From NCBI GenBank assembly GCA_037783545.1, contig JBBELK010000388.1, forward strand, positions 186,001 to 250,000: a stretch of 64,000 nt of DNA, given 5' to 3'. The notes below the pieces were generated by a model. That model ran no database searches. It was given only the letters and a program-made list of their open reading frames with translations, and was not told the origin of the DNA. Shown one piece after another: positions 1 to 64,000 of this stretch. The number at the start of each line of letters is the position of its first letter. The stretch's first letter is position 1. The DNA is from Henricia sp. BOLD:AAB3569 (taxonomy: Eukaryota > Echinodermata > Asteroidea > Spinulosida > Echinasteridae). The translations under genes were made by a program, and so were the position numbers.

Positions 1-3000
1 TTGCGATAATTTTGTGGACTTCAGTCGACTCGACTGTGAGGTAGGTTTCAGATGAATATGTTCATGATGTTTAAGTTTTTGTAACTTTGTTAAAATTAAC
101 CTAGTACTACACTAGGCCTAGTAGTAGTATAGCATAGATAAAACTTTAGTCATTATAATATTAGTTAGGCCGAGGCTAAGCTAAGTCAAGTAGGCCCATT
201 TAAGTTAGTCTAACATTAGACAAATCTCTTTCCTAACTTTATACCCTCAACTTTAGTTACAGTGTTGAACTTCACACCAAAAGCCTACCCTAGGTTTATG
301 CAGCTTTCTTTCTTTCTCCTCTCTTTTTTTAAAACAAGATAAGAGTTCCCGGAGAGCTAGGATAGACCCATGCATATAAAGGCTTGAGCTGGCATGTGCA
401 AACCACGTTTTTTTAAAACAATAATTATTTCTTTCCTGAATTTTGTTCCTAGTTCACAGACCCTGAGCACCATCTCGGGTCCCTTCCAGGGCAATCCTAC
501 CATCTCTGCCCTGACTAGTGATGACTGCCTTTCAACTGTTGATTGGCATGAGATCATCTTCATCACTGCAGTCCCGATAGCTGCTGGCTTTGGACTGCTG
601 CTGCTCGCGGCCTTTCTGAAAGATATGAGACAGGCTTGCAAGGTAGGCCAACAAGTCAACAAGTCTGTACACTTACTAGCATTAAACTTTTAAAGTGTCT
701 AGTGTGTCCAGCAGCCGATTTCACGAAAGAGTGCGCAGCTTGCGCAACTTTTGAAAAATGGCGCAAGCCCCATAGCTTGCGTGTAATTATCACCGGAATG
801 TTGCGCAGCTTGCGCAATAAAAAGTGGCGCAAGGGGGCTTACGCAGTGCGCAAGGATTCGTGAAATCGGCTGCTGATCTGATCACATTTCTGAGGTGCCC
901 ATTTTTGCCATGGGTGTTCAGGGGTCGATTTCACAAAAGTTAAGACGAGCTCAATGCGTCCTAATTCCCATACCAACGTCCCAATATAAGAAGAGTGACC
1001 CTTCCTAAGTTGCGTCTTAGCGCTTTGTGAAATCGGCCCCAGGTTTTTTACCATATCATTTGTCATATTTTTCTCATTACCAATCTGAAAATTTGTGCTC
1101 TTAATCTGTATATTTTTAAGGATATTGTCAAAAAGTACTGATCTTTTGTAAACTAATTTAAATCCATTCCATAAACAGTGCAGCGATTACACCAGCATTT
1201 TTGCTTCCACACCAAATTAAAGATTTCAAATTTTATGTTTTCTTACCCATATAACTAGTATTCATGGTATCTTGGGATGGTATTTTATATGATTATTAGG
1301 TTACAGCAAAATCCATTATCTAGAAAACTCTGAACAAGCAGAGCCCCTTTAAAGGAGTGTGTTCAGATTCTTCTACCAAAAGGTTTTATTTTAACCTAAC
1401 CATCATACCTCCCCAAAATACTATCCATTGGTAAGAAAACATGAAATTTGCAATCTCCAATTTGGATGTGAAAGCAAAAATGTTGGTGTAATTTTGGCGC
1501 TGCTTTATGGATATATGGATTGAGAACGCGAAATTTGAGAAAATTATGACAAATTTACAGTTGCCCAAAATTCGACCTCATCAGTTGACAAGAACAAACA
1601 TTACTAAAATTGGTAATTGCAGTGGTAACAAACACCACATGATTTTGTTGTTCGTGTAAAATGGTTCCTATGTAACAGTTTACCATTCATGTACTCTATC
1701 TTTAAGTCGGGATTCGTTGTCTGTTATAGCAATATGATTCCTCCTTTTTTCTTTGCTTCAAACAGAGCAATCGTTCCTGCCCTCCAGCTCCTCCAACCAT
1801 CAGAGCTAAAAAGGAACGCACCTACGTCATAGACGTAGAATACGGAGGCCGTACAACATGGGGTTCATTTCTGAGTTGGTGTGCTGTGCAGACATCATCA
1901 GCCGAAATCAAAAACCGACGTCTGGTGAGACTCCGTGGAAGTACTGGCCTCAGCAACTGGTAAGATAAAGACTACCGTACGTGCCTTCATGCGAGTTCAG
2001 ATATAAACCCAAGTCTGACTGACGATTTCTGTCTTGTTACTTAATGATTTCCTTGAATTCCTTCGTTACAATGATGTGTCATTTGTTATGATTAAGCAAT
2101 TTAGGGATGTTCAGCACAGCAGAATATGAGGATGTGTGTAAAGTGAAATGTAACAAAATTCATTGAGGTTGTAATATATTGCATTTTCCTTTTGCTTGGA
2201 GAATGGGATTTATTGTGTATTTTGACAATAGCAATGCATTATGTAACATTTCACCTTACACCCACCCCCATATTGAGCTGAGCTGCACATCCACCAATTA
2301 TTGCAAGATAGAGAGCATTGTTAATCAAACTCGAGTTTCCGAACGTTTTTGGGGAGTTTAAAATAATGTTTGTTTGATTATGATGTATTTTGTTTTTGGT
2401 CCGTCCTCCAGGGTGTCTTTTTATCTGGTTCTTGGAAAGAAATCAGAACAGAAGACGATCACGACCCCTCGCCCCATCGGTAATCTGGTAGCTGTGGAGT
2501 CGAAATACCCGCCAATAAGAGACAGGTTCCTCCCCAGACCATTGCCAACTGCCAATACCAGGGCCTGTCTGAGAGGACTCTTCAAAAGGGCATGTGATAT
2601 GTAAGCATTTATAAGAAAATTACATTTTGCAAAAGACAAATAGTTGTATTAAACAATTAATGGCCTATTGTATCATTTGCAATGACCAAAATGTTAACGT
2701 TTTGAGTTGAGAAGAAGAAATTTACTTAAAATGTTGATAGCAATAGTTTTCTGAAGCATTGAGGCGTCTTTGTATAGCTGAAATTTCTGCAGACTATTGT
2801 TTACCAACATTCTTTAGATATGCCAGGAATCTGTAAAAAGTGTTATCTAGCAAATGATACATTGGCCTTTAAAGCCCCAATACATCATTTGTAGTGACCC
2901 AAAATTGTACTTGACTAAAAGTGTTGATAGCGATGGTAACATACAAGCACTAAAAAGTTTTCCAATAAATCTGTCTTTAGGTAGTTTAATTCAATTAGAT

Positions 3001-4901
3001 ATAGTCTGAACATTGAGATTGATAAAAAATAAATAAAGGTTTTTGTCTTTCTTTCTATTTTCAGTGAGATCAGACGTATCCATGCCAAGGACACAAAGAC
3101 ACAAGAACATTACTTCACCGTCAGTGGTCCAAGCAGTGGTGGCATCTCATCGACAGATCAAGGGATTATCACCACCCTTCCGCTGTTATATTCAGCCACT
3201 CCGCCCAAAACCAAAATCAGCTACGTCGCCTACTACTTCACCAATGCTTCCCTGTGGACCTCTACATTCATGCCCCGGTACCAAGGTAATTTCACCGGAG
3301 TACGACACGTCACCCTCTTGTTTGCGTGTATCAGTCACACCATGGTTGCTGCCGTTGCGTTGTCCATGTTAGCAGTGGAATCGTCCATGGAGGAGTCTAT
3401 TGTGCTCAGCTGGCCTAATTATAATCTGACCCTAGCTGTGGTAGTTAGAGCAGCTGTAGTTGGTGTCGTAGTCTTCGCATTCATGGGCATTGTTGAGATG
3501 ATCTTCCGTGCCGCACCAACTGTATGGTCGGTACATCCACCTTGCCTACTCGTGCAACAGCAGAATGAAGACATGTTTTCGGATGGCTACCAACCGACTT
3601 GTGTGCAGTCTGTAGAGGGAGATTTCTACGGAGGTGAATCTATTAGTGTTGTGGGATTGTTTGGTAGAGGTTTGACTCGCTGCTCTCAATGGACCGACAA
3701 ACTTCATGCTGAAAAGTTAAACAGCAAACAGTTTACCAAATCTACATTTGACACCAAACCTGATGCGTCTCTATCCCCCAACGTGACAATCAACCCTACT
3801 AATGACAATACCAACAATTCCAAGAATGACACCAAGCTTGCTGTTAGTTCCAACTGCATCGCAGCTAGCCCCGGGAACAGATCTCAGACAATCGACGTAA
3901 CCAGGATTCCTTGCCCGTCTACATCAATTGACTTCAAAACCAGTTCCTTCGTAATTGAACCGGTGACATCTTATCAACCAAGGTCTACATCTAGTGCTTC
4001 TGCTGCCAGGAGCAGTTCATCACTCTTTTCCAACGAGTCAATTGAGAAAGCAAGACCCGATGACAACCATGATGGCAAGACCATTCCGGCAATTGAGGAC
4101 CGTTCAACCCAAACTGATACCATGAAGCAGACTTCTCTAATCAAGACAATTCTCCATGAGCCATTACAGAGCCGACCTAAATCCATCTCTTGCACTGCGC
4201 CTGCAACCGTTAAGACAAATCCCGATGAAAAGACCCCAGCTGCAGTGACAACTCGTTCCGACTACATCCTCAATATTCCCATGGATTTTGAGCTGCCAAG
4301 CGTGACCATACAGACAAGCACTAGCATCCGGTCGGTCTTCTTCGGGATTAGAAAATGGTTTTCGGGATTGCTGTCTAAACCCAGACTTGATATTGGCGAT
4401 GACTACAAGTTGGAAGTGACTAAAAATGATTCTTCCATGAAAACCCCAGCCAAAACCAAGCACACCGCCTCAAGCTGGCTTCCTATTAGTGGAAATAACA
4501 ACTGCGATACTGAAGAAAAGCCGATCAATATCCTAGGCTCTGTCTTCCAAAGATCGAGCGACAGGTTCGAGTACAATTCCGTCTCTTCATCCACCAGTTT
4601 GAGCAGCATCCAGTCAGTTCAGATTGCCTTGAAGAAACAACTCACTCCAGTCGCAAAGTTCATTATTTTATTCTGCCACGTCCTTCTGATTGTGTCCTGC
4701 GTGATTGCGATGTGGTGGTCCATATACTCCCTTCATGGCTATTGTCGGAGCGCCTTATGGGAGTGGGCTGCCACTGCTGTCACTGCTGTTCTCATCCAGG
4801 CTATCATTTGTGATACCATCAAGGCTGCCATCATAACGTTTCTCAAGCGGTTGTCCTTCGAGGAAGAGACAAAACCAAAGCCCTACTCCATCATTCTCTA
4901 A
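1..4901 (+). CDS. Miniature polycystin-1-like membrane protein, copy A (5' end outside window)
   Basis: Five exons: 1-40 (rest of exon 1), 453-642, 1766-1959, 2412-2600, 3065-4901; every junction is GT-AG and the phases agree. The missing start is inferred from copies B and C, which begin MRFFLIFAIILWTSVDSTV, a signal peptide; full length would be 822 aa. Order: about 45-residue ectodomain; TM1 (IIFITAVPIAAGFGLLLLAA); a region from YVIDVEYGGR to KDTKTQEHYFTVSG resembling a degenerate PLAT domain; TM2 beginning FTGVRHVTLLF, like the FTRVQR start of polycystin TM2; TM3 ending MIFRAAPTVW; a long Ser/Thr-rich loop; TM4-TM5 ending TIKAAIITFLKRL; stop. This matches the polycystin-1 family membrane core up to TM5, without TM6-11 and without the GAIN/GPS ectodomain. 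Relative to copy B it has in-frame losses of 32, 85 and 1 codons in the loop. Family assignment is from motif recall only; the exon structure is much firmer. Confidence 0.7.
709..875. mobile_element. MITE, CAGCAGCCGATTTCACGA ends (copy A intron 2)
   Basis: 167 bp with perfect terminal inverted repeats CAGCAGCCGATTTCACGA / TCGTGAAATCGGCTGCTG and internal TTGCGCAAG-type inverted repeats. No coding capacity. Present at the same place in copies B and C, so it predates all the duplications. A related palindrome is at 62704-62826. Confidence 0.85.
921..1040. mobile_element. MITE, GGGGTCGATTTCACAAA ends (copy A)
   Basis: 120-bp palindromic element with ends GGGGTCGATTTCACAAA / TTTGTGAAATCGGCCCC and inner inverted repeats around AAGACG/CGTCTTA. 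It is also in copy B, while copy C has an apparently empty site (about 43428), so it dates between the C split and the A/B split unless it was excised. Confidence 0.85.
1147..1520. repeat. Long imperfect palindrome in intron 2
   Basis: The stretch from about 1170 to 1260 (AGTGCAGCGATTACACCAGC, TTTTTGCTTCCACA, ATGTTTTCTTACC) recurs inverted at about 1425-1510, around a TTTAAA centre near 1350. It is a foldback-type non-autonomous repeat. Copies B (about 10805-11240) and C (about 43541-43960) carry it; copy A has lost about 60 bp of its right arm. A related stretch is at 51430-51610. Confidence 0.6.
2655..2950. repeat. Dispersed AT-rich foldback repeat in intron 4
   Basis: Contains CAAATGATACATTGG and its inverted partner CCAATACATCATTTG around TTTAAAG (about 2850-2895), followed by the motif GTTGATAGCRATGG. 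The same module recurs in the spacers at 7565-7765 and 34578-34765 (inverted) and at 31538-31870, and in intron 4 of copies B and C. Confidence 0.5.
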
Positions 4902-5339
4902 TCTGTATCGCACAGATTTATAATACGCATACTGGCCATATAAATCACAGTCATCAAGTTCGATTAGCCTTTTGCGCGTTTCACATAAATAGCATCTAAC
5001 GTACGGAATCTCTTTATTTCACCTGTACCCAATAGATGACCATACTAGATATTTGTTGCTATGTAATGGGTGCACGTGACCGGTGTGAAGTACAGAATAC
5101 ATACCATGTTCACTGTACGACAGAATGGCATAAAATAACCAGACTGTTGGTTGCTATAGGCAGTGGCCTGCACCGTGTAGCAACATAGTATGCAAACTTT
5201 CTGAACGGCACACTGAAAGTGAAGAATTCGGAGTGCCAGCCATAGTGCAACGGTTACTCGCAAAAGGCTAATTACAGTGTAGGTTCTGCCGTGAACCTAC
5301 TGGATTAACTTTGGATCATGATATACACAAAATTTACCA

Positions 5340-5345
5340 AATAAA
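5340..5345 (+). promoter_or_regulatory. AATAAA poly(A) signal candidate for copy A
   Basis: First clear AATAAA after the copy A stop codon, giving a 3' UTR of about 440 nt (4902-5345). In copy B the matching spot lies 15 kb away, beyond the tandem insertion, and reads AAAGAAAA, so copy B has lost this signal. Confidence 0.4.
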
Positions 5346-6486
5346 ACAATTTCAACTGCAAAGCATAACAAGCAAACGAAATGTTAAAAACAAAAAAAAC
5401 CTAAACATTAAATGCTGCAAATCAAATATGGTGAATATTTCACCATACTGCATTCGTGCAGTTGTAAATATGTAAATATATGTTGTGTTTGAAAAAAATA
5501 TATATATATATAAAAAGAAAAAAATATGTATAAAATATAAAAAGGGGAAATTTACTATACTGGCTATGGTCAAATTAAAGAGACTAGAACAAAATTATCA
5601 ACACTCAATGTAAGTTTCCAAAACAAAACAAAATTAAAGCAAATATTTACACCGACTGGAGAGTTTGTGCTATACAGAAAGAATATCTTGTACTTCCAGA
5701 TTACTTTCAGGTGATTTTAAGCTTCCTGACGAAGTAGAGAAAATACTAATTATTTTCCAGGGACATTTCTCAAATTTCTCAGTGCACACTAGCAAATATC
5801 ATTGTACATTACACTAACTGTTGTACAATTCGGGTGATCAAAGTCTGCTTAAAGAAAGAAAACTTTGTAAATTCACAAGATGTTTAACAATGTTTTTAAA
5901 AATGTGTTGATACTAGAATAATCATGGAAAATGAAAGAATATCATCCTTTATTCATTTAATAAAATATTTGCATCAACGGTGTTTATCGATCATGAAACT
6001 CCTAAAATGAAATTTGTAACTTTCAGCAAACAAGTATATCTGAATTCTGTAAAAATCTGTAAAAAGCCAGTTTTATAGTTTAATAGAAAGCGAAGAAATG
6101 TATTTTGAATTATGTACAGAATTACACACTGGAATGATTCATTCAGAACACAAACTCATTGCTTATAACGCAATTATCTCATTTTTAATAGTTCTTGTTC
6201 ATATTTTTTGGTATCAATGTATCGGTATATGGTACAACATCATGGTGATTAATTACAATTCTGCGATGAGGGGGGAGAAAATCTGGTGTGTTGAACTATT
6301 TTATTATGTGTGCTTGCCTTCAAATAATGTGGATTGGAAAGCTGGAGAACAAAAGACAAGGTGAAAGTATTTGTGAGTTCGTACAAAGCAAGATAGTTCT
6401 AAGGGGGGAAAAGACATTTCTAAGTAAGAGGAAAAACAGACTGCAAACATTTTTTTGACAGGGTCACACTAGTCTACCACAACTAA

Positions 6487-6674
6487 GGGGCCATCCATAA
6501 AGTACGTAGGCACGGGGGGAGGGGGAGAGTTATTGGGGTTTTTTTTAGCCAATGCGTACACCTAACGTTAAAGTATATGGGTGACGTCACGAATTTTGCG
6601 TACGTTAAAGTATATGGGCATGGGGGCGGGGGTCTAAACACGTCGGCATTTTGTGCGTATTTATGGATGGCCCC
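6487..6674. mobile_element. MITE, GGGGCCATCCATAAA ends, TAA duplication (spacer A)
   Basis: 188 bp, ends GGGGCCATCCATAAA / TTTATGGATGGCCCC, flanked by TAA on both sides (6484-6486, 6675-6677). A 3-bp TWA duplication fits PIF/Harbinger-type non-autonomous elements. Internal direct repeats contain TTAAAGTATATGGG and G-runs. Confidence 0.8.
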
Positions 6675-7564
6675 TAAACGAGAGTCACCTGGACTGAACT
6701 GTCACGAGAAAATCCCACGCCATTATGGTTTCATCATTTTCCACCACCATATTTGCGAAATAAAAGTGCGACATTGCGAATTATTTGCAAAGATATTTGC
6801 GATTTGCGATGTCCCTTGTATGTATACGCCACGATATTATACTAAACAATATTTTGCTCGCTTCATTGGAAAATAATATCTTAATCAGAAAACTGTGGTG
6901 TGGCGCGTTTGAGATGCGTTCCTGGGGCCCGCCCGGCACGGCTTGTGAATTCGTAATCCATGATCCAAGATGGGAAAAGGAACAACCGCATAACTAATGT
7001 TGATAAACTGTCCTGTTTCAGCCACATAATCAGAAAACCTGAGAAATCCGTGCATGGTAAAAAAAAAAGAAGAAGAAGGGGTCTGCAGACAGTTGACAAT
7101 TTCTCTTAGCTCACAAAGGTACCATTTTACCATTGCTATATCAACATTTTTAGTCACATAGGTTGTTCTTGTAAATTCGTGAACTAAAGTTTTGGTTAAA
7201 GTTACATTGTCCGTACGTGGTTCTCAGCAAATTCGATTTGTTTTTTCTCAGAACGAATTTTTAAAGCATTTACTTTACTTTGACAAAATAAAAACATCAT
7301 ATTTTGTATTTTAGACATCACCAAGTCTGTGAAAAACGCCGTTTTTTGTACGGCCGTTTTTGCGGCTTTGCTTTTAATTGCCGTGAGTTGAATAATTGCG
7401 GACCGACAATAATTCGAAATACAAGTATTGACAGTAATTGTTTGATAACTAAACGTTGGTCGATTTTTGTCCGTTGATGTCTCATTTGAATTAAGGTGAA
7501 TAACTTGTATGTTTCTAGAAAAGTATCACCTTTCGACGTGCAACACTCAAATCACGCGGACATA

Positions 7565-7765
7565 TCATCTTTAACTGCAAAACAATGTTAGGGCTTTAAA
7601 ACATAGCATTTTCTCTTGAAAAAGTACCATATTTTTTACACGGGAAAAACCATGTGGTGTTTTGTAATCGCATTTCCATCAACACATTTAGTCGGGTTTT
7701 TCTTGTCAAATTGCGAAGTACCCGATAAATGTTTGGGTAACTGCAAATGATGTATTGGGCCTGGG
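7565..7765 (-). repeat. Dispersed repeat (CAATACATCATTTGCAG family), inverted
   Basis: In reverse complement it matches 31538-31660: CCCAATACATCATTTGCAGT, then GTTGAT..CAATGG-like sequence and CACCACATG..GTGTAAAA. Spacer B carries the orthologue at 34578-34765. No coding capacity. Confidence 0.5.
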
Positions 7766-8559
7766 GATTTAAAATTTGGATGTTTAGGGGTGCAGCCAAG
7801 TAAAAATAGGCAGAGATCTGTGCGCCGAGCTCATGAATATTTTGTATGCCCTCAAACTTTTCTTTATTAGGGAGAGTTGCGAGCTGAACGAGTGTGGTCT
7901 TGTGTAAAATATGACTATCGTCGCTATGTGGGGTATTTTTTCTTCCAACTATAAACATTTTAGACACTGTAGCTCCTATAAGTGGCCCTAATTTGCCCAG
8001 TAGCGTATGTGCCTTTGTTCCAAAATGGGTGCTGGTCTAGTTAGCAAGTTTCACTGTTGCAGGGGTAGTTTTGTTTCAAGTGGACATTAGGGAATAAAAG
8101 TGACGGATTACCCCCATAATATTGAACAGAATTGAAAAGATGAGACTTCAGTGAGTATTCCGGTTGTTATCCTGAGAAGCTGAGAGAGTTGTGAGTATTT
8201 TTAAATGATTTTTGAAAATTGGGCATTTAGCATTGGTAAATTCACTGTAAAATACCGCGTGCTTGAACGAATTTGCGGCCCAAAGGGATTTTGAGAAACG
8301 GCGCAAACCTCCTCGAAAAAAGGCGTTATTTGGGCCCAGTTTATTTATTTATTTATTTATTTCTGTGGCAGAGGTTTCATCTTTGTCCATTTTGATTTCT
8401 ACAACAATAAATGTTTTGTTTTGTTGCTGCACGACGCGTGGGTTCAGGCGATGGCGTCACAAAAAGTACTCGGACGAATCCAATATTTTGTTTTTGGGGG
8501 AATGGGCCCCTCGCTCGATGTACGTTAATCAGCATTCTCATTTCCCTACAGTGCTACCG

Positions 8560-9642
8560 CTGATAATTTGACAGCATTTGTTTTCACACAAATGATGATT
8601 GATCACTTCACTTCTACAGCGTTTAAAGTAGGCCAACTCCTCTTTTTCAGTTCTTTTTTGTTGTTCTTGTGCGGCCGGAGATGCACTCCTTCTACAAAAT
8701 TCATGCAACGCGCGGACAACTAGTCACGCGCCCTCTGTTTAAATATATCCCATAGTTCCTTGCGAAAAGTTAACTAGCGAAATTTCGGCCCTTTTCCGTC
8801 TTCAAGCTCCAGGCTCCGGCTTCATGCGGCTCCGGCTCAATACGCCTCCGGCTTCACTTTAGCGAAGCCAAACTAAAAACCGTTTGGAACACTAGTCGGG
8901 CCTAGTAGGCCTACCACTCTTTTTCACCGGCTTTTTAAAAGAACTAGCAGACGAGTTTTGTCGGCGGCAAAGTTTAGCAAACCAGCAAAAGTTCACAAAG
9001 TTTTTGTTGCTGTCACGTGATTTTCCAGTTCATGACGTCACGAAGCCGGCCGAAGTCACCTATTTAGTTGACTTCGTTTTGGAGCCTCATTTGGGCCAAA
9101 ACGAAGCCTCGAAATAAAGCCTGAAGCCGAGCCGAAGTTTGGTATGCGGTTTCAAGATGGCGGAATGGAGACGGGACCGGAGACGGAGACGAAGCCGAGA
9201 GTTGGAAAAAGGCCCACAAGATGGCGGAATGGAGACGGGACCGGAGACGGAGACGAAGCCGAGAGTTGGAAAAAGGCCCAGGTTTTTGTCATCTTGCATG
9301 TGCATGCTCTTGTCAAAAATGGGAAAAGAAGTGCCTGCGAACAAGTAAATTCGGCCTAGGTGGGTCATATTTACTATTTGTTAATATAACCTCCAGAAAG
9401 AAAGGGTAAATTTTCAGAAATAAACTTCGTCGTCGCTGGTTTTTGGTTGGATATTTCATTCAATAAAGTGATTGTCACGTCACAGTTGTTAACTCGAACT
9501 CGCGCCGCGCACCGCGCGCTCGCGCTACGCCCAGGCAGCCAGGGTAAACAAAACCCAGTGTTGTCTTTGGAAACGGCACATTGCGTGTATGCTGTGTAAA
9601 CAGTGTGGACGCCTTTTTTCATAAGAATTTTTATCGATTCGA
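8560..9642 (+). promoter_or_regulatory. Candidate upstream regulatory region of copy B
   Basis: CpG-richer stretch ending at the copy B ATG. It holds an E-box CACGTG (9014-9019), a full CRE/ATF palindrome TGACGTCA (9033-9040) and AAGATGGCGGA (YY1-like) at about 9158. The CRE and E-box are conserved upstream of copy C (TGACGTCA at 40721). No transcription start was determined, and part of the region is an inverted-repeat element (8787-9279), so some motifs may belong to a transposon. Confidence 0.35.
8787..9279. repeat. Inverted-repeat element upstream of copy B, with a 66-bp internal tandem duplication
   Basis: Ends GGCCCTTTTCC / GGAAAAAGGCCC, with CTCCGGCTTC-rich arms facing GAAGCCGAG-rich arms. 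The segment AAGATGGCGGAATGG to AAAAAGGCCCA is present twice in tandem (about 9157-9222 and 9223-9284) in unit A but once in unit B (40534-40903). Confidence 0.5.
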
Positions 9643-10366
9643 ATGCGATTTTTCCTGATTTTTGCGATAATTTTGTGGACTTCAGTCGACTCGACTGTGA
9701 GGTAGGTTTCAGATGAATATGTTCATGATGTTTAAGTTTTTGTAACTTTGTTAAAATTAACCTAGTACTACACTAGGCCTAGTAGTAGTATAGCATAGAT
9801 AAAACTTTAGTCATTATAATATTAGTTAGGCCGAGGCTAAGCTAAGTCAAGTAGGCCCATTTAAGTTAGTCTAACATTAGACAAATCTCTTTCCTAACTT
9901 TATACCCTCAACTTTAGTTACAGTGTTGAACTTCACACCAAAAGCCTACCCTAGGTTTATGCAGCTTTCTTTCTTTCTCTCTTTTTTTAAAACAAGATAA
10001 GAGTTCCCGGAGAGCTAGGATAGACCCATGCATATAAAGGCTTGAGCTGGCATGTGCAAACCACGTTTTTTTAAAACAATAATTATTTCTTTCCTGAATT
10101 TTGTTCCTAGTTCACAGACCCTGAGCACCATCTCGGGTCCCTTCCAGGGCAATCCTACCATCTCTGCCCTGACTAGTGATGACTGCCTTTCAACTGTTGA
10201 TTGGCATGAGATCATCTTCATCACTGCAGTCCCGATAGCTGCTGGCTTTGGACTGCTGCTGCTCGCGGCCTTTCTGAAAGATATGAGACAGGCTTGCAAG
10301 GTAGGCCAACAAGTCAACAAGTCTGTACACTTACTAGCATTAAACTTTTAAAGTGTCTAGTGTGTC

Positions 10367-10533
10367 CAGCAGCCGATTTCACGAAAGAGTGCGCAGCTTG
10401 CGCAACTTTTGAAAAATGGCGCAAGCCCCATAGCTTGCGTGTAATTATCACCGGAATGTTGCGCAGCTTGCGCAATAAAAAGTGGCGCAAGGGGGCTTAC
10501 GCAGTGCGCAAGGATTCGTGAAATCGGCTGCTG
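10367..10533. mobile_element. MITE, CAGCAGCCGATTTCACGA ends (copy B intron 2)
   Basis: Orthologous copy of the 709-875 element, carried by the segmental duplication. Confidence 0.85.
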
Positions 10534-10578
10534 ATCTGATCACATTTCTGAGGTGCCCATTTTTGCCATGGGTGTTCA

Positions 10579-10698
10579 GGGGTCGATTTCACAAAAGTTA
10601 AGACGAGCTCAATGCGTCCTAATTCCCATACCAACGTCCCAATATAAGAAGAGTGACCCTTCCTAAGTTGCGTCTTAGCGCTTTGTGAAATCGGCCCC
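10579..10698. mobile_element. MITE, GGGGTCGATTTCACAAA ends (copy B)
   Basis: Orthologue of 921-1040 in copy B intron 2; same length and ends. Confidence 0.85.
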
Positions 10699-13600
10699 AG
10701 GTTTTTTACCATATCATTTGTCATATTTTTCTCATTACCAATCTGAAAATTTGTGCTCTTAATCTGTATATTTTTAAGGATATTGTCAAAAAGTACTGAT
10801 CTTTTGTAAACTAATTTAAATCCATTCCATAAACAGTGCAGCGATTACACCAGCATTTTTGCTTCCACACCAAATTAAAGATTTCAAATTTTATGTTTTC
10901 TTACCCATATAACTAGTATTCATGGTATCTTGGGATGGTATTTTATATGATTATTAGGTTACAGCAAAATCCATTATCTAGAAAACTCTGAACAAGCAGA
11001 GCCCCTTTAAAGGAGTGTGTTCAGATTCTTCTACCAAAAGGTTTTATTTTAACCTAACCATCATATAAAATACTTCCCCAAAATACTATCCATTGGTAAG
11101 AAAACATGAAATTTGCAATCTCCAATTTGGATGTGAAAGCAAAAATGTTGGTGTAATTTTGGCGCTGCTTTATGGAACAAATAAATTACTTTACAAAACA
11201 TGTGTGTTTTTTGTTACGATATCCTTTAAAAATATATGGATTGAGAACGCGAAATTTGAGAAAATTATGACAAATTTACAGTTGCCCAAAATTCGACCTC
11301 ATCAGTTGACAAGAACAAACATTACTAAAATTGGTAATTGCAGTGGTAACAAACACCACATGATTTTGTTGTTCGTGTAAAATGGTTCCTATGTAACAGT
11401 TTACCATTCATGTACTCTATCTTTAAGTCGGGATTCGTTGTCTGTTATAGCAATATGATTCCTCCTTTTTTCTTTGCTTCAAACAGAGCAATCGTTCCTG
11501 CCCTCCAGCTCCTCCAACCATCAGAGCTAAAAAGGAACGCACCTACGTCATAGACGTAGAATACGGAGGCCGTACAACATGGGGTTCATTTCTGAGTTGG
11601 TGTGCTGTGCAGACATCATCAGCCGAAATCAAAAACCGACGTCTGGTGAGACTCCGTGGAAGTACTGGCCTTAGCAACTGGTAAGATAAAGACTACCGTA
11701 CGTGCCTTCATGCGAGTTCAGATATAAACCCAAGTCTGACTGACGATTTCTGTCTTGTTACTTAATTATTTCCTTGAATTCCTTCGTTACAATGATGTGT
11801 CATTTGTTATGATTAAGCAATTTAGGGATGTTCAGCACAGCAGAATATGAGGATGTGTGTAAAGTGAAATGTAACAAAATTCACTGAGGTTGTAATATAT
11901 TGCATTTTCCTTTTGCTTGGAGAATGGGATTTATTGTGTATTTTGACAATAGCAATGCATTATGTAACATTTCACCTTACACCCACCCCCATATTGAGCT
12001 GAGCTGCACATCCACCAATTATTGCAAGATAGAGAGCATTGTTAATCAAACTCGAGTTTCCGAACGTTTTTGGGGAGTTTAAAATAATGTTTGTTTGATT
12101 ATGGTACATGTATTTTGTTTTTGGTCCGTCCTCCAGGGTGTCTTTTTATCTGGTTATTGGAAAGAAATCAGAACAGAAGACGATCACGACCCCTCGCCCC
12201 ATCGGTAATCTGGTAGCTGTGGAGTCGAAATACCCGCCAATAAGAGACAGGTTCCTCCCCAGACCATTGCCAACTGCCAATACTAGGGCCTGTCTGAGAG
12301 GACTCTTCAAAAGGGCATGTGATATGTAAGCATTTATAAGAAAATTACATTTTGCAAACGACAAATAGTTGTATTAAACAATTAATGGCCTATTGTATCA
12401 TTTGCAATGACCAAAATGTTCACGTTTTGAGTTGAGAAGAAGAAATTTACTTAAAATGTTGATAGCAATAGTTTTCTGAAGCATTGAGGCGTCTTTGTAT
12501 AGCTGAAATTTCTGCAGACTATTGTTTACCAACATTCTTTAGATATGCCAGGAATCTGTAAAAAGTGTTATCTAGCAAATGATACATTGGCCTTTAAAGC
12601 CCCAATACATCATTTGTAGTGACCCAAAATTTTACTTGACTAAAAGTGTTGATAGCGATGGTAACATACAAGCACTAAAAAGTTTTCCAATAAATATGTC
12701 TTTAGGTAGTTTAATTCAATTAGATATAGTCTGAACATTGAGATTGATAAAAAATAAATAAAGGTTTTTGTCTTTCTTTCTATTTTCAATGAGATCAGAC
12801 GTATCCATGCCAAGGACACAAAGACACAACAACATTACTTCACCGTCAGTGGTCCAAGCAGTGGTGGCATCTCATCGACAGATCAAGGGATTATCACCAC
12901 CCTTCCGCTGTTATATTCAGCCACTCCGCCCAAAACCAAAATCAGCTACGTCGCCTACTACTTCACGAATGCTTCCCTGTGGACCTCTACATTCATGCCC
13001 CGGTACCAAGGTAATTTCACCGGAGTACGACACGTCACCCTCTTGTTTGCGTGTATCAGTCACACCATGGTTGCTGCCGTTGCGTTGTCCATGTTAGCAT
13101 TGGAATCGTCTATGGAGGAGTCTATTGTGCTCAGCTGGCCTAATTATAATCTGACCCTAGCTGTGGTAGTTAGAGCAGCTGTAGTTGGTGTCGTAGTCTT
13201 CGCATTCATGGGCATTGTTGAGATGATCTTCCGTGCCGCACCAACTGTATGGTCGGTACATCCACCTTGCCTACTCGTGCAACAGCAGAATGAAGACATG
13301 TTTTCGAATAGCGACCAACCGACTTGTGTGCAGTCTGTAGCGGGAGATTTCTACGGAGGTGAATCTATTAGTGTTGTGGGTATTCTCCGCGAAACCAGCA
13401 GTGCTCCAGATATCATGCAGACCCAGAGTTCCAAACAAGTGCGTGATAACACCCGGAAGTACTTCAATCAACCGGGATTGTTTGGTAGAGGTTTGACTCG
13501 CTGCTCTCAATGGACCGACAAACTTCATGCTGAAAAGTTAAACAGCAAACAGTTTACCAAATCTACATTTGACACCAAACCCGATGCGTCTCTATCCCCC

Positions 13601-16600
13601 AACGTGACAATCAACCCTACTAATGACAATGCCAACAATTCCAAGAATGACATCAAGCTTGCTGTTAGTTCCAACTGCATCGCAGCTAGCCCCGGGAACA
13701 GATCTCAGACAATCGACGTAACCTGGAATCCTTGCTCGTCTACATCAATTGACTTCAAAACCAGTTCCTTCGTAATTGACGCGGTGACATCTTATCAACC
13801 AAGGTCTACATCAAGTGCTTCTGCTGCCAGGAGCAGTTCATCACTCTTTTCCAACGAGTCAATTGAGAAAGCAAGACCCGATGACAACCATGATGGCAAG
13901 ACCATTCCGGCAATTGAGGACCGTTCAACCCAAACTGATACCATGAAGCAGACTTCTCTAATCAAGACAATTCTCCATGAGCCATTACAGAGCCGACCTG
14001 AATCCATCTCTTGCACTGCGCCTGCAACCGTTCAGCCCTAGTGTGATCAGTACAAGTTCCAAGACCCTGACCCTTCAGAAGAATTCGTATCCTACTTGGA
14101 TGTTCTTACAGAGGAGAATATCAAGACAGCTACAATTAAACGCACCAAGAATTACATCAACAGGTTTACCGACATGGGAAAGGCTAACATTGTCATCTTG
14201 CCTTACGATGATTCCGAAGCAGCCCAGGACGTGTCCGACATCGACGAGATGAATGTAATCTCAGTTCTCGATGATATTCCACCAGTTAAGACAAATCCCG
14301 ATGATGAAAAGACCCCAGCTGCAGTGACAACTTGTTCCGACTACATCCTCAATATTCCCATGGATTTTGAGCTGCCAAGCGTGACCATACAGACAAGCAC
14401 TAGCATCCGGTCGGTCTTCTTCGGGATTAGAAAATGGTTTTCGGGATTGCTGTCTAAACCCAGACTTGATATTGGCGATGACTACAAGTTGGAAGTGACT
14501 AAAAATGATTCTTCCATGAAAACCCCAGCCAAAACCAAGCACACCGCCTCAAGCTGGCTTCCTATTAGTGGAAATAACAACTGCGATACTGAAGAAAAGG
14601 CGATCAATATCCTAGGCTCTGTCTTCCAAAGATCGAGCGACAGGTTCGAGTACAATTCCGTCTCTTCATCCACCAGTTGGAGCAGCATCCAGTCAGTTCA
14701 GATTGCCTTGAAGAAACAACTCACTCCAGTCGCAAAGTTCATTATTGTATTCTGCCACGTCCTTCTGATTGCGTCCTGCGTGCTTGCGGTGTGGTGGTCC
14801 ATATACTCCCTCCATGGCTTCTGTCGGAGCGCCTTCTGGGAGTGGGCTGCCACTGCTGTCACTGCTGTTCTCATCCAGTCTATCATTTGTGATACCATCA
14901 AGGGTGCCATCATAACGTTTCTCAAGCGGTTGTCCTCCAAGGAAGAGACAAAACCAAAGCCCTACTCCATCATTCTCTAATCTGTATCGCACAGATTTCT
15001 AATACGCATACTGGCCATATAAATCACAGTCATCAAGTTCAATTAGCCTTTTGCGTGTTACACATAAATAGCATCTAACGTACGGAGTCTCTTCATTTCA
15101 CCTGTACCCAATAGATGACCATACTAGATATGTGTTGCTATGTAATGGGTGCACGTGACCGGTGTGAAGTACATAATAAATACCATGTTCACTGTACGAC
15201 AGAATGGCATAAAACAACCAGACTGTCGGTTGCCATAGGCAGTGGCGTGCACCGTGTAGCAACATAGTATGCAAACTTTCTATACGGCACACTGAAAGTG
15301 AAGAATTCGGAGTGCCAGCCATAGTGCAACGGTTACTCGCAAAAGGCTAATTACATGTAGGTTCTGCCGTGAATCTACTGGATTAACTTTGGATCATGAT
15401 ATTGCATTTTACCGCATAAACGATAAAATAATTTATGCTGAGCGAACGCGGTCTTGTTGATAGGAGATTCGGCGCGGTTTTGTTCCCCTTCGAAGCCTTT
15501 TTGCACACGAGTTTCTGCACGGTTTGCCAGCCGGAGTTTGCGGACGCAAGCGAAGTCTTCTGTGGGCCACCCTACTGAATATGTAGTGGCATTGGGCGAA
15601 GGATTCTGGGCAGCCAATCACTGCAGGCCTTTCAGCCCGCACCGCCAAACCTTCGCGCGCGTAAACATCACAAAGTCGCGTACTTGGATGAGTTAACATG
15701 CTTAATTTGTTAACGAAATTAATACGAGCCTTTTGGCTCTGTTTGTGACAATTGTTTCACAATGCTTATATGATTGGCCGGAATGGGGAACGTCGTTTTC
15801 ATAAAGACAAGTTGAGGGTTCTTTTACGGATTTCTCGTTGCTAAAATCGTGAAGAAACCATGGGTATTTTAATCGAGAAAATTTTGCTGTGTGTGTGTGT
15901 AGGTGTACCTGCATGTACATGTATTGACTGTCGTTTGAACCCGTCTGGCAGACCGGAACTTCCCGGAACCTAATCTAATCACGAGTTCTTGGAGGCACGT
16001 GTATTGCACTGCGAAAGTAATAAATGACAGATTTGAGGAAGTTATACCTGCTGAGTATCTACCTGCTGAACGTTAATACGAGATTTGGGTCTATAAATGC
16101 CGAGACTGTCGCCCATTTCAGCATTCTTCCAACGGGTGAATCCCGGAGTGTTCGCTGACCGGAACGGACGGAAGCGACCGGACGGCGCTGAAGGGAAATT
16201 GCAGGATTCACGCGGATGATTCACGATGTCCAGAGCTGAACTTGCGTCGGAATCCTAGTCATGAATGAGCTAACAACCGTCAGAACACATGGATATCTGC
16301 TTGGACACTGTCGACCTGATGAGTAATACCGAGATTCGAGGAACTGTATTGGCTATAGGTTGGAAATGTAATTTCTGTGACGTTAACCCTCATTCCGATC
16401 AAATCTCATGTTGTTTTATCAAACAAGTACTGAGTAAGGCTTAGTACTGAGCATGCTGAGTGAGTATTTCTCATTTTAAATTTAGTACAGCGGCACACAA
16501 GTATTTATTTGAAGCACTTTTGCAATACATGTAATTTAGTCAAAAAGGGATTGTTGTCCTTGGCGACGGGCGGGCCTGGAGAAGTTGCTTGGTTGCCAGA

Positions 16601-16899
16601 AAGCATTGCTTAGGAGAAAGCATTGCCTAGGAGCCGGAAGGGAATTTCCTCTATTTTCCCTAAAAGGGTTTTTGAGAGGTTTTCGCCCTTCCCTGCGCTC
16701 CGCCCATTTGCCTGACGAGCTCCCAGTTGACTCGGCCACGTGTTGCTAATTTGATACAGTGTTTACATTTGAACAATGTTTTTTGCTTAGTCGCTATTTG
16801 TCCCCTTTTTGCACATTCTATGTACATGTTGGTGTGTTAAGGGCAAACTTCATGCTCACGCTGTCTTTGAAGTTGCACCCGCTTCCGCAGATTTTTACT

Positions 16900-17865
16900 G
16901 AACATGTACATTTTGATCTTGAGGTCAATCTTGAGGTCAATGGTTATGGGTATTGATTAGCCTACCCTAGGGAGTATTGACCGGTCTATCCGATATTCGG
17001 TTTTCTTCATTTGTATTTAACCGTTAATTTGTGTCAACATATCAGGGGTGAGATTTTTCCGGATTTTTACCAATTTGTTTGGTTTGTTTTTCCCCCTTTT
17101 TGCACACCATTTTAACGAGCGCCCTCAATTGATTCGTAATTTTGCGAAGAAAACGCGAGGAAAACAAACAGCCAAGGAATTGGTTACTCTCCACTTTTGC
17201 TTCACCGTCTTCAACGGTAGATGTTGCCTGGATCCTTTTTTATTTTTCCACATTTGTTGGCCTATAAACAAGGTAAATTTTTCAAACGAAACTGGTTCTC
17301 GTGATGCCTAATTAAAATGTTTTTTTACTTGCAATGTGCACGATGCCGATTGTACGGTGGTGTTTCAAACAATCCTTTGAGAAGCTGAAGTTGCGCGCGT
17401 GATCCCCCAAGAAAGCCACGCCCCTTCCGGAATTCCCTCCAATCTCACCTCTGATATTTGCGCACGCCAATTACCTCCCTCCCTAGCGTGCGCTCACGTG
17501 ACACTTAATAGTTTGACCATCTATGAACATGCATGTATGTGCACTAGATGAGATATGCAGTTGCAGTTGGCTACATGTATGAGAATTGAAGCCACGCGTC
17601 TCTAGAACATGTACATTTTGCACTTGCGGTCAAACTGATGGTTATGCCTATATGGGTATTGATTTGCCTACCCCAGGTATTATATTTCGGTCTAGCCGAT
17701 CTTCGGTTTTCCAACTTATGTTATTTAACGGTTAATTAGTGTCAAAATATGCACACGCCAATTAAAACGTGTATGGGCATGCGCTCACGTGACAACTTAA
17801 TGGTTTGACCATCGATGTGCATGTATATGCACTGGATGGGTTATGCAGTAGCAGTTGGCTATACT
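16900..17865. repeat. Internal direct repeats of the long element
   Basis: 16900-17046 and 17606-17758 are diverged copies (GAACATGTACATTTTG, TATTGATTWGCCTACCC, TTCGGTTTTC, TTAACSGTTAATTWGTGTCAA). 17459-17572 and 17751-17865 are a second pair (GCGCTCACGTGAC, GTTTGACCATC, GCAGTTGGCTA). Confidence 0.6.
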
Positions 17866-18435
17866 TTGTCGGTTGCCTAGGCAATTGGCTCCAGACTAAA
17901 GGTCACTGACCCGTGTCCCTGTGCTTTGCGGTGGTGCTTTATCCGACAGCCATGACAGTTTGGATCCAATTGTCATGGGAACCACGTCACACTCTGGCTG
18001 TCTATTGAAGCCGCGCGCCGGCCGCCTTCGTGCCCCGCGGGCAGTGGCCCGGACTGCTCCCCGTCCATGCGGTCGCATGCATGCCACTCAACACATGTAG
18101 CCCACGACGTTGACTGGTGAGGACAGTGTGACCAGTCTAGGCAATGCATTGGTTGGGTGGTGTGCAGTTGCGGATGGTTGTTTCATTTTTGACGTCGTTA
18201 CTTTCACGGGACATTGGACGGAAAGTACGGTAGCTGTTCTTTACCGCAATCTGTGATTTCTTACAGGTTTGCATCCTATTCATTTCGGAGACCTCCAACG
18301 GGGGAAGTTGAGAGGATGTGGCGGATTTATTTCGCTTAATTTTATGCATTTATATTCTATGCATTATTCTGTGTTTTTCTATGTATTCTGGTTTATGCTC
18401 CAGTAGGTTTTTATAAAGCTTGCTTTCTTTAACAG

Positions 18436-18791
18436 CGTGTGTTAAAGAAGATGTGCCATCGTATTCAAGCATTCTCCGCAGGTTTGTATACCACGTACAT
18501 GTACATCAATTTGCTTTATAATGCTAACGCACACTGTTCTTTTCCAGGACAAGGCAGGGTGCTTAGTTATGTAAAGTTTAATAGGCTATAGCAAATGTTC
18601 TGTAGCTGTAGTCGGCTGGTATTTTTATTCGTGCATGTTCTGTCTGTAATTGTCTGTACGTGTGTCATCCGTTTCAAGTTCGTGCTCCCATTTTTGAGGT
18701 GCTGGTTTGTGCTTTCAGTAAATTATTTTTGCTTGCTTTAATTTGCAGCGTAGAATGAAGAAGATGTGCACTCTTCAAGCGTTACCCACAG
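18436..18791 (+). other. Pair of exon-like 46/43-nt segments with splice-site contexts
   Basis: 18436-18481 is preceded by TTTCTTTAACAG and followed by GTTTGTAT; 18749-18791 is preceded by TTTAATTTGCAG and followed by GTTTGTAT. Both contain AAGAAGATGTGC and TTCAAGC, differ by 3 nt in length and share an open frame (KKMC core). They may be a duplicated mini-exon or just a repeat with chance splice motifs. Confidence 0.25.
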
Positions 18792-19061
18792 GTTTGTATA
18801 TGTATACCACGTACGTGTAATTTTGCCTTCATAATGCTAGCATTCCTGTTCTTTACCATGGCAAGGCTTGGCGTATGCAAACGAATTTATTTCAATTGCA
18901 TTAATATTTATGTACATGTGCATTCATAACTTTGTACATAGGCGATAGCAAAATTTTTGTTTTCTTTGTTGTATCATGTATAGTGGACTTACTAGGATTC
19001 TCCGGTTATGCACGAACTTTCAAATGTGGCTGCCATTTACTGCGCGGTTTCGTTGTTAAAC

Positions 19062-19084
19062 AAATAATAATAATAATACAATTA

Positions 19085-19115
<31 letters not shown>

Positions 19116-19116
19116 C
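19062..19116. repeat. AT microsatellite
   Basis: Runs of ATA, A and a TA dinucleotide tract. Confidence 0.9.
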
Positions 19117-19358
19117 AACATGTATTAATAACAATGAATACCAAAGAGCTGTGGTCCATGTTGTAGGTTTATTGCAGTAATGTCTGTTTGCAGTGGTTAA
19201 TTGCTGCATCGCGTTTTAAAATGGCAATCTCGTGTTGCTAAATTCATCTCTAATTGCCATCCTACCATTTACCCCATTTTCTTAATAATGACCTCTTTCG
19301 TGCATTGTTGGGAAAGGAGTGGCACGCACGAGATTGCTGTGATGCATGCTCCGACGGG

Positions 19359-19433
19359 ATGCCCTGTTAACTAAGTTGGTAGAACAGTTGGCATGTATGC
19401 CAAGGATCTGGGCTCGAATCCAAGTCGTGGCAT
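19359..19433 (+). other. Degenerate tRNA-like sequence
   Basis: A-box-like TAACTAAGTTGG, B-box GGCTCGAATCC, D-stem TGTT/AACA, anticodon stem TTGGC/GCCAA, T-arm with one mismatch and a partly paired acceptor (ATGCC/GGCAT). The anticodon loop is one base short. Followed by an A-rich tract (19468 on), as in a tRNA-derived SINE. A 24-bp near-repeat (CTCGTG..CTAAATTCATC) lies on both sides (about 19230 and 19443). Confidence 0.4.
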
Positions 19434-20939
19434 TGCAATTTTCTCGTGTTTCTAAATTCATCTTTAGAAAAAAAAAAATTTATTATAATAATAATTGCAA
19501 TTTTTGACAACTGTACAGCCTACTTCGGGAATTTTTTTTGTGGCTTCGTGAAACAAAGTTGACATGCTTTGTCCACACAAATTTGATTTCCAATTTTACA
19601 GCCACACATTGTTTTGATTCGTGTTGGCGTAACTGGGCCTTTGATCCAGGTGTTAATCGCCTTACGGATGGCAGACAGAACTACAATGTATCTGCGATTG
19701 TGGTAGCAGCTGCGCTGCTTACATGTCATTTTTTTTGGAGCTTAACCATGAAACTCAGTCATGCTTTGTTGACGGGTTTCACTTCGCACGCGATGAACCT
19801 AACGTTGCTTTCTCTCAGAATGCGTCTCGGTTTGACCTAAATTAAAAAGTTTAAATAAATTTAAAAAAATAAAAATATAAAATACGAACGGGTCAATCAC
19901 TTGATTTTTTAGATTGCTGTGCTGTGGTTCCCCTTTCTTTGCGTGCTTAGCGTTCGGGCTGGTTTGTCCTGGTTGTGCGTCTTGAGCTGTCGTTTCCTTT
20001 GGGCGCGCGCAGCGCGTGTGGCAGTTTTGGCAGGAAACCAACAGCAACCTTGCACAACTTGTGAATTGTTGTTCTTCTTGCAATAATGTTAACAAATTAC
20101 ACATTTAAGGCTCAATCTGCAGTGCATATGCGTACAGTATGACTGCTTACTAAATAAATGTAATCAAAAGTAATCGAGTAAACTAGACTTTACAAAGCAC
20201 ATCCACTTCCGCTGAGTGTACCGCTGCGGAATATGGATGTGCCTTGGACGTAATTGTGCAGGGTACATGTATTGATAAGCCTACCCAATATCATCAATTG
20301 TAGTAAACTAGACTAAATGTAATCAAAAGTTATCGAGTAAACTAGACTTAACAGAGCACATTCACTTCCGCTGAGGTACCGCTGCGGAACATGGATGCGC
20401 CTTAAACGTAATTGCGCTGGGATAAGGTGAAAACGTCACCCTTTGTGTGTTGGCAACTGACGTCACACTTTTGTAGTCTGTTGTAGTAAACTAGACTGAA
20501 TGTAATTAAAAGTAATCGAGTAAACTAGGGTATTGTGCAGCGTATTGATATGCCTACCCTGAGGTACATGTACCTACCTGAGGTACATGTGCCTTAAACG
20601 TAATTGTCCAGGGTATTGATATGCCTACCCGTGGGTATTGATAAGCCTACCCAATCTCATCAATTGTAGTAAACTAGACTAAATGTAATTAAAAGTAATC
20701 GAGTAAACTAGGGTATTGATATGCCTACCCTGGGGGTATTGATAAGCCTACCCCATCTTCGGTATTCTATAAACAGTTATTTGGCACAGTGTATTCTTTA
20801 AAACCTTTTTGGTAAATCGCTGTGCATTCATCTAAATTTGGAACCTTTGGTCACATGTCATGTTTTAACGAAGACTCAATAAATCCTTGTACGACGACAG
20901 AGAACAAAAACCATTTGGCGTTTCGTCTCGTTCGTTTGT

Positions 20940-20989
20940 CTCAGCATAATGCATTTTACCGCATAAACGATAAAATAATTTATGCTGAG
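20940..20989. repeat. End-junction palindrome of the tandem element (one of eight)
   Basis: Left arm CTCAGCATAA..ATTTTA and right arm TAAAAT..TTATGCTGAG pair over 19 positions with three mismatches around a 12-nt loop. The monomer boundary, which is also the insertion boundary, falls right after the first CTCAGCATAA. Repeats at each monomer junction. Confidence 0.8.
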
Positions 20990-23900
20990 CGAACGCGGTC
21001 TTGTTGATAGGAGATTCGGCGCGGTTTTGTTCCCCTTCGAAGCCTTTTTGCACACGAGTTTCTGCACGGTTTGCCAGCCGGAGTTTGCGGACGCAAGCGA
21101 AGTCTTCTGTGGGCCACCCTACTGAATATGCAGTGGCATTGGGCGAAGGATTCTGGGCAGCCAATCACTGCAGGCCCTTCAGCCCGCACCGCCAAACCTT
21201 CGCGCGCGTAAACATCACAAAGTCGCGTACTTGGATGAGTTAACATGCTTAATTTGTTAACGACCCACCTCCACCCCGAGCGACCACCTCTTCGGTTTAA
21301 GTGTCGTTCTTCAAGGGCACAGTTTTGGCAGGAAACCAACAGCAACCTTGCACAACTTGTGAATTGTTGTTCTTCTTGCAATAATGTTAACAAATTACAC
21401 ATTTAAGGCTCAATCTGCAGTGCATATGCGTACAGTATGACTGCTTACTAAATAAATGTAATCAAAAGTAATCGAGTAAACTAGACTTTACAAAGCACAT
21501 CCACTTCCGCTGAGTGTACCGCTGCGGAATATGGATGTGCCTTGGACGTAATTGTGCAGGGTACATGTATTGATAAGCCTACCCAATATCATCAATTGTA
21601 GTAAACTAGACTAAATGTAATCAAAAGTTATCGAGTAAACTAGACTTAACAGAGCACATTCACTTCCGCTGAGGTACCGCTGCGGAACATGGATGCGCCT
21701 TAAACGTAATTGCGCTGGGATAAGGTGAAAACGTCACCCTTTGTGTGTTGGCAACTGACGTCACACTTTTGTAGTCTGTTGTAGTAAACTAGACTGAATG
21801 TAATTAAAAGTAATCGAGTAAACTAGGGTATTGTGCAGCGTATTGATATGCCTACCCTGAGGTACATGTACCTACCTGAGGTACATGTGCCTTAAACGTA
21901 ATTGTCCAGGGTATTGATATGCCTACCCGTGGGTATTGATAAGCCTACCCAATCTCATCAATTGTAGTAAACTAGACTAAATGTAATTAAAAGTAATCGA
22001 GTAAACTAGGGTATTGATATGCCTACCCTGGGGGTATTGATAAGCCTACCCCATCTTCGGTATTCTATAAACAGTTATTTGGCACAGTGTATTCTTTAAA
22101 ACCTTTTTGGTAAATCGCTGTGCATTCATCTAAATTTGGAACCTTTGGTCACATGTCATGTTTTAACGAAGACTCAATAAATCCTTGTACGACGACAGAG
22201 AACAAAAACCATTTGGCGTTTCGTCTCGTTCGTTTGTCTCAGCATAATGCATTTTACCGCATAAACGATAAAATAATTTATGCTGAGCGAACGCGGTCTT
22301 GTTGATAGGAGATTCGGCGCGGTTTTGTTCCCCTTCGAAGCCTTTTTGCACACGAGTTTCTGCACGGTTTGCCAGCCGGAGTTTGCGGACGCAAGCGAAG
22401 TCTTCTGTGGGCCACCCTACTGAATATGCAGTGGCATTGGGCGAAGGATTCTGGGCAGCCAATCACTGCAGGCCCTTCAGCCCGCACCGCCAAACCTTCG
22501 CGCGCGTAAACATCACAAAGTCGCGTACTTGGATGAGTTAACATGCTTAATTTGTTAACGACCCACCTCCACCCCGAGCGACCACCTCTTCGGTTTAAGT
22601 GTCGTTCTTCAAGGGCACAGTTTTGGCAGGAAACCAACAGCAACCTTGCACAACTTGTGAATTGTTGTTCTTCTTGCAATAATGTTAACAAATTACACAT
22701 TTAAGGCTCAATCTGCAGTGCATATGCGTACAGTATGACTGCTTACTAAATAAATGTAATCAAAAGTAATCGAGTAAACTAGACTTTACAAAGCACATCC
22801 ACTTCCGCTGAGTGTACCGCTGCGGAATATGGATGTGCCTTGGACGTAATTGTGCAGGGTACATGTATTGATAAGCCTACCCAATATCATCAATTGTAGT
22901 AAACTAGACTAAATGTAATCAAAAGTTATCGAGTAAACTAGACTTAACAGAGCACATTCACTTCCGCTGAGGTACCGCTGCGGAACATGGATGCGCCTTA
23001 AACGTAATTGCGCAGGGATAAGGTGAAAACGTCACCCTTTGTGTGTTGGCAACTGACGTCACACTTTTGTAGTCTGTTGTAGTAAACTAGACTGAATGTA
23101 ATTAAAAGTAATCGAGTAAACTAGGGTATTGTGCAGCGTATTGATATGCCTACCCTGAGGTACATGTACCTACCTGAGGTACATGTGCCTTAAACGTAAT
23201 TGTCCAGGGTATTGATATGCCTACCCGTGGGTATTGATAAGCCTACCCAATCTCATCAATTGTAGTAAACTAGACTAAATGTAATTAAAAGTAATCGAGT
23301 AAACTAGGGTATTGATATGCCTACCCTGGGGGTATTGATAAGCCTACCCCATCTTCGGTATTCTATAAACAGTTATTTGGCACAGTGTATTCTTTAAAAC
23401 CTTTTTGGTAAATCGCTGTGCATTCATCTAAATTTGGAACCTTTGGTCACATGTCATGTTTTAACGAAGACTCAATAAATCCTTGTACGACGACAGAGAA
23501 CAAAAACCATTTGGCGTTTCGTCTCGTTCGTTTGTCTCAGCATAATGCATTTTACCGCATAAACGATAAAATAATTTATGCTGAGCGAACGCGGTCTTGT
23601 TGATAGGAGATTCGGCGCGGTTATGTTCCCCTTCGAAGCCTTTTTGCACACGAGTTTCTGCACGGTTTGCCAGCCGGAGTTTGCGGACGCAAGCGAAGTC
23701 TTCTGTGGGCCACCCTACTGAATATGCAGTGGCATTGAACGAAGGATTCTGGGCAGCCAATCACTGCAGGCCCTTCAGCCCGCACCGCCAAACCTTCGCG
23801 CGCGTAAACATCACAAAGTCGCGTACTTGGATGAGTTAACATGCTTAATTTGTTAACGACCCACCTCCACCCCGAGCGACCACCTCTTCGGTTTAAGTGT

Positions 23901-26900
23901 TGTTCTTCAAGGGCACAGTTTTGGCAGGAAACCAACAGCAACCTTGCACAACTTGTGAATTGTTGTTCTTCTTGCAATAATGTTAACAAATTACACATTT
24001 AAGGCTCAATCTGCAGTGCATATGCGTACAGTATGACTGCTTACTAAATAAATGTAATCAAAAGTAATCGAGTAAACTAGACTTTACAAAGCACATCCAC
24101 TTCCGCTGAGTGTACCGCTGCAGAATATGGATGTGCCTTGGACGTAATTGTGCAGGGTACATGTATTGATAAGCCTACCCAATATCATCAATTGTAGTAA
24201 ACTAGACTAAATGTAATCAAAAGTTATCGAGTAAACTAGACTTAACAGAGCACATTCACTTCCGCTGAGGTACCGCTGCGGAACATGGATGCGCCTTAAA
24301 CGTAATTGCGCAGAGATAAGGTGAAAACGTCACCCTTTGTGTGTTGGCAACTGACGTCACACTTTTGTAGTCTGTTGTAGTAAACTAGACTGAATGTAAT
24401 TAAAAGTAATCGAGTAAACTAGGGTATTGTGCAGCGCATTGATATGCCTACCCTGAGGTACATGTACCTACCTGAGGTACATGTGCCTTAAACGTAATTG
24501 TCCAGGGTATTGATATGCCTACCCGTGGGTATTGATAAGCCTACCCAATCTCATCAATTGTAGTAAACTAGACTAAATGTAATCGAGTAAACTAGGGTAT
24601 TGATATGCCTACCCTGGGGGTATTGATAAGCCTACCCCATCTTCGGTATTCTATAAACAGTTATTTGGCACAGTGTATTCTTTAAAACCTTTTTGGTAAA
24701 TCGCTGTGCATTCATCTAAATTTGGAACCTTTGGTCACATGTCATGTTTTAACGAAGACTCAATAAATCCTTGTACGACGACAGAGAACAAAAACCATTT
24801 GGCGTTTCGTCTCGTTCGTTTGTCTCAGCATAATGCATTTTACCGCATAAACGATAAAATAATTTATGCTGAGCGAACGCGGTCTTGTTGATAGGAGATT
24901 CGGCGCGGTTATGTTCCCCTTCGAAGCCTTTTTGCACACGAGTTTCTGCACGGTTTGCCAGCCGGAGTTTGCGGACGCAAGCGAAGTCTTCTGTGGGCCA
25001 CCCTACTGAATATGCAGTGGCATTGAACGAAGGATTCTGGGCAGCCAATCACTGCAGGCCCTTCAGCCCGCACCGCCAAACCTTCGCGCGCGTAAACATC
25101 ACAAAGTCGCGTACTTGGATGAGTTAACATGCTTAATTTGTTAACGACCCACCTCCACCCCGAGCGACCACCTCTTCGGTTTAAGTGTTGTTCTTCAAGG
25201 GCACAGTTTTGGCAGGAAACCAACAGCAACCTTGCACAACTTGTGAATTGTTGTTCTTCTTGCAATAATGTTAACAAATTACACATTTAAGGCTCAATCT
25301 GCAGTGCATATGCGTACAGTATGACTGCTTACTAAATAAATGTAATCAAAAGTAATCGAGTAAACTAGACTTTACAAAGCACATCCACTTCCGCTGAGTG
25401 TACCGCTGCGGAATATGGATGTGCCTTGGACGTAATTGTGCAGGGTACATGTATTGATAAGCCTACCCAATATCATCAATTGTAGTAAACTAGACTAAAT
25501 GTAATCAAAAGTTATCGAGTAAACTAGACTTAACAGAGCACATTCACTTCCGCTGAGGTACCGCTGCGGAACATGGATGCGCCTTAAACGTAATTGCGCT
25601 GGGATAAGGTGAAAACGTCACCCTTTGTGTGTTGGCAACTGACGTCACACTTTTGTAGTCTGTTGTAGTAAACTAGACTGAATGTAATTAAAAGTAATCG
25701 AGTAAACTAGGGTATTGTGCAGCGTATTGATATGCCTACCCTGAGGTACATGTACCTACCTGAGGTACATGTGCCTTAAACGTAATTGTCCAGGGTATTG
25801 ATATGCCTACCCGTGGGTATTGATAAGCCTACCCAATCTCATCAATTGTAGTAAACTAGACTAAATGTAATTAAAAGTAATCGAGTAAACTAGGGTATTG
25901 ATATGCCTACCCTGGGGGTATTGATAAGCCTACCCCATCTTCGGTATTCTATAAACAGTTATTTGGCACAGTGTATTCTTTAAAACCTTTTTGGTAAATC
26001 GCTGTGCATTCATCTAAATTTGGAACCTTTGGTCACATGTCATGTTTTAACGAAGACTCAATAAATCCTTGTACGACGACAGAGAACAAAAACCATTTGG
26101 CGTTTCGTCTCGTTCGTTTGTCTCAGCATAATGCATTTTACCGCATAAACGATAAAATAATTTATGCTGAGCGAACGCGGTCTTGTTGATAGGAGATTCG
26201 GCGCGGTTATGTTCCCCTTCGAAGCCTTTTTGCACACGAGTTTCTGCACGGTTTGCCAGCCGGAGTTTGCGGACGCAAGCGAAGTCTTCTGTGGGCCACC
26301 CTACTGAATATGCAGTGGCATTGAACGAAGGATTCTGGGCAGCCAATCACTGCAGGCCCTTCAGCCCGCACCGCCAAACCTTCGCGCGCGTAAACATCAC
26401 AAAGTCGCGTACTTGGATGAGTTAACATGCTTAATTTGTTAACGACCCACCTCCACCCCGAGCGACCACCTCTTCGGTTTAAGTGTTGTTCTTCAAGGGC
26501 ACAGTTTTGGCAGGAAACCAACAGCAACCTTGCACAACTTGTGAATTGTTGTTCTTCTTGCAATAATGTTAACAAATTACACATTTAAGGCTCAATCTGC
26601 AGTGCATATGCGTACAGTATGACTGCTTACTAAATAAATGTAATCAAAAGTAATCGAGTAAACTAGACTTTACAAAGCACATCCACTTCCGCTGAGTGTA
26701 CCGCTGCGGAATATGGATGTGCCTTGGACGTAATTGTGCAGGGTACATGTATTGATAAGCCTACCCAATATCATCAATTGTAGTAAACTAGACTAAATGT
26801 AATCAAAAGTTATCGAGTAAACTAGACTTAACAGAGCACATTCACTTCCGCTGAGGTACCGCTGCGGAACATGGATGCGCCTTAAACGTAATTGCGCTGG

Positions 26901-29900
26901 GATAAGGTGAAAACGTCACCCTTTGTGTGTTGGCAACTGACGTCACACTTTTGTAGTCTGTTGTAGTAAACTAGACTGAATGTAATTAAAAGTAATCGAG
27001 TAAACTAGGGTATTGTGCAGCGTATTGATATGCCTACCCTGAGGTACATGTACCTACCTGAGGTACATGTGCCTTAAACGTAATTGTCCAGGGTATTGAT
27101 ATGCCTACCCGTGGGTATTGATAAGCCTACCCAATCTCATCAATTGTAGTAAACTAGACTAAATGTAATTAAAAGTAATCGAGTAAACTAGGGTATTGAT
27201 ATGCCTACCCTGGGGGTATTGATAAGCCTACCCCATCTTCGGTATTCTATAAACAGTTATTTGGCACAGTGTATTCTTTAAAACCTTTTTGGTAAATCGC
27301 TGTGCATTCATCTAAATTTGGAACCTTTGGTCACATGTCATGTTTTAACGAAGACTCAATAAATCCTTGTACGACGACAGAGAACAAAAACCATTTGGCG
27401 TTTCGTCTCGTTCGTTTGTCTCAGCATAATGCATTTTACCGCATAAACGATAAAATAATTTATGCTGAGCGAACGCGGTCTTGTTGATAGGAGATTCGGC
27501 GCGGTTTTGTTCCCCTTCGAAGCCTTTTTGCACACGAGTTTCTGCACGGTTTGCCAGCCGGAGTTTGCGGACGCAAGCGAAGTCTTCTGTGGGCCACCCT
27601 ACTGAATATGCAGTGGCATTGGGCGAAGGATTCTGGGCAGCCAATCACTGCAGGCCCTTCAGCCCGCACCGCCAAACCTTCGCGCGCGTAAACATCACAA
27701 AGTCGCGTACTTGGATGAGTTAACATGCTTAATTTGTTAACGACCCACCTCCACCCCGAGCGACCACCTCTTCGGTTTAAGTGTCGTTCTTCAAGGGCAC
27801 AGTTTTGGCAGGAAACCAACAGCAACCTTGCACAACTTGTGAATTGTTGTTCTTCTTGCAATAATGTTAACAAATTACACATTTAAGGCTCAATCTGCAG
27901 TGCATATGCGTACAGTATGACTGCTTACTAAATAAATGTAATCAAAAGTAATCGAGTAAACTAGACTTTACAAAGCACATCCACTTCCGCTGAGTGTACC
28001 GCTGCGGAATATGGATGTGCCTTGGACGTAATTGTGCAGGGTACATGTATTGATAAGCCTACCCAATATCATCAATTGTAGTAAACTAGACTAAATGTAA
28101 TCAAAAGTTATCGAGTAAACTAGACTTAACAGAGCACATTCACTTCCGCTGAGGTACCGCTGCGGAACATGGATGCGCCTTAAACGTAATTGCGCAGGGA
28201 TAAGGTGAAAACGTCACCCTTTGTGTGTTGGCAACTGACGTCACACTTTTGTAGTCTGTTGTAGTAAACTAGACTGAATGTAATTAAAAGTAATCGAGTA
28301 AACTAGGGTATTGTGCAGCGTATTGATATGCCTACCCTGAGGTACATGTACCTACCTGAGGTACATGTGCCTTAAACGTAATTGTCCAGGGTATTGATAT
28401 GCCTACCCGTGGGTATTGATAAGCCTACCCAATCTCATCAATTGTAGTAAACTAGACTAAATGTAATTAAAAGTAATCGAGTAAACTAGGGTATTGATAT
28501 GCCTACCCTGGGGGTATTGATAAGCCTACCCCATCTTCGGTATTCTATAAACAGTTATTTGGCACAGTGTATTCTTTAAAACCTTTTTGGTAAATCGCTG
28601 TGCATTCATCTAAATTTGGAACCTTTGGTCACATGTCATGTTTTAACGAAGACTCAATAAATCCTTGTACGACGACAGAGAACAAAAACCATTTGGCGTT
28701 TCGTCTCGTTCGTTTGTCTCAGCATAATGCATTTTACCGCATAAACGATAAAATAATTTATGCTGAGCGAACGCGGTCTTGTTGATAGGAGATTCGGCGC
28801 GGTTATGTTCCCCTTCGAAGCCTTTTTGCACACGAGTTTCTGCACGGTTTGCCAGCCGGAGTTTGCGGACGCAAGCGAAGTCTTCTGTGGGCCACCCTAC
28901 TGAATATGCAGTGGCATTGAACGAAGGATTCTGGGCAGCCAATCACTGCAGGCCCTTCAGCCCGCACCGCCAAACCTTCGCGCGCGTAAACATCACAAAG
29001 TCGCGTACTTGGATGAGTTAACATGCTTAATTTGTTAACGACCCACCTCCACCCCGAGCGACCACCTCTTCGGTTTAAGTGTTGTTCTTCAAGGGCACAG
29101 TTTTGGCAGGAAACCAACAGCAACCTTGCACAACTTGTGAATTGTTGTTCTTCTTGCAATAATGTTAACAAATTACACATTTAAGGCTCAATCTGCAGTG
29201 CATATGCGTACAGTATGACTGCTTACTAAATAAATGTAATCAAAAGTAATCGAGTAAACTAGACTTTACAAAGCACATCCACTTCCGCTGAGTGTACCGC
29301 TGCAGAATATGGATGTGCCTTGGACGTAATTGTGCAGGGTACATGTATTGATAAGCCTACCCAATATCATCAATTGTAGTAAACTAGACTAAATGTAATC
29401 AAAAGTTATCGAGTAAACTAGACTTAACAGAGCACATTCACTTCCGCTGAGGTACCGCTGCGGAACATGGATGCGCCTTAAACGTAATTGCGCAGAGATA
29501 AGGTGAAAACGTCACCCTTTGTGTGTTGGCAACTGACGTCACACTTTTGTAGTCTGTTGTAGTAAACTAGACTGAATGTAATTAAAAGTAATCGAGTAAA
29601 CTAGGGTATTGTGCAGCGCATTGATATGCCTACCCTGAGGTACATGTACCTACCTGAGGTACATGTGCCTTAAACGTAATTGTCCAGGGTATTGATATGC
29701 CTACCCGTGGGTATTGATAAGCCTACCCAATCTCATCAATTGTAGTAAACTAGACTAAATGTAATCGAGTAAACTAGGGTATTGATATGCCTACCCTGGG
29801 GGTATTGATAAGCCTACCCCATCTTCGGTATTCTATAAACAGTTATTTGGCACAGTGTATTCTTTAAAACCTTTTTGGTAAATCGCTGTGCATTCATCTA

Positions 29901-30015
29901 AATTTGGAACCTTTGGTCACATGTCATGTTTTAACGAAGACTCAATAAATCCTTGTACGACGACAGAGAACAAAAACCATTTGGCGTTTCGTCTCGTTCG
30001 TTTGTCTCAGCATAA
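20950..30015. repeat. Seven tandem 1.3-kb monomers
   Basis: Monomer starts (TGCATTTTACC): 20950, 22248, 23546, 24834, 26132, 27430, 28728. Five are 1,298 bp and two (23546 and 28728) are 1,288 bp with the same 10-bp loss. Each contains four variants of AGTAATCGAGTAAACTAG, paired GGGTATTGATATGCCTACCC motifs, a GC-rich part with an AGCCAATCAC CCAAT-box-like motif, and the end hairpin. Variant order shows a higher-order period of four monomers (5,182 bp). The 61-140 aa open frames in the monomers overlap on both strands and are not taken as genes. Confidence 0.95.
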
Positions 30016-30722
30016 TGCATTTTACCGCATAAACGATAAAATAATTTATGCTGAGCGAACGCGGTCTTGTTGATAGGAGATTCGGCGCGGTTATGTTCCC
30101 CTTCGAAGCCTTTTTGCACACGAGTTTCTGCACGGTTTGCCAGCCGGAGTTTGCGGACGCAAGCGAAGTCTTCTGTGGGCCACCCTACTGAATATGCAGT
30201 GGCATTGAACGAAGGATTCTGGGCAGCCAATCACTGCAGGCCCTTCAGCCCGCACCGCCAAACCTTCGCGCGCGTAAACATCACAAAGTCGCGTACTTGG
30301 ATGAGTTAACATGCTTAATTTGTTAACGACCCACCTCCACCCCGAGCGACCACCTCTTCGGTTTAAGTGTTGTTCTTCAAGGGCACAGTTTTGGCAGGAA
30401 ACCAACAGCAACCTTGCACAACTTGTGAATTGTTGTTCTTCTTGCAATAATGTTAACAAATTACACATTTAAGGCTCAATCTGCAGTGCATATGCGTACA
30501 GTATGACTGCTTACTAAATAAATGTAATCAAAAGTAATCGAGTAAACTAGACTTTACAAAGCACATCCACTTCCGCTGAGTGTACCGCTGCAGAATATGG
30601 ATGTGCCTTGGACGTAATTGTGCAGGGTACATGTATTGATAAGCCTACCCAATAAATCCTTGTACGACGACAGAGAACAAAAACCATTTGGCGTTTCGTC
30701 TCGTTCGTTTGTCTCAGCATAA
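30016..30722. mobile_element. Last monomer, internally deleted (707 bp)
   Basis: A monomer lacking 591 bp relative to 20290-20880. The junction CCCAATAAATCC near 30650 has a CAAT microhomology shared by both deletion edges. It still ends at CTCAGCATAA, the exact insertion boundary. Confidence 0.85.
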
Positions 30723-31194
30723 ACACAAAAGTGACCAAAGAAAACAATTTCAACTGCAAAGCATAAAAAGCAAACAAAATGTTAAAAACAAAAAAAACCT
30801 AAAAATTGAATGCTGCAAATCAAATATGGTGAATATTTCACCATACTGCATTCGTGCAGTTGTAAATATGTAAATATATGTTGTGTTTGAAAAAAAAAAA
30901 ATATATATATATAAAAAGAAAAAAATATATATAAAATATAAAAAGGGAAATTTACTATACTGGCTATGGTCAAATTAAAGAGACTAGAAACATTATCAAC
31001 ACTCAATGTAAGTTTCCAAAACAAAACATAACAAAACAAAACACTATAAATTAAAGCAAATATTTACACCGACTGGAGAGTTTGTGCTATACAGAAAGAA
31101 TATCTTGTACTTCCAGATTACTTTCAGGTGATTTTAAGCTTCCTGACGAAGTAGAGAAAATTATAATTATTTTCTAGGGACATTTCTCAAATTA

Positions 31195-32170
31195 CGTCAC
31201 TGCCTACAGATTGCCACGTGCATAAGGGTCTTGAGCGTAATGTTATGTGACGTGTATCGGCTATATACCTGATGGCGTTTATTATTATACGCAGTTGCAT
31301 TTTTCCTACAAAGATGGCTGTCTGTGAGAGTGGTCTATAGGTAAAGAGAGTGTGCTCGGCAAATGCATTTTACTTTTTCTTTTATCACCAGACAAGTGCC
31401 GTGGCACTTACGAGCCAAAACGAAAAACAGGTGCCATCAATTGAGTTTTTAGTATCATAGAACTGTACTGAAACCTTTTTTACATTGCGTTTTACAAACA
31501 TCCTGGAAGTCTTTGTTTTGATTTACCTTTTGTTTAAAGCCCCAATACATCATTTGCAGTTACCCAAAATTTTAGTTGACCAGAGAAAACCGAATAAAGT
31601 GTTGATTGCAATGGTTGCAAACACCACATGATTTGTTTCCGTGTAAAATGGTACCAATTTCCAACTGGAGGTGAGTTTTTTTTAATAAGTTGTCTGCAGA
31701 CAATGTTTTTACCATTTATTCACACACACAAAACATGCATGGATTGTTTAGGTTTTCTGAAGTGTTACTGCATCTCTGGGGCTGACATTTCTACAAGGCA
31801 GTTTTATCGACATAAGCTTTTAATTACGTGTGGAAATAACGCCGTTTTTAATCATGTACTCTATCTTTAAAGCCCATTTGCAGATGAAACATTTATTCAT
31901 GTGTCAAGTAGCCTGCACAAATTTCAGCTGCATTAAGTAACATTTTGGGTCTCTGGAAATGATAAAAATAGGTCTTTGAGGTCTATAATTATTATTATTA
32001 TTTTGATTAATTTTTATGACAAGTTTAAGTTTTCATGGCAACCTACTGGCTAGTTATTGTTCTTTATAAAAATGACGCACCTGCAACAAGGTCTGTCAAG
32101 ACTGTGTTTGTTTTTAATCCCTAGGTGATTTAGTAATATTGGCTAGCAGATCACTGGTATTGAACAGTCA
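31195..32170. other. Spacer segment kept in unit B, absent from unit A
   Basis: Unit A passes directly from CAAAT (about 5776) to CTCAGTGCACACTAGC, whereas unit B has about 980 bp in between. It holds a member of the dispersed CAATACATCATTTGCAG repeat (31538-31870). No inverted ends or target duplication, so a deletion in A is the simpler reading. No gene seen. Confidence 0.6.
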
Positions 32171-32885
32171 TCAGTGCACACTAGCAAATATCATTGTACA
32201 TTACACTAACTCTTGTACAATTCGGGTGATCAAAGTCTGGTTAAAGAAAGAAAACTTTGTAAATTCACAAGATGTTTAACAATGTTTTAAAAACTGTGTT
32301 GATACTCAGGCTAGAATAATCATGGAAAATGAACGAATATTATCCTTTATTCATTTAATAAAATATTTGCATCAACGGTGTTTATCGATCATGAAACTCC
32401 TAAAATGAAATTTGTAACTTTCAGCAAACAAGTATATCTGAATTCTGTAAAAATCTGTAAAAAGCCAGTTTTATAGTTTAATAGAAAGCGAAGAAATGTA
32501 TTTTGAATTATGTACAAAATTACACACTGGAATGATTCATTCAGAACCCAAACTCATTGCTTACAATGCAATTATCTCATTTTTAATAGTTCTTGTTCAT
32601 TTTTTTGGTATCAATGTATCGGTATATAGTACAACATCATGGTGATTAATTACAATTCTGCGATGAGGGGGGAGAAAATCTGGTGTGATGAACTATTGTA
32701 TTATGTGTGCTTGCCTTAATAGAATGTGGATTGGAAAGCTGGAGAACAAAAGACAAGGTGAAAGTATTTGTGAGTTCCTACAAAGCAAGATGTAGTTCTA
32801 AGGGGGGAAAAGACATTTCTAAGTAAGAGGAAAAACAGACTGCAAACATTTTTTTGACAGGGTCACACTAGTCCACCACAACTAA

Positions 32886-33076
32886 GGGGCCATCCATAAA
32901 GTACGTAGGCACGGGGGGGGGGAGGGGGAGAGTTATTGGGTTTTTTTTAAGCCAATGCGTACACCTAACGTTAAAGTATATGGGTGACGTCACGAATTTT
33001 GCGTACGTTAAAGTATATGGGCACGGGGGCGGGGGTCTAAAACGTCCGCATTCTGTGCGTATTTATGGATGGCCCC
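32886..33076. mobile_element. MITE, GGGGCCATCCATAAA ends, TAA duplication (spacer B)
   Basis: Orthologous copy of 6487-6674 in spacer B, flanked by TAA at 32883-32885 and 33077-33079. The internal G-run differs in length. Confidence 0.8.
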
Positions 33077-33371
33077 TAAACGAGAGTCACCTGGACTGAA
33101 CTGTCACGAGAAAATCCCACGCCGTTATCGTTTCATCATTTTCCACCACCATATTTGCGAAAAAAGTGCGACATTGCGAATTATTTGCAAAGATATTTAC
33201 GATTTGCGATGTCCCTTGTATGTATACGCCACGATATTATACTAAACAATATTTTGCTCGCTTCATTGGAAAAATAATATCTTAATCAGCAAACTGTGGT
33301 GTGGCGCGTTTGAGATGCGTTCCTGGGGCCCGCTCGGCACGGCTTGTGAATTCGTAATCCATGATCCAAGA

Positions 33372-33680
33372 TTCCGCGCACACTGTGACGAAAAGGCGAA
33401 AAGCACCCTAACATGTAGCTGTGATATTTTTTTCTCAGACCAAATGGCTCCATCCTATAGACAAGACAGTATAGCACACTGCTTTCTTTTCCCCTAAAAT
33501 GAGCCTGTAGGCCTACTTAATTTTTTTTATTATAAAAAGCGATTAGTTACAGTACAAGAGTGGTCCCCATGGCCAGGAATTTGCGTTTTAAACTTTGCAG
33601 GATTTTCCCAGGAGATTTTCAAAAACGGAAAAAAATATATCCCGGCTTTGAAAAAAGGGTTAAAGACAGATAACATGATT
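33372..33680. other. Spacer segment kept in unit B, absent from unit A
   Basis: About 310 bp between two GAT trinucleotides, collapsed to one GAT in unit A (near 6970). This looks like a microhomology deletion in A. No coding signal. Confidence 0.5.
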
Positions 33681-33803
33681 GGGAAAAGGAACAACCGCAT
33701 AACTAATGTTGATAAACTGTCCTGTTTCAGCCACATAATCAGAAAACCTGAAAAATCCGTGCATGGTAAAACAAAGAAGAAGAAGAAGTCTGCAGACAGT
33801 TGA

Positions 33804-34096
33804 TAATAACAGTAATTAGATTTGTATAGCGCACATATCCACCCTGCAGGGTGCTCAAGGCGCTGTTACCATTATTACCGCTGCCATCAGGAAATCACCA
33901 GAACCATTTCGCTTCAACTAGGTGGCTGCTGGTCAGGCGCGCAATTCCCCTTGGCATTCCCCTTAACAGCTTCCCATATATCGCTTTGGTTGACGAGGCA
34001 ACTGGGATTAAGTGCCTTGCCCAGGGACACAGACACGTTGGTCGAAGTGGGGCTCGAACCCCCACCCTCTGATTGGGAGTCCCAATCGCGCTCCCA
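33804..34096 (-). mobile_element. tRNA-derived SINE in spacer B
   Basis: Unit A has the empty site (near 7097). In reverse complement it carries a B-box-like GGGTTCGAGCC in a tRNA-like arm, the central motif CCCTGGGCAAGGCACTTAA, and a 3' part ending GCGCCTTGAGCACC..TGTGCGCTATACAAAT before an ATTATTATT-like tail. The A-box half looks truncated. It inserted after the A/B duplication. Confidence 0.7.
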
Positions 34097-35610
34097 ATTT
34101 AATTCTCTTAGCTCACAAAGGTACCATTTTACCATTGCTATATCAACATCTTTAGTCACATAGGTTTTCCTTGTAAATTCGTTAACTAAAATTTTGGTTA
34201 AAGTTACATTGTCTGTACGTGGTTCTCAGCAAATTCGATTTGTTTTTTCTCAGAACGAATTTTTCAAGCATTTACTTTACTTTTACAAAATAAAAACATC
34301 ATATTTTGTATTTTAGACATCACCAAGTCTGTGAAAAACGCCGTTTTTTGTACGGCTGTTTTTGCGGCTTTGCTTTTAATTGCCGTGAGTTGAATAATTG
34401 CGGACCGACAATAATTCGAAATACAAGTATTGACAGTAATTGTTTGATAACTAAACGTTGGTCGATTTTTGTCGGTTGATGTCTCATTTGAATTAAGGTG
34501 AATAACTTGTATGTTTCTAGAAAAGTATCATCTTTCGACGTGCAACACTCAAATCACGCGGACATATCATCTTTAACTGCAAAACAATGTTAGGGCTTTA
34601 AAACATGGCATTTTCTCCTCAAAAAGTACCATATTTTTTACACGGGAAAAACCATGTGGTGTTTTGTTAGCATTTCCATCAACACATTTAGTCGGGTTTT
34701 TCTTGTCAAATTGCGAAGTACCCGATAAATGTTTGGGTAACTGCAAATGATGTATTGGGCCTGGGGATTTAAAATTTGGATGTTAAATAGGCAGAGATCT
34801 GTGCGCCGAGCTCATGAATATTTTGTATGCCCTCAAATTCTTCTTTATTAGGGAGAGTTGCGAGCTGAACGAGTGTGGTCTTGTGTAAAATATGACTATC
34901 GTCGCTATGTGGGGTATTTTTTCTTCCAACTATAAACATTTTAGACACTGTAGCTCCTATAAGTGGCCCTATTTTGCCCAGTAGCGTATGTGCCTTTGTT
35001 CCAAAATGGATGCTGATCTAGTTAGCAAGTTTCACTGTTGCAGGGGTAGTTTTGTTTCAAGTGGACATTAGGGAATAAAAGTGACGGATTACCCCCATAA
35101 AATTGAACAGAATTGAAAAGATGAGACTTCAGTGAGTATTCTGGTTGTTATCCCGAGAAGCTGAGAGAGTTGTGAGTATTTTTAAATGATTTTTGAAAAT
35201 TGGGCATTTAGCATTGGTTCCTATGGGAGCCCTATTTACTGGGGTGCACCCTTAGGATTAAATCTATATGCCTACTGTAAATTCACTGTAAAATACCGCG
35301 TGCTTGAACGAATTTGCGGCCCAAAGGGATTTTGAGAAACGGCGCAAACCTCCTCGAAAAAGGCGTTATTTCGGCCCAGTTTATTGATTGATTTATTTAT
35401 TTCTGTGGCAGAGGTTTCATCTTCGTCCATTTTGATTTCTACAACAATAAATGTTTTGTTTTGTTGCTGCACGACGCGTGGGTTCAGGAGATGGCGTCAC
35501 AAAAGTACTCGGACGAATCCAATATTTTGTTTTGGGGGAATGGGCCCCACGCTCGATGTACGTTGATCAGCATTCTCATTTCCCTACAGTGGTGCTACCG
35601 CTGATAATTT

Positions 35611-38600
35611 TTATTTTTATTTTTTTTTTTTTTTTTTTAGGGGACTTTTATTCAAGATTTACATTTCATCGTAATACAATTTAAGACGGGATAAATTACT
35701 CATTAAATAAAATTGAAAAAGGGTCCCATTTAAGATTAAACTTAAATAAGTTACCGTTTGCAGTAAAGATATATTTTTCTAACTGGTAATATCGTTTCAA
35801 CTCTTCTTTAAACAAAACTAAAAATGGTTTACTTCCATTCATCTTCATTTTGTAAATATGGAAACGACAAAGAAGTAAAATTAAATTAAGTGTGCTCTGA
35901 TTCCTACTAGGAATTCCGAAAAGAAATCCTCCCGTATCCAGTATCACATTTATACTCAAAATCGTCTTAATCCAATTAATAATTTCTCCCCAAAACGACG
36001 AGGAGATTTTACAATCCCAAAATAAGTGGGTCAACGTTTCTGTTTCAGCATTACAAAATGAGCACATTTCATTATCCCCTCTTCCAATTTTAACTAAAAA
36101 TGAATTAACACCAAGTATTCTATGAACTAATCTATACTGAAACCATCGTAATTTTATGTCATACGTAATCACAAATGGCATGCCACAGAACACTGACCAT
36201 TTACTTTCTGGGAAGTTCATTCCCAGCTTAGATTCCCATTTAACAATAAATTTTCTAATAACCGGCTTTTTCACAGAAATAAAAATCTGATAAATACGAG
36301 TAGAACCCTTTTTATCCATCAAAAGCGTTTGGAAATTAAAAGGAATAAAGGGAAAACATACATTTGAAGTAACCTGTGTAATTATATTACGGAATGCGTG
36401 TTTTACTGCCCTAATAACACCGCCGTACTCCAAAAAATTAGTTCTTATGTTAAACTTCAACTTAAAACTCTCCAAACTGAGAAATTTTCCCTGATTATCA
36501 AGAAGATCACATACAAAATAAACTCCTTTGTTAGCCCAGTGCTTATAGAAAATACAATTATTACCGATCATAATTCTATAATTGTACCATAAACCATTTT
36601 TAAGTGCATCTACATCCGCTGTACTCTCTAACGTATGACATTGTGCAAAAGATGTCCACGCATTCAGAACATCGATCCAAAACTGGTTTGGTTGAGCTAC
36701 CTGTTTTAAAGTATGGATAACAGCAGAAAAATTCCCACCTTCCAAAAGTACCAAATTCTGGATCCCAGTAATTTGTTTAAACAGAGTATGCCAACCCAAA
36801 TCATGTGTATTCAACAATCTACGAATCCACGTGCACTTTAAAGCACTTATATACGAACGTAAATCCACCATCTTGACCCCTCCATTACTATAATTTTGAA
36901 TCATCTGGTTTCTTGCAACTCTGTCACCACCTTTCCAGATAAATTTATACAACATACTATTCAACTCTTTCACCATATTCAAAGGAGGATCTGGAAGTGT
37001 CAAAATTAAAAATGTAAATTTTGATAAGATAAGTGATTTTACTATTGTAACCCGACCAAGAACAGTCAAGTTCCTTTTAGACCATTGTTTAATTAAAGTA
37101 TCAATACTATTTATAACTCTATTATAATTGACAGTCACCATGTTATCCAGATTTGTAGAAAAATCTACTCCCAGTACTCTAAAAAATACCATGAGGGGCA
37201 ACCCAGGTCACTTTTATATCCTCACAAATACCTCTTTGTCGTCCCTTGTTACTACCAATCCACACTGCATTAGTTTTTTCAATGTTTATTTTAAGACCCG
37301 AAAAATTAGCAAAATCCCCCAAAATCCTAAAAATTCTATTAAAAGAGCGCTCCGACCCATCTAAAAATATCACCGTATCGTCTGCATACTGTGAAATTCT
37401 ATATTCTTTATCACCAACTGAAATACCTTTTAACACTTTATCACTGCGAACCATCATGCCCAAAACTTCTGCACATAAAAGAAATAAATAAGGGCTCAAA
37501 CCATCTCCCTGTCGACATCCGCGACCTATTTGAAAGGATTCAGATAAATAACCGTTCACCAACACAGAAGATTTCGCTCCGGTATAAAAAATCTTAAACC
37601 AATTTTGAATTGATGGACCAAAATTAAATCGGTCCATTATTTTAAGAATGCAATCATGTGAAACAGAATCAAAAGCCTTTTCAAAATCAATTAACAGAAG
37701 TGAACCGGGAATCTCATTATTATCTGTAAAATTAAGCAGGTCGTACAATAAACGAATATTTTCCCCGATATAACGCCCTTGCAAAAAAACCTTTTGATCC
37801 TCCCCAATAATTGAAAAAAGGCAAGTTTTAAGCCTTTCTGCTATACAACCAGAAGCTAGCTTATAGGAAGTATTTAACAAGGATATTGGTCTCCAGTTCT
37901 TCAAATATTGACGAGGTTTATCGCCCTTAGGTAACAAAGTAATAATACCATATTGTTGCGTAACAGAAAGATTTCCAATTTCATAACCATAATTCAAAGA
38001 TCGTAATAAATACCATGATAAGTCAGAAATAAAAAAATTATAAAATTCAAACGTAAAACCATCCGAACCCGGAGACTTTCCATTTTTGGTATTCTTCAAT
38101 ACACTTAATATTTCTTAATGGGTCAATGGCCCCTCCAAACTATCCCTAATATCGTTTGAAAGTACCGGAGAGCCGGAGTTGGCAAAAATAGACTGAATAT
38201 CCAATGTAGATTTTCCTAATTGGGCTGAATAAAGTTTCTCCGTAACAATTTCCCTGGAAGAATTGAATTCAGTACCATCTTCCTTGACAACTCTACTCAT
38301 CATCTTATTGACCCGATTACGTTTCTCCATGTTTAGAAAATACTTCGATGGTTTTTCCCCGTGTTCCATCCACCTTGTTCTAGACCTGACCATAACCCCC
38401 TCCATTTTAATTTTACACAAATTAATAAGAGAAGTTTGTTTTAATTTTAAAGTATCCAACACACTGTTGTCACCAAGGGCAACCATATCGGTATACTCTT
38501 TGATTTCATTTTCTAGGCGTTTTTCATATCTTTTTACATTCTTATTCTTCCAAGCGGCATAAGAAATTGTTTTGGCCCTAATCTCCATAAGTAACATTTC

Positions 38601-40316
38601 AAAGAGCAGCTGGTCGTTTATAACAAAATGAATGTCCTTAGGATGAATACTATGTAAATTAGAACGTAAATATGGCGACGCAGCATACGTTTCAATGACC
38701 CAATTGATAGTTTTTTTTTTAACTTGGTCGACATAATCTTTATCTTTAAGTAACGAATTATTAAATTTCCAATAACCCGGACCTCTTTCAGTCTGATTAA
38801 AATCAAAGTAAATGTCAATCAACGAATGGTCAGTTCGGTATCCAGGCTTAATATCACAAAAAACAAGGTTAGAACTTAACTCGGATGAAATTAAAAAATA
38901 GTCCAACCTGGATTGTTTAGATAAAGACTGTTGCCTCCAAGTATATTTTTTAGAGTCTGGATTTTGTATACGCCAAGGATCAATAAGATCCAGATCTGTA
39001 CATAAACCCAGGACTCTGTTTCTTGCCAATGGATTATTAACATGAAGATAGTTTACGCAATCTAAATTACTATCCAGCACTAAATTCCAATCACCACAAA
39101 TTATTGTATGAGGATTATCAAAATCTGAAATAATAGCACTAATATTATCATAAAAAAGCGGTTCATCTTTGTTTGGACCATATACATTTATTATCGTAAT
39201 ACAATAATTCTGTATTTCCAAACCCAAGGCTAGATAATTTCCATTTGCGTCAACATTGGACCCAACGATCTTAAAATCAAAATTATTACTGAACAAAATG
39301 GCCACACCCCTCGCGTTACTTCTATAAGAACTAAAGTAACAGTCAAAACCCCACTCCGCTCTAAATCGATCTTGCATATCGTCTGCACAATGGATATCCT
39401 GTAAACAATAGATAGAATACTGTTTTGACCTAAAAAAATGTAAAACATCTCTCCTTTTGGTATGGTCAGCCAAGCCTCGACAATTCATGGACGCTATAGA
39501 TAAATTACCTAATTTCCCTATGTTAGCACTAGACATTCCTTGCAAATTTAACTAATGTAAAACCCAACAAAAAAAAATCCAAAAGTATAGAACCAAATAA
39601 CGGTCGACGCAACCAGGCTGTACGTGGAAGACAAGTTATAAAAGCCAAATACTTGCGCAGAATTGAATATTACAGTTGAACGCTCTTTACCACACAAAGA
39701 AATGCCTGTACAAAGTATACCTGTACATTGTAACATTCCGGGTCCCCGAGTTTTATATTTCTTATAATCCCCCAAAAAATTCTAAACGCGCATCCAACCA
39801 CCACACCCCACGAAACCCAAACTCCCGACCCACAAAAAACGAAAAAAAAACAAAAGATAAAACTCACTACTTTAGAACGACGAATGACCCGCCAAAAAAA
39901 AACACAGGAAGGTCCCAATCTATGAAATTTCCACACAGGGCCAAAAAAAACAAAAAACACGAAATACACCAAACAATAATCGCAAACGTGTTTCGAATCT
40001 CACAAGCCTCTGGATAGGTTTCGGCCTAGAGAACCGGCAACGGGACGCCAAGCGCAGATCTGAACATGTAACCCTCGAAGCCCTGACGTGACCGTCAAAG
40101 GCTCAACGCTGCACCGCCCACCTCCCATTGGCCCGCCCTCACGGTCGCCACCCTCCAAAAACCCAAGACTTCACCTCGGCACCCGCACTTGAACCACGTG
40201 TACAAAACCTATGAATCTCATCAAAAAAAGCGAAACAAATTATTGACGTTTTTCCAACTTAAAATCATAATTTTTATTAATTTCACCTGCAATAAATATA
40301 ATAAATAAGTGCAGGT
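35611..40316 (-). mobile_element. LINE, L1-Tx1-like, in spacer B
   Basis: Absent from unit A at the matching site (near 8570) and flanked by an 11-bp target duplication GCTGATAATTT (35600-35610, 40317-40327). The 3' end on the minus strand is an A-rich tail (plus 35611-35639). About 770 bp precede the open frame, GC-rich in part, with no credible ORF1. It lies between copy B's spacer repeats and copy C's upstream region. Confidence 0.92.
35696..39545 (-). pseudogene. LINE ORF2: APE endonuclease, reverse transcriptase, zinc knuckle
   Basis: Reads from 39545 (MQGMSSANIGKL). An N-terminal APE-type endonuclease shows SMNCRGL, CGDWN, SRLDYFLIS and TDHSLI. The reverse transcriptase follows (38099-37179) with GKSPGSDGF, NWRPISLLN, GRGCRQGDGLSPYLF and the catalytic YADD (plus 37376-37387). 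The C-terminal part (37201-35696) has a C-X2-C-X8-H-X4-C knuckle (CSFCNAETETLTHLFWDC). The endonuclease and RT parts are in one frame, separated by a single TAA at 38115-38117; the C-terminal part is displaced by one frameshift near 37190. With only two lesions it is young but inactive as read. Clade is from motif style (RGCRQGD..SPYLF, C-terminal knuckle) and is not certain. Confidence 0.88.
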
Positions 40317-40533
40317 GCTGATAATTTGACAGCATTTGTTTTCACACATATGATGATTGATCACTTCACTTCTACAGCGTTTAAAGTAGGCCAAATCCTC
40401 TTTTTCAGTTCTTTTTGTTTTGTTCTTGTACGGAGATGCACCCCTTCTACAAAATCGCGCGGACAACTAGTCACGCGCCCTCTGTTTAAATATATCCCAT
40501 AGTTCCTTGCGAAAAGTTAACTAGCGAAATTTA

Positions 40534-40903
40534 GGCCCTTTTCCAAATCTCGACTCCGTTTTCAAGCTCCAGGCTCCGGCTTCATGCGGTTCCGGCTCAA
40601 ACCGCCTCCGGCTTCACTTTAGCGAAGCCAAACCAAAAACCGTTTGGAACACTAGTCGGGCATAGTAGGCCTGCAAAAGTCCACAAAGTTTTTGTTGCTG
40701 TCACGTGATTTTCCAGTTCATGACGTCACGAAGCCGGCCGAAGTCACCTATTTAGTTCACTTCGTTTTGGAGCCTCATTTGGGCCAAAACGAAGTCTCAA
40801 AATAAAGCCTGAAGCCGAGCCGAAGTTTGGTATGCGGTTTCAAGATGGCGGAATGGAGACGGGGCCGGAGACGGAGACGAAGCCGAGAGTTGGAAAAAGG
40901 CCC
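40534..40903. repeat. Inverted-repeat element upstream of copy C
   Basis: Orthologue of 8787-9279 without the 66-bp duplication and with a short internal deletion. Confidence 0.5.
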
Positions 40904-41173
40904 AGGTTTTTGTCATCTTGCATGTGCAAGAATGCTCTTGTCAAAAATGGGAAAGAAAGTGCCTGCGAACAAGTAAATTCGGCCTAGGTGGGTCATATTT
41001 ACTATTTGTTAATATAACCTCAAGAAAGAAAGGGTAAATTTTCAGAAAAAAACTCCGTCGTCGCTGTGATTGTCACGTCACAGTTGTTAACTCAAACTCG
41101 CGCCGCGCGCCGCGCGCCGCGCGCTCGCGTTACGCCCAGGCAGCCAGGGTACAAAAATCCAGTGTTGTCCTTA

Positions 41174-41322
41174 GGGCGTGTTTGTTTCACGACAGATCCG
41201 AATCCAGATCCCGAGTTTAATACCGCGCAGAAACAAATAAAACTGCTCTCAACGAGAATTCAAGTCACGTGAATTGGATCTGCGCAGATCTGAATCTGGA
41301 TCCGTCCGAAACAAACACGCCC
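41174..41322. mobile_element. Harbinger-type MITE upstream of copy C
   Basis: 149 bp, ends GGGCGTGTTTGTTTC / GAAACAAACACGCCC, flanked by TTA on both sides (41171-41173, 41323-41325). The copy B site (about 9566) is empty. It would lie in the proximal promoter or 5' UTR of copy C. Confidence 0.85.
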
Positions 41323-42059
41323 TTAGAAACGGCACATTGCGTGTATGCTGTGTAAACAGTGGGGACGCCTTTTTTCATGAGATTTTTCCTGATTTTTGCG
41401 ATAATTTTGTGGACTTCAGTCGACTCGACTGTGAGGTAGGTTTTAGATGAACATGTTCATGATGTTTAAGTTTTTGTAACTTTGTAAAAATTAACCTAGT
41501 ACTACACTAGGCCTAGTAGTAGTAGGCCTAGATAAAACTTTGGTCGTTATTAGTTAGGCCTAGGCTAAGCTAAGTCAAGTAGGCCTATTTAAGTTAGTCT
41601 AACATTAGACAAATCTCTTTCCTAACTTTATACCCTCAACTTTAGTTACAGTGTTGAACTTCACACCAAAAGCCTAGCCTAGGTTTATGCAGCTTTCTTT
41701 CTTTCTCTTTTTTTAAAACAAGATAAAGAGTTCCCGGAGAGCTAGGATAGACCCATATAAAGGCTCGAGCTGGCATGTGCAAACCACGTTTTATTTTTTA
41801 AACAATAATGATTTCTTTCCTGAATTCTGTTCCTAGTTCACAGACCCTGAGCACCATCTCGGGTCCCTTCCAGGGCAATCCTACAATCTCTGCCCTGACT
41901 AGTGATGACTGCCTTTCAACTGTTGATTGGCATGAGATCATCTTCATCACTGCAGTCCCGATAACTGCTGCCTTTGGACTGCTGCTGCTCGCGGCCTTTT
42001 TCAAGGATATGAGACAGGCTTGCAAGGTAGGCCAACAAGTCAACAAGTTTGTACACTTA

Positions 42060-43183
42060 CACTGCAAAAAACGCGGTGTTAAATTTCTAACACCAAGGTT
42101 TTTTAATTCTTTGGGTGTTACATTTGTGTCAAACGAACACCAGTGTAATAGATTAACAGCAGAAAAAGTGGTGTAGATTTTGCATGGTGTTAAACTTGAT
42201 AAACTGCGCATGATCATAATGCATGACGCTTAGTATTCTAATTGCATGGCAATATCCAGCGATTTGATTGGCTACATGCGTTTCGATAATTTTTCCGCGT
42301 TTGAGCATACAAACCATATAAATCACCACGTTGTACTTATGGCTAGACTATCTGAATTTGTTTCCCTATGATATCTTCATTACTCCTCAAGGGGAGGTGA
42401 CGAAATTGCGAAAACGCTTGAATCCCTCGCTGATTCCCGTGAGAGAGGAACGTTGCTCAATTGAGTGGCCAGTACGTCTCTGGGGATGGCGTTGGATAAT
42501 TTTGGAACACGATTGGATCCGTGTCTGTGGACTGGTGACGATTGTGATTTAACGAGGATGTACCTGTGGTGATTCTCGACGGATAATGACCTGGACTGGC
42601 AACGACTACGGAGGAGAAACTGATTTTACCGGCATCGACATTGGACTGGACTTCGACCAAAGTAGCGTGTGTGTTTTATTCGGAAGAATAAAACATTTTA
42701 AATACGCGAAAAAACATGATGAAAACAATGGTATATTACCAATTTCATTACTGTTCCACCACAAACAAATCAGTGTTGAAATATTTTAACACCAAATGCT
42801 GGTGTTAATGTACACCATGGGTGTTAAATTTAACACCAGAGGTTTTGCAGTGCGCGTTTTATTTTAAAGTGGTTCCCCCATTTTACACCAATTGGTGTCG
42901 GCTTTTAATTCTGTAAGAATAAATCAACTGTATCAAGGTGTTAGCATTTAATTCCACATTCAGGTGTCAATTAACACCAAAATTCTTGCCCAAAATAAAC
43001 ACCAAGAAGAATACGTTGACACCAAATGGGGGTGTTAAAGTTTAACACTCTTCTTAGTGTTAAAAAATATTGATTCCCAAATTGGTGTTACTTAACACCC
43101 AAATCCTTGCCCAATATGGATACCAACGAAGAATCAAATTTTACACCAGTGGTGTAGATTTTAACACCGCATTTTTTGCAGTG
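42060..43183. mobile_element. Non-autonomous DNA transposon in copy C intron 2, TA duplication
   Basis: 1,124 bp with ends CACTGCAAAAAA / TTTTTTGCAGTG, flanked by TA (42058-42059, 43184-43185); copies A and B have a single TA (for example 671-672). The inside is rich in GGTGTTAAA and its inverse. An internal TTTTGCAGTG at 42844-42853 could be the right end of a shorter element, so two related elements may be nested. No transposase frame seen. TA duplication fits Tc1/mariner- or ISL2EU-type elements. Confidence 0.8.
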
Positions 43184-43218
43184 TACTAGCATTAAACTGT
43201 TAAAGTGTCTAGTGTGTC

Positions 43219-43385
43219 CAGCAGCCGATTTCACGAAAGAGTGCGCAGCTTGCGCAACTTTTGAAAAATGGCGCAAGCCCCATAGCTTGCGTGTAATTAT
43301 CACCGGAATGTTGCGCAGCTTGCGCAATAAAAAGTGGCGCAAGGGGGCTTACGCAGTGCGCAAGGATTCGTGAAATCGGCTGCTG
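43219..43385. mobile_element. MITE, CAGCAGCCGATTTCACGA ends (copy C intron 2)
   Basis: Orthologous copy of the 709-875 element, same length and ends, 36 bp downstream of the large copy-C-specific insertion in the same intron. Confidence 0.85.
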
Positions 43386-45971
43386 ATCTGATCACATTTC
43401 TGAGGTGCCCATTTTTGCCATGGGTGTTCGGGTTTTGTACCATATCATTTGTCATATTTTTCTCATTACCAATCTGAAAATTTGTGCTCTTTATCTGTAG
43501 ATTTTTAAGGATATTGTCAAAAAGTACTGATCTTTTGTAAACTAATTTAAATCCATTCCATAAACAGTGCAGTGATTACACCAGCATTTTTGCTTCCACA
43601 CCAAATTAAAGATTTCAAATTTTATTAACTAGTATTCATGGTATCTTGGGATGGTATTTTATATGATTATTAGGTTAGAGCAAAATCCATTATCTAGAAA
43701 ACTCTGACCAAGCAAAGCTCCTTTAAAGGAGTGTGTTCAGATTCTTCTACAAAAAGGTTTAATTTTAACCTAACGATCATATAAAATACCTCCCCAAAAT
43801 AATATCCCCTTGGTAAGAAAACATGAAATTTGCAATCTCCAATTTGGATGTGAAAGCACAAATGTTGGTGTAATTTCGGCACTGCTTTATGGAGCAAATA
43901 AATTAGTTTACAAAACATCTGGGTGTTTTTTGTTACGATATCCTTAAACAATATATGGATTGAGAACGCGAAATTTGAGAAAAATATGACAAATTTACAG
44001 TTGCCCAAAAAGTCGACCTCATCAGTTGACAAGAACAAAAATTACTTAAAGTGTTAATTGCAGTGGTAACAAACACCACATAATTTTGTTGTTCGTGTAA
44101 AATGGTACCTCTGTAACAGTTTACCATTCATGTACTCTATCTTTAAGTCAGGATTCATTGTCTGTAATAGTCAATATGATTCCTCCTTTTTTCTTTGCTT
44201 CAAACAGAGCAATCGTTCCTGCCCTCCAGCTCCCCCAACCATCAGAGCTAAAAAGGAACGCACCTACGTCATAGACGTAGAATACGGAGGCCGTACAAAA
44301 TGGGGTTCGTTCCTGCGTTGGTGTGCTGTGCAGACATCGTCAGCCGAAATCAAAAACCTACGTCTGGTGAGACTCCGTGGAAGTACTGGCCTCAGCAACT
44401 GGTAAGATAAAGACTACCGTACGTGCCTTCATGCGAGTTCAGATATAAACCCAAGTCTGACTGACGATTTCTGTCGTGTTACTAAATAATTTCCTTGAAT
44501 TCCTTCGTCACAATGATGTGTCATTTGTTATGATTAAGCAATTTAGGGATGTTCGGCACAGCAGAATATGAGGATGTGTGTAAAGTGAAATGTAACAAAA
44601 TGCATTGAGGTTGTAATAGATTGCATTCCCCTTTTGCTTGGAGAATGGGATTTATAATTGTGTATTTTGACAATAGCAATGCATTATGTAACATTTCACT
44701 TTACACCCACCCCCTTATTCAGCTGGGCTGCACATCCACCAATTATTGCTTAATCGTAACATATTAGACATCATTGTAAAGAAAATTAACTGGGCTTTCC
44801 GGCGATACCAAATTCAAGGAAAATAATTTCACAACAAGATAGAGAGCATTGTTAATCAAACTCGAGTTTCCGAACGTTTTTGGGGAGTTTAATATAATGT
44901 TTGTTTGATTATGGTACATGTACATGTATTTTGTTTTTTGTCTGTCCTCCAGGGTGTCTTTTTATCTGGTTCTTGGAAAGAAATCAGAACAGAAGACGAT
45001 CACGACCCCTCGCCCCATCGGTGATCTGGTAGCTGTGGAGTCGAAATACCCACCAGTAAGGGACAGGGCCTGTCTGAGAGGACTCTTCAAAAGGGCATGT
45101 GATATGTAAGCATTTATAAGAAAATTACATGGCCTATTGTATCATTTGCAATGACCGAAATGTTCACGTTTTGAGTTGAGAAGAAGACATTTACTTTAAA
45201 TGTTGATAGCACTGGTTTTCTGAAGCATTGAGGCGTCTTTGTATAGCTGAAATTTCTGCAGATTATAGTTTACCAACATTCTTTAGATATGCCAGGAATC
45301 TGTAAAAAGTGTTATCTAGCAAATGATACATTGGCCTTTAAAGCCCCAATACGTCATTTGTAGTGACCCAAAATTTTACTTGACGAGTTGATGAGAAAAA
45401 CCTAAAAGTGTTGATAGCGATGGTAACATACAAGCACAAACAGTTTTCCAATAAATCTGTCTTTAGGTAGTTTAATTCAATTAAATATAGTCTGAACATT
45501 GAGATTGATAAAATAAAAAAAATAAAGGTTTTTGTCTTTCTTTCTATTTTCAGTGAGATCAGACGTATCCATGTCAAGGACACAAAGACACAAGACCATT
45601 ACTTCACCGTCAGTGGTCCAAGCAGTGGTGGCATCTCATCGACAGATCAAGGGATTATCACCACCCTTCCGCTGTTATATTCAGCCACTCCGCCCAAAAC
45701 CAAAATCAGCTACGTCGCCTACTACTTCACGAATGCTTCCCTGTGGACCTCTACATTCATGCCCCGATTCCAAGGTAATTTCACCGGAGTACGACACGTC
45801 ACCCTCTTGTTTACGTGTATCAGTCACACCATGGTTGCTGCCGTTGCGTTGTCCATGTTAGCAGTGGAATCGTCCATGGAGGAGTCTATTGTGCTCAGCT
45901 GGCCTAATTATAATCTGACCCTATCTGTGGTAGTTAGAGCAGCTGTAGTTGGTGTCGTAGTCTTCGCATAA

Positions 45972-46274
45972 AAATAATGGCAGATTTGGATTCCTTATGC
46001 AATTCCCTTTCCAGAAAACACAAATTTCAGCCATTTTGACCCAGGGGTTACGGAATTATGGTCGTTTGAAAGTTGATGGTCGAGTCATTTTAACCAAAAT
46101 CTTCGAAAAAGCACGCGCCGTATCGCGAAAACCGTAAGTCGGATGAATTTTTAATTTTGAAATTTGAGCTTGTTGAGTCAAAGTTACCCTATAAACCAAA
46201 TTTGAGCAAATTTGAAGAGGGTAGGGTTAAAAATTACACTTTTTTTGGGTGATTTGACATGGAATGACCCAGTT
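45972..46274. other. Gap between copy C breakpoint and the minus-strand gene
   Basis: AT-rich sequence of unknown origin immediately after the duplication breakpoint. It would form the 3' UTR of the minus-strand gene; no clear poly(A) signal was found on that strand. Confidence 0.4.
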
Positions 46275-49200
46275 TTAATAATCATTTAAAAACTCAAACT
46301 GCTCATCCAACCAAGCCAAATCTAATTCCAGCCTCGTGCGTTTCATTTTCCGCACTCTTGTCCTATGCCTACTGGCGTCTACCAGTCTGTGCAGATTCTT
46401 CATCCGGGGTCTTTTTGGCTTCGCTGGGTCCTGAAGCGTTTCGTAGGCCCAGATCAACGGGTTACGGACGGGCACAAGGTCCTCCGGGCGTGGGCAGGGA
46501 GACACGTCATCGATATCGCAGCTGCCCGGAAGGTTGCCCATTTGGTTGGAATTTGGGTTGAAAGTTTGTGAAGTCATTTTGGCGCCAATTCTCGGTGCTG
46601 GAAACAGACCCGACACACGAGTCTCCTCAGATGTTGCGGGAGTCTGTGTGGTTGCCATGGAGGTTGGATGAACTGCATTCCTAAGAGTAAGAGGACAAAG
46701 TTCAAGTTTATCTTGAATAACTCGTAAGTTTCTTAATCAGCACTATTTGGCAGAACTTCGTGCGAGCTAGACATAACATTGAGACAGTTCGAGCAACCAC
46801 AGTTTTGGGTTCCGTTGCCGAGCGGTTTGGGTCATTGACTCGAAACACTCAGGAGAAAAATTGGTGTAAGTTGTGGGTTCGACACCTGGCCGTGGTACCT
46901 GTGCCCTTGAGCAAGGCACCTAACCACAATTACTTCATCATCTGGAAGGGGTGTAATGTTGTTGGTCCAGTGTGTTGTGCTATGCACTCAAAAGATCACA
47001 CTAGAGCACTCTTTCGTGAAGAGTAAGGGTGTCTCTGCCCATTGGCTGCCAATGGAGCCACCCACCTATGTACCTCGATACCTGGAAGACACTTTGTGAG
47101 CCTCATGTAACTTCAGTAACTTCAGTTTAGAAAAACAGACTTTATTAATCTGCTTACTTCTTAGTTCTTCTTTTCTTCTTGGACTGGCCCTTGAACTGAT
47201 CGTCTTTTGGATGTGGCCAGCAGAACTTGATGAGTCTTCCCCGGCACCACACCATACCGTCTTCGGTAGCTGGGGTCGGTGCGTCCTCAGCCCCGTTAGT
47301 TTCGAAGGCTGCCTCCTGATCGTTAGCGTCCTCGGAAGAGTTTTGGTTTGCCATGAAAACCGTTCTGTACGAAAGTAAACCTTTATTTAGATCAAACGAA
47401 AGCACTGTTGCCAACAAGTTTGCCTCTTTAGTATTTTGCAAACTTTTTGCAATTTTTTTAAATTGCAAAAGAACTGAACTGTTTAAGTAAAATATGTAAT
47501 TTACCCTCTTTTTCGCCTGAGTACCATCCATGCATTGTGGCCAGCGATCGTTTCTTTTTGGATATTTTCATGGAACCTTTCGTTGGCATCCACCATTTTC
47601 TCGCAGCAGGCCATGATATCCGACGGCTGTTGCGTGTTCGAGACATGTTCCCTGAAGATGCGAGAGAAATAAAATGTACAAATGTAACTGTCATTGAACA
47701 TTTGGATTTCGTTTGGTGCAGTGATCCAGAATGGTGCTTACATATTTATTTTTATTGAAGACTCTTATTTCGGCAACATATCCTACCTAGAACAGTCATC
47801 GACGCCCTTAACCCCTCTGAGTGCCCGATGTTCCACAAGGCAGTTCGACATCGCCAAGTTGTTACAAACGGTCTCTTCATACATGGCTTGAGACTGTTTC
47901 TGCCCGTGGGCTAAGGCTTCCCAGACGGCCGGAGGCAGCGTAGCCTGCGCGGTGACTTGCTGCCGTGGGTTGGAGGCAGACCCCGGCTGGGCGCGCTGCT
48001 GCTGGTCCGCTGGTGGTTCGGCTTCCTGGGCGGTGGTGATCGGTGTTTGCTGCGGCCCGATCAAGTGACTGCATGACGATAAAATCGTAATGCAACTTGT
48101 AGCAAGACAGTTCATTGAACATTGTGAAGAGAAATTTCAAATTGTCTTCAAAAACGAGGTATCTTCGAGGTGCTTTCTTTTGTTACGAAGTTTGCAAAAG
48201 CATGAAATAACGTTTGACGTAAAACAATGGCTCAGCATCTGAAACAAGGCTGCCAGTGCAATTTGAATAAAATGTGTAAATAGGTGCAGGCGATTTTGCA
48301 CCAGCTGACCATCAGGTTTTATCGGTTGTTCAAATACCTTTCAGATAATTCAACAATTCAAATTGCTGTGTAAAATTAAGATGGAAACTGAATCAAGGCA
48401 ATGTATGAATATTCTTGTCCAGATTCAAACAGAACGATCTGCTTTCCGAGAGTAACATGTTAGAATCCATGCAGATCTGAAAATGATTCTCTATGAAACG
48501 ATTGAGATTGAAAATGAAAGCAATTATTGTCAAAATAGCAAGTTAAGACGCTGTCTTTCTCCGTACTTTGCACTGCATCGGTAGCTTATATTGGCCGGGA
48601 AAACTAGTTATTGGCCAGGCCATAAACTGTCAAATTTGAGCATCCGGGAACGCAAGGTGAAAACATAACTCCAGAGATAGTAATAAAAGATAGTTATCGC
48701 ATCATCAAACTCACTTGTCACTTGCTTCCGATTCATTCTTGATTTTGCCGATAATAGCAGCATTTATCCTCCTCCGGGACTCGTTAACTTCCACTTTCTC
48801 GAGTCCTCCAGGACCACTTCTCAAATCACCGACCAATCCTTGGTCCTTTCCCTGATAAGCCGATGCCTCGTTTCGCTCCTTTCCGAAGTCTTTCGCCTCT
48901 CCAAGCCGTGCACCATTCCTGAGTTGTAGGGTTCTAGCACTCACGATTCCCAGTTTCTGGTTGATTTGCTTCCGGGGAACCTTGGTTTCACGGTCGTCCT
49001 TAACCATCCCCGGGCTAAATTGAGAGGTTTCCTCGGTGTTCCCTGGAACCGTTTGAGTTTGCTTCAGCTCGAATGAGGCAACTGGGTTTACCGGTTTGGC
49101 TAGAGGTGCGAATCCCTTCAGTTCCTCTGATCTTCCGTGTCCGGCCAGACTGCAAACTGGTCGCACCTGGATCACGCGGGCCCTTGATCCTTCCGACAGG

Positions 49201-50016
49201 GAGTAAAACTTGTCGTCTTCCTCCTTAAGAAGACAATCAACGAGTGCTCTGCAACGAAAAGGAAACACGGTCATTTTAATAACATAAAATAGGTTATTCA
49301 TCGTGGTGATCGCAATCGGAACAAAAAAAATATGCTGTTACACGATAGTCAGCCTGGAGACCTCGACGTTCCTACTCCAATCTTTAATTCTTCATCAGGC
49401 AAATGAAGTAACAGATGGATTTTAAAGCTCTGAGGATTTTATTTATGTCTATAAACAGTTTAGTTTAGAAGATATTATTTATGTCTATAAACAGTTTAGT
49501 TAAATAAAACAATAATTTTTGTTGCGCATGTCGGGGAAGTTTCTAAATTGAGCAGTGAAGTAGGTGGGGGAAAATTAGCAGCATTTTAACGATTTGATTC
49601 AGAAAATAGAATCCATTTACCTTCCTTTGTTGCCAGGTTCGCTCTTAAGCACCTCCGTCTTTTCATCCCGAGGGCAAGATGTCTCCTCTACCCTTCGACG
49701 GTCTGGCTCCCCGGACACGCTTCCCGGAGGATGTTTCGTATCTCCTGCCCCGATCTCGTCCTTCCGAGTCACCGGGCCAGCTCCACCCACTGGCCCCGGA
49801 GCTTCTCTCGGCTGCTGCTTCAACCAAGCTTCGGTCAACTGACCACTCTCGTCTCGAACTGCAAACTCTTTCGCCTCTGCCTTCTCCTTGACATTCTCCT
49901 CTCCCGAATCTACAAGATCTTCGGTTCTCTCAACTCCTGGAGCATCGTTGTCTCCAACACTTGCTATGTCGAGGGTGATGTACTCCTCTTGACTGCAGAC
50001 GCTGTCAGTCGATGCG
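46275..50016 (-). CDS. Unrecognised multi-exon gene (six phase-2 exons; 5' end not found)
   Basis: Exons in transcript order: 50016-49621, 49248-48715, 48068-47787, 47651-47505, 47364-47158, 46680-46275 (stop TAA at 46275-46277). Each has a good GT donor (for example ACAA|GTGAGT) and a pyrimidine-rich AG acceptor, and every intron is phase 2, so all complete internal exons are multiples of three (396, 534, 282, 147, 207 nt). About 656 aa are visible. The first two exons are hydrophilic and rich in E, K and G; the third is Q/P-rich (PADQQQRAQPG) and then helical; the fourth is a helix-rich stretch (ACCEKMVDANERFHENIQ); the fifth ends in a basic nuclear-localisation-like run (SKKKRRTKK); the sixth has an R/K-rich region before LAWLDEQFEFLNDY. 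No family recognised; possibly nuclear. Upstream exon(s) are missing from this model. Confidence 0.7.
46808..47105 (+). mobile_element. tRNA-derived SINE in the last intron of the minus-strand gene
   Basis: The head reads like a Ser/Leu-type tRNA: A-box TTGCCGAGCGGTTT, B-box GGGTTCGACACC. It is followed by CCCTTGAGCAAGGCACCTAA, nearly the same central motif as in the SINE at 33804-34096, and then an unrelated 3' body. It lies within the intron 46681-47157, antisense to the gene. Confidence 0.75.
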
Positions 50017-50042
50017 CTAACAGAGCACGACAGCGGAGTCCT

Positions 50043-50185
50043 GGGCTGCGTTCCAAACACGCGAACATTGCAAACGTTTGCATCGCTCGCCAACAACTGG
50101 TACCCGGCTTTCCCTAGACATGTGCAGAAAAGCACTGAAACCAGTGGCGAACGTTGGCAACGTTCGCGTGTTTGGAACGCAGCCC
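50043..50185. mobile_element. MITE, GGGCTGCGTTCCAAACACG ends
   Basis: 143 bp, ends GGGCTGCGTTCCAAACACG / CGTGTTTGGAACGCAGCCC with arms extending further. It sits 27 bp upstream (minus strand) of the first recognised exon of the minus-strand gene, close to its acceptor. Confidence 0.8.
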
Positions 50186-50798
50186 CGTTGAAAGACCATG
50201 GCCAGTCACGACCCGTTAAACCTTCGTTTACCCAACCTATCCCCTCATTAATATGATTCATGCAATTAGACAAAGTCAAGATTACTTTCGATAGGCCAAC
50301 TCTCTGCGTTTAGTAACAGTAAAACATAAATTATAAGTGCAGAAAAACACACCACACCACCCCCACCCCCCCCCCCCCCAACACACACTTTAGACCTACT
50401 TTAATGGAAGGTAGAAGTGCTTATAAGTATCCAATGCAATGATTTCTACTAACTTCAGATAGGGCCTATGTTATGGCCTTATTCAAAAAAATCTGAACAA
50501 AGTTTGGCTGCGATGTGTTGACCATGAATCAAAACAAAACAAACGCAACAACGCGTAGTTGACGCAACGCATGGTTGACGCAATGCACATTGGTGACAAA
50601 ACAATGGTCTGTGTGACGTCACAAAACTTTAGAACCAATAGTCGCGCATGGCGATATGGCGATTCTATTTTGTCAGTGGGGGTGTTGTGGTAGCGCGCGT
50701 GTTGAACCGCGTGCACTCGCGCGCTGATTACAAAACAACGCTTATTGCCAGTCATTGCCAGTCATATTGCCAGTCTGCAACTGTAACAAGGACAGCTT

Positions 50799-51016
50799 GG
50801 GGCCAATTTCATAAAACTGTTTAGCAAAAAAGAAATGCTTAATCCAAAATTGGTTTGCTTTATAAAAATGTGTTAGCAGTCAAAATCTTATATTCTGTTA
50901 TTCTTGCTATGAACACAAGTTGACGTACAATGTTTACTATTAACCCGTTTCTATAAAGCAAGCAAATTTTTGATTAAGCTCATATTTCTGCTGAACACCT
51001 TTATGAAATTGGCCCC
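50799..51016. mobile_element. MITE, GGGGCCAATTTCATAAA ends
   Basis: 218 bp with perfect 17-bp ends GGGGCCAATTTCATAAA / TTTATGAAATTGGCCCC and inner arms around AAGCAAGC and TTAATC. End sequence resembles the GGGGTCGATTTCACAAA elements at 921 and 10579. Confidence 0.8.
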
Positions 51017-51429
51017 TGTCTTCAATCTGCTTATAATCTTCACTCTATAATAATTTTTAAAATCCACAACAAAAGAATTTTTTCTATAAAGTTTTTTTCT
51101 ATAAAGTTTTTTCTGTAAATTTTTTTAAAAATTGTTCATCCGTGAGTTCTCAAACATAATCATTTGAAAATGATTTGTTTTACCAAATCAGCCCAAAATC
51201 CATGAAGTTTCAAATTGTAAAGTCCCTAAAGAATGATGGTAAAGTTTTCCATAACTTGAAGGATACATATTTATGAAACGGCTCCCATACGTTGTCGTAC
51301 GTGTGGCTGATCCGCAACACGTACGAGGAGACCTCATAAAGTGATGACGTCAAAGATGAAAATGATACGGATACGTATACGCGCGCGGATTTTGAGCTTG
51401 CCGAAACTGTCTATTGTCAAAAACCATGA

Positions 51430-51610
51430 ATGTTTAGTAAACTAATTTATCCGATTATAAAGCAGTGCAGTGATTATACACTAACGATTTTGTTTCCACA
51501 CTTAAATTGGAGATTGCAAATGTCCTGTTTTCTTCCCATGGATAGTATTTTGGGGAGGCCAGTATGATTGTCAGGTTAGAACTAATTCCATTTTCTCGAA
51601 AAATTTGAGC
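51430..51610. repeat. Member of the intron-2 palindrome family
   Basis: Shares GCAGTGCAGTGATTA, TTTTGTTTCCACA, GGAGATTGCAAAT, TAGTATTTTGGGGAGG with the repeat in intron 2 of the polycystin-like copies. Confidence 0.5.
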
Positions 51611-51860
51611 AATGCATAGTTCCGAGATTGCAAATTAACCCCGCCCCCCTTGGATATTGTTGCTACGCCTCACACGCCATCAACAAAATGTCCACACACA
51701 CTGCACAAACCAATGGGACTTTCAACGGAACTTAGCACAGATTCATTGGAGAAAACTCAAAGGTATTCATGTTTCAGGGTCGACAGTTACTGTAGCACAC
51801 ACTGAGTAAAAGGCCAGTGATACAGAGATGTCACATATTTATAAAAATTTGCTTTCTTAC

Positions 51861-52010
51861 CTTTGAACAGCGAATCGCCTGGCCTTGAAACAAAAAATTC
51901 ACCAACATATCGGCAAAATGTCGCGTGATATTTGACCTATGTGCGCGATGTTGCGCGCTGTCTGCGCGCTGTCTGCGCGCTCTGTTGTGATTGGTTGGTA
52001 GGTTCGTTTG
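51861..52010 (-). promoter_or_regulatory. Candidate first exon and CpG/CCAAT promoter of the minus-strand gene
   Basis: On the minus strand a CCAAT box (plus 51990-51994) and GCGCGC repeats precede a stretch ending CAAAG|GTAAGAAAG (donor at plus 51859-51860). An ATG at plus 51906-51908 opens MLVNFLFQGQAIRCSK in phase 0, which cannot join the 50016 exon (needs a 2-nt overhang), so an unseen exon must intervene or this is non-coding leader. Confidence 0.3.
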
Positions 52011-52204
52011 ATTGACAGGTCGGAACTGTGTATTGCAAGCTTTATTAAATTAACTTGCCAAAACAAATTTGAGCTCCATTTAGATGCAGCACTAGCTTTC
52101 CAGTGTTAAGTGAATGCCAAAACAAATTGGATTGTACAATTTTTTGACAGAAAACGAAAACATGTGGCATTTGTTGCCATTGTTCTTCTCAACACTCTAA
52201 ATAA

Positions 52205-55200
52205 TAGTCCATGGGCCACAGGGGCCCACCGTGCACCAACCCCCTAGAATTGACGAAACAACATTTTTCTAGTAGGTTTGCATCTGTAGATCATTTTAAC
52301 ACTTGTTAACATGAGATTAGCTGGGACTCACTACTTGATTTTGGATGTTACATGAACCCTCAAGCCCAAGACTTTTGACAGCTATTTTAGGGTTAGGGGA
52401 AATTCAAATATCCATTGTTCCGTCTAAAATTGTCGTAGAGATACAAGTTACCCCTCAAAATTTAGGTCTTGGTGAGTTCTACACAGTGGTATATGATTCA
52501 TTAATTTCAATTCAGTACGTAGGTCAACAGAGGTCAAAAGGTCAATGTTAAAGGGAGTTGCGCAAAATTTGGTAATCCTCGCCATTAAACAAAAATGTAC
52601 ACGTACGTGCACCCTCCCTAGAAATGACGAAACAACATTTTTCTAGTAGGTTTGCATCTGTACTTCATTTTAAGACATGTTAACATGAGATTAACTGAGA
52701 CTAACTGGTTGATTTTGGATGTTACATGAACCCCCAAGCCCAAGACTTGACGGCCATTTTAGGGTTAGGAGAAATTCAAATACCCATTGTTCCGTCACAA
52801 ATTGTCGTGGAGATACAAGTTACCCCTCAAATTGTAGGTCTTGGTGAGTTCTACACAGTGGTACATGTGTTATGTCTTTTAATTGGGTTACTAGGTCAAC
52901 AGAGGTCAAAAGGTCAACTTTAAAGGGAGTTTCGCTAAATTTGGTAATACTCGCCCTCAAACAAAACTACACGTGTAAATTAATAAAGTTTTACTATAAC
53001 ACGATATTATTCTGTCTCAACGTATTTTATTCGCCATATAAATACAGGTTAATTTGATTATATTGGTACAAAGGCTTTCTGCCACAACGTGGGAAATAGG
53101 TGGGTCAATATAGCACCAAAAATCCCCCAACATAAAAAAAAAATTACAGGCACAGGGGTGGAGACAATGACTTATCTAATATAACTGCTGATCCCAGATG
53201 TAGCTAATTGTATTGTTCAGTAATGTGCATAACATGATACTGTGGCAAGACTGGCTGCACCACCCACCATATGAGCCGCTAAGGTAGGGTGGGCCACTCT
53301 GCCAGAATTGCCTCCCTGACAACCTGCACTTGAGACATGGGATTCAAAAGGTCTTGTCAGGCCTATGCAGGTTTAATCAGGATAAAAACCTAACAAACTT
53401 CAGCATGAAGCCATCCCAGCCCAGCTCTAAGCCATCCCAGCCCAGTCCGAAGCCATCCCAGCCAAGCTTCAATGCCCTTCCAGCTATGCGCAAACCCCAA
53501 AACCCCAGCCTAAAGACATCCCAGCCCAGTTCTAAGCCATCCCAGCCCAGTTCTAAGCCATCCCAGCCCAGCCTGAAGCCATCAAAGCCTAGCCCGAAGC
53601 CATCCTGTCCCAACCCAAAGCCATCCCGGCCCAGCCCGAAGCCATCCCGGCCCAGCCCGAAGCCATCCCGCCCAGGCCAAAGCCATCCCGGCCCAACCCG
53701 AAACAATCTTGGCTCAGCCTGAAGCCATCCCAGCCAAGCCCAATGCCCTCACAGCTACCCCAAAACCCCAGTCCGACGCCACCCCAGCCCAGCTATAAGC
53801 CATACCAACCCATCCTGAAGCCATCCCTGTCTAGATAGAAACCATACCAGCGCATCCCGTAGCCATCCCGGCCCAGTCTGAAGCCATCCTGGCCCAACCT
53901 AAGGCCATCCCGGCCCAACCTGAAGCCATCCCGGCCCAACCTGAAGCCATCCAGGCCCAACCTGAAGCCATCCAGGCCTAACCTGAAGCCATCCTGGCCC
54001 AGCCCAAGACAGCTCAGTCAAGCCCAATGCTCTCCCAGCTCGGCCCAACCCCAAAACCCCAGCCTGAAGCCATTCTTTCCCAGCCTGAAGCCATCTCAGC
54101 CAAGCCCAATGCCGTCCCAGCCAAGCCCAATGCCCTCCCAGCTTAGCTCAAACCCCCAAACCCCAGCCTGAAGCCATCCCGGCCTAACTTAGGCAATTCT
54201 AGCACAGCCCGAGGCAATCCCAGCCCAGCCCGAGGCCATCCCATCCCAGCCTGTGGCCATCCCAGCCCAGCCAAAGGCCATCCCAGCCCAGCCCGAGGCC
54301 ATCCCAGCTACGCCCAAACCCCAAAACCCCAGCCCGAAACCATTCCAGCCCAGCTCTTAGCCATCCCAACCCAGCCCGAAGCCATCCCGGCCCAACCTAA
54401 AGCCATCTCAGCCAAGCCCAATGCCGTCCCAGCCAAGCCCAATGCTCCCAGCTTAGCTCAAATCCCCAAACCCCAGCCCGAGGCCATCCCAGCCCAGCCC
54501 GAGGCATCGCAGTCCAGCCCGAGGCCATCCCAGGCCAGCCCGAGGCCATCCTGGTCCAACCTGAAGCCACCCTGGCCCAGCCCGATGCCATCCCAGCCAA
54601 GCCCGATGCCCTCCCAGCTCAGCCCAAACCCCAAAACCCCAGCCCTATGCCATCCCAGCCTAGCCCGAAGCCATCCCGGCCCAGCCTAAGGCCACCCCGG
54701 GCCCAGCCCGAAGCCACTGCACCCTGACCCAACCAAAATACCTCATAGTGCAGCCCGGAACCCTCCCAACCTTGCCTAAAGCCTTCTCAGCTCTGTCCAA
54801 AGCCTTCTCAGCTCTGCCTGAAGCCATCCCAGTTAAGTTCAGCCCAAAGCCATCATGGCCCAGCCCGAAGTCATTTCACAGCTTCAGACTGGACAAGGGT
54901 GGCCTTCAGACTTGGCTTGTGGGCTTTGGGCTGGGCCGGGGTAGCTTTGGGATGGGCCGGGTGGCTTCGTGCTGGGCTGGGGTGGCTTCAAGCTGGGCTT
55001 TGGGGCCGGCTTCAGGGTTTCAGGCTGGGCTTTTGGGAGGGCATTGGGCTGGGGCGGGATGGCTTCGGGCTGGGCCGGGATGGCTTCGGGCTGGGCCGGG
55101 ATGGCTTCGGGCTGGGGTTTTGGGGTTTGGGCATGGCTGGGAGGGCATTGAGCTTGGCTTGGATGGCTTCGGGCTGAACCGGGATGGCTTCGGGCTGAAC

Positions 55201-56406
55201 CCGGATGGCCAAGTTTGTTAGGTTTTTTATCCTGATTAAACCTGCATGGGCCTGACCAGACTTTTTAAATCCCATGTCTCAAAAACAGCCCTAGATTGGA
55301 AGTGCAGGTTGTCAGGGAGGCAATTCTGGCAGAGTGGCCCATACTGACTTAGCGGCTCATAGTGGCTGGTGCAGCCAGTCTTGCCACAGTATCATGTTAT
55401 ACACATGAATAATAAAATTAGCTATATCTGACATCAGCAGTTATATTAGAGAAGTCATTGTCTCCACCCCTTCCATGCCTGTAAGTTTTGTTTTATGTTA
55501 GTGCTATATTGACCCACCTATTTCCTACGTTGTGAAAGAAAGCCTTTCTACCAATATAATCAAATTAACCTGTATTTATATGGCGAATAAAATACGTTGA
55601 GACAGAATAATATCGTGTTATAGTAAAACTTTATTAATTTACACGTACAGTTTTGTTTGATGGTATTACCAAATTTAGCGAAACTCCCTTTAAAATTGAG
55701 CTTTTGACCTCTGTTGACCTAGTAACTCAATTAAAAGACATAACTCATGTACCACTGTGTAGAACTCACCAAGACCTACATTTTGAGGGGTAACTTGTAT
55801 CTCCACGACAATTGTTGACAGAACAATGGGTATTTGAATTTCCCCTAACCCTAAAATGGCCGTCAAGTCTTGGGCTTGGGGGTTCATGTAACATCCAAAA
55901 TCAACTAGTTAGTCTCAGTTAATCTCATGTTAACATGTCTTAAAATGAAGTACAGATGCAAACCTACTATAAAAATGTTGTTTCGTCATTTCTAGGGAGG
56001 GTGCACGTACGTGTACATTTTTGTTTGATGGCGAGGATTACCAAATTTTGCGCAACTCCCTTTAACATTGACCTTTTGACCTCTGTTGACCTACGTACTG
56101 AATTGAAATTAATGAATCATATACCAATGTGTAGAACTCACCAATACCTACATTTTGAGGGGTAACTTGTATCTCTACGACAATTTTAGACGGAACAATG
56201 GATATTTGAATTTCCCCTAACCCTAAAATAGCTGTCAAAAGTCTTGGGCTTGAGGGTTCATGTAACATCCAAAATCAAGTAGTGAGTCCCAGCTAATCTC
56301 ATGTTAACAAGTGTTAAAATGATCTACAGATGCAAACCTACCAGAAAAATGTTGTTTCGTCAATTCTAGGGGGGCTGCACGGTGGGCCCCTGTGGCCCAT
56401 GGACTA
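52205..56406. mobile_element. 4.2-kb foldback element
   Basis: Long inverted arms of about 1.2 kb (52205 to about 53400, about 55210 to 56406), starting TAGTCCATGGGCCAC and ending in its reverse complement, flanked by TAA (52202-52204, 56407-56409). Each arm contains two diverged subunits of about 370 bp (marker GACGAAACAACATTTTTCTA at 52254 and 52626). The centre is a GC-rich minisatellite that changes orientation near 54890. No transposase frame. Architecture is like Foldback elements; the 3-bp TAA duplication recalls Harbinger. Family unproven. Confidence 0.85.
53404..55212. repeat. 21-bp GC-rich minisatellite, opposed orientations
   Basis: Units of the GAAGCCATCCCGGCCCAGCC type (21 bp) run from 53404 to about 54885, interrupted about every 100-300 bp by a longer variant with CAAACCCCAAAACCCCAG. 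From about 54895 to 55212 the same units occur in reverse complement. Pro/Ser-rich (KPSQPSP) and Gly/Trp-rich open frames arise in several frames on both strands, so they are not taken as genes. Confidence 0.9.
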
Positions 56407-56409
56407 TAA

Positions 56410-57346
56410 TGTTTGTCTTGTCTTGAAGTAAAATGGTTGGTCCTTGCAAATTATACACAATAGAGGGCCCCTTATTTGGGATTTTTATCAATGAAATCTA
56501 TGCTATAAAACCAATATACTTAGTTACATTCATAAAAATCTTATTTGGAGCTTGTTTTGGGGGTTAAAACAAAGGTTTTTAGTTTTTATGCTAATGCAAT
56601 ATGCATATTCATGACCAAGGTCAGATGTCACAAAAGGCAAACACAGGAAAATAACATTCAACTGTGCACACAAGATTCCACCTTTTTCTCAAACGTCCTG
56701 GAACTTTTGTAATCCATGACTGTTTGAGTTTGTTCTACATGTTTCCTGTTGTAAGCCATGATGAAACTGGGGGAGAAAACCGCAGCAACTTGCCACAAAT
56801 GAATCCAACTTGAAGTCTTATGTTTTTTCTTAACTTTTCCCTTCTGTCTTCCTTATGTGATGTAATCCAAACAGCGCCCTCTTTCTGTGGTTTATTGCAA
56901 TGAAATCTTCAAAGTTGAAAAAGGCTACCTTTTATTGATTTTACATCCAAAGGAACAATAGCATGTCTTGCTGAACAAGTAATCCATCATATGAAGCAGA
57001 GATTAGGCAAAAAGTTGTTTAGCATGTCACAGCCCTTTAATTGAGTCAGTTACCTAGGCTAATAATACACTCAAGAAAGACCACAAGAAACTTTGATATA
57101 GACTTTTATCAAAAACATGTCTAAGCATTTTATTTGGTTTATCCATCCAAGACCTGTAAATTAACATGTTAAAAAGGGGGAGATTCAATAACTAAATACT
57201 TAACAAATGAGTAAAGTGATATTTTTTTAAAAGAAAGTACACTGACACACTTTAGAAACACAAAACAGAAAACTTGGTGTAATTATTACGTAAAACAGGC
57301 AATAAGAACATTTGTGAATGGCAAAGACATAATGTTGTCAATAAGG
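56410..57346. other. No feature seen
   Basis: AT-rich sequence without splice-bounded frames, inverted ends or recognisable repeats. Confidence 0.5.
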
Positions 57347-57593
57347 CCGGGGTTACATGGGAAATCTCGTCATTACTCTATCATGATACGATCATGATAG
57401 AATGAACGACGAGAGTGATCACACGCCAATCTATCATGATAGTATCACAATAGAAAACTCAATTATGAGAATTCTCGTCGTTCACCTATCATGATACTAT
57501 CATGAAAGATTTAGGGTCACATGGACAAAATTTCGTAATGCTACTATAGTAATACTATGATAGAGTGGATTCTTGTAATTCGTGTGACCCCGG
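57347..57593. mobile_element. Inverted-repeat element rich in CTATCATGATAG
   Basis: 247 bp, ends CCGGGGTTACATG / CGTGTGACCCCGG (imperfect), with several copies of the self-complementary motif TATCATGATA spaced through the interior. Confidence 0.65.
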
Positions 57594-58138
57594 TTTGAAT
57601 CCCATCCATTTTCCTAATATGAAAACAATTGACAAAACGCAGAAAATTCTGTGCCGCTGTCACAGCATAGAGCAATTCCTTGCTCTATGGTCACAGCATG
57701 CACAATCATGTTGAATTCAATGCACATGCAACACGAGTACCTGGATGTATTAAAAACAAGACACAATCACAAGATTCCAAAGTGTGTCAGTATATGTTTC
57801 TTCTAAAAAGGTTCAAACATGTCTGTGCATTTACATTCACTTTTTCCCACTGTTTTAAAAAAAAATTGTAAAACTTGTTTATATATTTCACGTCAAATGG
57901 TACAAAATAAAATACATTTATCAGAACACGGCAAAACAATTGATACTGAATGGCTGTGCAATACCAGCCAGAAAATTTGTTATGTGCACTGTGAAAACTG
58001 AAGTGAATTCTCTTGTGACTAGTTTTGTTAAATGAATGAGGACTCTAAAATTGGAGCCAATTTAGAATAGCAGCTCATTTTCCGTTTATGGTGCCATAAT
58101 GCAGTAATAAGCAATGCAACTTGCATGCTAGTCTTTGT
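57594..58138. other. No feature seen
   Basis: AT-rich sequence; short open frames without splice or codon support. Confidence 0.4.
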
Positions 58139-58272
58139 GAAAGACTGTCTTACGTCATGTACGTGCGCGCGGTCGACATTGCACCGTGTGGACAGGGTAC
58201 TAGTTTATGCGCCATCTGGTTTGGAATATGTGGACAGAAACCAGTCTAGGTTCACTCTGTAAGACAGTCTTT
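58139..58272. repeat. Short inverted-repeat element
   Basis: Arms AAAGACTGTCTTAC / GTAAGACAGTCTTT enclose about 105 bp. Possibly a MITE; no target duplication resolved. Confidence 0.4.
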
Positions 58273-58496
58273 GGAAACTGTTCACCTGTCACGTGGTTTG
58301 CTCGCGAAATTCCGAGCACATTCCTACGTGGAGCAGATGACGTAATTTATTAGCATAACCTGTTTCCGAATGTACGGTGTGTGAAGGTCGTGTACCCAGA
58401 GTAGCTGTATGCAAGACTTTCCACACGAAAAAGTGCGTGGTGATTTTTGATGATTTATGATGGCGGATCGTCAACGCGGTTGATGAGGCTGGAGAT

Positions 58497-58597
58497 TATA
58501 AATAACACACCAGAAGCGACGAGGATTATATCAAAAGACAGACAGTTTAGCAAAGGATGCGGGTACTTCTCAGCGGCGTAGGTGCAAGATTTGAAAG
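58497..58597 (+). promoter_or_regulatory. TATA box and leader exon of the YqaJ-like gene
   Basis: TATAAATA at 58497-58504 predicts a start near 58527. The leader ends at 58597 with GAAAG|GTAAGAAT, a strong donor. An upstream ATG at about 58556 opens a frame that, after splicing to 59547, ends after 17 codons, so translation of the main frame may be damped. Start position not proven. Confidence 0.45.
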
Positions 58598-58663
58598 GTA
58601 AGAATGCTGTAAAATTATGGTGTTTACATCCGCATAACCTGTCCTAAACGGGTACGGGTGCAG

Positions 58664-59000
58664 GTCAACTCGACCGTTGTACGAACTCGACCGTTGTCCA
58701 ACTCGACCGTTGTACGTTTAATTGCAGAATTATAAAATTAAATTCTAATAATTCAAATTCAATTTCTCACCTTTAAAGATCGATTATAATTCTTAAAGAA
58801 TAAAAAACTGTTACAATTATGTAATTTCCGCGTGTGATTAAGGATTATGTTTGATCCGAACTGGTGTGATTTTCGCGTGCCACCCACCGCGCGGAAACGC
58901 ACTGGTTTCGGGCAGCCGCTGGCCTGGGAATTAACGGTCGAGTTGACTCGATTGTGAAGTCGAGTTGGTAGGAGTCGAGTTGGCAAACGGTCGAGTTGAC
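58664..59000. mobile_element. Inverted-repeat element with GTCAACTCGACCGTTGT arrays
   Basis: 337 bp. The left end has three copies of AACTCGACCGTTGT; the right end has inverse copies (GTCGAGTTGG, ACGGTCGAGTTGAC). It lies in the first intron of the YqaJ-like gene. CTGTCCTAAAC occurs just outside both ends but at unequal distances. Confidence 0.65.
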
Positions 59001-59096
59001 TGTAAACTGTCCTAAACTACCTCCATGCCTAAAGCCCTAAACTAAAGGAAAATTGTAATGCACCTATATTGTTTCAGCCACGCCTCCCGCCCCCGG

Positions 59097-59313
59097 GCTG
59101 CCCCGGCACCTAAGAGGTGGGGATTGTCACTTTTTGCGTGACAAAATCCCCACATCTGGGGCACAATTTAGGTAAAAACAATCCCCACCCTCGAGCGCAA
59201 AACGTACATATTATGCACAAAACATTGTATTTCAATGGGACAAAATCCCCACCCTGGGGCACGAAAAATGTGACCAAACCCCCACCTAAGGGGTGGGGTT
59301 GCGCGGGGGCAGC
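59097..59313. mobile_element. MITE-like element, GCTGCCCC ends
   Basis: 217 bp, ends GCTGCCCC / GGGGGCAGC, then CACCTAAGAGGTGGGG facing CCCCCACCTAAGGGGTGGGG. Contains repeated CAAAATCCCCAC motifs. In the first intron of the YqaJ-like gene. Confidence 0.6.
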
Positions 59314-59588
59314 CAATATAGCCATGTGGGGAAACGCATGTATAGCTGCTAGCTTAAAAGCATCATAGCATGGGCTCTATTTGTTCACACTTCCAATCTG
59401 GGGGACAAACCTGGTAAATTTTGTCAGGAAACACGATTTTAGCAATGAAAAAATGTCAAGTGTTTGCTTAAAAACACTTTAATTATGTCATGCTCCATTG
59501 TATTCTAACAATTTCTTTCACTTTCGTTTCTCTTTTTTCTCCTCAGACCCACAAATTAGCAGAGTTGCAATAAAGTACGGTACAGAAG

Positions 59589-60885
59589 ATGGAATCTCTG
59601 TCGGCAAAGTATTTCTGCGAGGTAAAATTCGTTGTAATTTAGGGTCTTTTCTTTAACAAATTATAATGCCACAATATACATTGTAGCAGTCAATCCACCC
59701 ATGCTGGCACACACAAACCCATGTTGAGCATTTACTGGTATTTCCTTTTGCAGTCTCTACAGGGGAACAGTGACAATAATCACATTATTATTAGTACAAG
59801 ATCCACCTTATAACAAACTTTTCATGCTGATATTACAAAAATCCTGTTAAAACATGCATGAACAACTCGTACCTGCTTGATACAGTGTACAGTAGTGGAG
59901 ACCAGGTGAAAAATGCGGTATTTTTTTAGTTTATGTCACAACTCGAATTTAATGAAAATAATTATTGGAATCGATAGCTTGGACGATTTTAGAATACCTT
60001 TTCCATTGGCATTTCCGTCGCAAATGTTGCATTTCCCTGAAAATTCTGTGTTTATGTCACGCCCGCCTCCATACAAAAGTGTGTGAAACTGCTGCCTGCC
60101 GGGCGCTGGTAAAGCGCGCGAAGAAAGAGGGTGTGCGCGTGATGATCCGTTTGGTTTCTGGCCGGCCGCTTTGCGTGCAATCATATGCAATATTCTTTCT
60201 GTGATTTTTCTCTAAAACTAAGCCTTTGCGACGGAAATGCATGTAAGTATTCCTATTCTAATCGTCCAAGCTATCGATTCCAATAATTATTTTACCTAAA
60301 TTCGAGTTGTGACATAAACTTAAAAAATACCAGAAGATGCTGTGTCCTTGATGTGCATTTGATGAGCCATGGGGAAAATGAATTTAATTAGTAATTACAA
60401 TTAAACGGCGTTTTGGCCAGGTTCTTACCAAATTCTCACGATTTACTATCGTATGCGATTCTTTTGCTTTTTTTTTACAGAAAATGAGGAATAACATTGA
60501 CCTCCACCTACACGGGATTCTCATCGGTCCGTATACTTCCCGACTTTTTGCAGCTTCTCCCGACAGAAGAGTGTGCAATCCTTTGTCTCCACGCTTTGGT
60601 CTTCTTTATGTAAAATGTCCTGTTGCTGCTTCGTGTCTGGGGCTTCCATATTTGATGAGTGGTGGAAAATTAAAGCTACATAAGACTTTTTTTCCAAATG
60701 CCCTGCAGCTAGCTGCACGACTTTGTGACTTATGTCAATTGCAAAGGACAGCCACACACAAAACAGTAGTCTTTAATCAGAATGAATTAGACTGTGTTAA
60801 GGCCTTGCTTGACAAATTCTTTTTTGAGCATGTGATCAGCTATATACATGTAAGTACATGTACACTCCATGGTGTATTCACGTAA
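59589..60885 (+). CDS. Small YqaJ-like (phage recombinase/exonuclease fold) protein
   Basis: Coding exons 59589-59621 (exon 59547-59621; MESLSAKYFCE) and from 60481 (acceptor TTTTTTTTTACAG), joined in phase 0. The second exon reads KMRNNIDLHLHGILIG, then FAASPDRRV and GLLYVKCP, then LKLHKTFFPNALQLAARLC and a C-terminal LLDKFFFEHV. These match the order of YqaJ domains: SPDG/SPDR loop, E-x-K-C-P, a Q-helix, and a terminal FF. Family members cut DNA with a D..E-x-K metal site; here the Glu before x-K is Tyr, so catalysis is doubtful. End is uncertain: the frame stops at 60883-60885 with AATAAA near 60955, but a strong donor (CAT|GTAAGT at 60850) could splice on to further exons. About 145 aa as drawn, shorter than most YqaJ proteins. 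Confidence 0.6.
59917..60331. mobile_element. 415-bp hairpin element with about 80-bp inverted ends, in the YqaJ-like gene intron
   Basis: Ends GGTATTTTTT / AAAAAATACC. Arms share TATGTCACAACTCGAATTTA, ATAATTATTGGAATCGATAG and CTTGGACGATT. A second perfect 16-bp pair (GCATTTCCGTCGCAAA) sits inside. No coding capacity. Confidence 0.85.
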
Positions 60886-61123
60886 CATGGAGGCCTATTT
60901 GAAAGGTAGAACCTTCATGCATATGTAACTGTGACAGTTCTTTGATAATCATGAATAAACCTACATGTATTTATACATCTTTGTTGAAATTTTGAGCAAA
61001 CTGTCCAAGGAGGGAATAGACACACTTTGTGCCCTTATGAAAGCTCACTGTAAAAGTGCCCAATTTCGTGGTGGTGCTTGGTTTACTGATGTCATGAGAT
61101 TAGCTAGAATGAATTTCGGCCAT

Positions 61124-61252
61124 GGGGTCAAAGATCGACTTGCGACGTGTCGCAAGTATACCAAATCCATCGCATCTCGCAACGGGTTCAGCGAGTTCCG
61201 ATGGATTTGGCTATATTTGCGACGCGTCACAATTCTTTGTGATATCGACCCC
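61124..61252. mobile_element. MITE, GGGGTC ends
   Basis: 129 bp, nearly palindromic: CCAAATCCATCG and GCGACG/CGTCGC arms. The right end reads GATATCGACCCC, close to the GGGGTCGATTTCAC family at 921 and 10579. Confidence 0.7.
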
Positions 61253-61888
61253 TGCTCCTGTATAGAAAAGCATACATGTGAACAATATTTGACAGTTTGA
61301 GTCCACTGGGAAACATGCCTCCGACTACACGAAATAAATGCTACATTACAATTGAGCTCTGACCTCGAAGTTTTTGTTTATTCTATACATGTATAGTCAT
61401 CAGTGCTTGGAACAATTATTTTTGTGGAAAGACAAGTAAATTCATAAACGTGCCTGCATTGATGTAGCAACACAGCAAGCTGTATTAATAACGTCACTTA
61501 TAAGATTAGTACTAATTATTAGTACTATAGTAAAACAATCTGCTTATCACAAGAAAATGTTTATGCCCTATCTTTCAATAATTGCTTTCATTCCTTATGT
61601 TTAGAGACATGATCGGTAAACTTTAAAAAATGGTACCAAAAGCATTACAGAGCTAAAGGATGCCTAAAATTTGACTCGGGCATAATTCAAAACCCTTTAA
61701 AATACATGCATGGTTTTTGTGTTGAATAACTGGTAAATAATTCATTTGCAAATTGTCAACAACAAAAAACTATTTCTCGCACGAAGGTACCCGAAAAAGT
61801 TGATCATGGCTTCAGTTCAGACCTTGTGTGCAAAACATATGAGACAAATGTGTTTTTTCCCAAAATCTTAAATTGTTTCCACTTGATA
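61253..61888. other. No gene seen
   Basis: AT-rich; a few ACATGTA motifs. No splice-bounded frame recognised. Confidence 0.4.
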
Positions 61889-61890
61889 TA

Positions 61891-62020
61891 GACCCCTTGC
61901 ACGGCGGCCATGACAGAGGGCAGGTTTTTATATTTGAATGAAGAGACAATAGATCCATAAAGTGCATACTCGTGCGTGACAATGTGACTGCCCTCTGTCA
62001 TGGCCGCTGTGCAAGGGGTC
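61891..62020. mobile_element. MITE, GACCCCTTGCAC ends
   Basis: 130 bp; with flanking TA the 35-bp arms (TAGACCCCTTGCAC, GCGGCCATGACAGAGGGCAG) differ at one base. TA on both sides may be the target duplication. Confidence 0.85.
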
Positions 62021-62148
62021 TATTTTTTTTCCATCAAATCTGCACATTCCAATGCGAGCCGAGTCATTTTGTTTTTAAAGAAAATTCTGATCAACTTCTG
62101 AACCTTTACCAATGCATGGTACATGTACCATTTTTATATGAAAAAGGA

Positions 62149-62390
62149 AAGAATTTACAAGTCAGACTTCTTCTACCATGCTAGTACTGCCTCATAAATA
62201 CGAACATGTACATGATGTAGGCAATACGAGATCTAGATCAGCTGAAAAAAATTCAAAGTTTTGTCCAAATATAATCGTAATTTCTTCCTGCCAAATTTGT
62301 TTTTCTATCGGATCTGCACTTAATGACGGCTAACATTGGTTAATTAGTGATTTTTTTCAAGGAATAGTGATGTCCGACTTGTAAATTCTT
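62149..62390. mobile_element. Inverted-repeat element, AAGAATTTACAAGTC ends
   Basis: 242 bp, ends AAGAATTTACAAGTC / GACTTGTAAATTCTT. AT-rich interior without coding signal. Confidence 0.65.
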
Positions 62391-62703
62391 ACCCGTTAAG
62401 TCATGGTTAAATCAACCATCAACAGAGGAAGGAAAACAGATTTATCGTCTCTGCATGGCCCAATTTCCGGACACGGTTCGAAATATTTTTTGTAAAATGT
62501 CCTTCGAAGATCTGTCCTCGTCTCTCCTAATTTTGATTAGCCCCTGCTTCTGGCGGTCATTATTACTCAGAAATCTATAAAAGCAAACCTAAACTAGAGG
62601 TATGACGTTTGTTGTTACAAACGCCAGGTGATCGGGTTAAATGAACATTTTGTGATGAATTTCAGACGTTGTTATCACCTGTGGAATGGCAAAAATGGAA
62701 GTT

Positions 62704-62826
62704 CAGCAGCCGATTTCACGAAACTTTACGCAATTGCGCAAGTCCACTTACGCCATTACTTGCGCAATAACGTATGGCGTAAGTGGACTTGCGCAATTGC
62801 GTAAAGTTTCGTGAAATCGGCTGCTG
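62704..62826. mobile_element. Near-perfect palindromic MITE, CAGCAGCCGATTTCACGAA ends
   Basis: 123 bp; the two 53-bp arms are perfectly complementary (CAGCAGCCGATTTCACGAA, TTGCGCAAGTCCACTTACG) around a short centre. Same ends as 709-875 but a younger, cleaner palindrome. Confidence 0.9.
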
Positions 62827-62885
62827 TATACACTAATCCGGTAACTAATATCTCCTCCCTGCATATCCGCCATAGCTGGGGGTTG

Positions 62886-64000
62886 ATAGCTTGCACCGTT
62901 TTGAGATATGAATTGTTGAAATAATAACCTTTGAAATCTTGTAATGTGACACCTGTGACGACATCATGACGTCACAATTTTGTGCACAAATTGTTCAACA
63001 ATTTGATAAACATCAAGTTCTTAAATGTGGCGAAAGAATCATGCAAATATCTGCTGTAGTTCTCAAGATACAGCATTTTAAAACATCTCAGCTCCAAATT
63101 TGCGTGATTTGACACCACATTACGTAACCACCGTCCATGTAATGACGTCACCAATGGTATAGTCAAAAGGTCCACATGTGTGGAAACATTTCGTTCCGTA
63201 GAAATATGGTCAAATTCACTACCACTTTGAATCTATTTGCATTCAAAATGCTAAAAAATTGCACATTTTCGAACAACTTCCGGTTTGGACCGGAAGTAGG
63301 CGTCACACAGGGGTCATGACATCGTATGATTTGTTCAGTTCATTTAGACTTATCATGTTGTGAAAGAATTGTTCAAGTATCTATTACGGTTCTTGAGATA
63401 TGAATTTTGAAAATAATAACCTTTGAATTTTTGTAATTTGACACCTGTGACGATATCATGACGTCACAATGTTGTGCACAAATTGTTCAACAATTTGATA
63501 AACATCAAGTTCTTAAATGTGGCGAAAGAATCATGCAAATATCTGCTGTAGTTCTCAAGATACAGCATTTTAAAACAATTCAGCTCCAAATTTGCGTATT
63601 TTGACGCCACATTACGTAACCACCGTCCATGTGATGACGTCACAAATGGTATAGTCAAAAAGTCTACATGTGTGGAAACATTTCGTTCCGTAGAAATATG
63701 GTCAAATTCACTACCACTTTGAATCTATTTGCATTCAAAACGCTTACAAAATGCACATTTTCGAACAACTTCCGGTTTGGACCGGAAGTAGGCGTCACAC
63801 AGGGGTCATGACATCGTATGATTTGTTCAGTTCATTTAGACTTATCATGTTGTGAAAGAATTGTTCAAGTATCTATTACGGTTCTTGAGATATGAATTTT
63901 GGAAATAATAACCTTTGAATTTTTGTAATTTGACACCTGATGACGTCATGATTACGTCACACTTGATGCCATCGTGATACTATACATTCTGGTGAAAGTC
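62886..64000. repeat. 492-bp tandem repeat, running off the window
   Basis: Two full units and the start of a third. TGACGTCACAA recurs at 62969 and 63461; GTAATTTGACACCTG-type sequence recurs at about 62941, 63433 and 63925. Each unit has the self-complementary ACTTCCGGTTTGGACCGGAAGT (given as ACTTCCGG / CCGGAAGT arms) and several TGACGTCA sites. Confidence 0.9.

What the first reader, a model, noticed from the sequence alone, without database searches (positions are those of the whole stretch)
15403..30722. A tandem array inserted as one unit, bounded exactly by monomer ends
The empty site is in the same window (5324|5325), so both junctions can be read to the base. The insertion begins with the first base of a monomer and ends with the last base of a monomer. 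There is no target-site duplication. Ordinary satellite expansion or unequal exchange would not place array edges on monomer ends at a clean insertion site; integration of a head-to-tail multimer made by rolling-circle replication, or of a circle opened at a fixed point, would.
Basis: seen in the sequence. Interest (0 to 1): 0.88.

Follow-up and report, generated by a model that had tools for sequence, protein, structure and literature searches.

The report
End-to-end array of rolling-circle transposons
Nine copies of a non-coding, probably rolling-circle (Helitron-like) transposon sit nose to tail in an unidentified, probably eukaryotic genome, at a site that is still empty in a neighbouring duplicate: a cleanly readable case of a mobile element turning into a satellite-like array.

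Summary
A 15,320-bp insertion (15403-30722) interrupts a duplicated locus whose other copy is empty at 5324|5325; there is no target-site duplication and the boundary cannot be shifted. All eight internal joints equal the joined outer ends. The array is less uniform than described: unit 1 is 5,547 bp, seven units are 1,288 or 1,298 bp, the last is 707 bp. The right end is a 10-bp inverted repeat whose partner lies 30 bp in from the left end; on the minus strand the joined ends fold into a two-stem hairpin (z -6.45) with the joint at the edge of its inner loop. This resembles the asymmetric terminal repeats of Helitron2 elements, but the 5' hairpin was not found, so it is not filed as a member. 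A five-unit ancestor plus two unequal exchanges reproduces all 15,320 bases. Tandem Helitron arrays and joined-end circles are already reported; distinctive here are both termini on all nine units, mixed unit types and an in-window empty site. No host genome was held, so other insertions could not be tabulated.

The parts
15403..30722 (-). whole insertion, 15,320 bp, nine head-to-tail units; element 5' end at 30722, 3' end at 15403 (orientation inferred by analogy with Helitron2)
15403..20949 (-). unit 1, 5547 bp: first 314 and last 928 bp shared with the short units, about 4.3 kb private middle, no relevant Pfam hit in the 11 of 43 ORFs scanned
20950..22247 (-). unit 2, 1298 bp, haplotype xT
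22248..23545 (-). unit 3, 1298 bp, haplotype xA, identical to unit 7
23546..24833 (-). unit 4, 1288 bp, haplotype y-, identical to unit 8
24834..26131 (-). unit 5, 1298 bp, recombinant yT, identical to unit 6
26132..27429 (-). unit 6, 1298 bp, recombinant yT
27430..28727 (-). unit 7, 1298 bp, haplotype xA
28728..30015 (-). unit 8, 1288 bp, haplotype y-
30016..30722 (-). unit 9, 707 bp, y- type with a 581-bp internal deletion flanked by a short direct repeat
30713..30722 (-). 5' terminal inverted repeat (0 bp from the 5' end)
15433..15442 (-). 3' copy of the inverted repeat, 30 bp in from the 3' end
15406..15429 (-). 3' terminal hairpin, 10-bp stem, 4-nt loop (weak when folded alone)
   Evidence: z -1.69, 16 of 200 shuffles as good
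20940..20989 (-). joined-ends structure at an internal joint, one of eight identical: 10-bp stem plus inner hairpin
21453..22056 (.). diverged internal sub-repeats (spacing 159-183 bp among the longer families) in unit 2
5225..5424 (.). paralogous empty site, junction 5324|5325

Best explanation
The insertion is a head-to-tail array of non-autonomous, rolling-circle (Helitron-like) transposons that work like Helitron2 elements. Each unit has a complete 5' end (TTATGCTGAG, minus strand) and a complete 3' end (inverted repeat, hairpin, ...TGCA). A transposase supplied from elsewhere in the genome joined one element's 3' end exactly to the next element's 5' end, as in the circle junctions such enzymes make, and placed the product between T and A without a target-site duplication. 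Shown: exact ends, exact joints, no duplication, terminal inverted repeat, mixed unit types, recombinant units. Inferred: the class of element, the trans-acting enzyme, and that a multimer (at least a dimer, possibly a 3-5 unit array read through from an older array) was inserted rather than single elements one after another; that last step alone I put at about 60:40. After the joints existed, unequal homologous exchange enlarged the array and made the four-unit periodicity; one unit lost an internal segment.
For: Empty site without duplication; 8 of 8 internal joints identical over 50 bp. The terminal repeat is 10 bp, 0 bp from one end and 30 bp from the other; published Helitron2 values are 8-15 bp, 0-2 bp and about 20-30 bp (PMC3627910 passages). 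An inverted repeat of 10 or more anchored at the edge is seen at 4 of 1298 unit phases (one is the real edge, one its mirror, two an unrelated hairpin) and at 95 of 48,440 points outside the array; 16 of 5000 random pairs of 60-base stretches share one as long. The joined ends fold at -12.9 kcal/mol, z -6.45, 0 of 200 shuffles as good; 20 of 4859 sampled 50-base windows outside the array reach that energy. T|A insertion is given in the text on Fusarium FoHeli1/2 (PMC5148889 passages; a figure legend there says TNAT and T). Internal sub-repeats resemble the central repeats of HINEs. A five-unit ancestor plus two unequal exchanges gives the observed 15,320 bases letter for letter for any crossover at unit positions 356-576.
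Against: No RepHel gene was found: 11 of 43 unit-1-region ORFs and 1 short-unit ORF were scanned, with no relevant Pfam hit, and the longest stop-to-stop ORF listed in the array is 140 aa. The 3' hairpin alone is weak (z -1.69, 16 of 200 shuffles as good) and no 5' hairpin was found (z 0.51); 50 nt of the left end gave z 0.08. The joint is not the most stable place in the unit: of 260 sampled windows of unit 2 taken as a circle, the best folds at -15.2, at unit position 546. No second genomic copy could be examined. T|A is not the TT site reported for Helentrons/HINEs. Published plant arrays often have several 5' ends but one 3' end (review PMC12628747), unlike this one.
Confidence: 0.68

Rival explanations
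1. Serial self-adjacent insertion: single elements of the same (Helitron-like) family inserted one after another exactly at the border of an element already there, because the border keeps a preferred target sequence. Unequal exchange then enlarged the cluster. This rival shares the element class with the best explanation; the two confidences overlap.
For: Units differ in length and haplotype. The host flank beside unit 1's 3' end resembles the element's 5' end, 10 of 15 bases, reached by 78 of 48,665 windows; of five flank/end comparisons made this is the only one that stands out. [quoted passage not shown]
Against: The flank resemblance was noticed after the fact, and the whole joint does not resemble the site: 741 of 13,898 sampled windows align as well as empty copy A, 8393 of 13,898 as well as B. 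U3-U4 and U7-U8 are identical over 2,586 bp in the same order, which serial insertion alone does not explain.
Confidence: 0.27
2. An extrachromosomal circle of an ordinary satellite was opened at an arbitrary point and joined into the locus by repair; the unit phase is defined only by that break.
For: Any opened circle gives edges in the same phase, and no target-site duplication is expected (reasoning). A stronger local fold than the joint exists elsewhere in the unit.
Against: The edge coincides with the end of a 10-bp inverted repeat and the boundary of a structured joint, and units of 5547, 1298 and 707 bp share exactly those ends.
Confidence: 0.07
3. Assembly artefact: near-identical repeats collapsed or multiplied by the assembler.
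For: 2,586 bp repeated without a difference and a longest exact run of 4,104 bp at offset 5182.
Against: Both edges are unique junctions to the locus, and units 1 and 9 differ from the rest. Copy number could still be wrong, the ends hardly.
Confidence: 0.06

Closest known systems
Helitron2 (Bao and Jurka 2013, PMC3627910; passages seen)
   Same: 10-bp asymmetric terminal inverted repeat at 0 and 30 bp from the ends, 5' T, a possible 3' hairpin next to the repeat
   Different: no 5' hairpin found, no RepHel seen, T|A insertion, tandem
Non-canonical Helitrons of Fusarium oxysporum, FoHeli1/2 (PMC5148889; passages seen)
   Same: asymmetric terminal repeats, insertion between T and A according to the text, joined ends detected by PCR (FoHeli1)
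   Different: elements of about 5-6 kb with other termini; the authors judged a tandem FoHeli1 insertion unlikely in the strain studied
HINE / Cg_HINE non-autonomous Helentrons of oyster (PMC7492417; passages seen)
   Same: non-coding, flanking modules around short tandem repeats of about 140-180 bp, no target-site duplication, empty sites found
   Different: TT insertion; here whole elements, not only central repeats, are tandem
Tandem Helitron arrays (bat, Drosophila, rice, maize and other plants; Xiong 2016 and Pritham and Feschotte 2007 not held, seen only as cited in PMC5148889, PMC5876387, PMC7492417 and PMC12628747)
   Same: whole elements head to tail, attributed to rolling-circle replication
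   Different: [quoted passage not shown] here 9 of 9 units keep both ends

Membership tests
Helitron2 | asymmetric terminal inverted repeats of 8-15 bp, 0-2 bp from the 5' end and about 20-30 bp from the 3' end | tested here: met
   10 bp, 0 bp and 30 bp; definition
Helitron2 | no target-site duplication in the usual case | tested here: met
Helitron2 | 3' hairpin next to the 3' repeat | tested here: inconclusive
   10-bp stem present, but z -1.69 alone; z -6.45 only with the ends joined
Helitron2 | 5' hairpin that uses the 5' repeat (one search says hairpins at both termini are seen in some Helitron2) | tested here: not met
   first 60 nt: terminal repeat unpaired in the MFE structure, z 0.51; therefore not filed as a member
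Helitron2 | RepHel transposase in the autonomous partner | not testable with these tools
   no host genome held; none seen in the units
Helentron / HINE | insertion within TT | tested here: not met
   minus strand ...TTTTGTGT|ATATC..., T|A, single site
Helentron / HINE | subterminal repeats of 12-15 bp, 2-4 nt from the 5' and 38-60 bp from the 3' end (values of mite HINEs) | tested here: not met
   10 bp, 0 and 30 bp
Helentron / HINE | central short tandem repeats between two modules (often present) | tested here: met
   diverged sub-repeats of 159-183 bp spacing
Canonical Helitron (Helitron1) | 5' TC, 3' CTRR, insertion between A and T | tested here: not met
   ends TTATGC... and ...TGCA, site T|A
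Retrozyme / hammerhead satellite | hammerhead ribozyme in the unit | tested here: not met
   no hammerhead hit up to E 5 in 15403-22247, where two other sub-threshold hits were listed; no Rfam family at gathering score in the window
Integrated CRESS-type ssDNA virus | Rep gene and NANTATTAC origin loop (motif recalled) | tested here: not met
   motif absent from U1 and U2 on both strands; no Rep-like Pfam hit in the ORFs scanned
Crypton | tyrosine recombinase and short terminal direct repeats | not tested
   considered from the passage only

The most novel reading that the evidence does not exclude
An array of different members of one Helitron2-like family, each keeping both termini, moved or was built as a single transposing unit: the transposase read through several internal 3' ends (or joined circles of different elements) and inserted the mixed multimer at one T|A site. 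That would make these elements able to spread satellite-like arrays ready made rather than seeding them for later expansion.
Probability: 0.25. Interest if true: 0.62.

Novelty: new variant of a known kind. Interest (0 to 1): 0.45.

Why it matters
How transposons become satellites has competing models: rolling-circle concatemers, site-preferring serial insertion, and unequal exchange. A locus with both edges, an empty paralogue, intact ends on every unit and readable recombinant units lets these steps be separated. The later growth by unequal exchange fits here to the base; the first joining step becomes a defined test on other genomic copies.

Tried and rejected
Satellite expansion alone was rejected because it does not create zero-gap joints that equal the insertion's own ends; it is kept as the later step.

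Rolling-circle copying of one monomer circle was rejected as a full account, because units of 5547, about 1298 and 707 bp and two diverged haplotypes are present. In-place divergence of the haplotypes is not excluded: x and y- differ at 8 of 1288 positions plus a 10-bp deletion, while the two host copies differ by 31 of 1109, 13 of 443 and 28 of 1177 near the insertion, though only by 19 of 3647 further left (gaps left out).

Hammerhead retrozymes and CRESS-type viruses: no supporting feature. Crypton was considered but not tested. No tRNA gene was found in the window (bacterial settings).

Searches for relatives: viral contigs with the 21-base joint, 0 matches, and with a 20-base terminus, 0 matches. 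Bacterial and archaeal genomes with that terminus gave 2 matches, both Clostridia MAGs, read as chance: of L001 I looked at 121 bases and saw no similarity beyond the motif; L002 was not read. Plasmids with unit 2: no match. The collections I searched hold prokaryotes, viruses and plasmids, so silence there says little about a eukaryotic host.

The first U1 alignment used a shortened U1 and gave inflated mismatch counts for U1 and U9; one search replaces it. The hairpin GCATAAA...TTTATGC that I first picked was dropped for the better-supported one; perfect hairpins of that size are common outside the array (2.5 counts per kb).

Full report
Observation. The window holds duplicated copies of one locus; copy A (1 to about 9567) and copy B (about 9567 to 41322) align, and part of a third copy follows from 41323 to 45969. 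In B, 15,320 bases (15403-30722) interrupt the alignment; A is continuous at 5324|5325. The flanks meet flush, nothing is duplicated, and the edge cannot be moved by a base. As an in-window contrast, a LINE inserted in B at about 35611-40326 has GCTGATAATT on both sides.

Anatomy. CTCAGCATAA|TGCATTTTACC marks 8 internal joints, and the outer ends are the two halves of that joint. This gives nine units: U1 5547 bp; U2, U3, U5, U6 and U7 1298 bp; U4 and U8 1288 bp; U9 707 bp. U1 shares 314 bp at its left end and 928 bp at its right end with the short type, with 2 differences from U2 on the left and none on the right; its middle of about 4.3 kb is replaced in the short units by about 56 bp. Of 43 stop-to-stop ORFs of at least 50 aa overlapping 15700-20100 I scanned 11 against Pfam: no relevant match, one sub-threshold 7TM_GPCR_Srt (E 0.0028) and one sub-threshold DUF1328 (E 0.018). 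One 140-aa ORF of the short unit, the longest listed in the array, had no match. The units look non-coding.

Termini. Read on the minus strand the unit begins TTATGCTGAG and ends with CTCAGCATAA followed by 30 bases. On the joined ends these two copies pair into a 10-bp stem around an inner hairpin; the joint lies at the edge of the inner loop, next to the 5' repeat. The 50-nt fold has z -6.45 with 0 of 200 shuffles as good, and 20 of 4859 sampled windows outside the array are as stable. Against this, another place inside the unit folds better (-15.2 kcal/mol at unit position 546, best of 260 windows), and the separate ends are much weaker: z -1.69 for the 3' end (40 nt), 0.08 for 50 nt of the same end, 0.51 for the 5' end. 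So the structure is significant as a joint and only suggestive as separate ends. Repeat length and spacing agree with the published description of Helitron2.

History of the array. There are eleven varying places (ten columns and one 10-bp deletion) apart from U9's large deletion; two changes are private to U1, the others define the x and y types. U3 and U4 equal U7 and U8 exactly (2,586 bp), U5 equals U6, and U5/U6 are y on the left and xT on the right. An ancestor U1-U2-U3-U4-U9, with one exchange between U9 and U2 and then one duplication of the resulting unit, reproduces the whole insertion to the base for any crossover at unit positions 356-576. This is one sufficient history, not the only one. 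U9's deletion is flanked by a short repeat (CAATA).

Mechanism. I commit to joining of element ends by a rolling-circle (HUH-type) transposase acting in trans, insertion at T|A without duplication, and later unequal exchange. Whether the first step was one multimer or several adjacent insertions stays open (about 60:40), and exact outer edges do not decide it. Precedents: Helraiser forms precise joined-end circles, and its authors cite head-to-tail Helitron arrays in plants and bats (PMC5876387 passages). FoHeli1 joined ends were amplified in Fusarium, and that paper cites tandem insertions in bat, Drosophila, rice and maize (PMC5148889 passages). A review describes plant arrays, many with several 5' ends but a single 3' end (PMC12628747 passages).

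Membership. It works like a Helitron2 element, but the 5' hairpin was tested and not found, the TT site and repeat distances of HINEs are not met, and the transposase partner could not be sought; I do not file it as a member of either family.

Novelty. Ten searches of open-licence PMC papers found tandem Helitrons and HINE-borne satellites; in the listings and the passages I opened I saw no description of an array with both termini intact in every unit and mixed unit lengths at a paralogous empty site. The two original array papers are not held, so this is a limited statement.

Limits. The host is unidentified; the LINE and the lack of a held genome suggest a eukaryote. One locus, one assembly. 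Statistics on termini were chosen after seeing the sequence.

Noticed in passing
window 52240-56373: Inverted repeat with 711-nt arms, 98% complementary, around 2.7 kb that holds 21-bp-period minisatellites (53407-55209); looks like a foldback-type element.
   Followed up: partly
window 35611-40326: LINE-type retrotransposon on the minus strand (endonuclease, reverse transcriptase and zf-RVT domains) inserted in copy B with a short target duplication; its reading frame is split over three ORFs.
   Followed up: partly
window 1-9567, 9567-41322, 41323-45969: Tandemly duplicated locus with a large ORF that looks like a multi-pass membrane protein (by eye; no Pfam or PDB match); of copies A and B only B carries the array. 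A/B divergence is uneven: 19 of 3647 on the far left, 2.4-2.9% near the insertion.
   Followed up: partly
window 62901-63961: About 2.2 copies of a 492-bp tandem repeat, 95% matches.
   Followed up: no
window 33373-33680 and 33808-34102: Two further short segments in copy B but not A, without clear target duplications.
   Followed up: no
window 15388-15402: The host flank next to unit 1 matches the element's 5' end at 10 of 15 bases (78 of 48,665 windows do as well); possible self-like target preference, noticed after the fact.
   Followed up: partly
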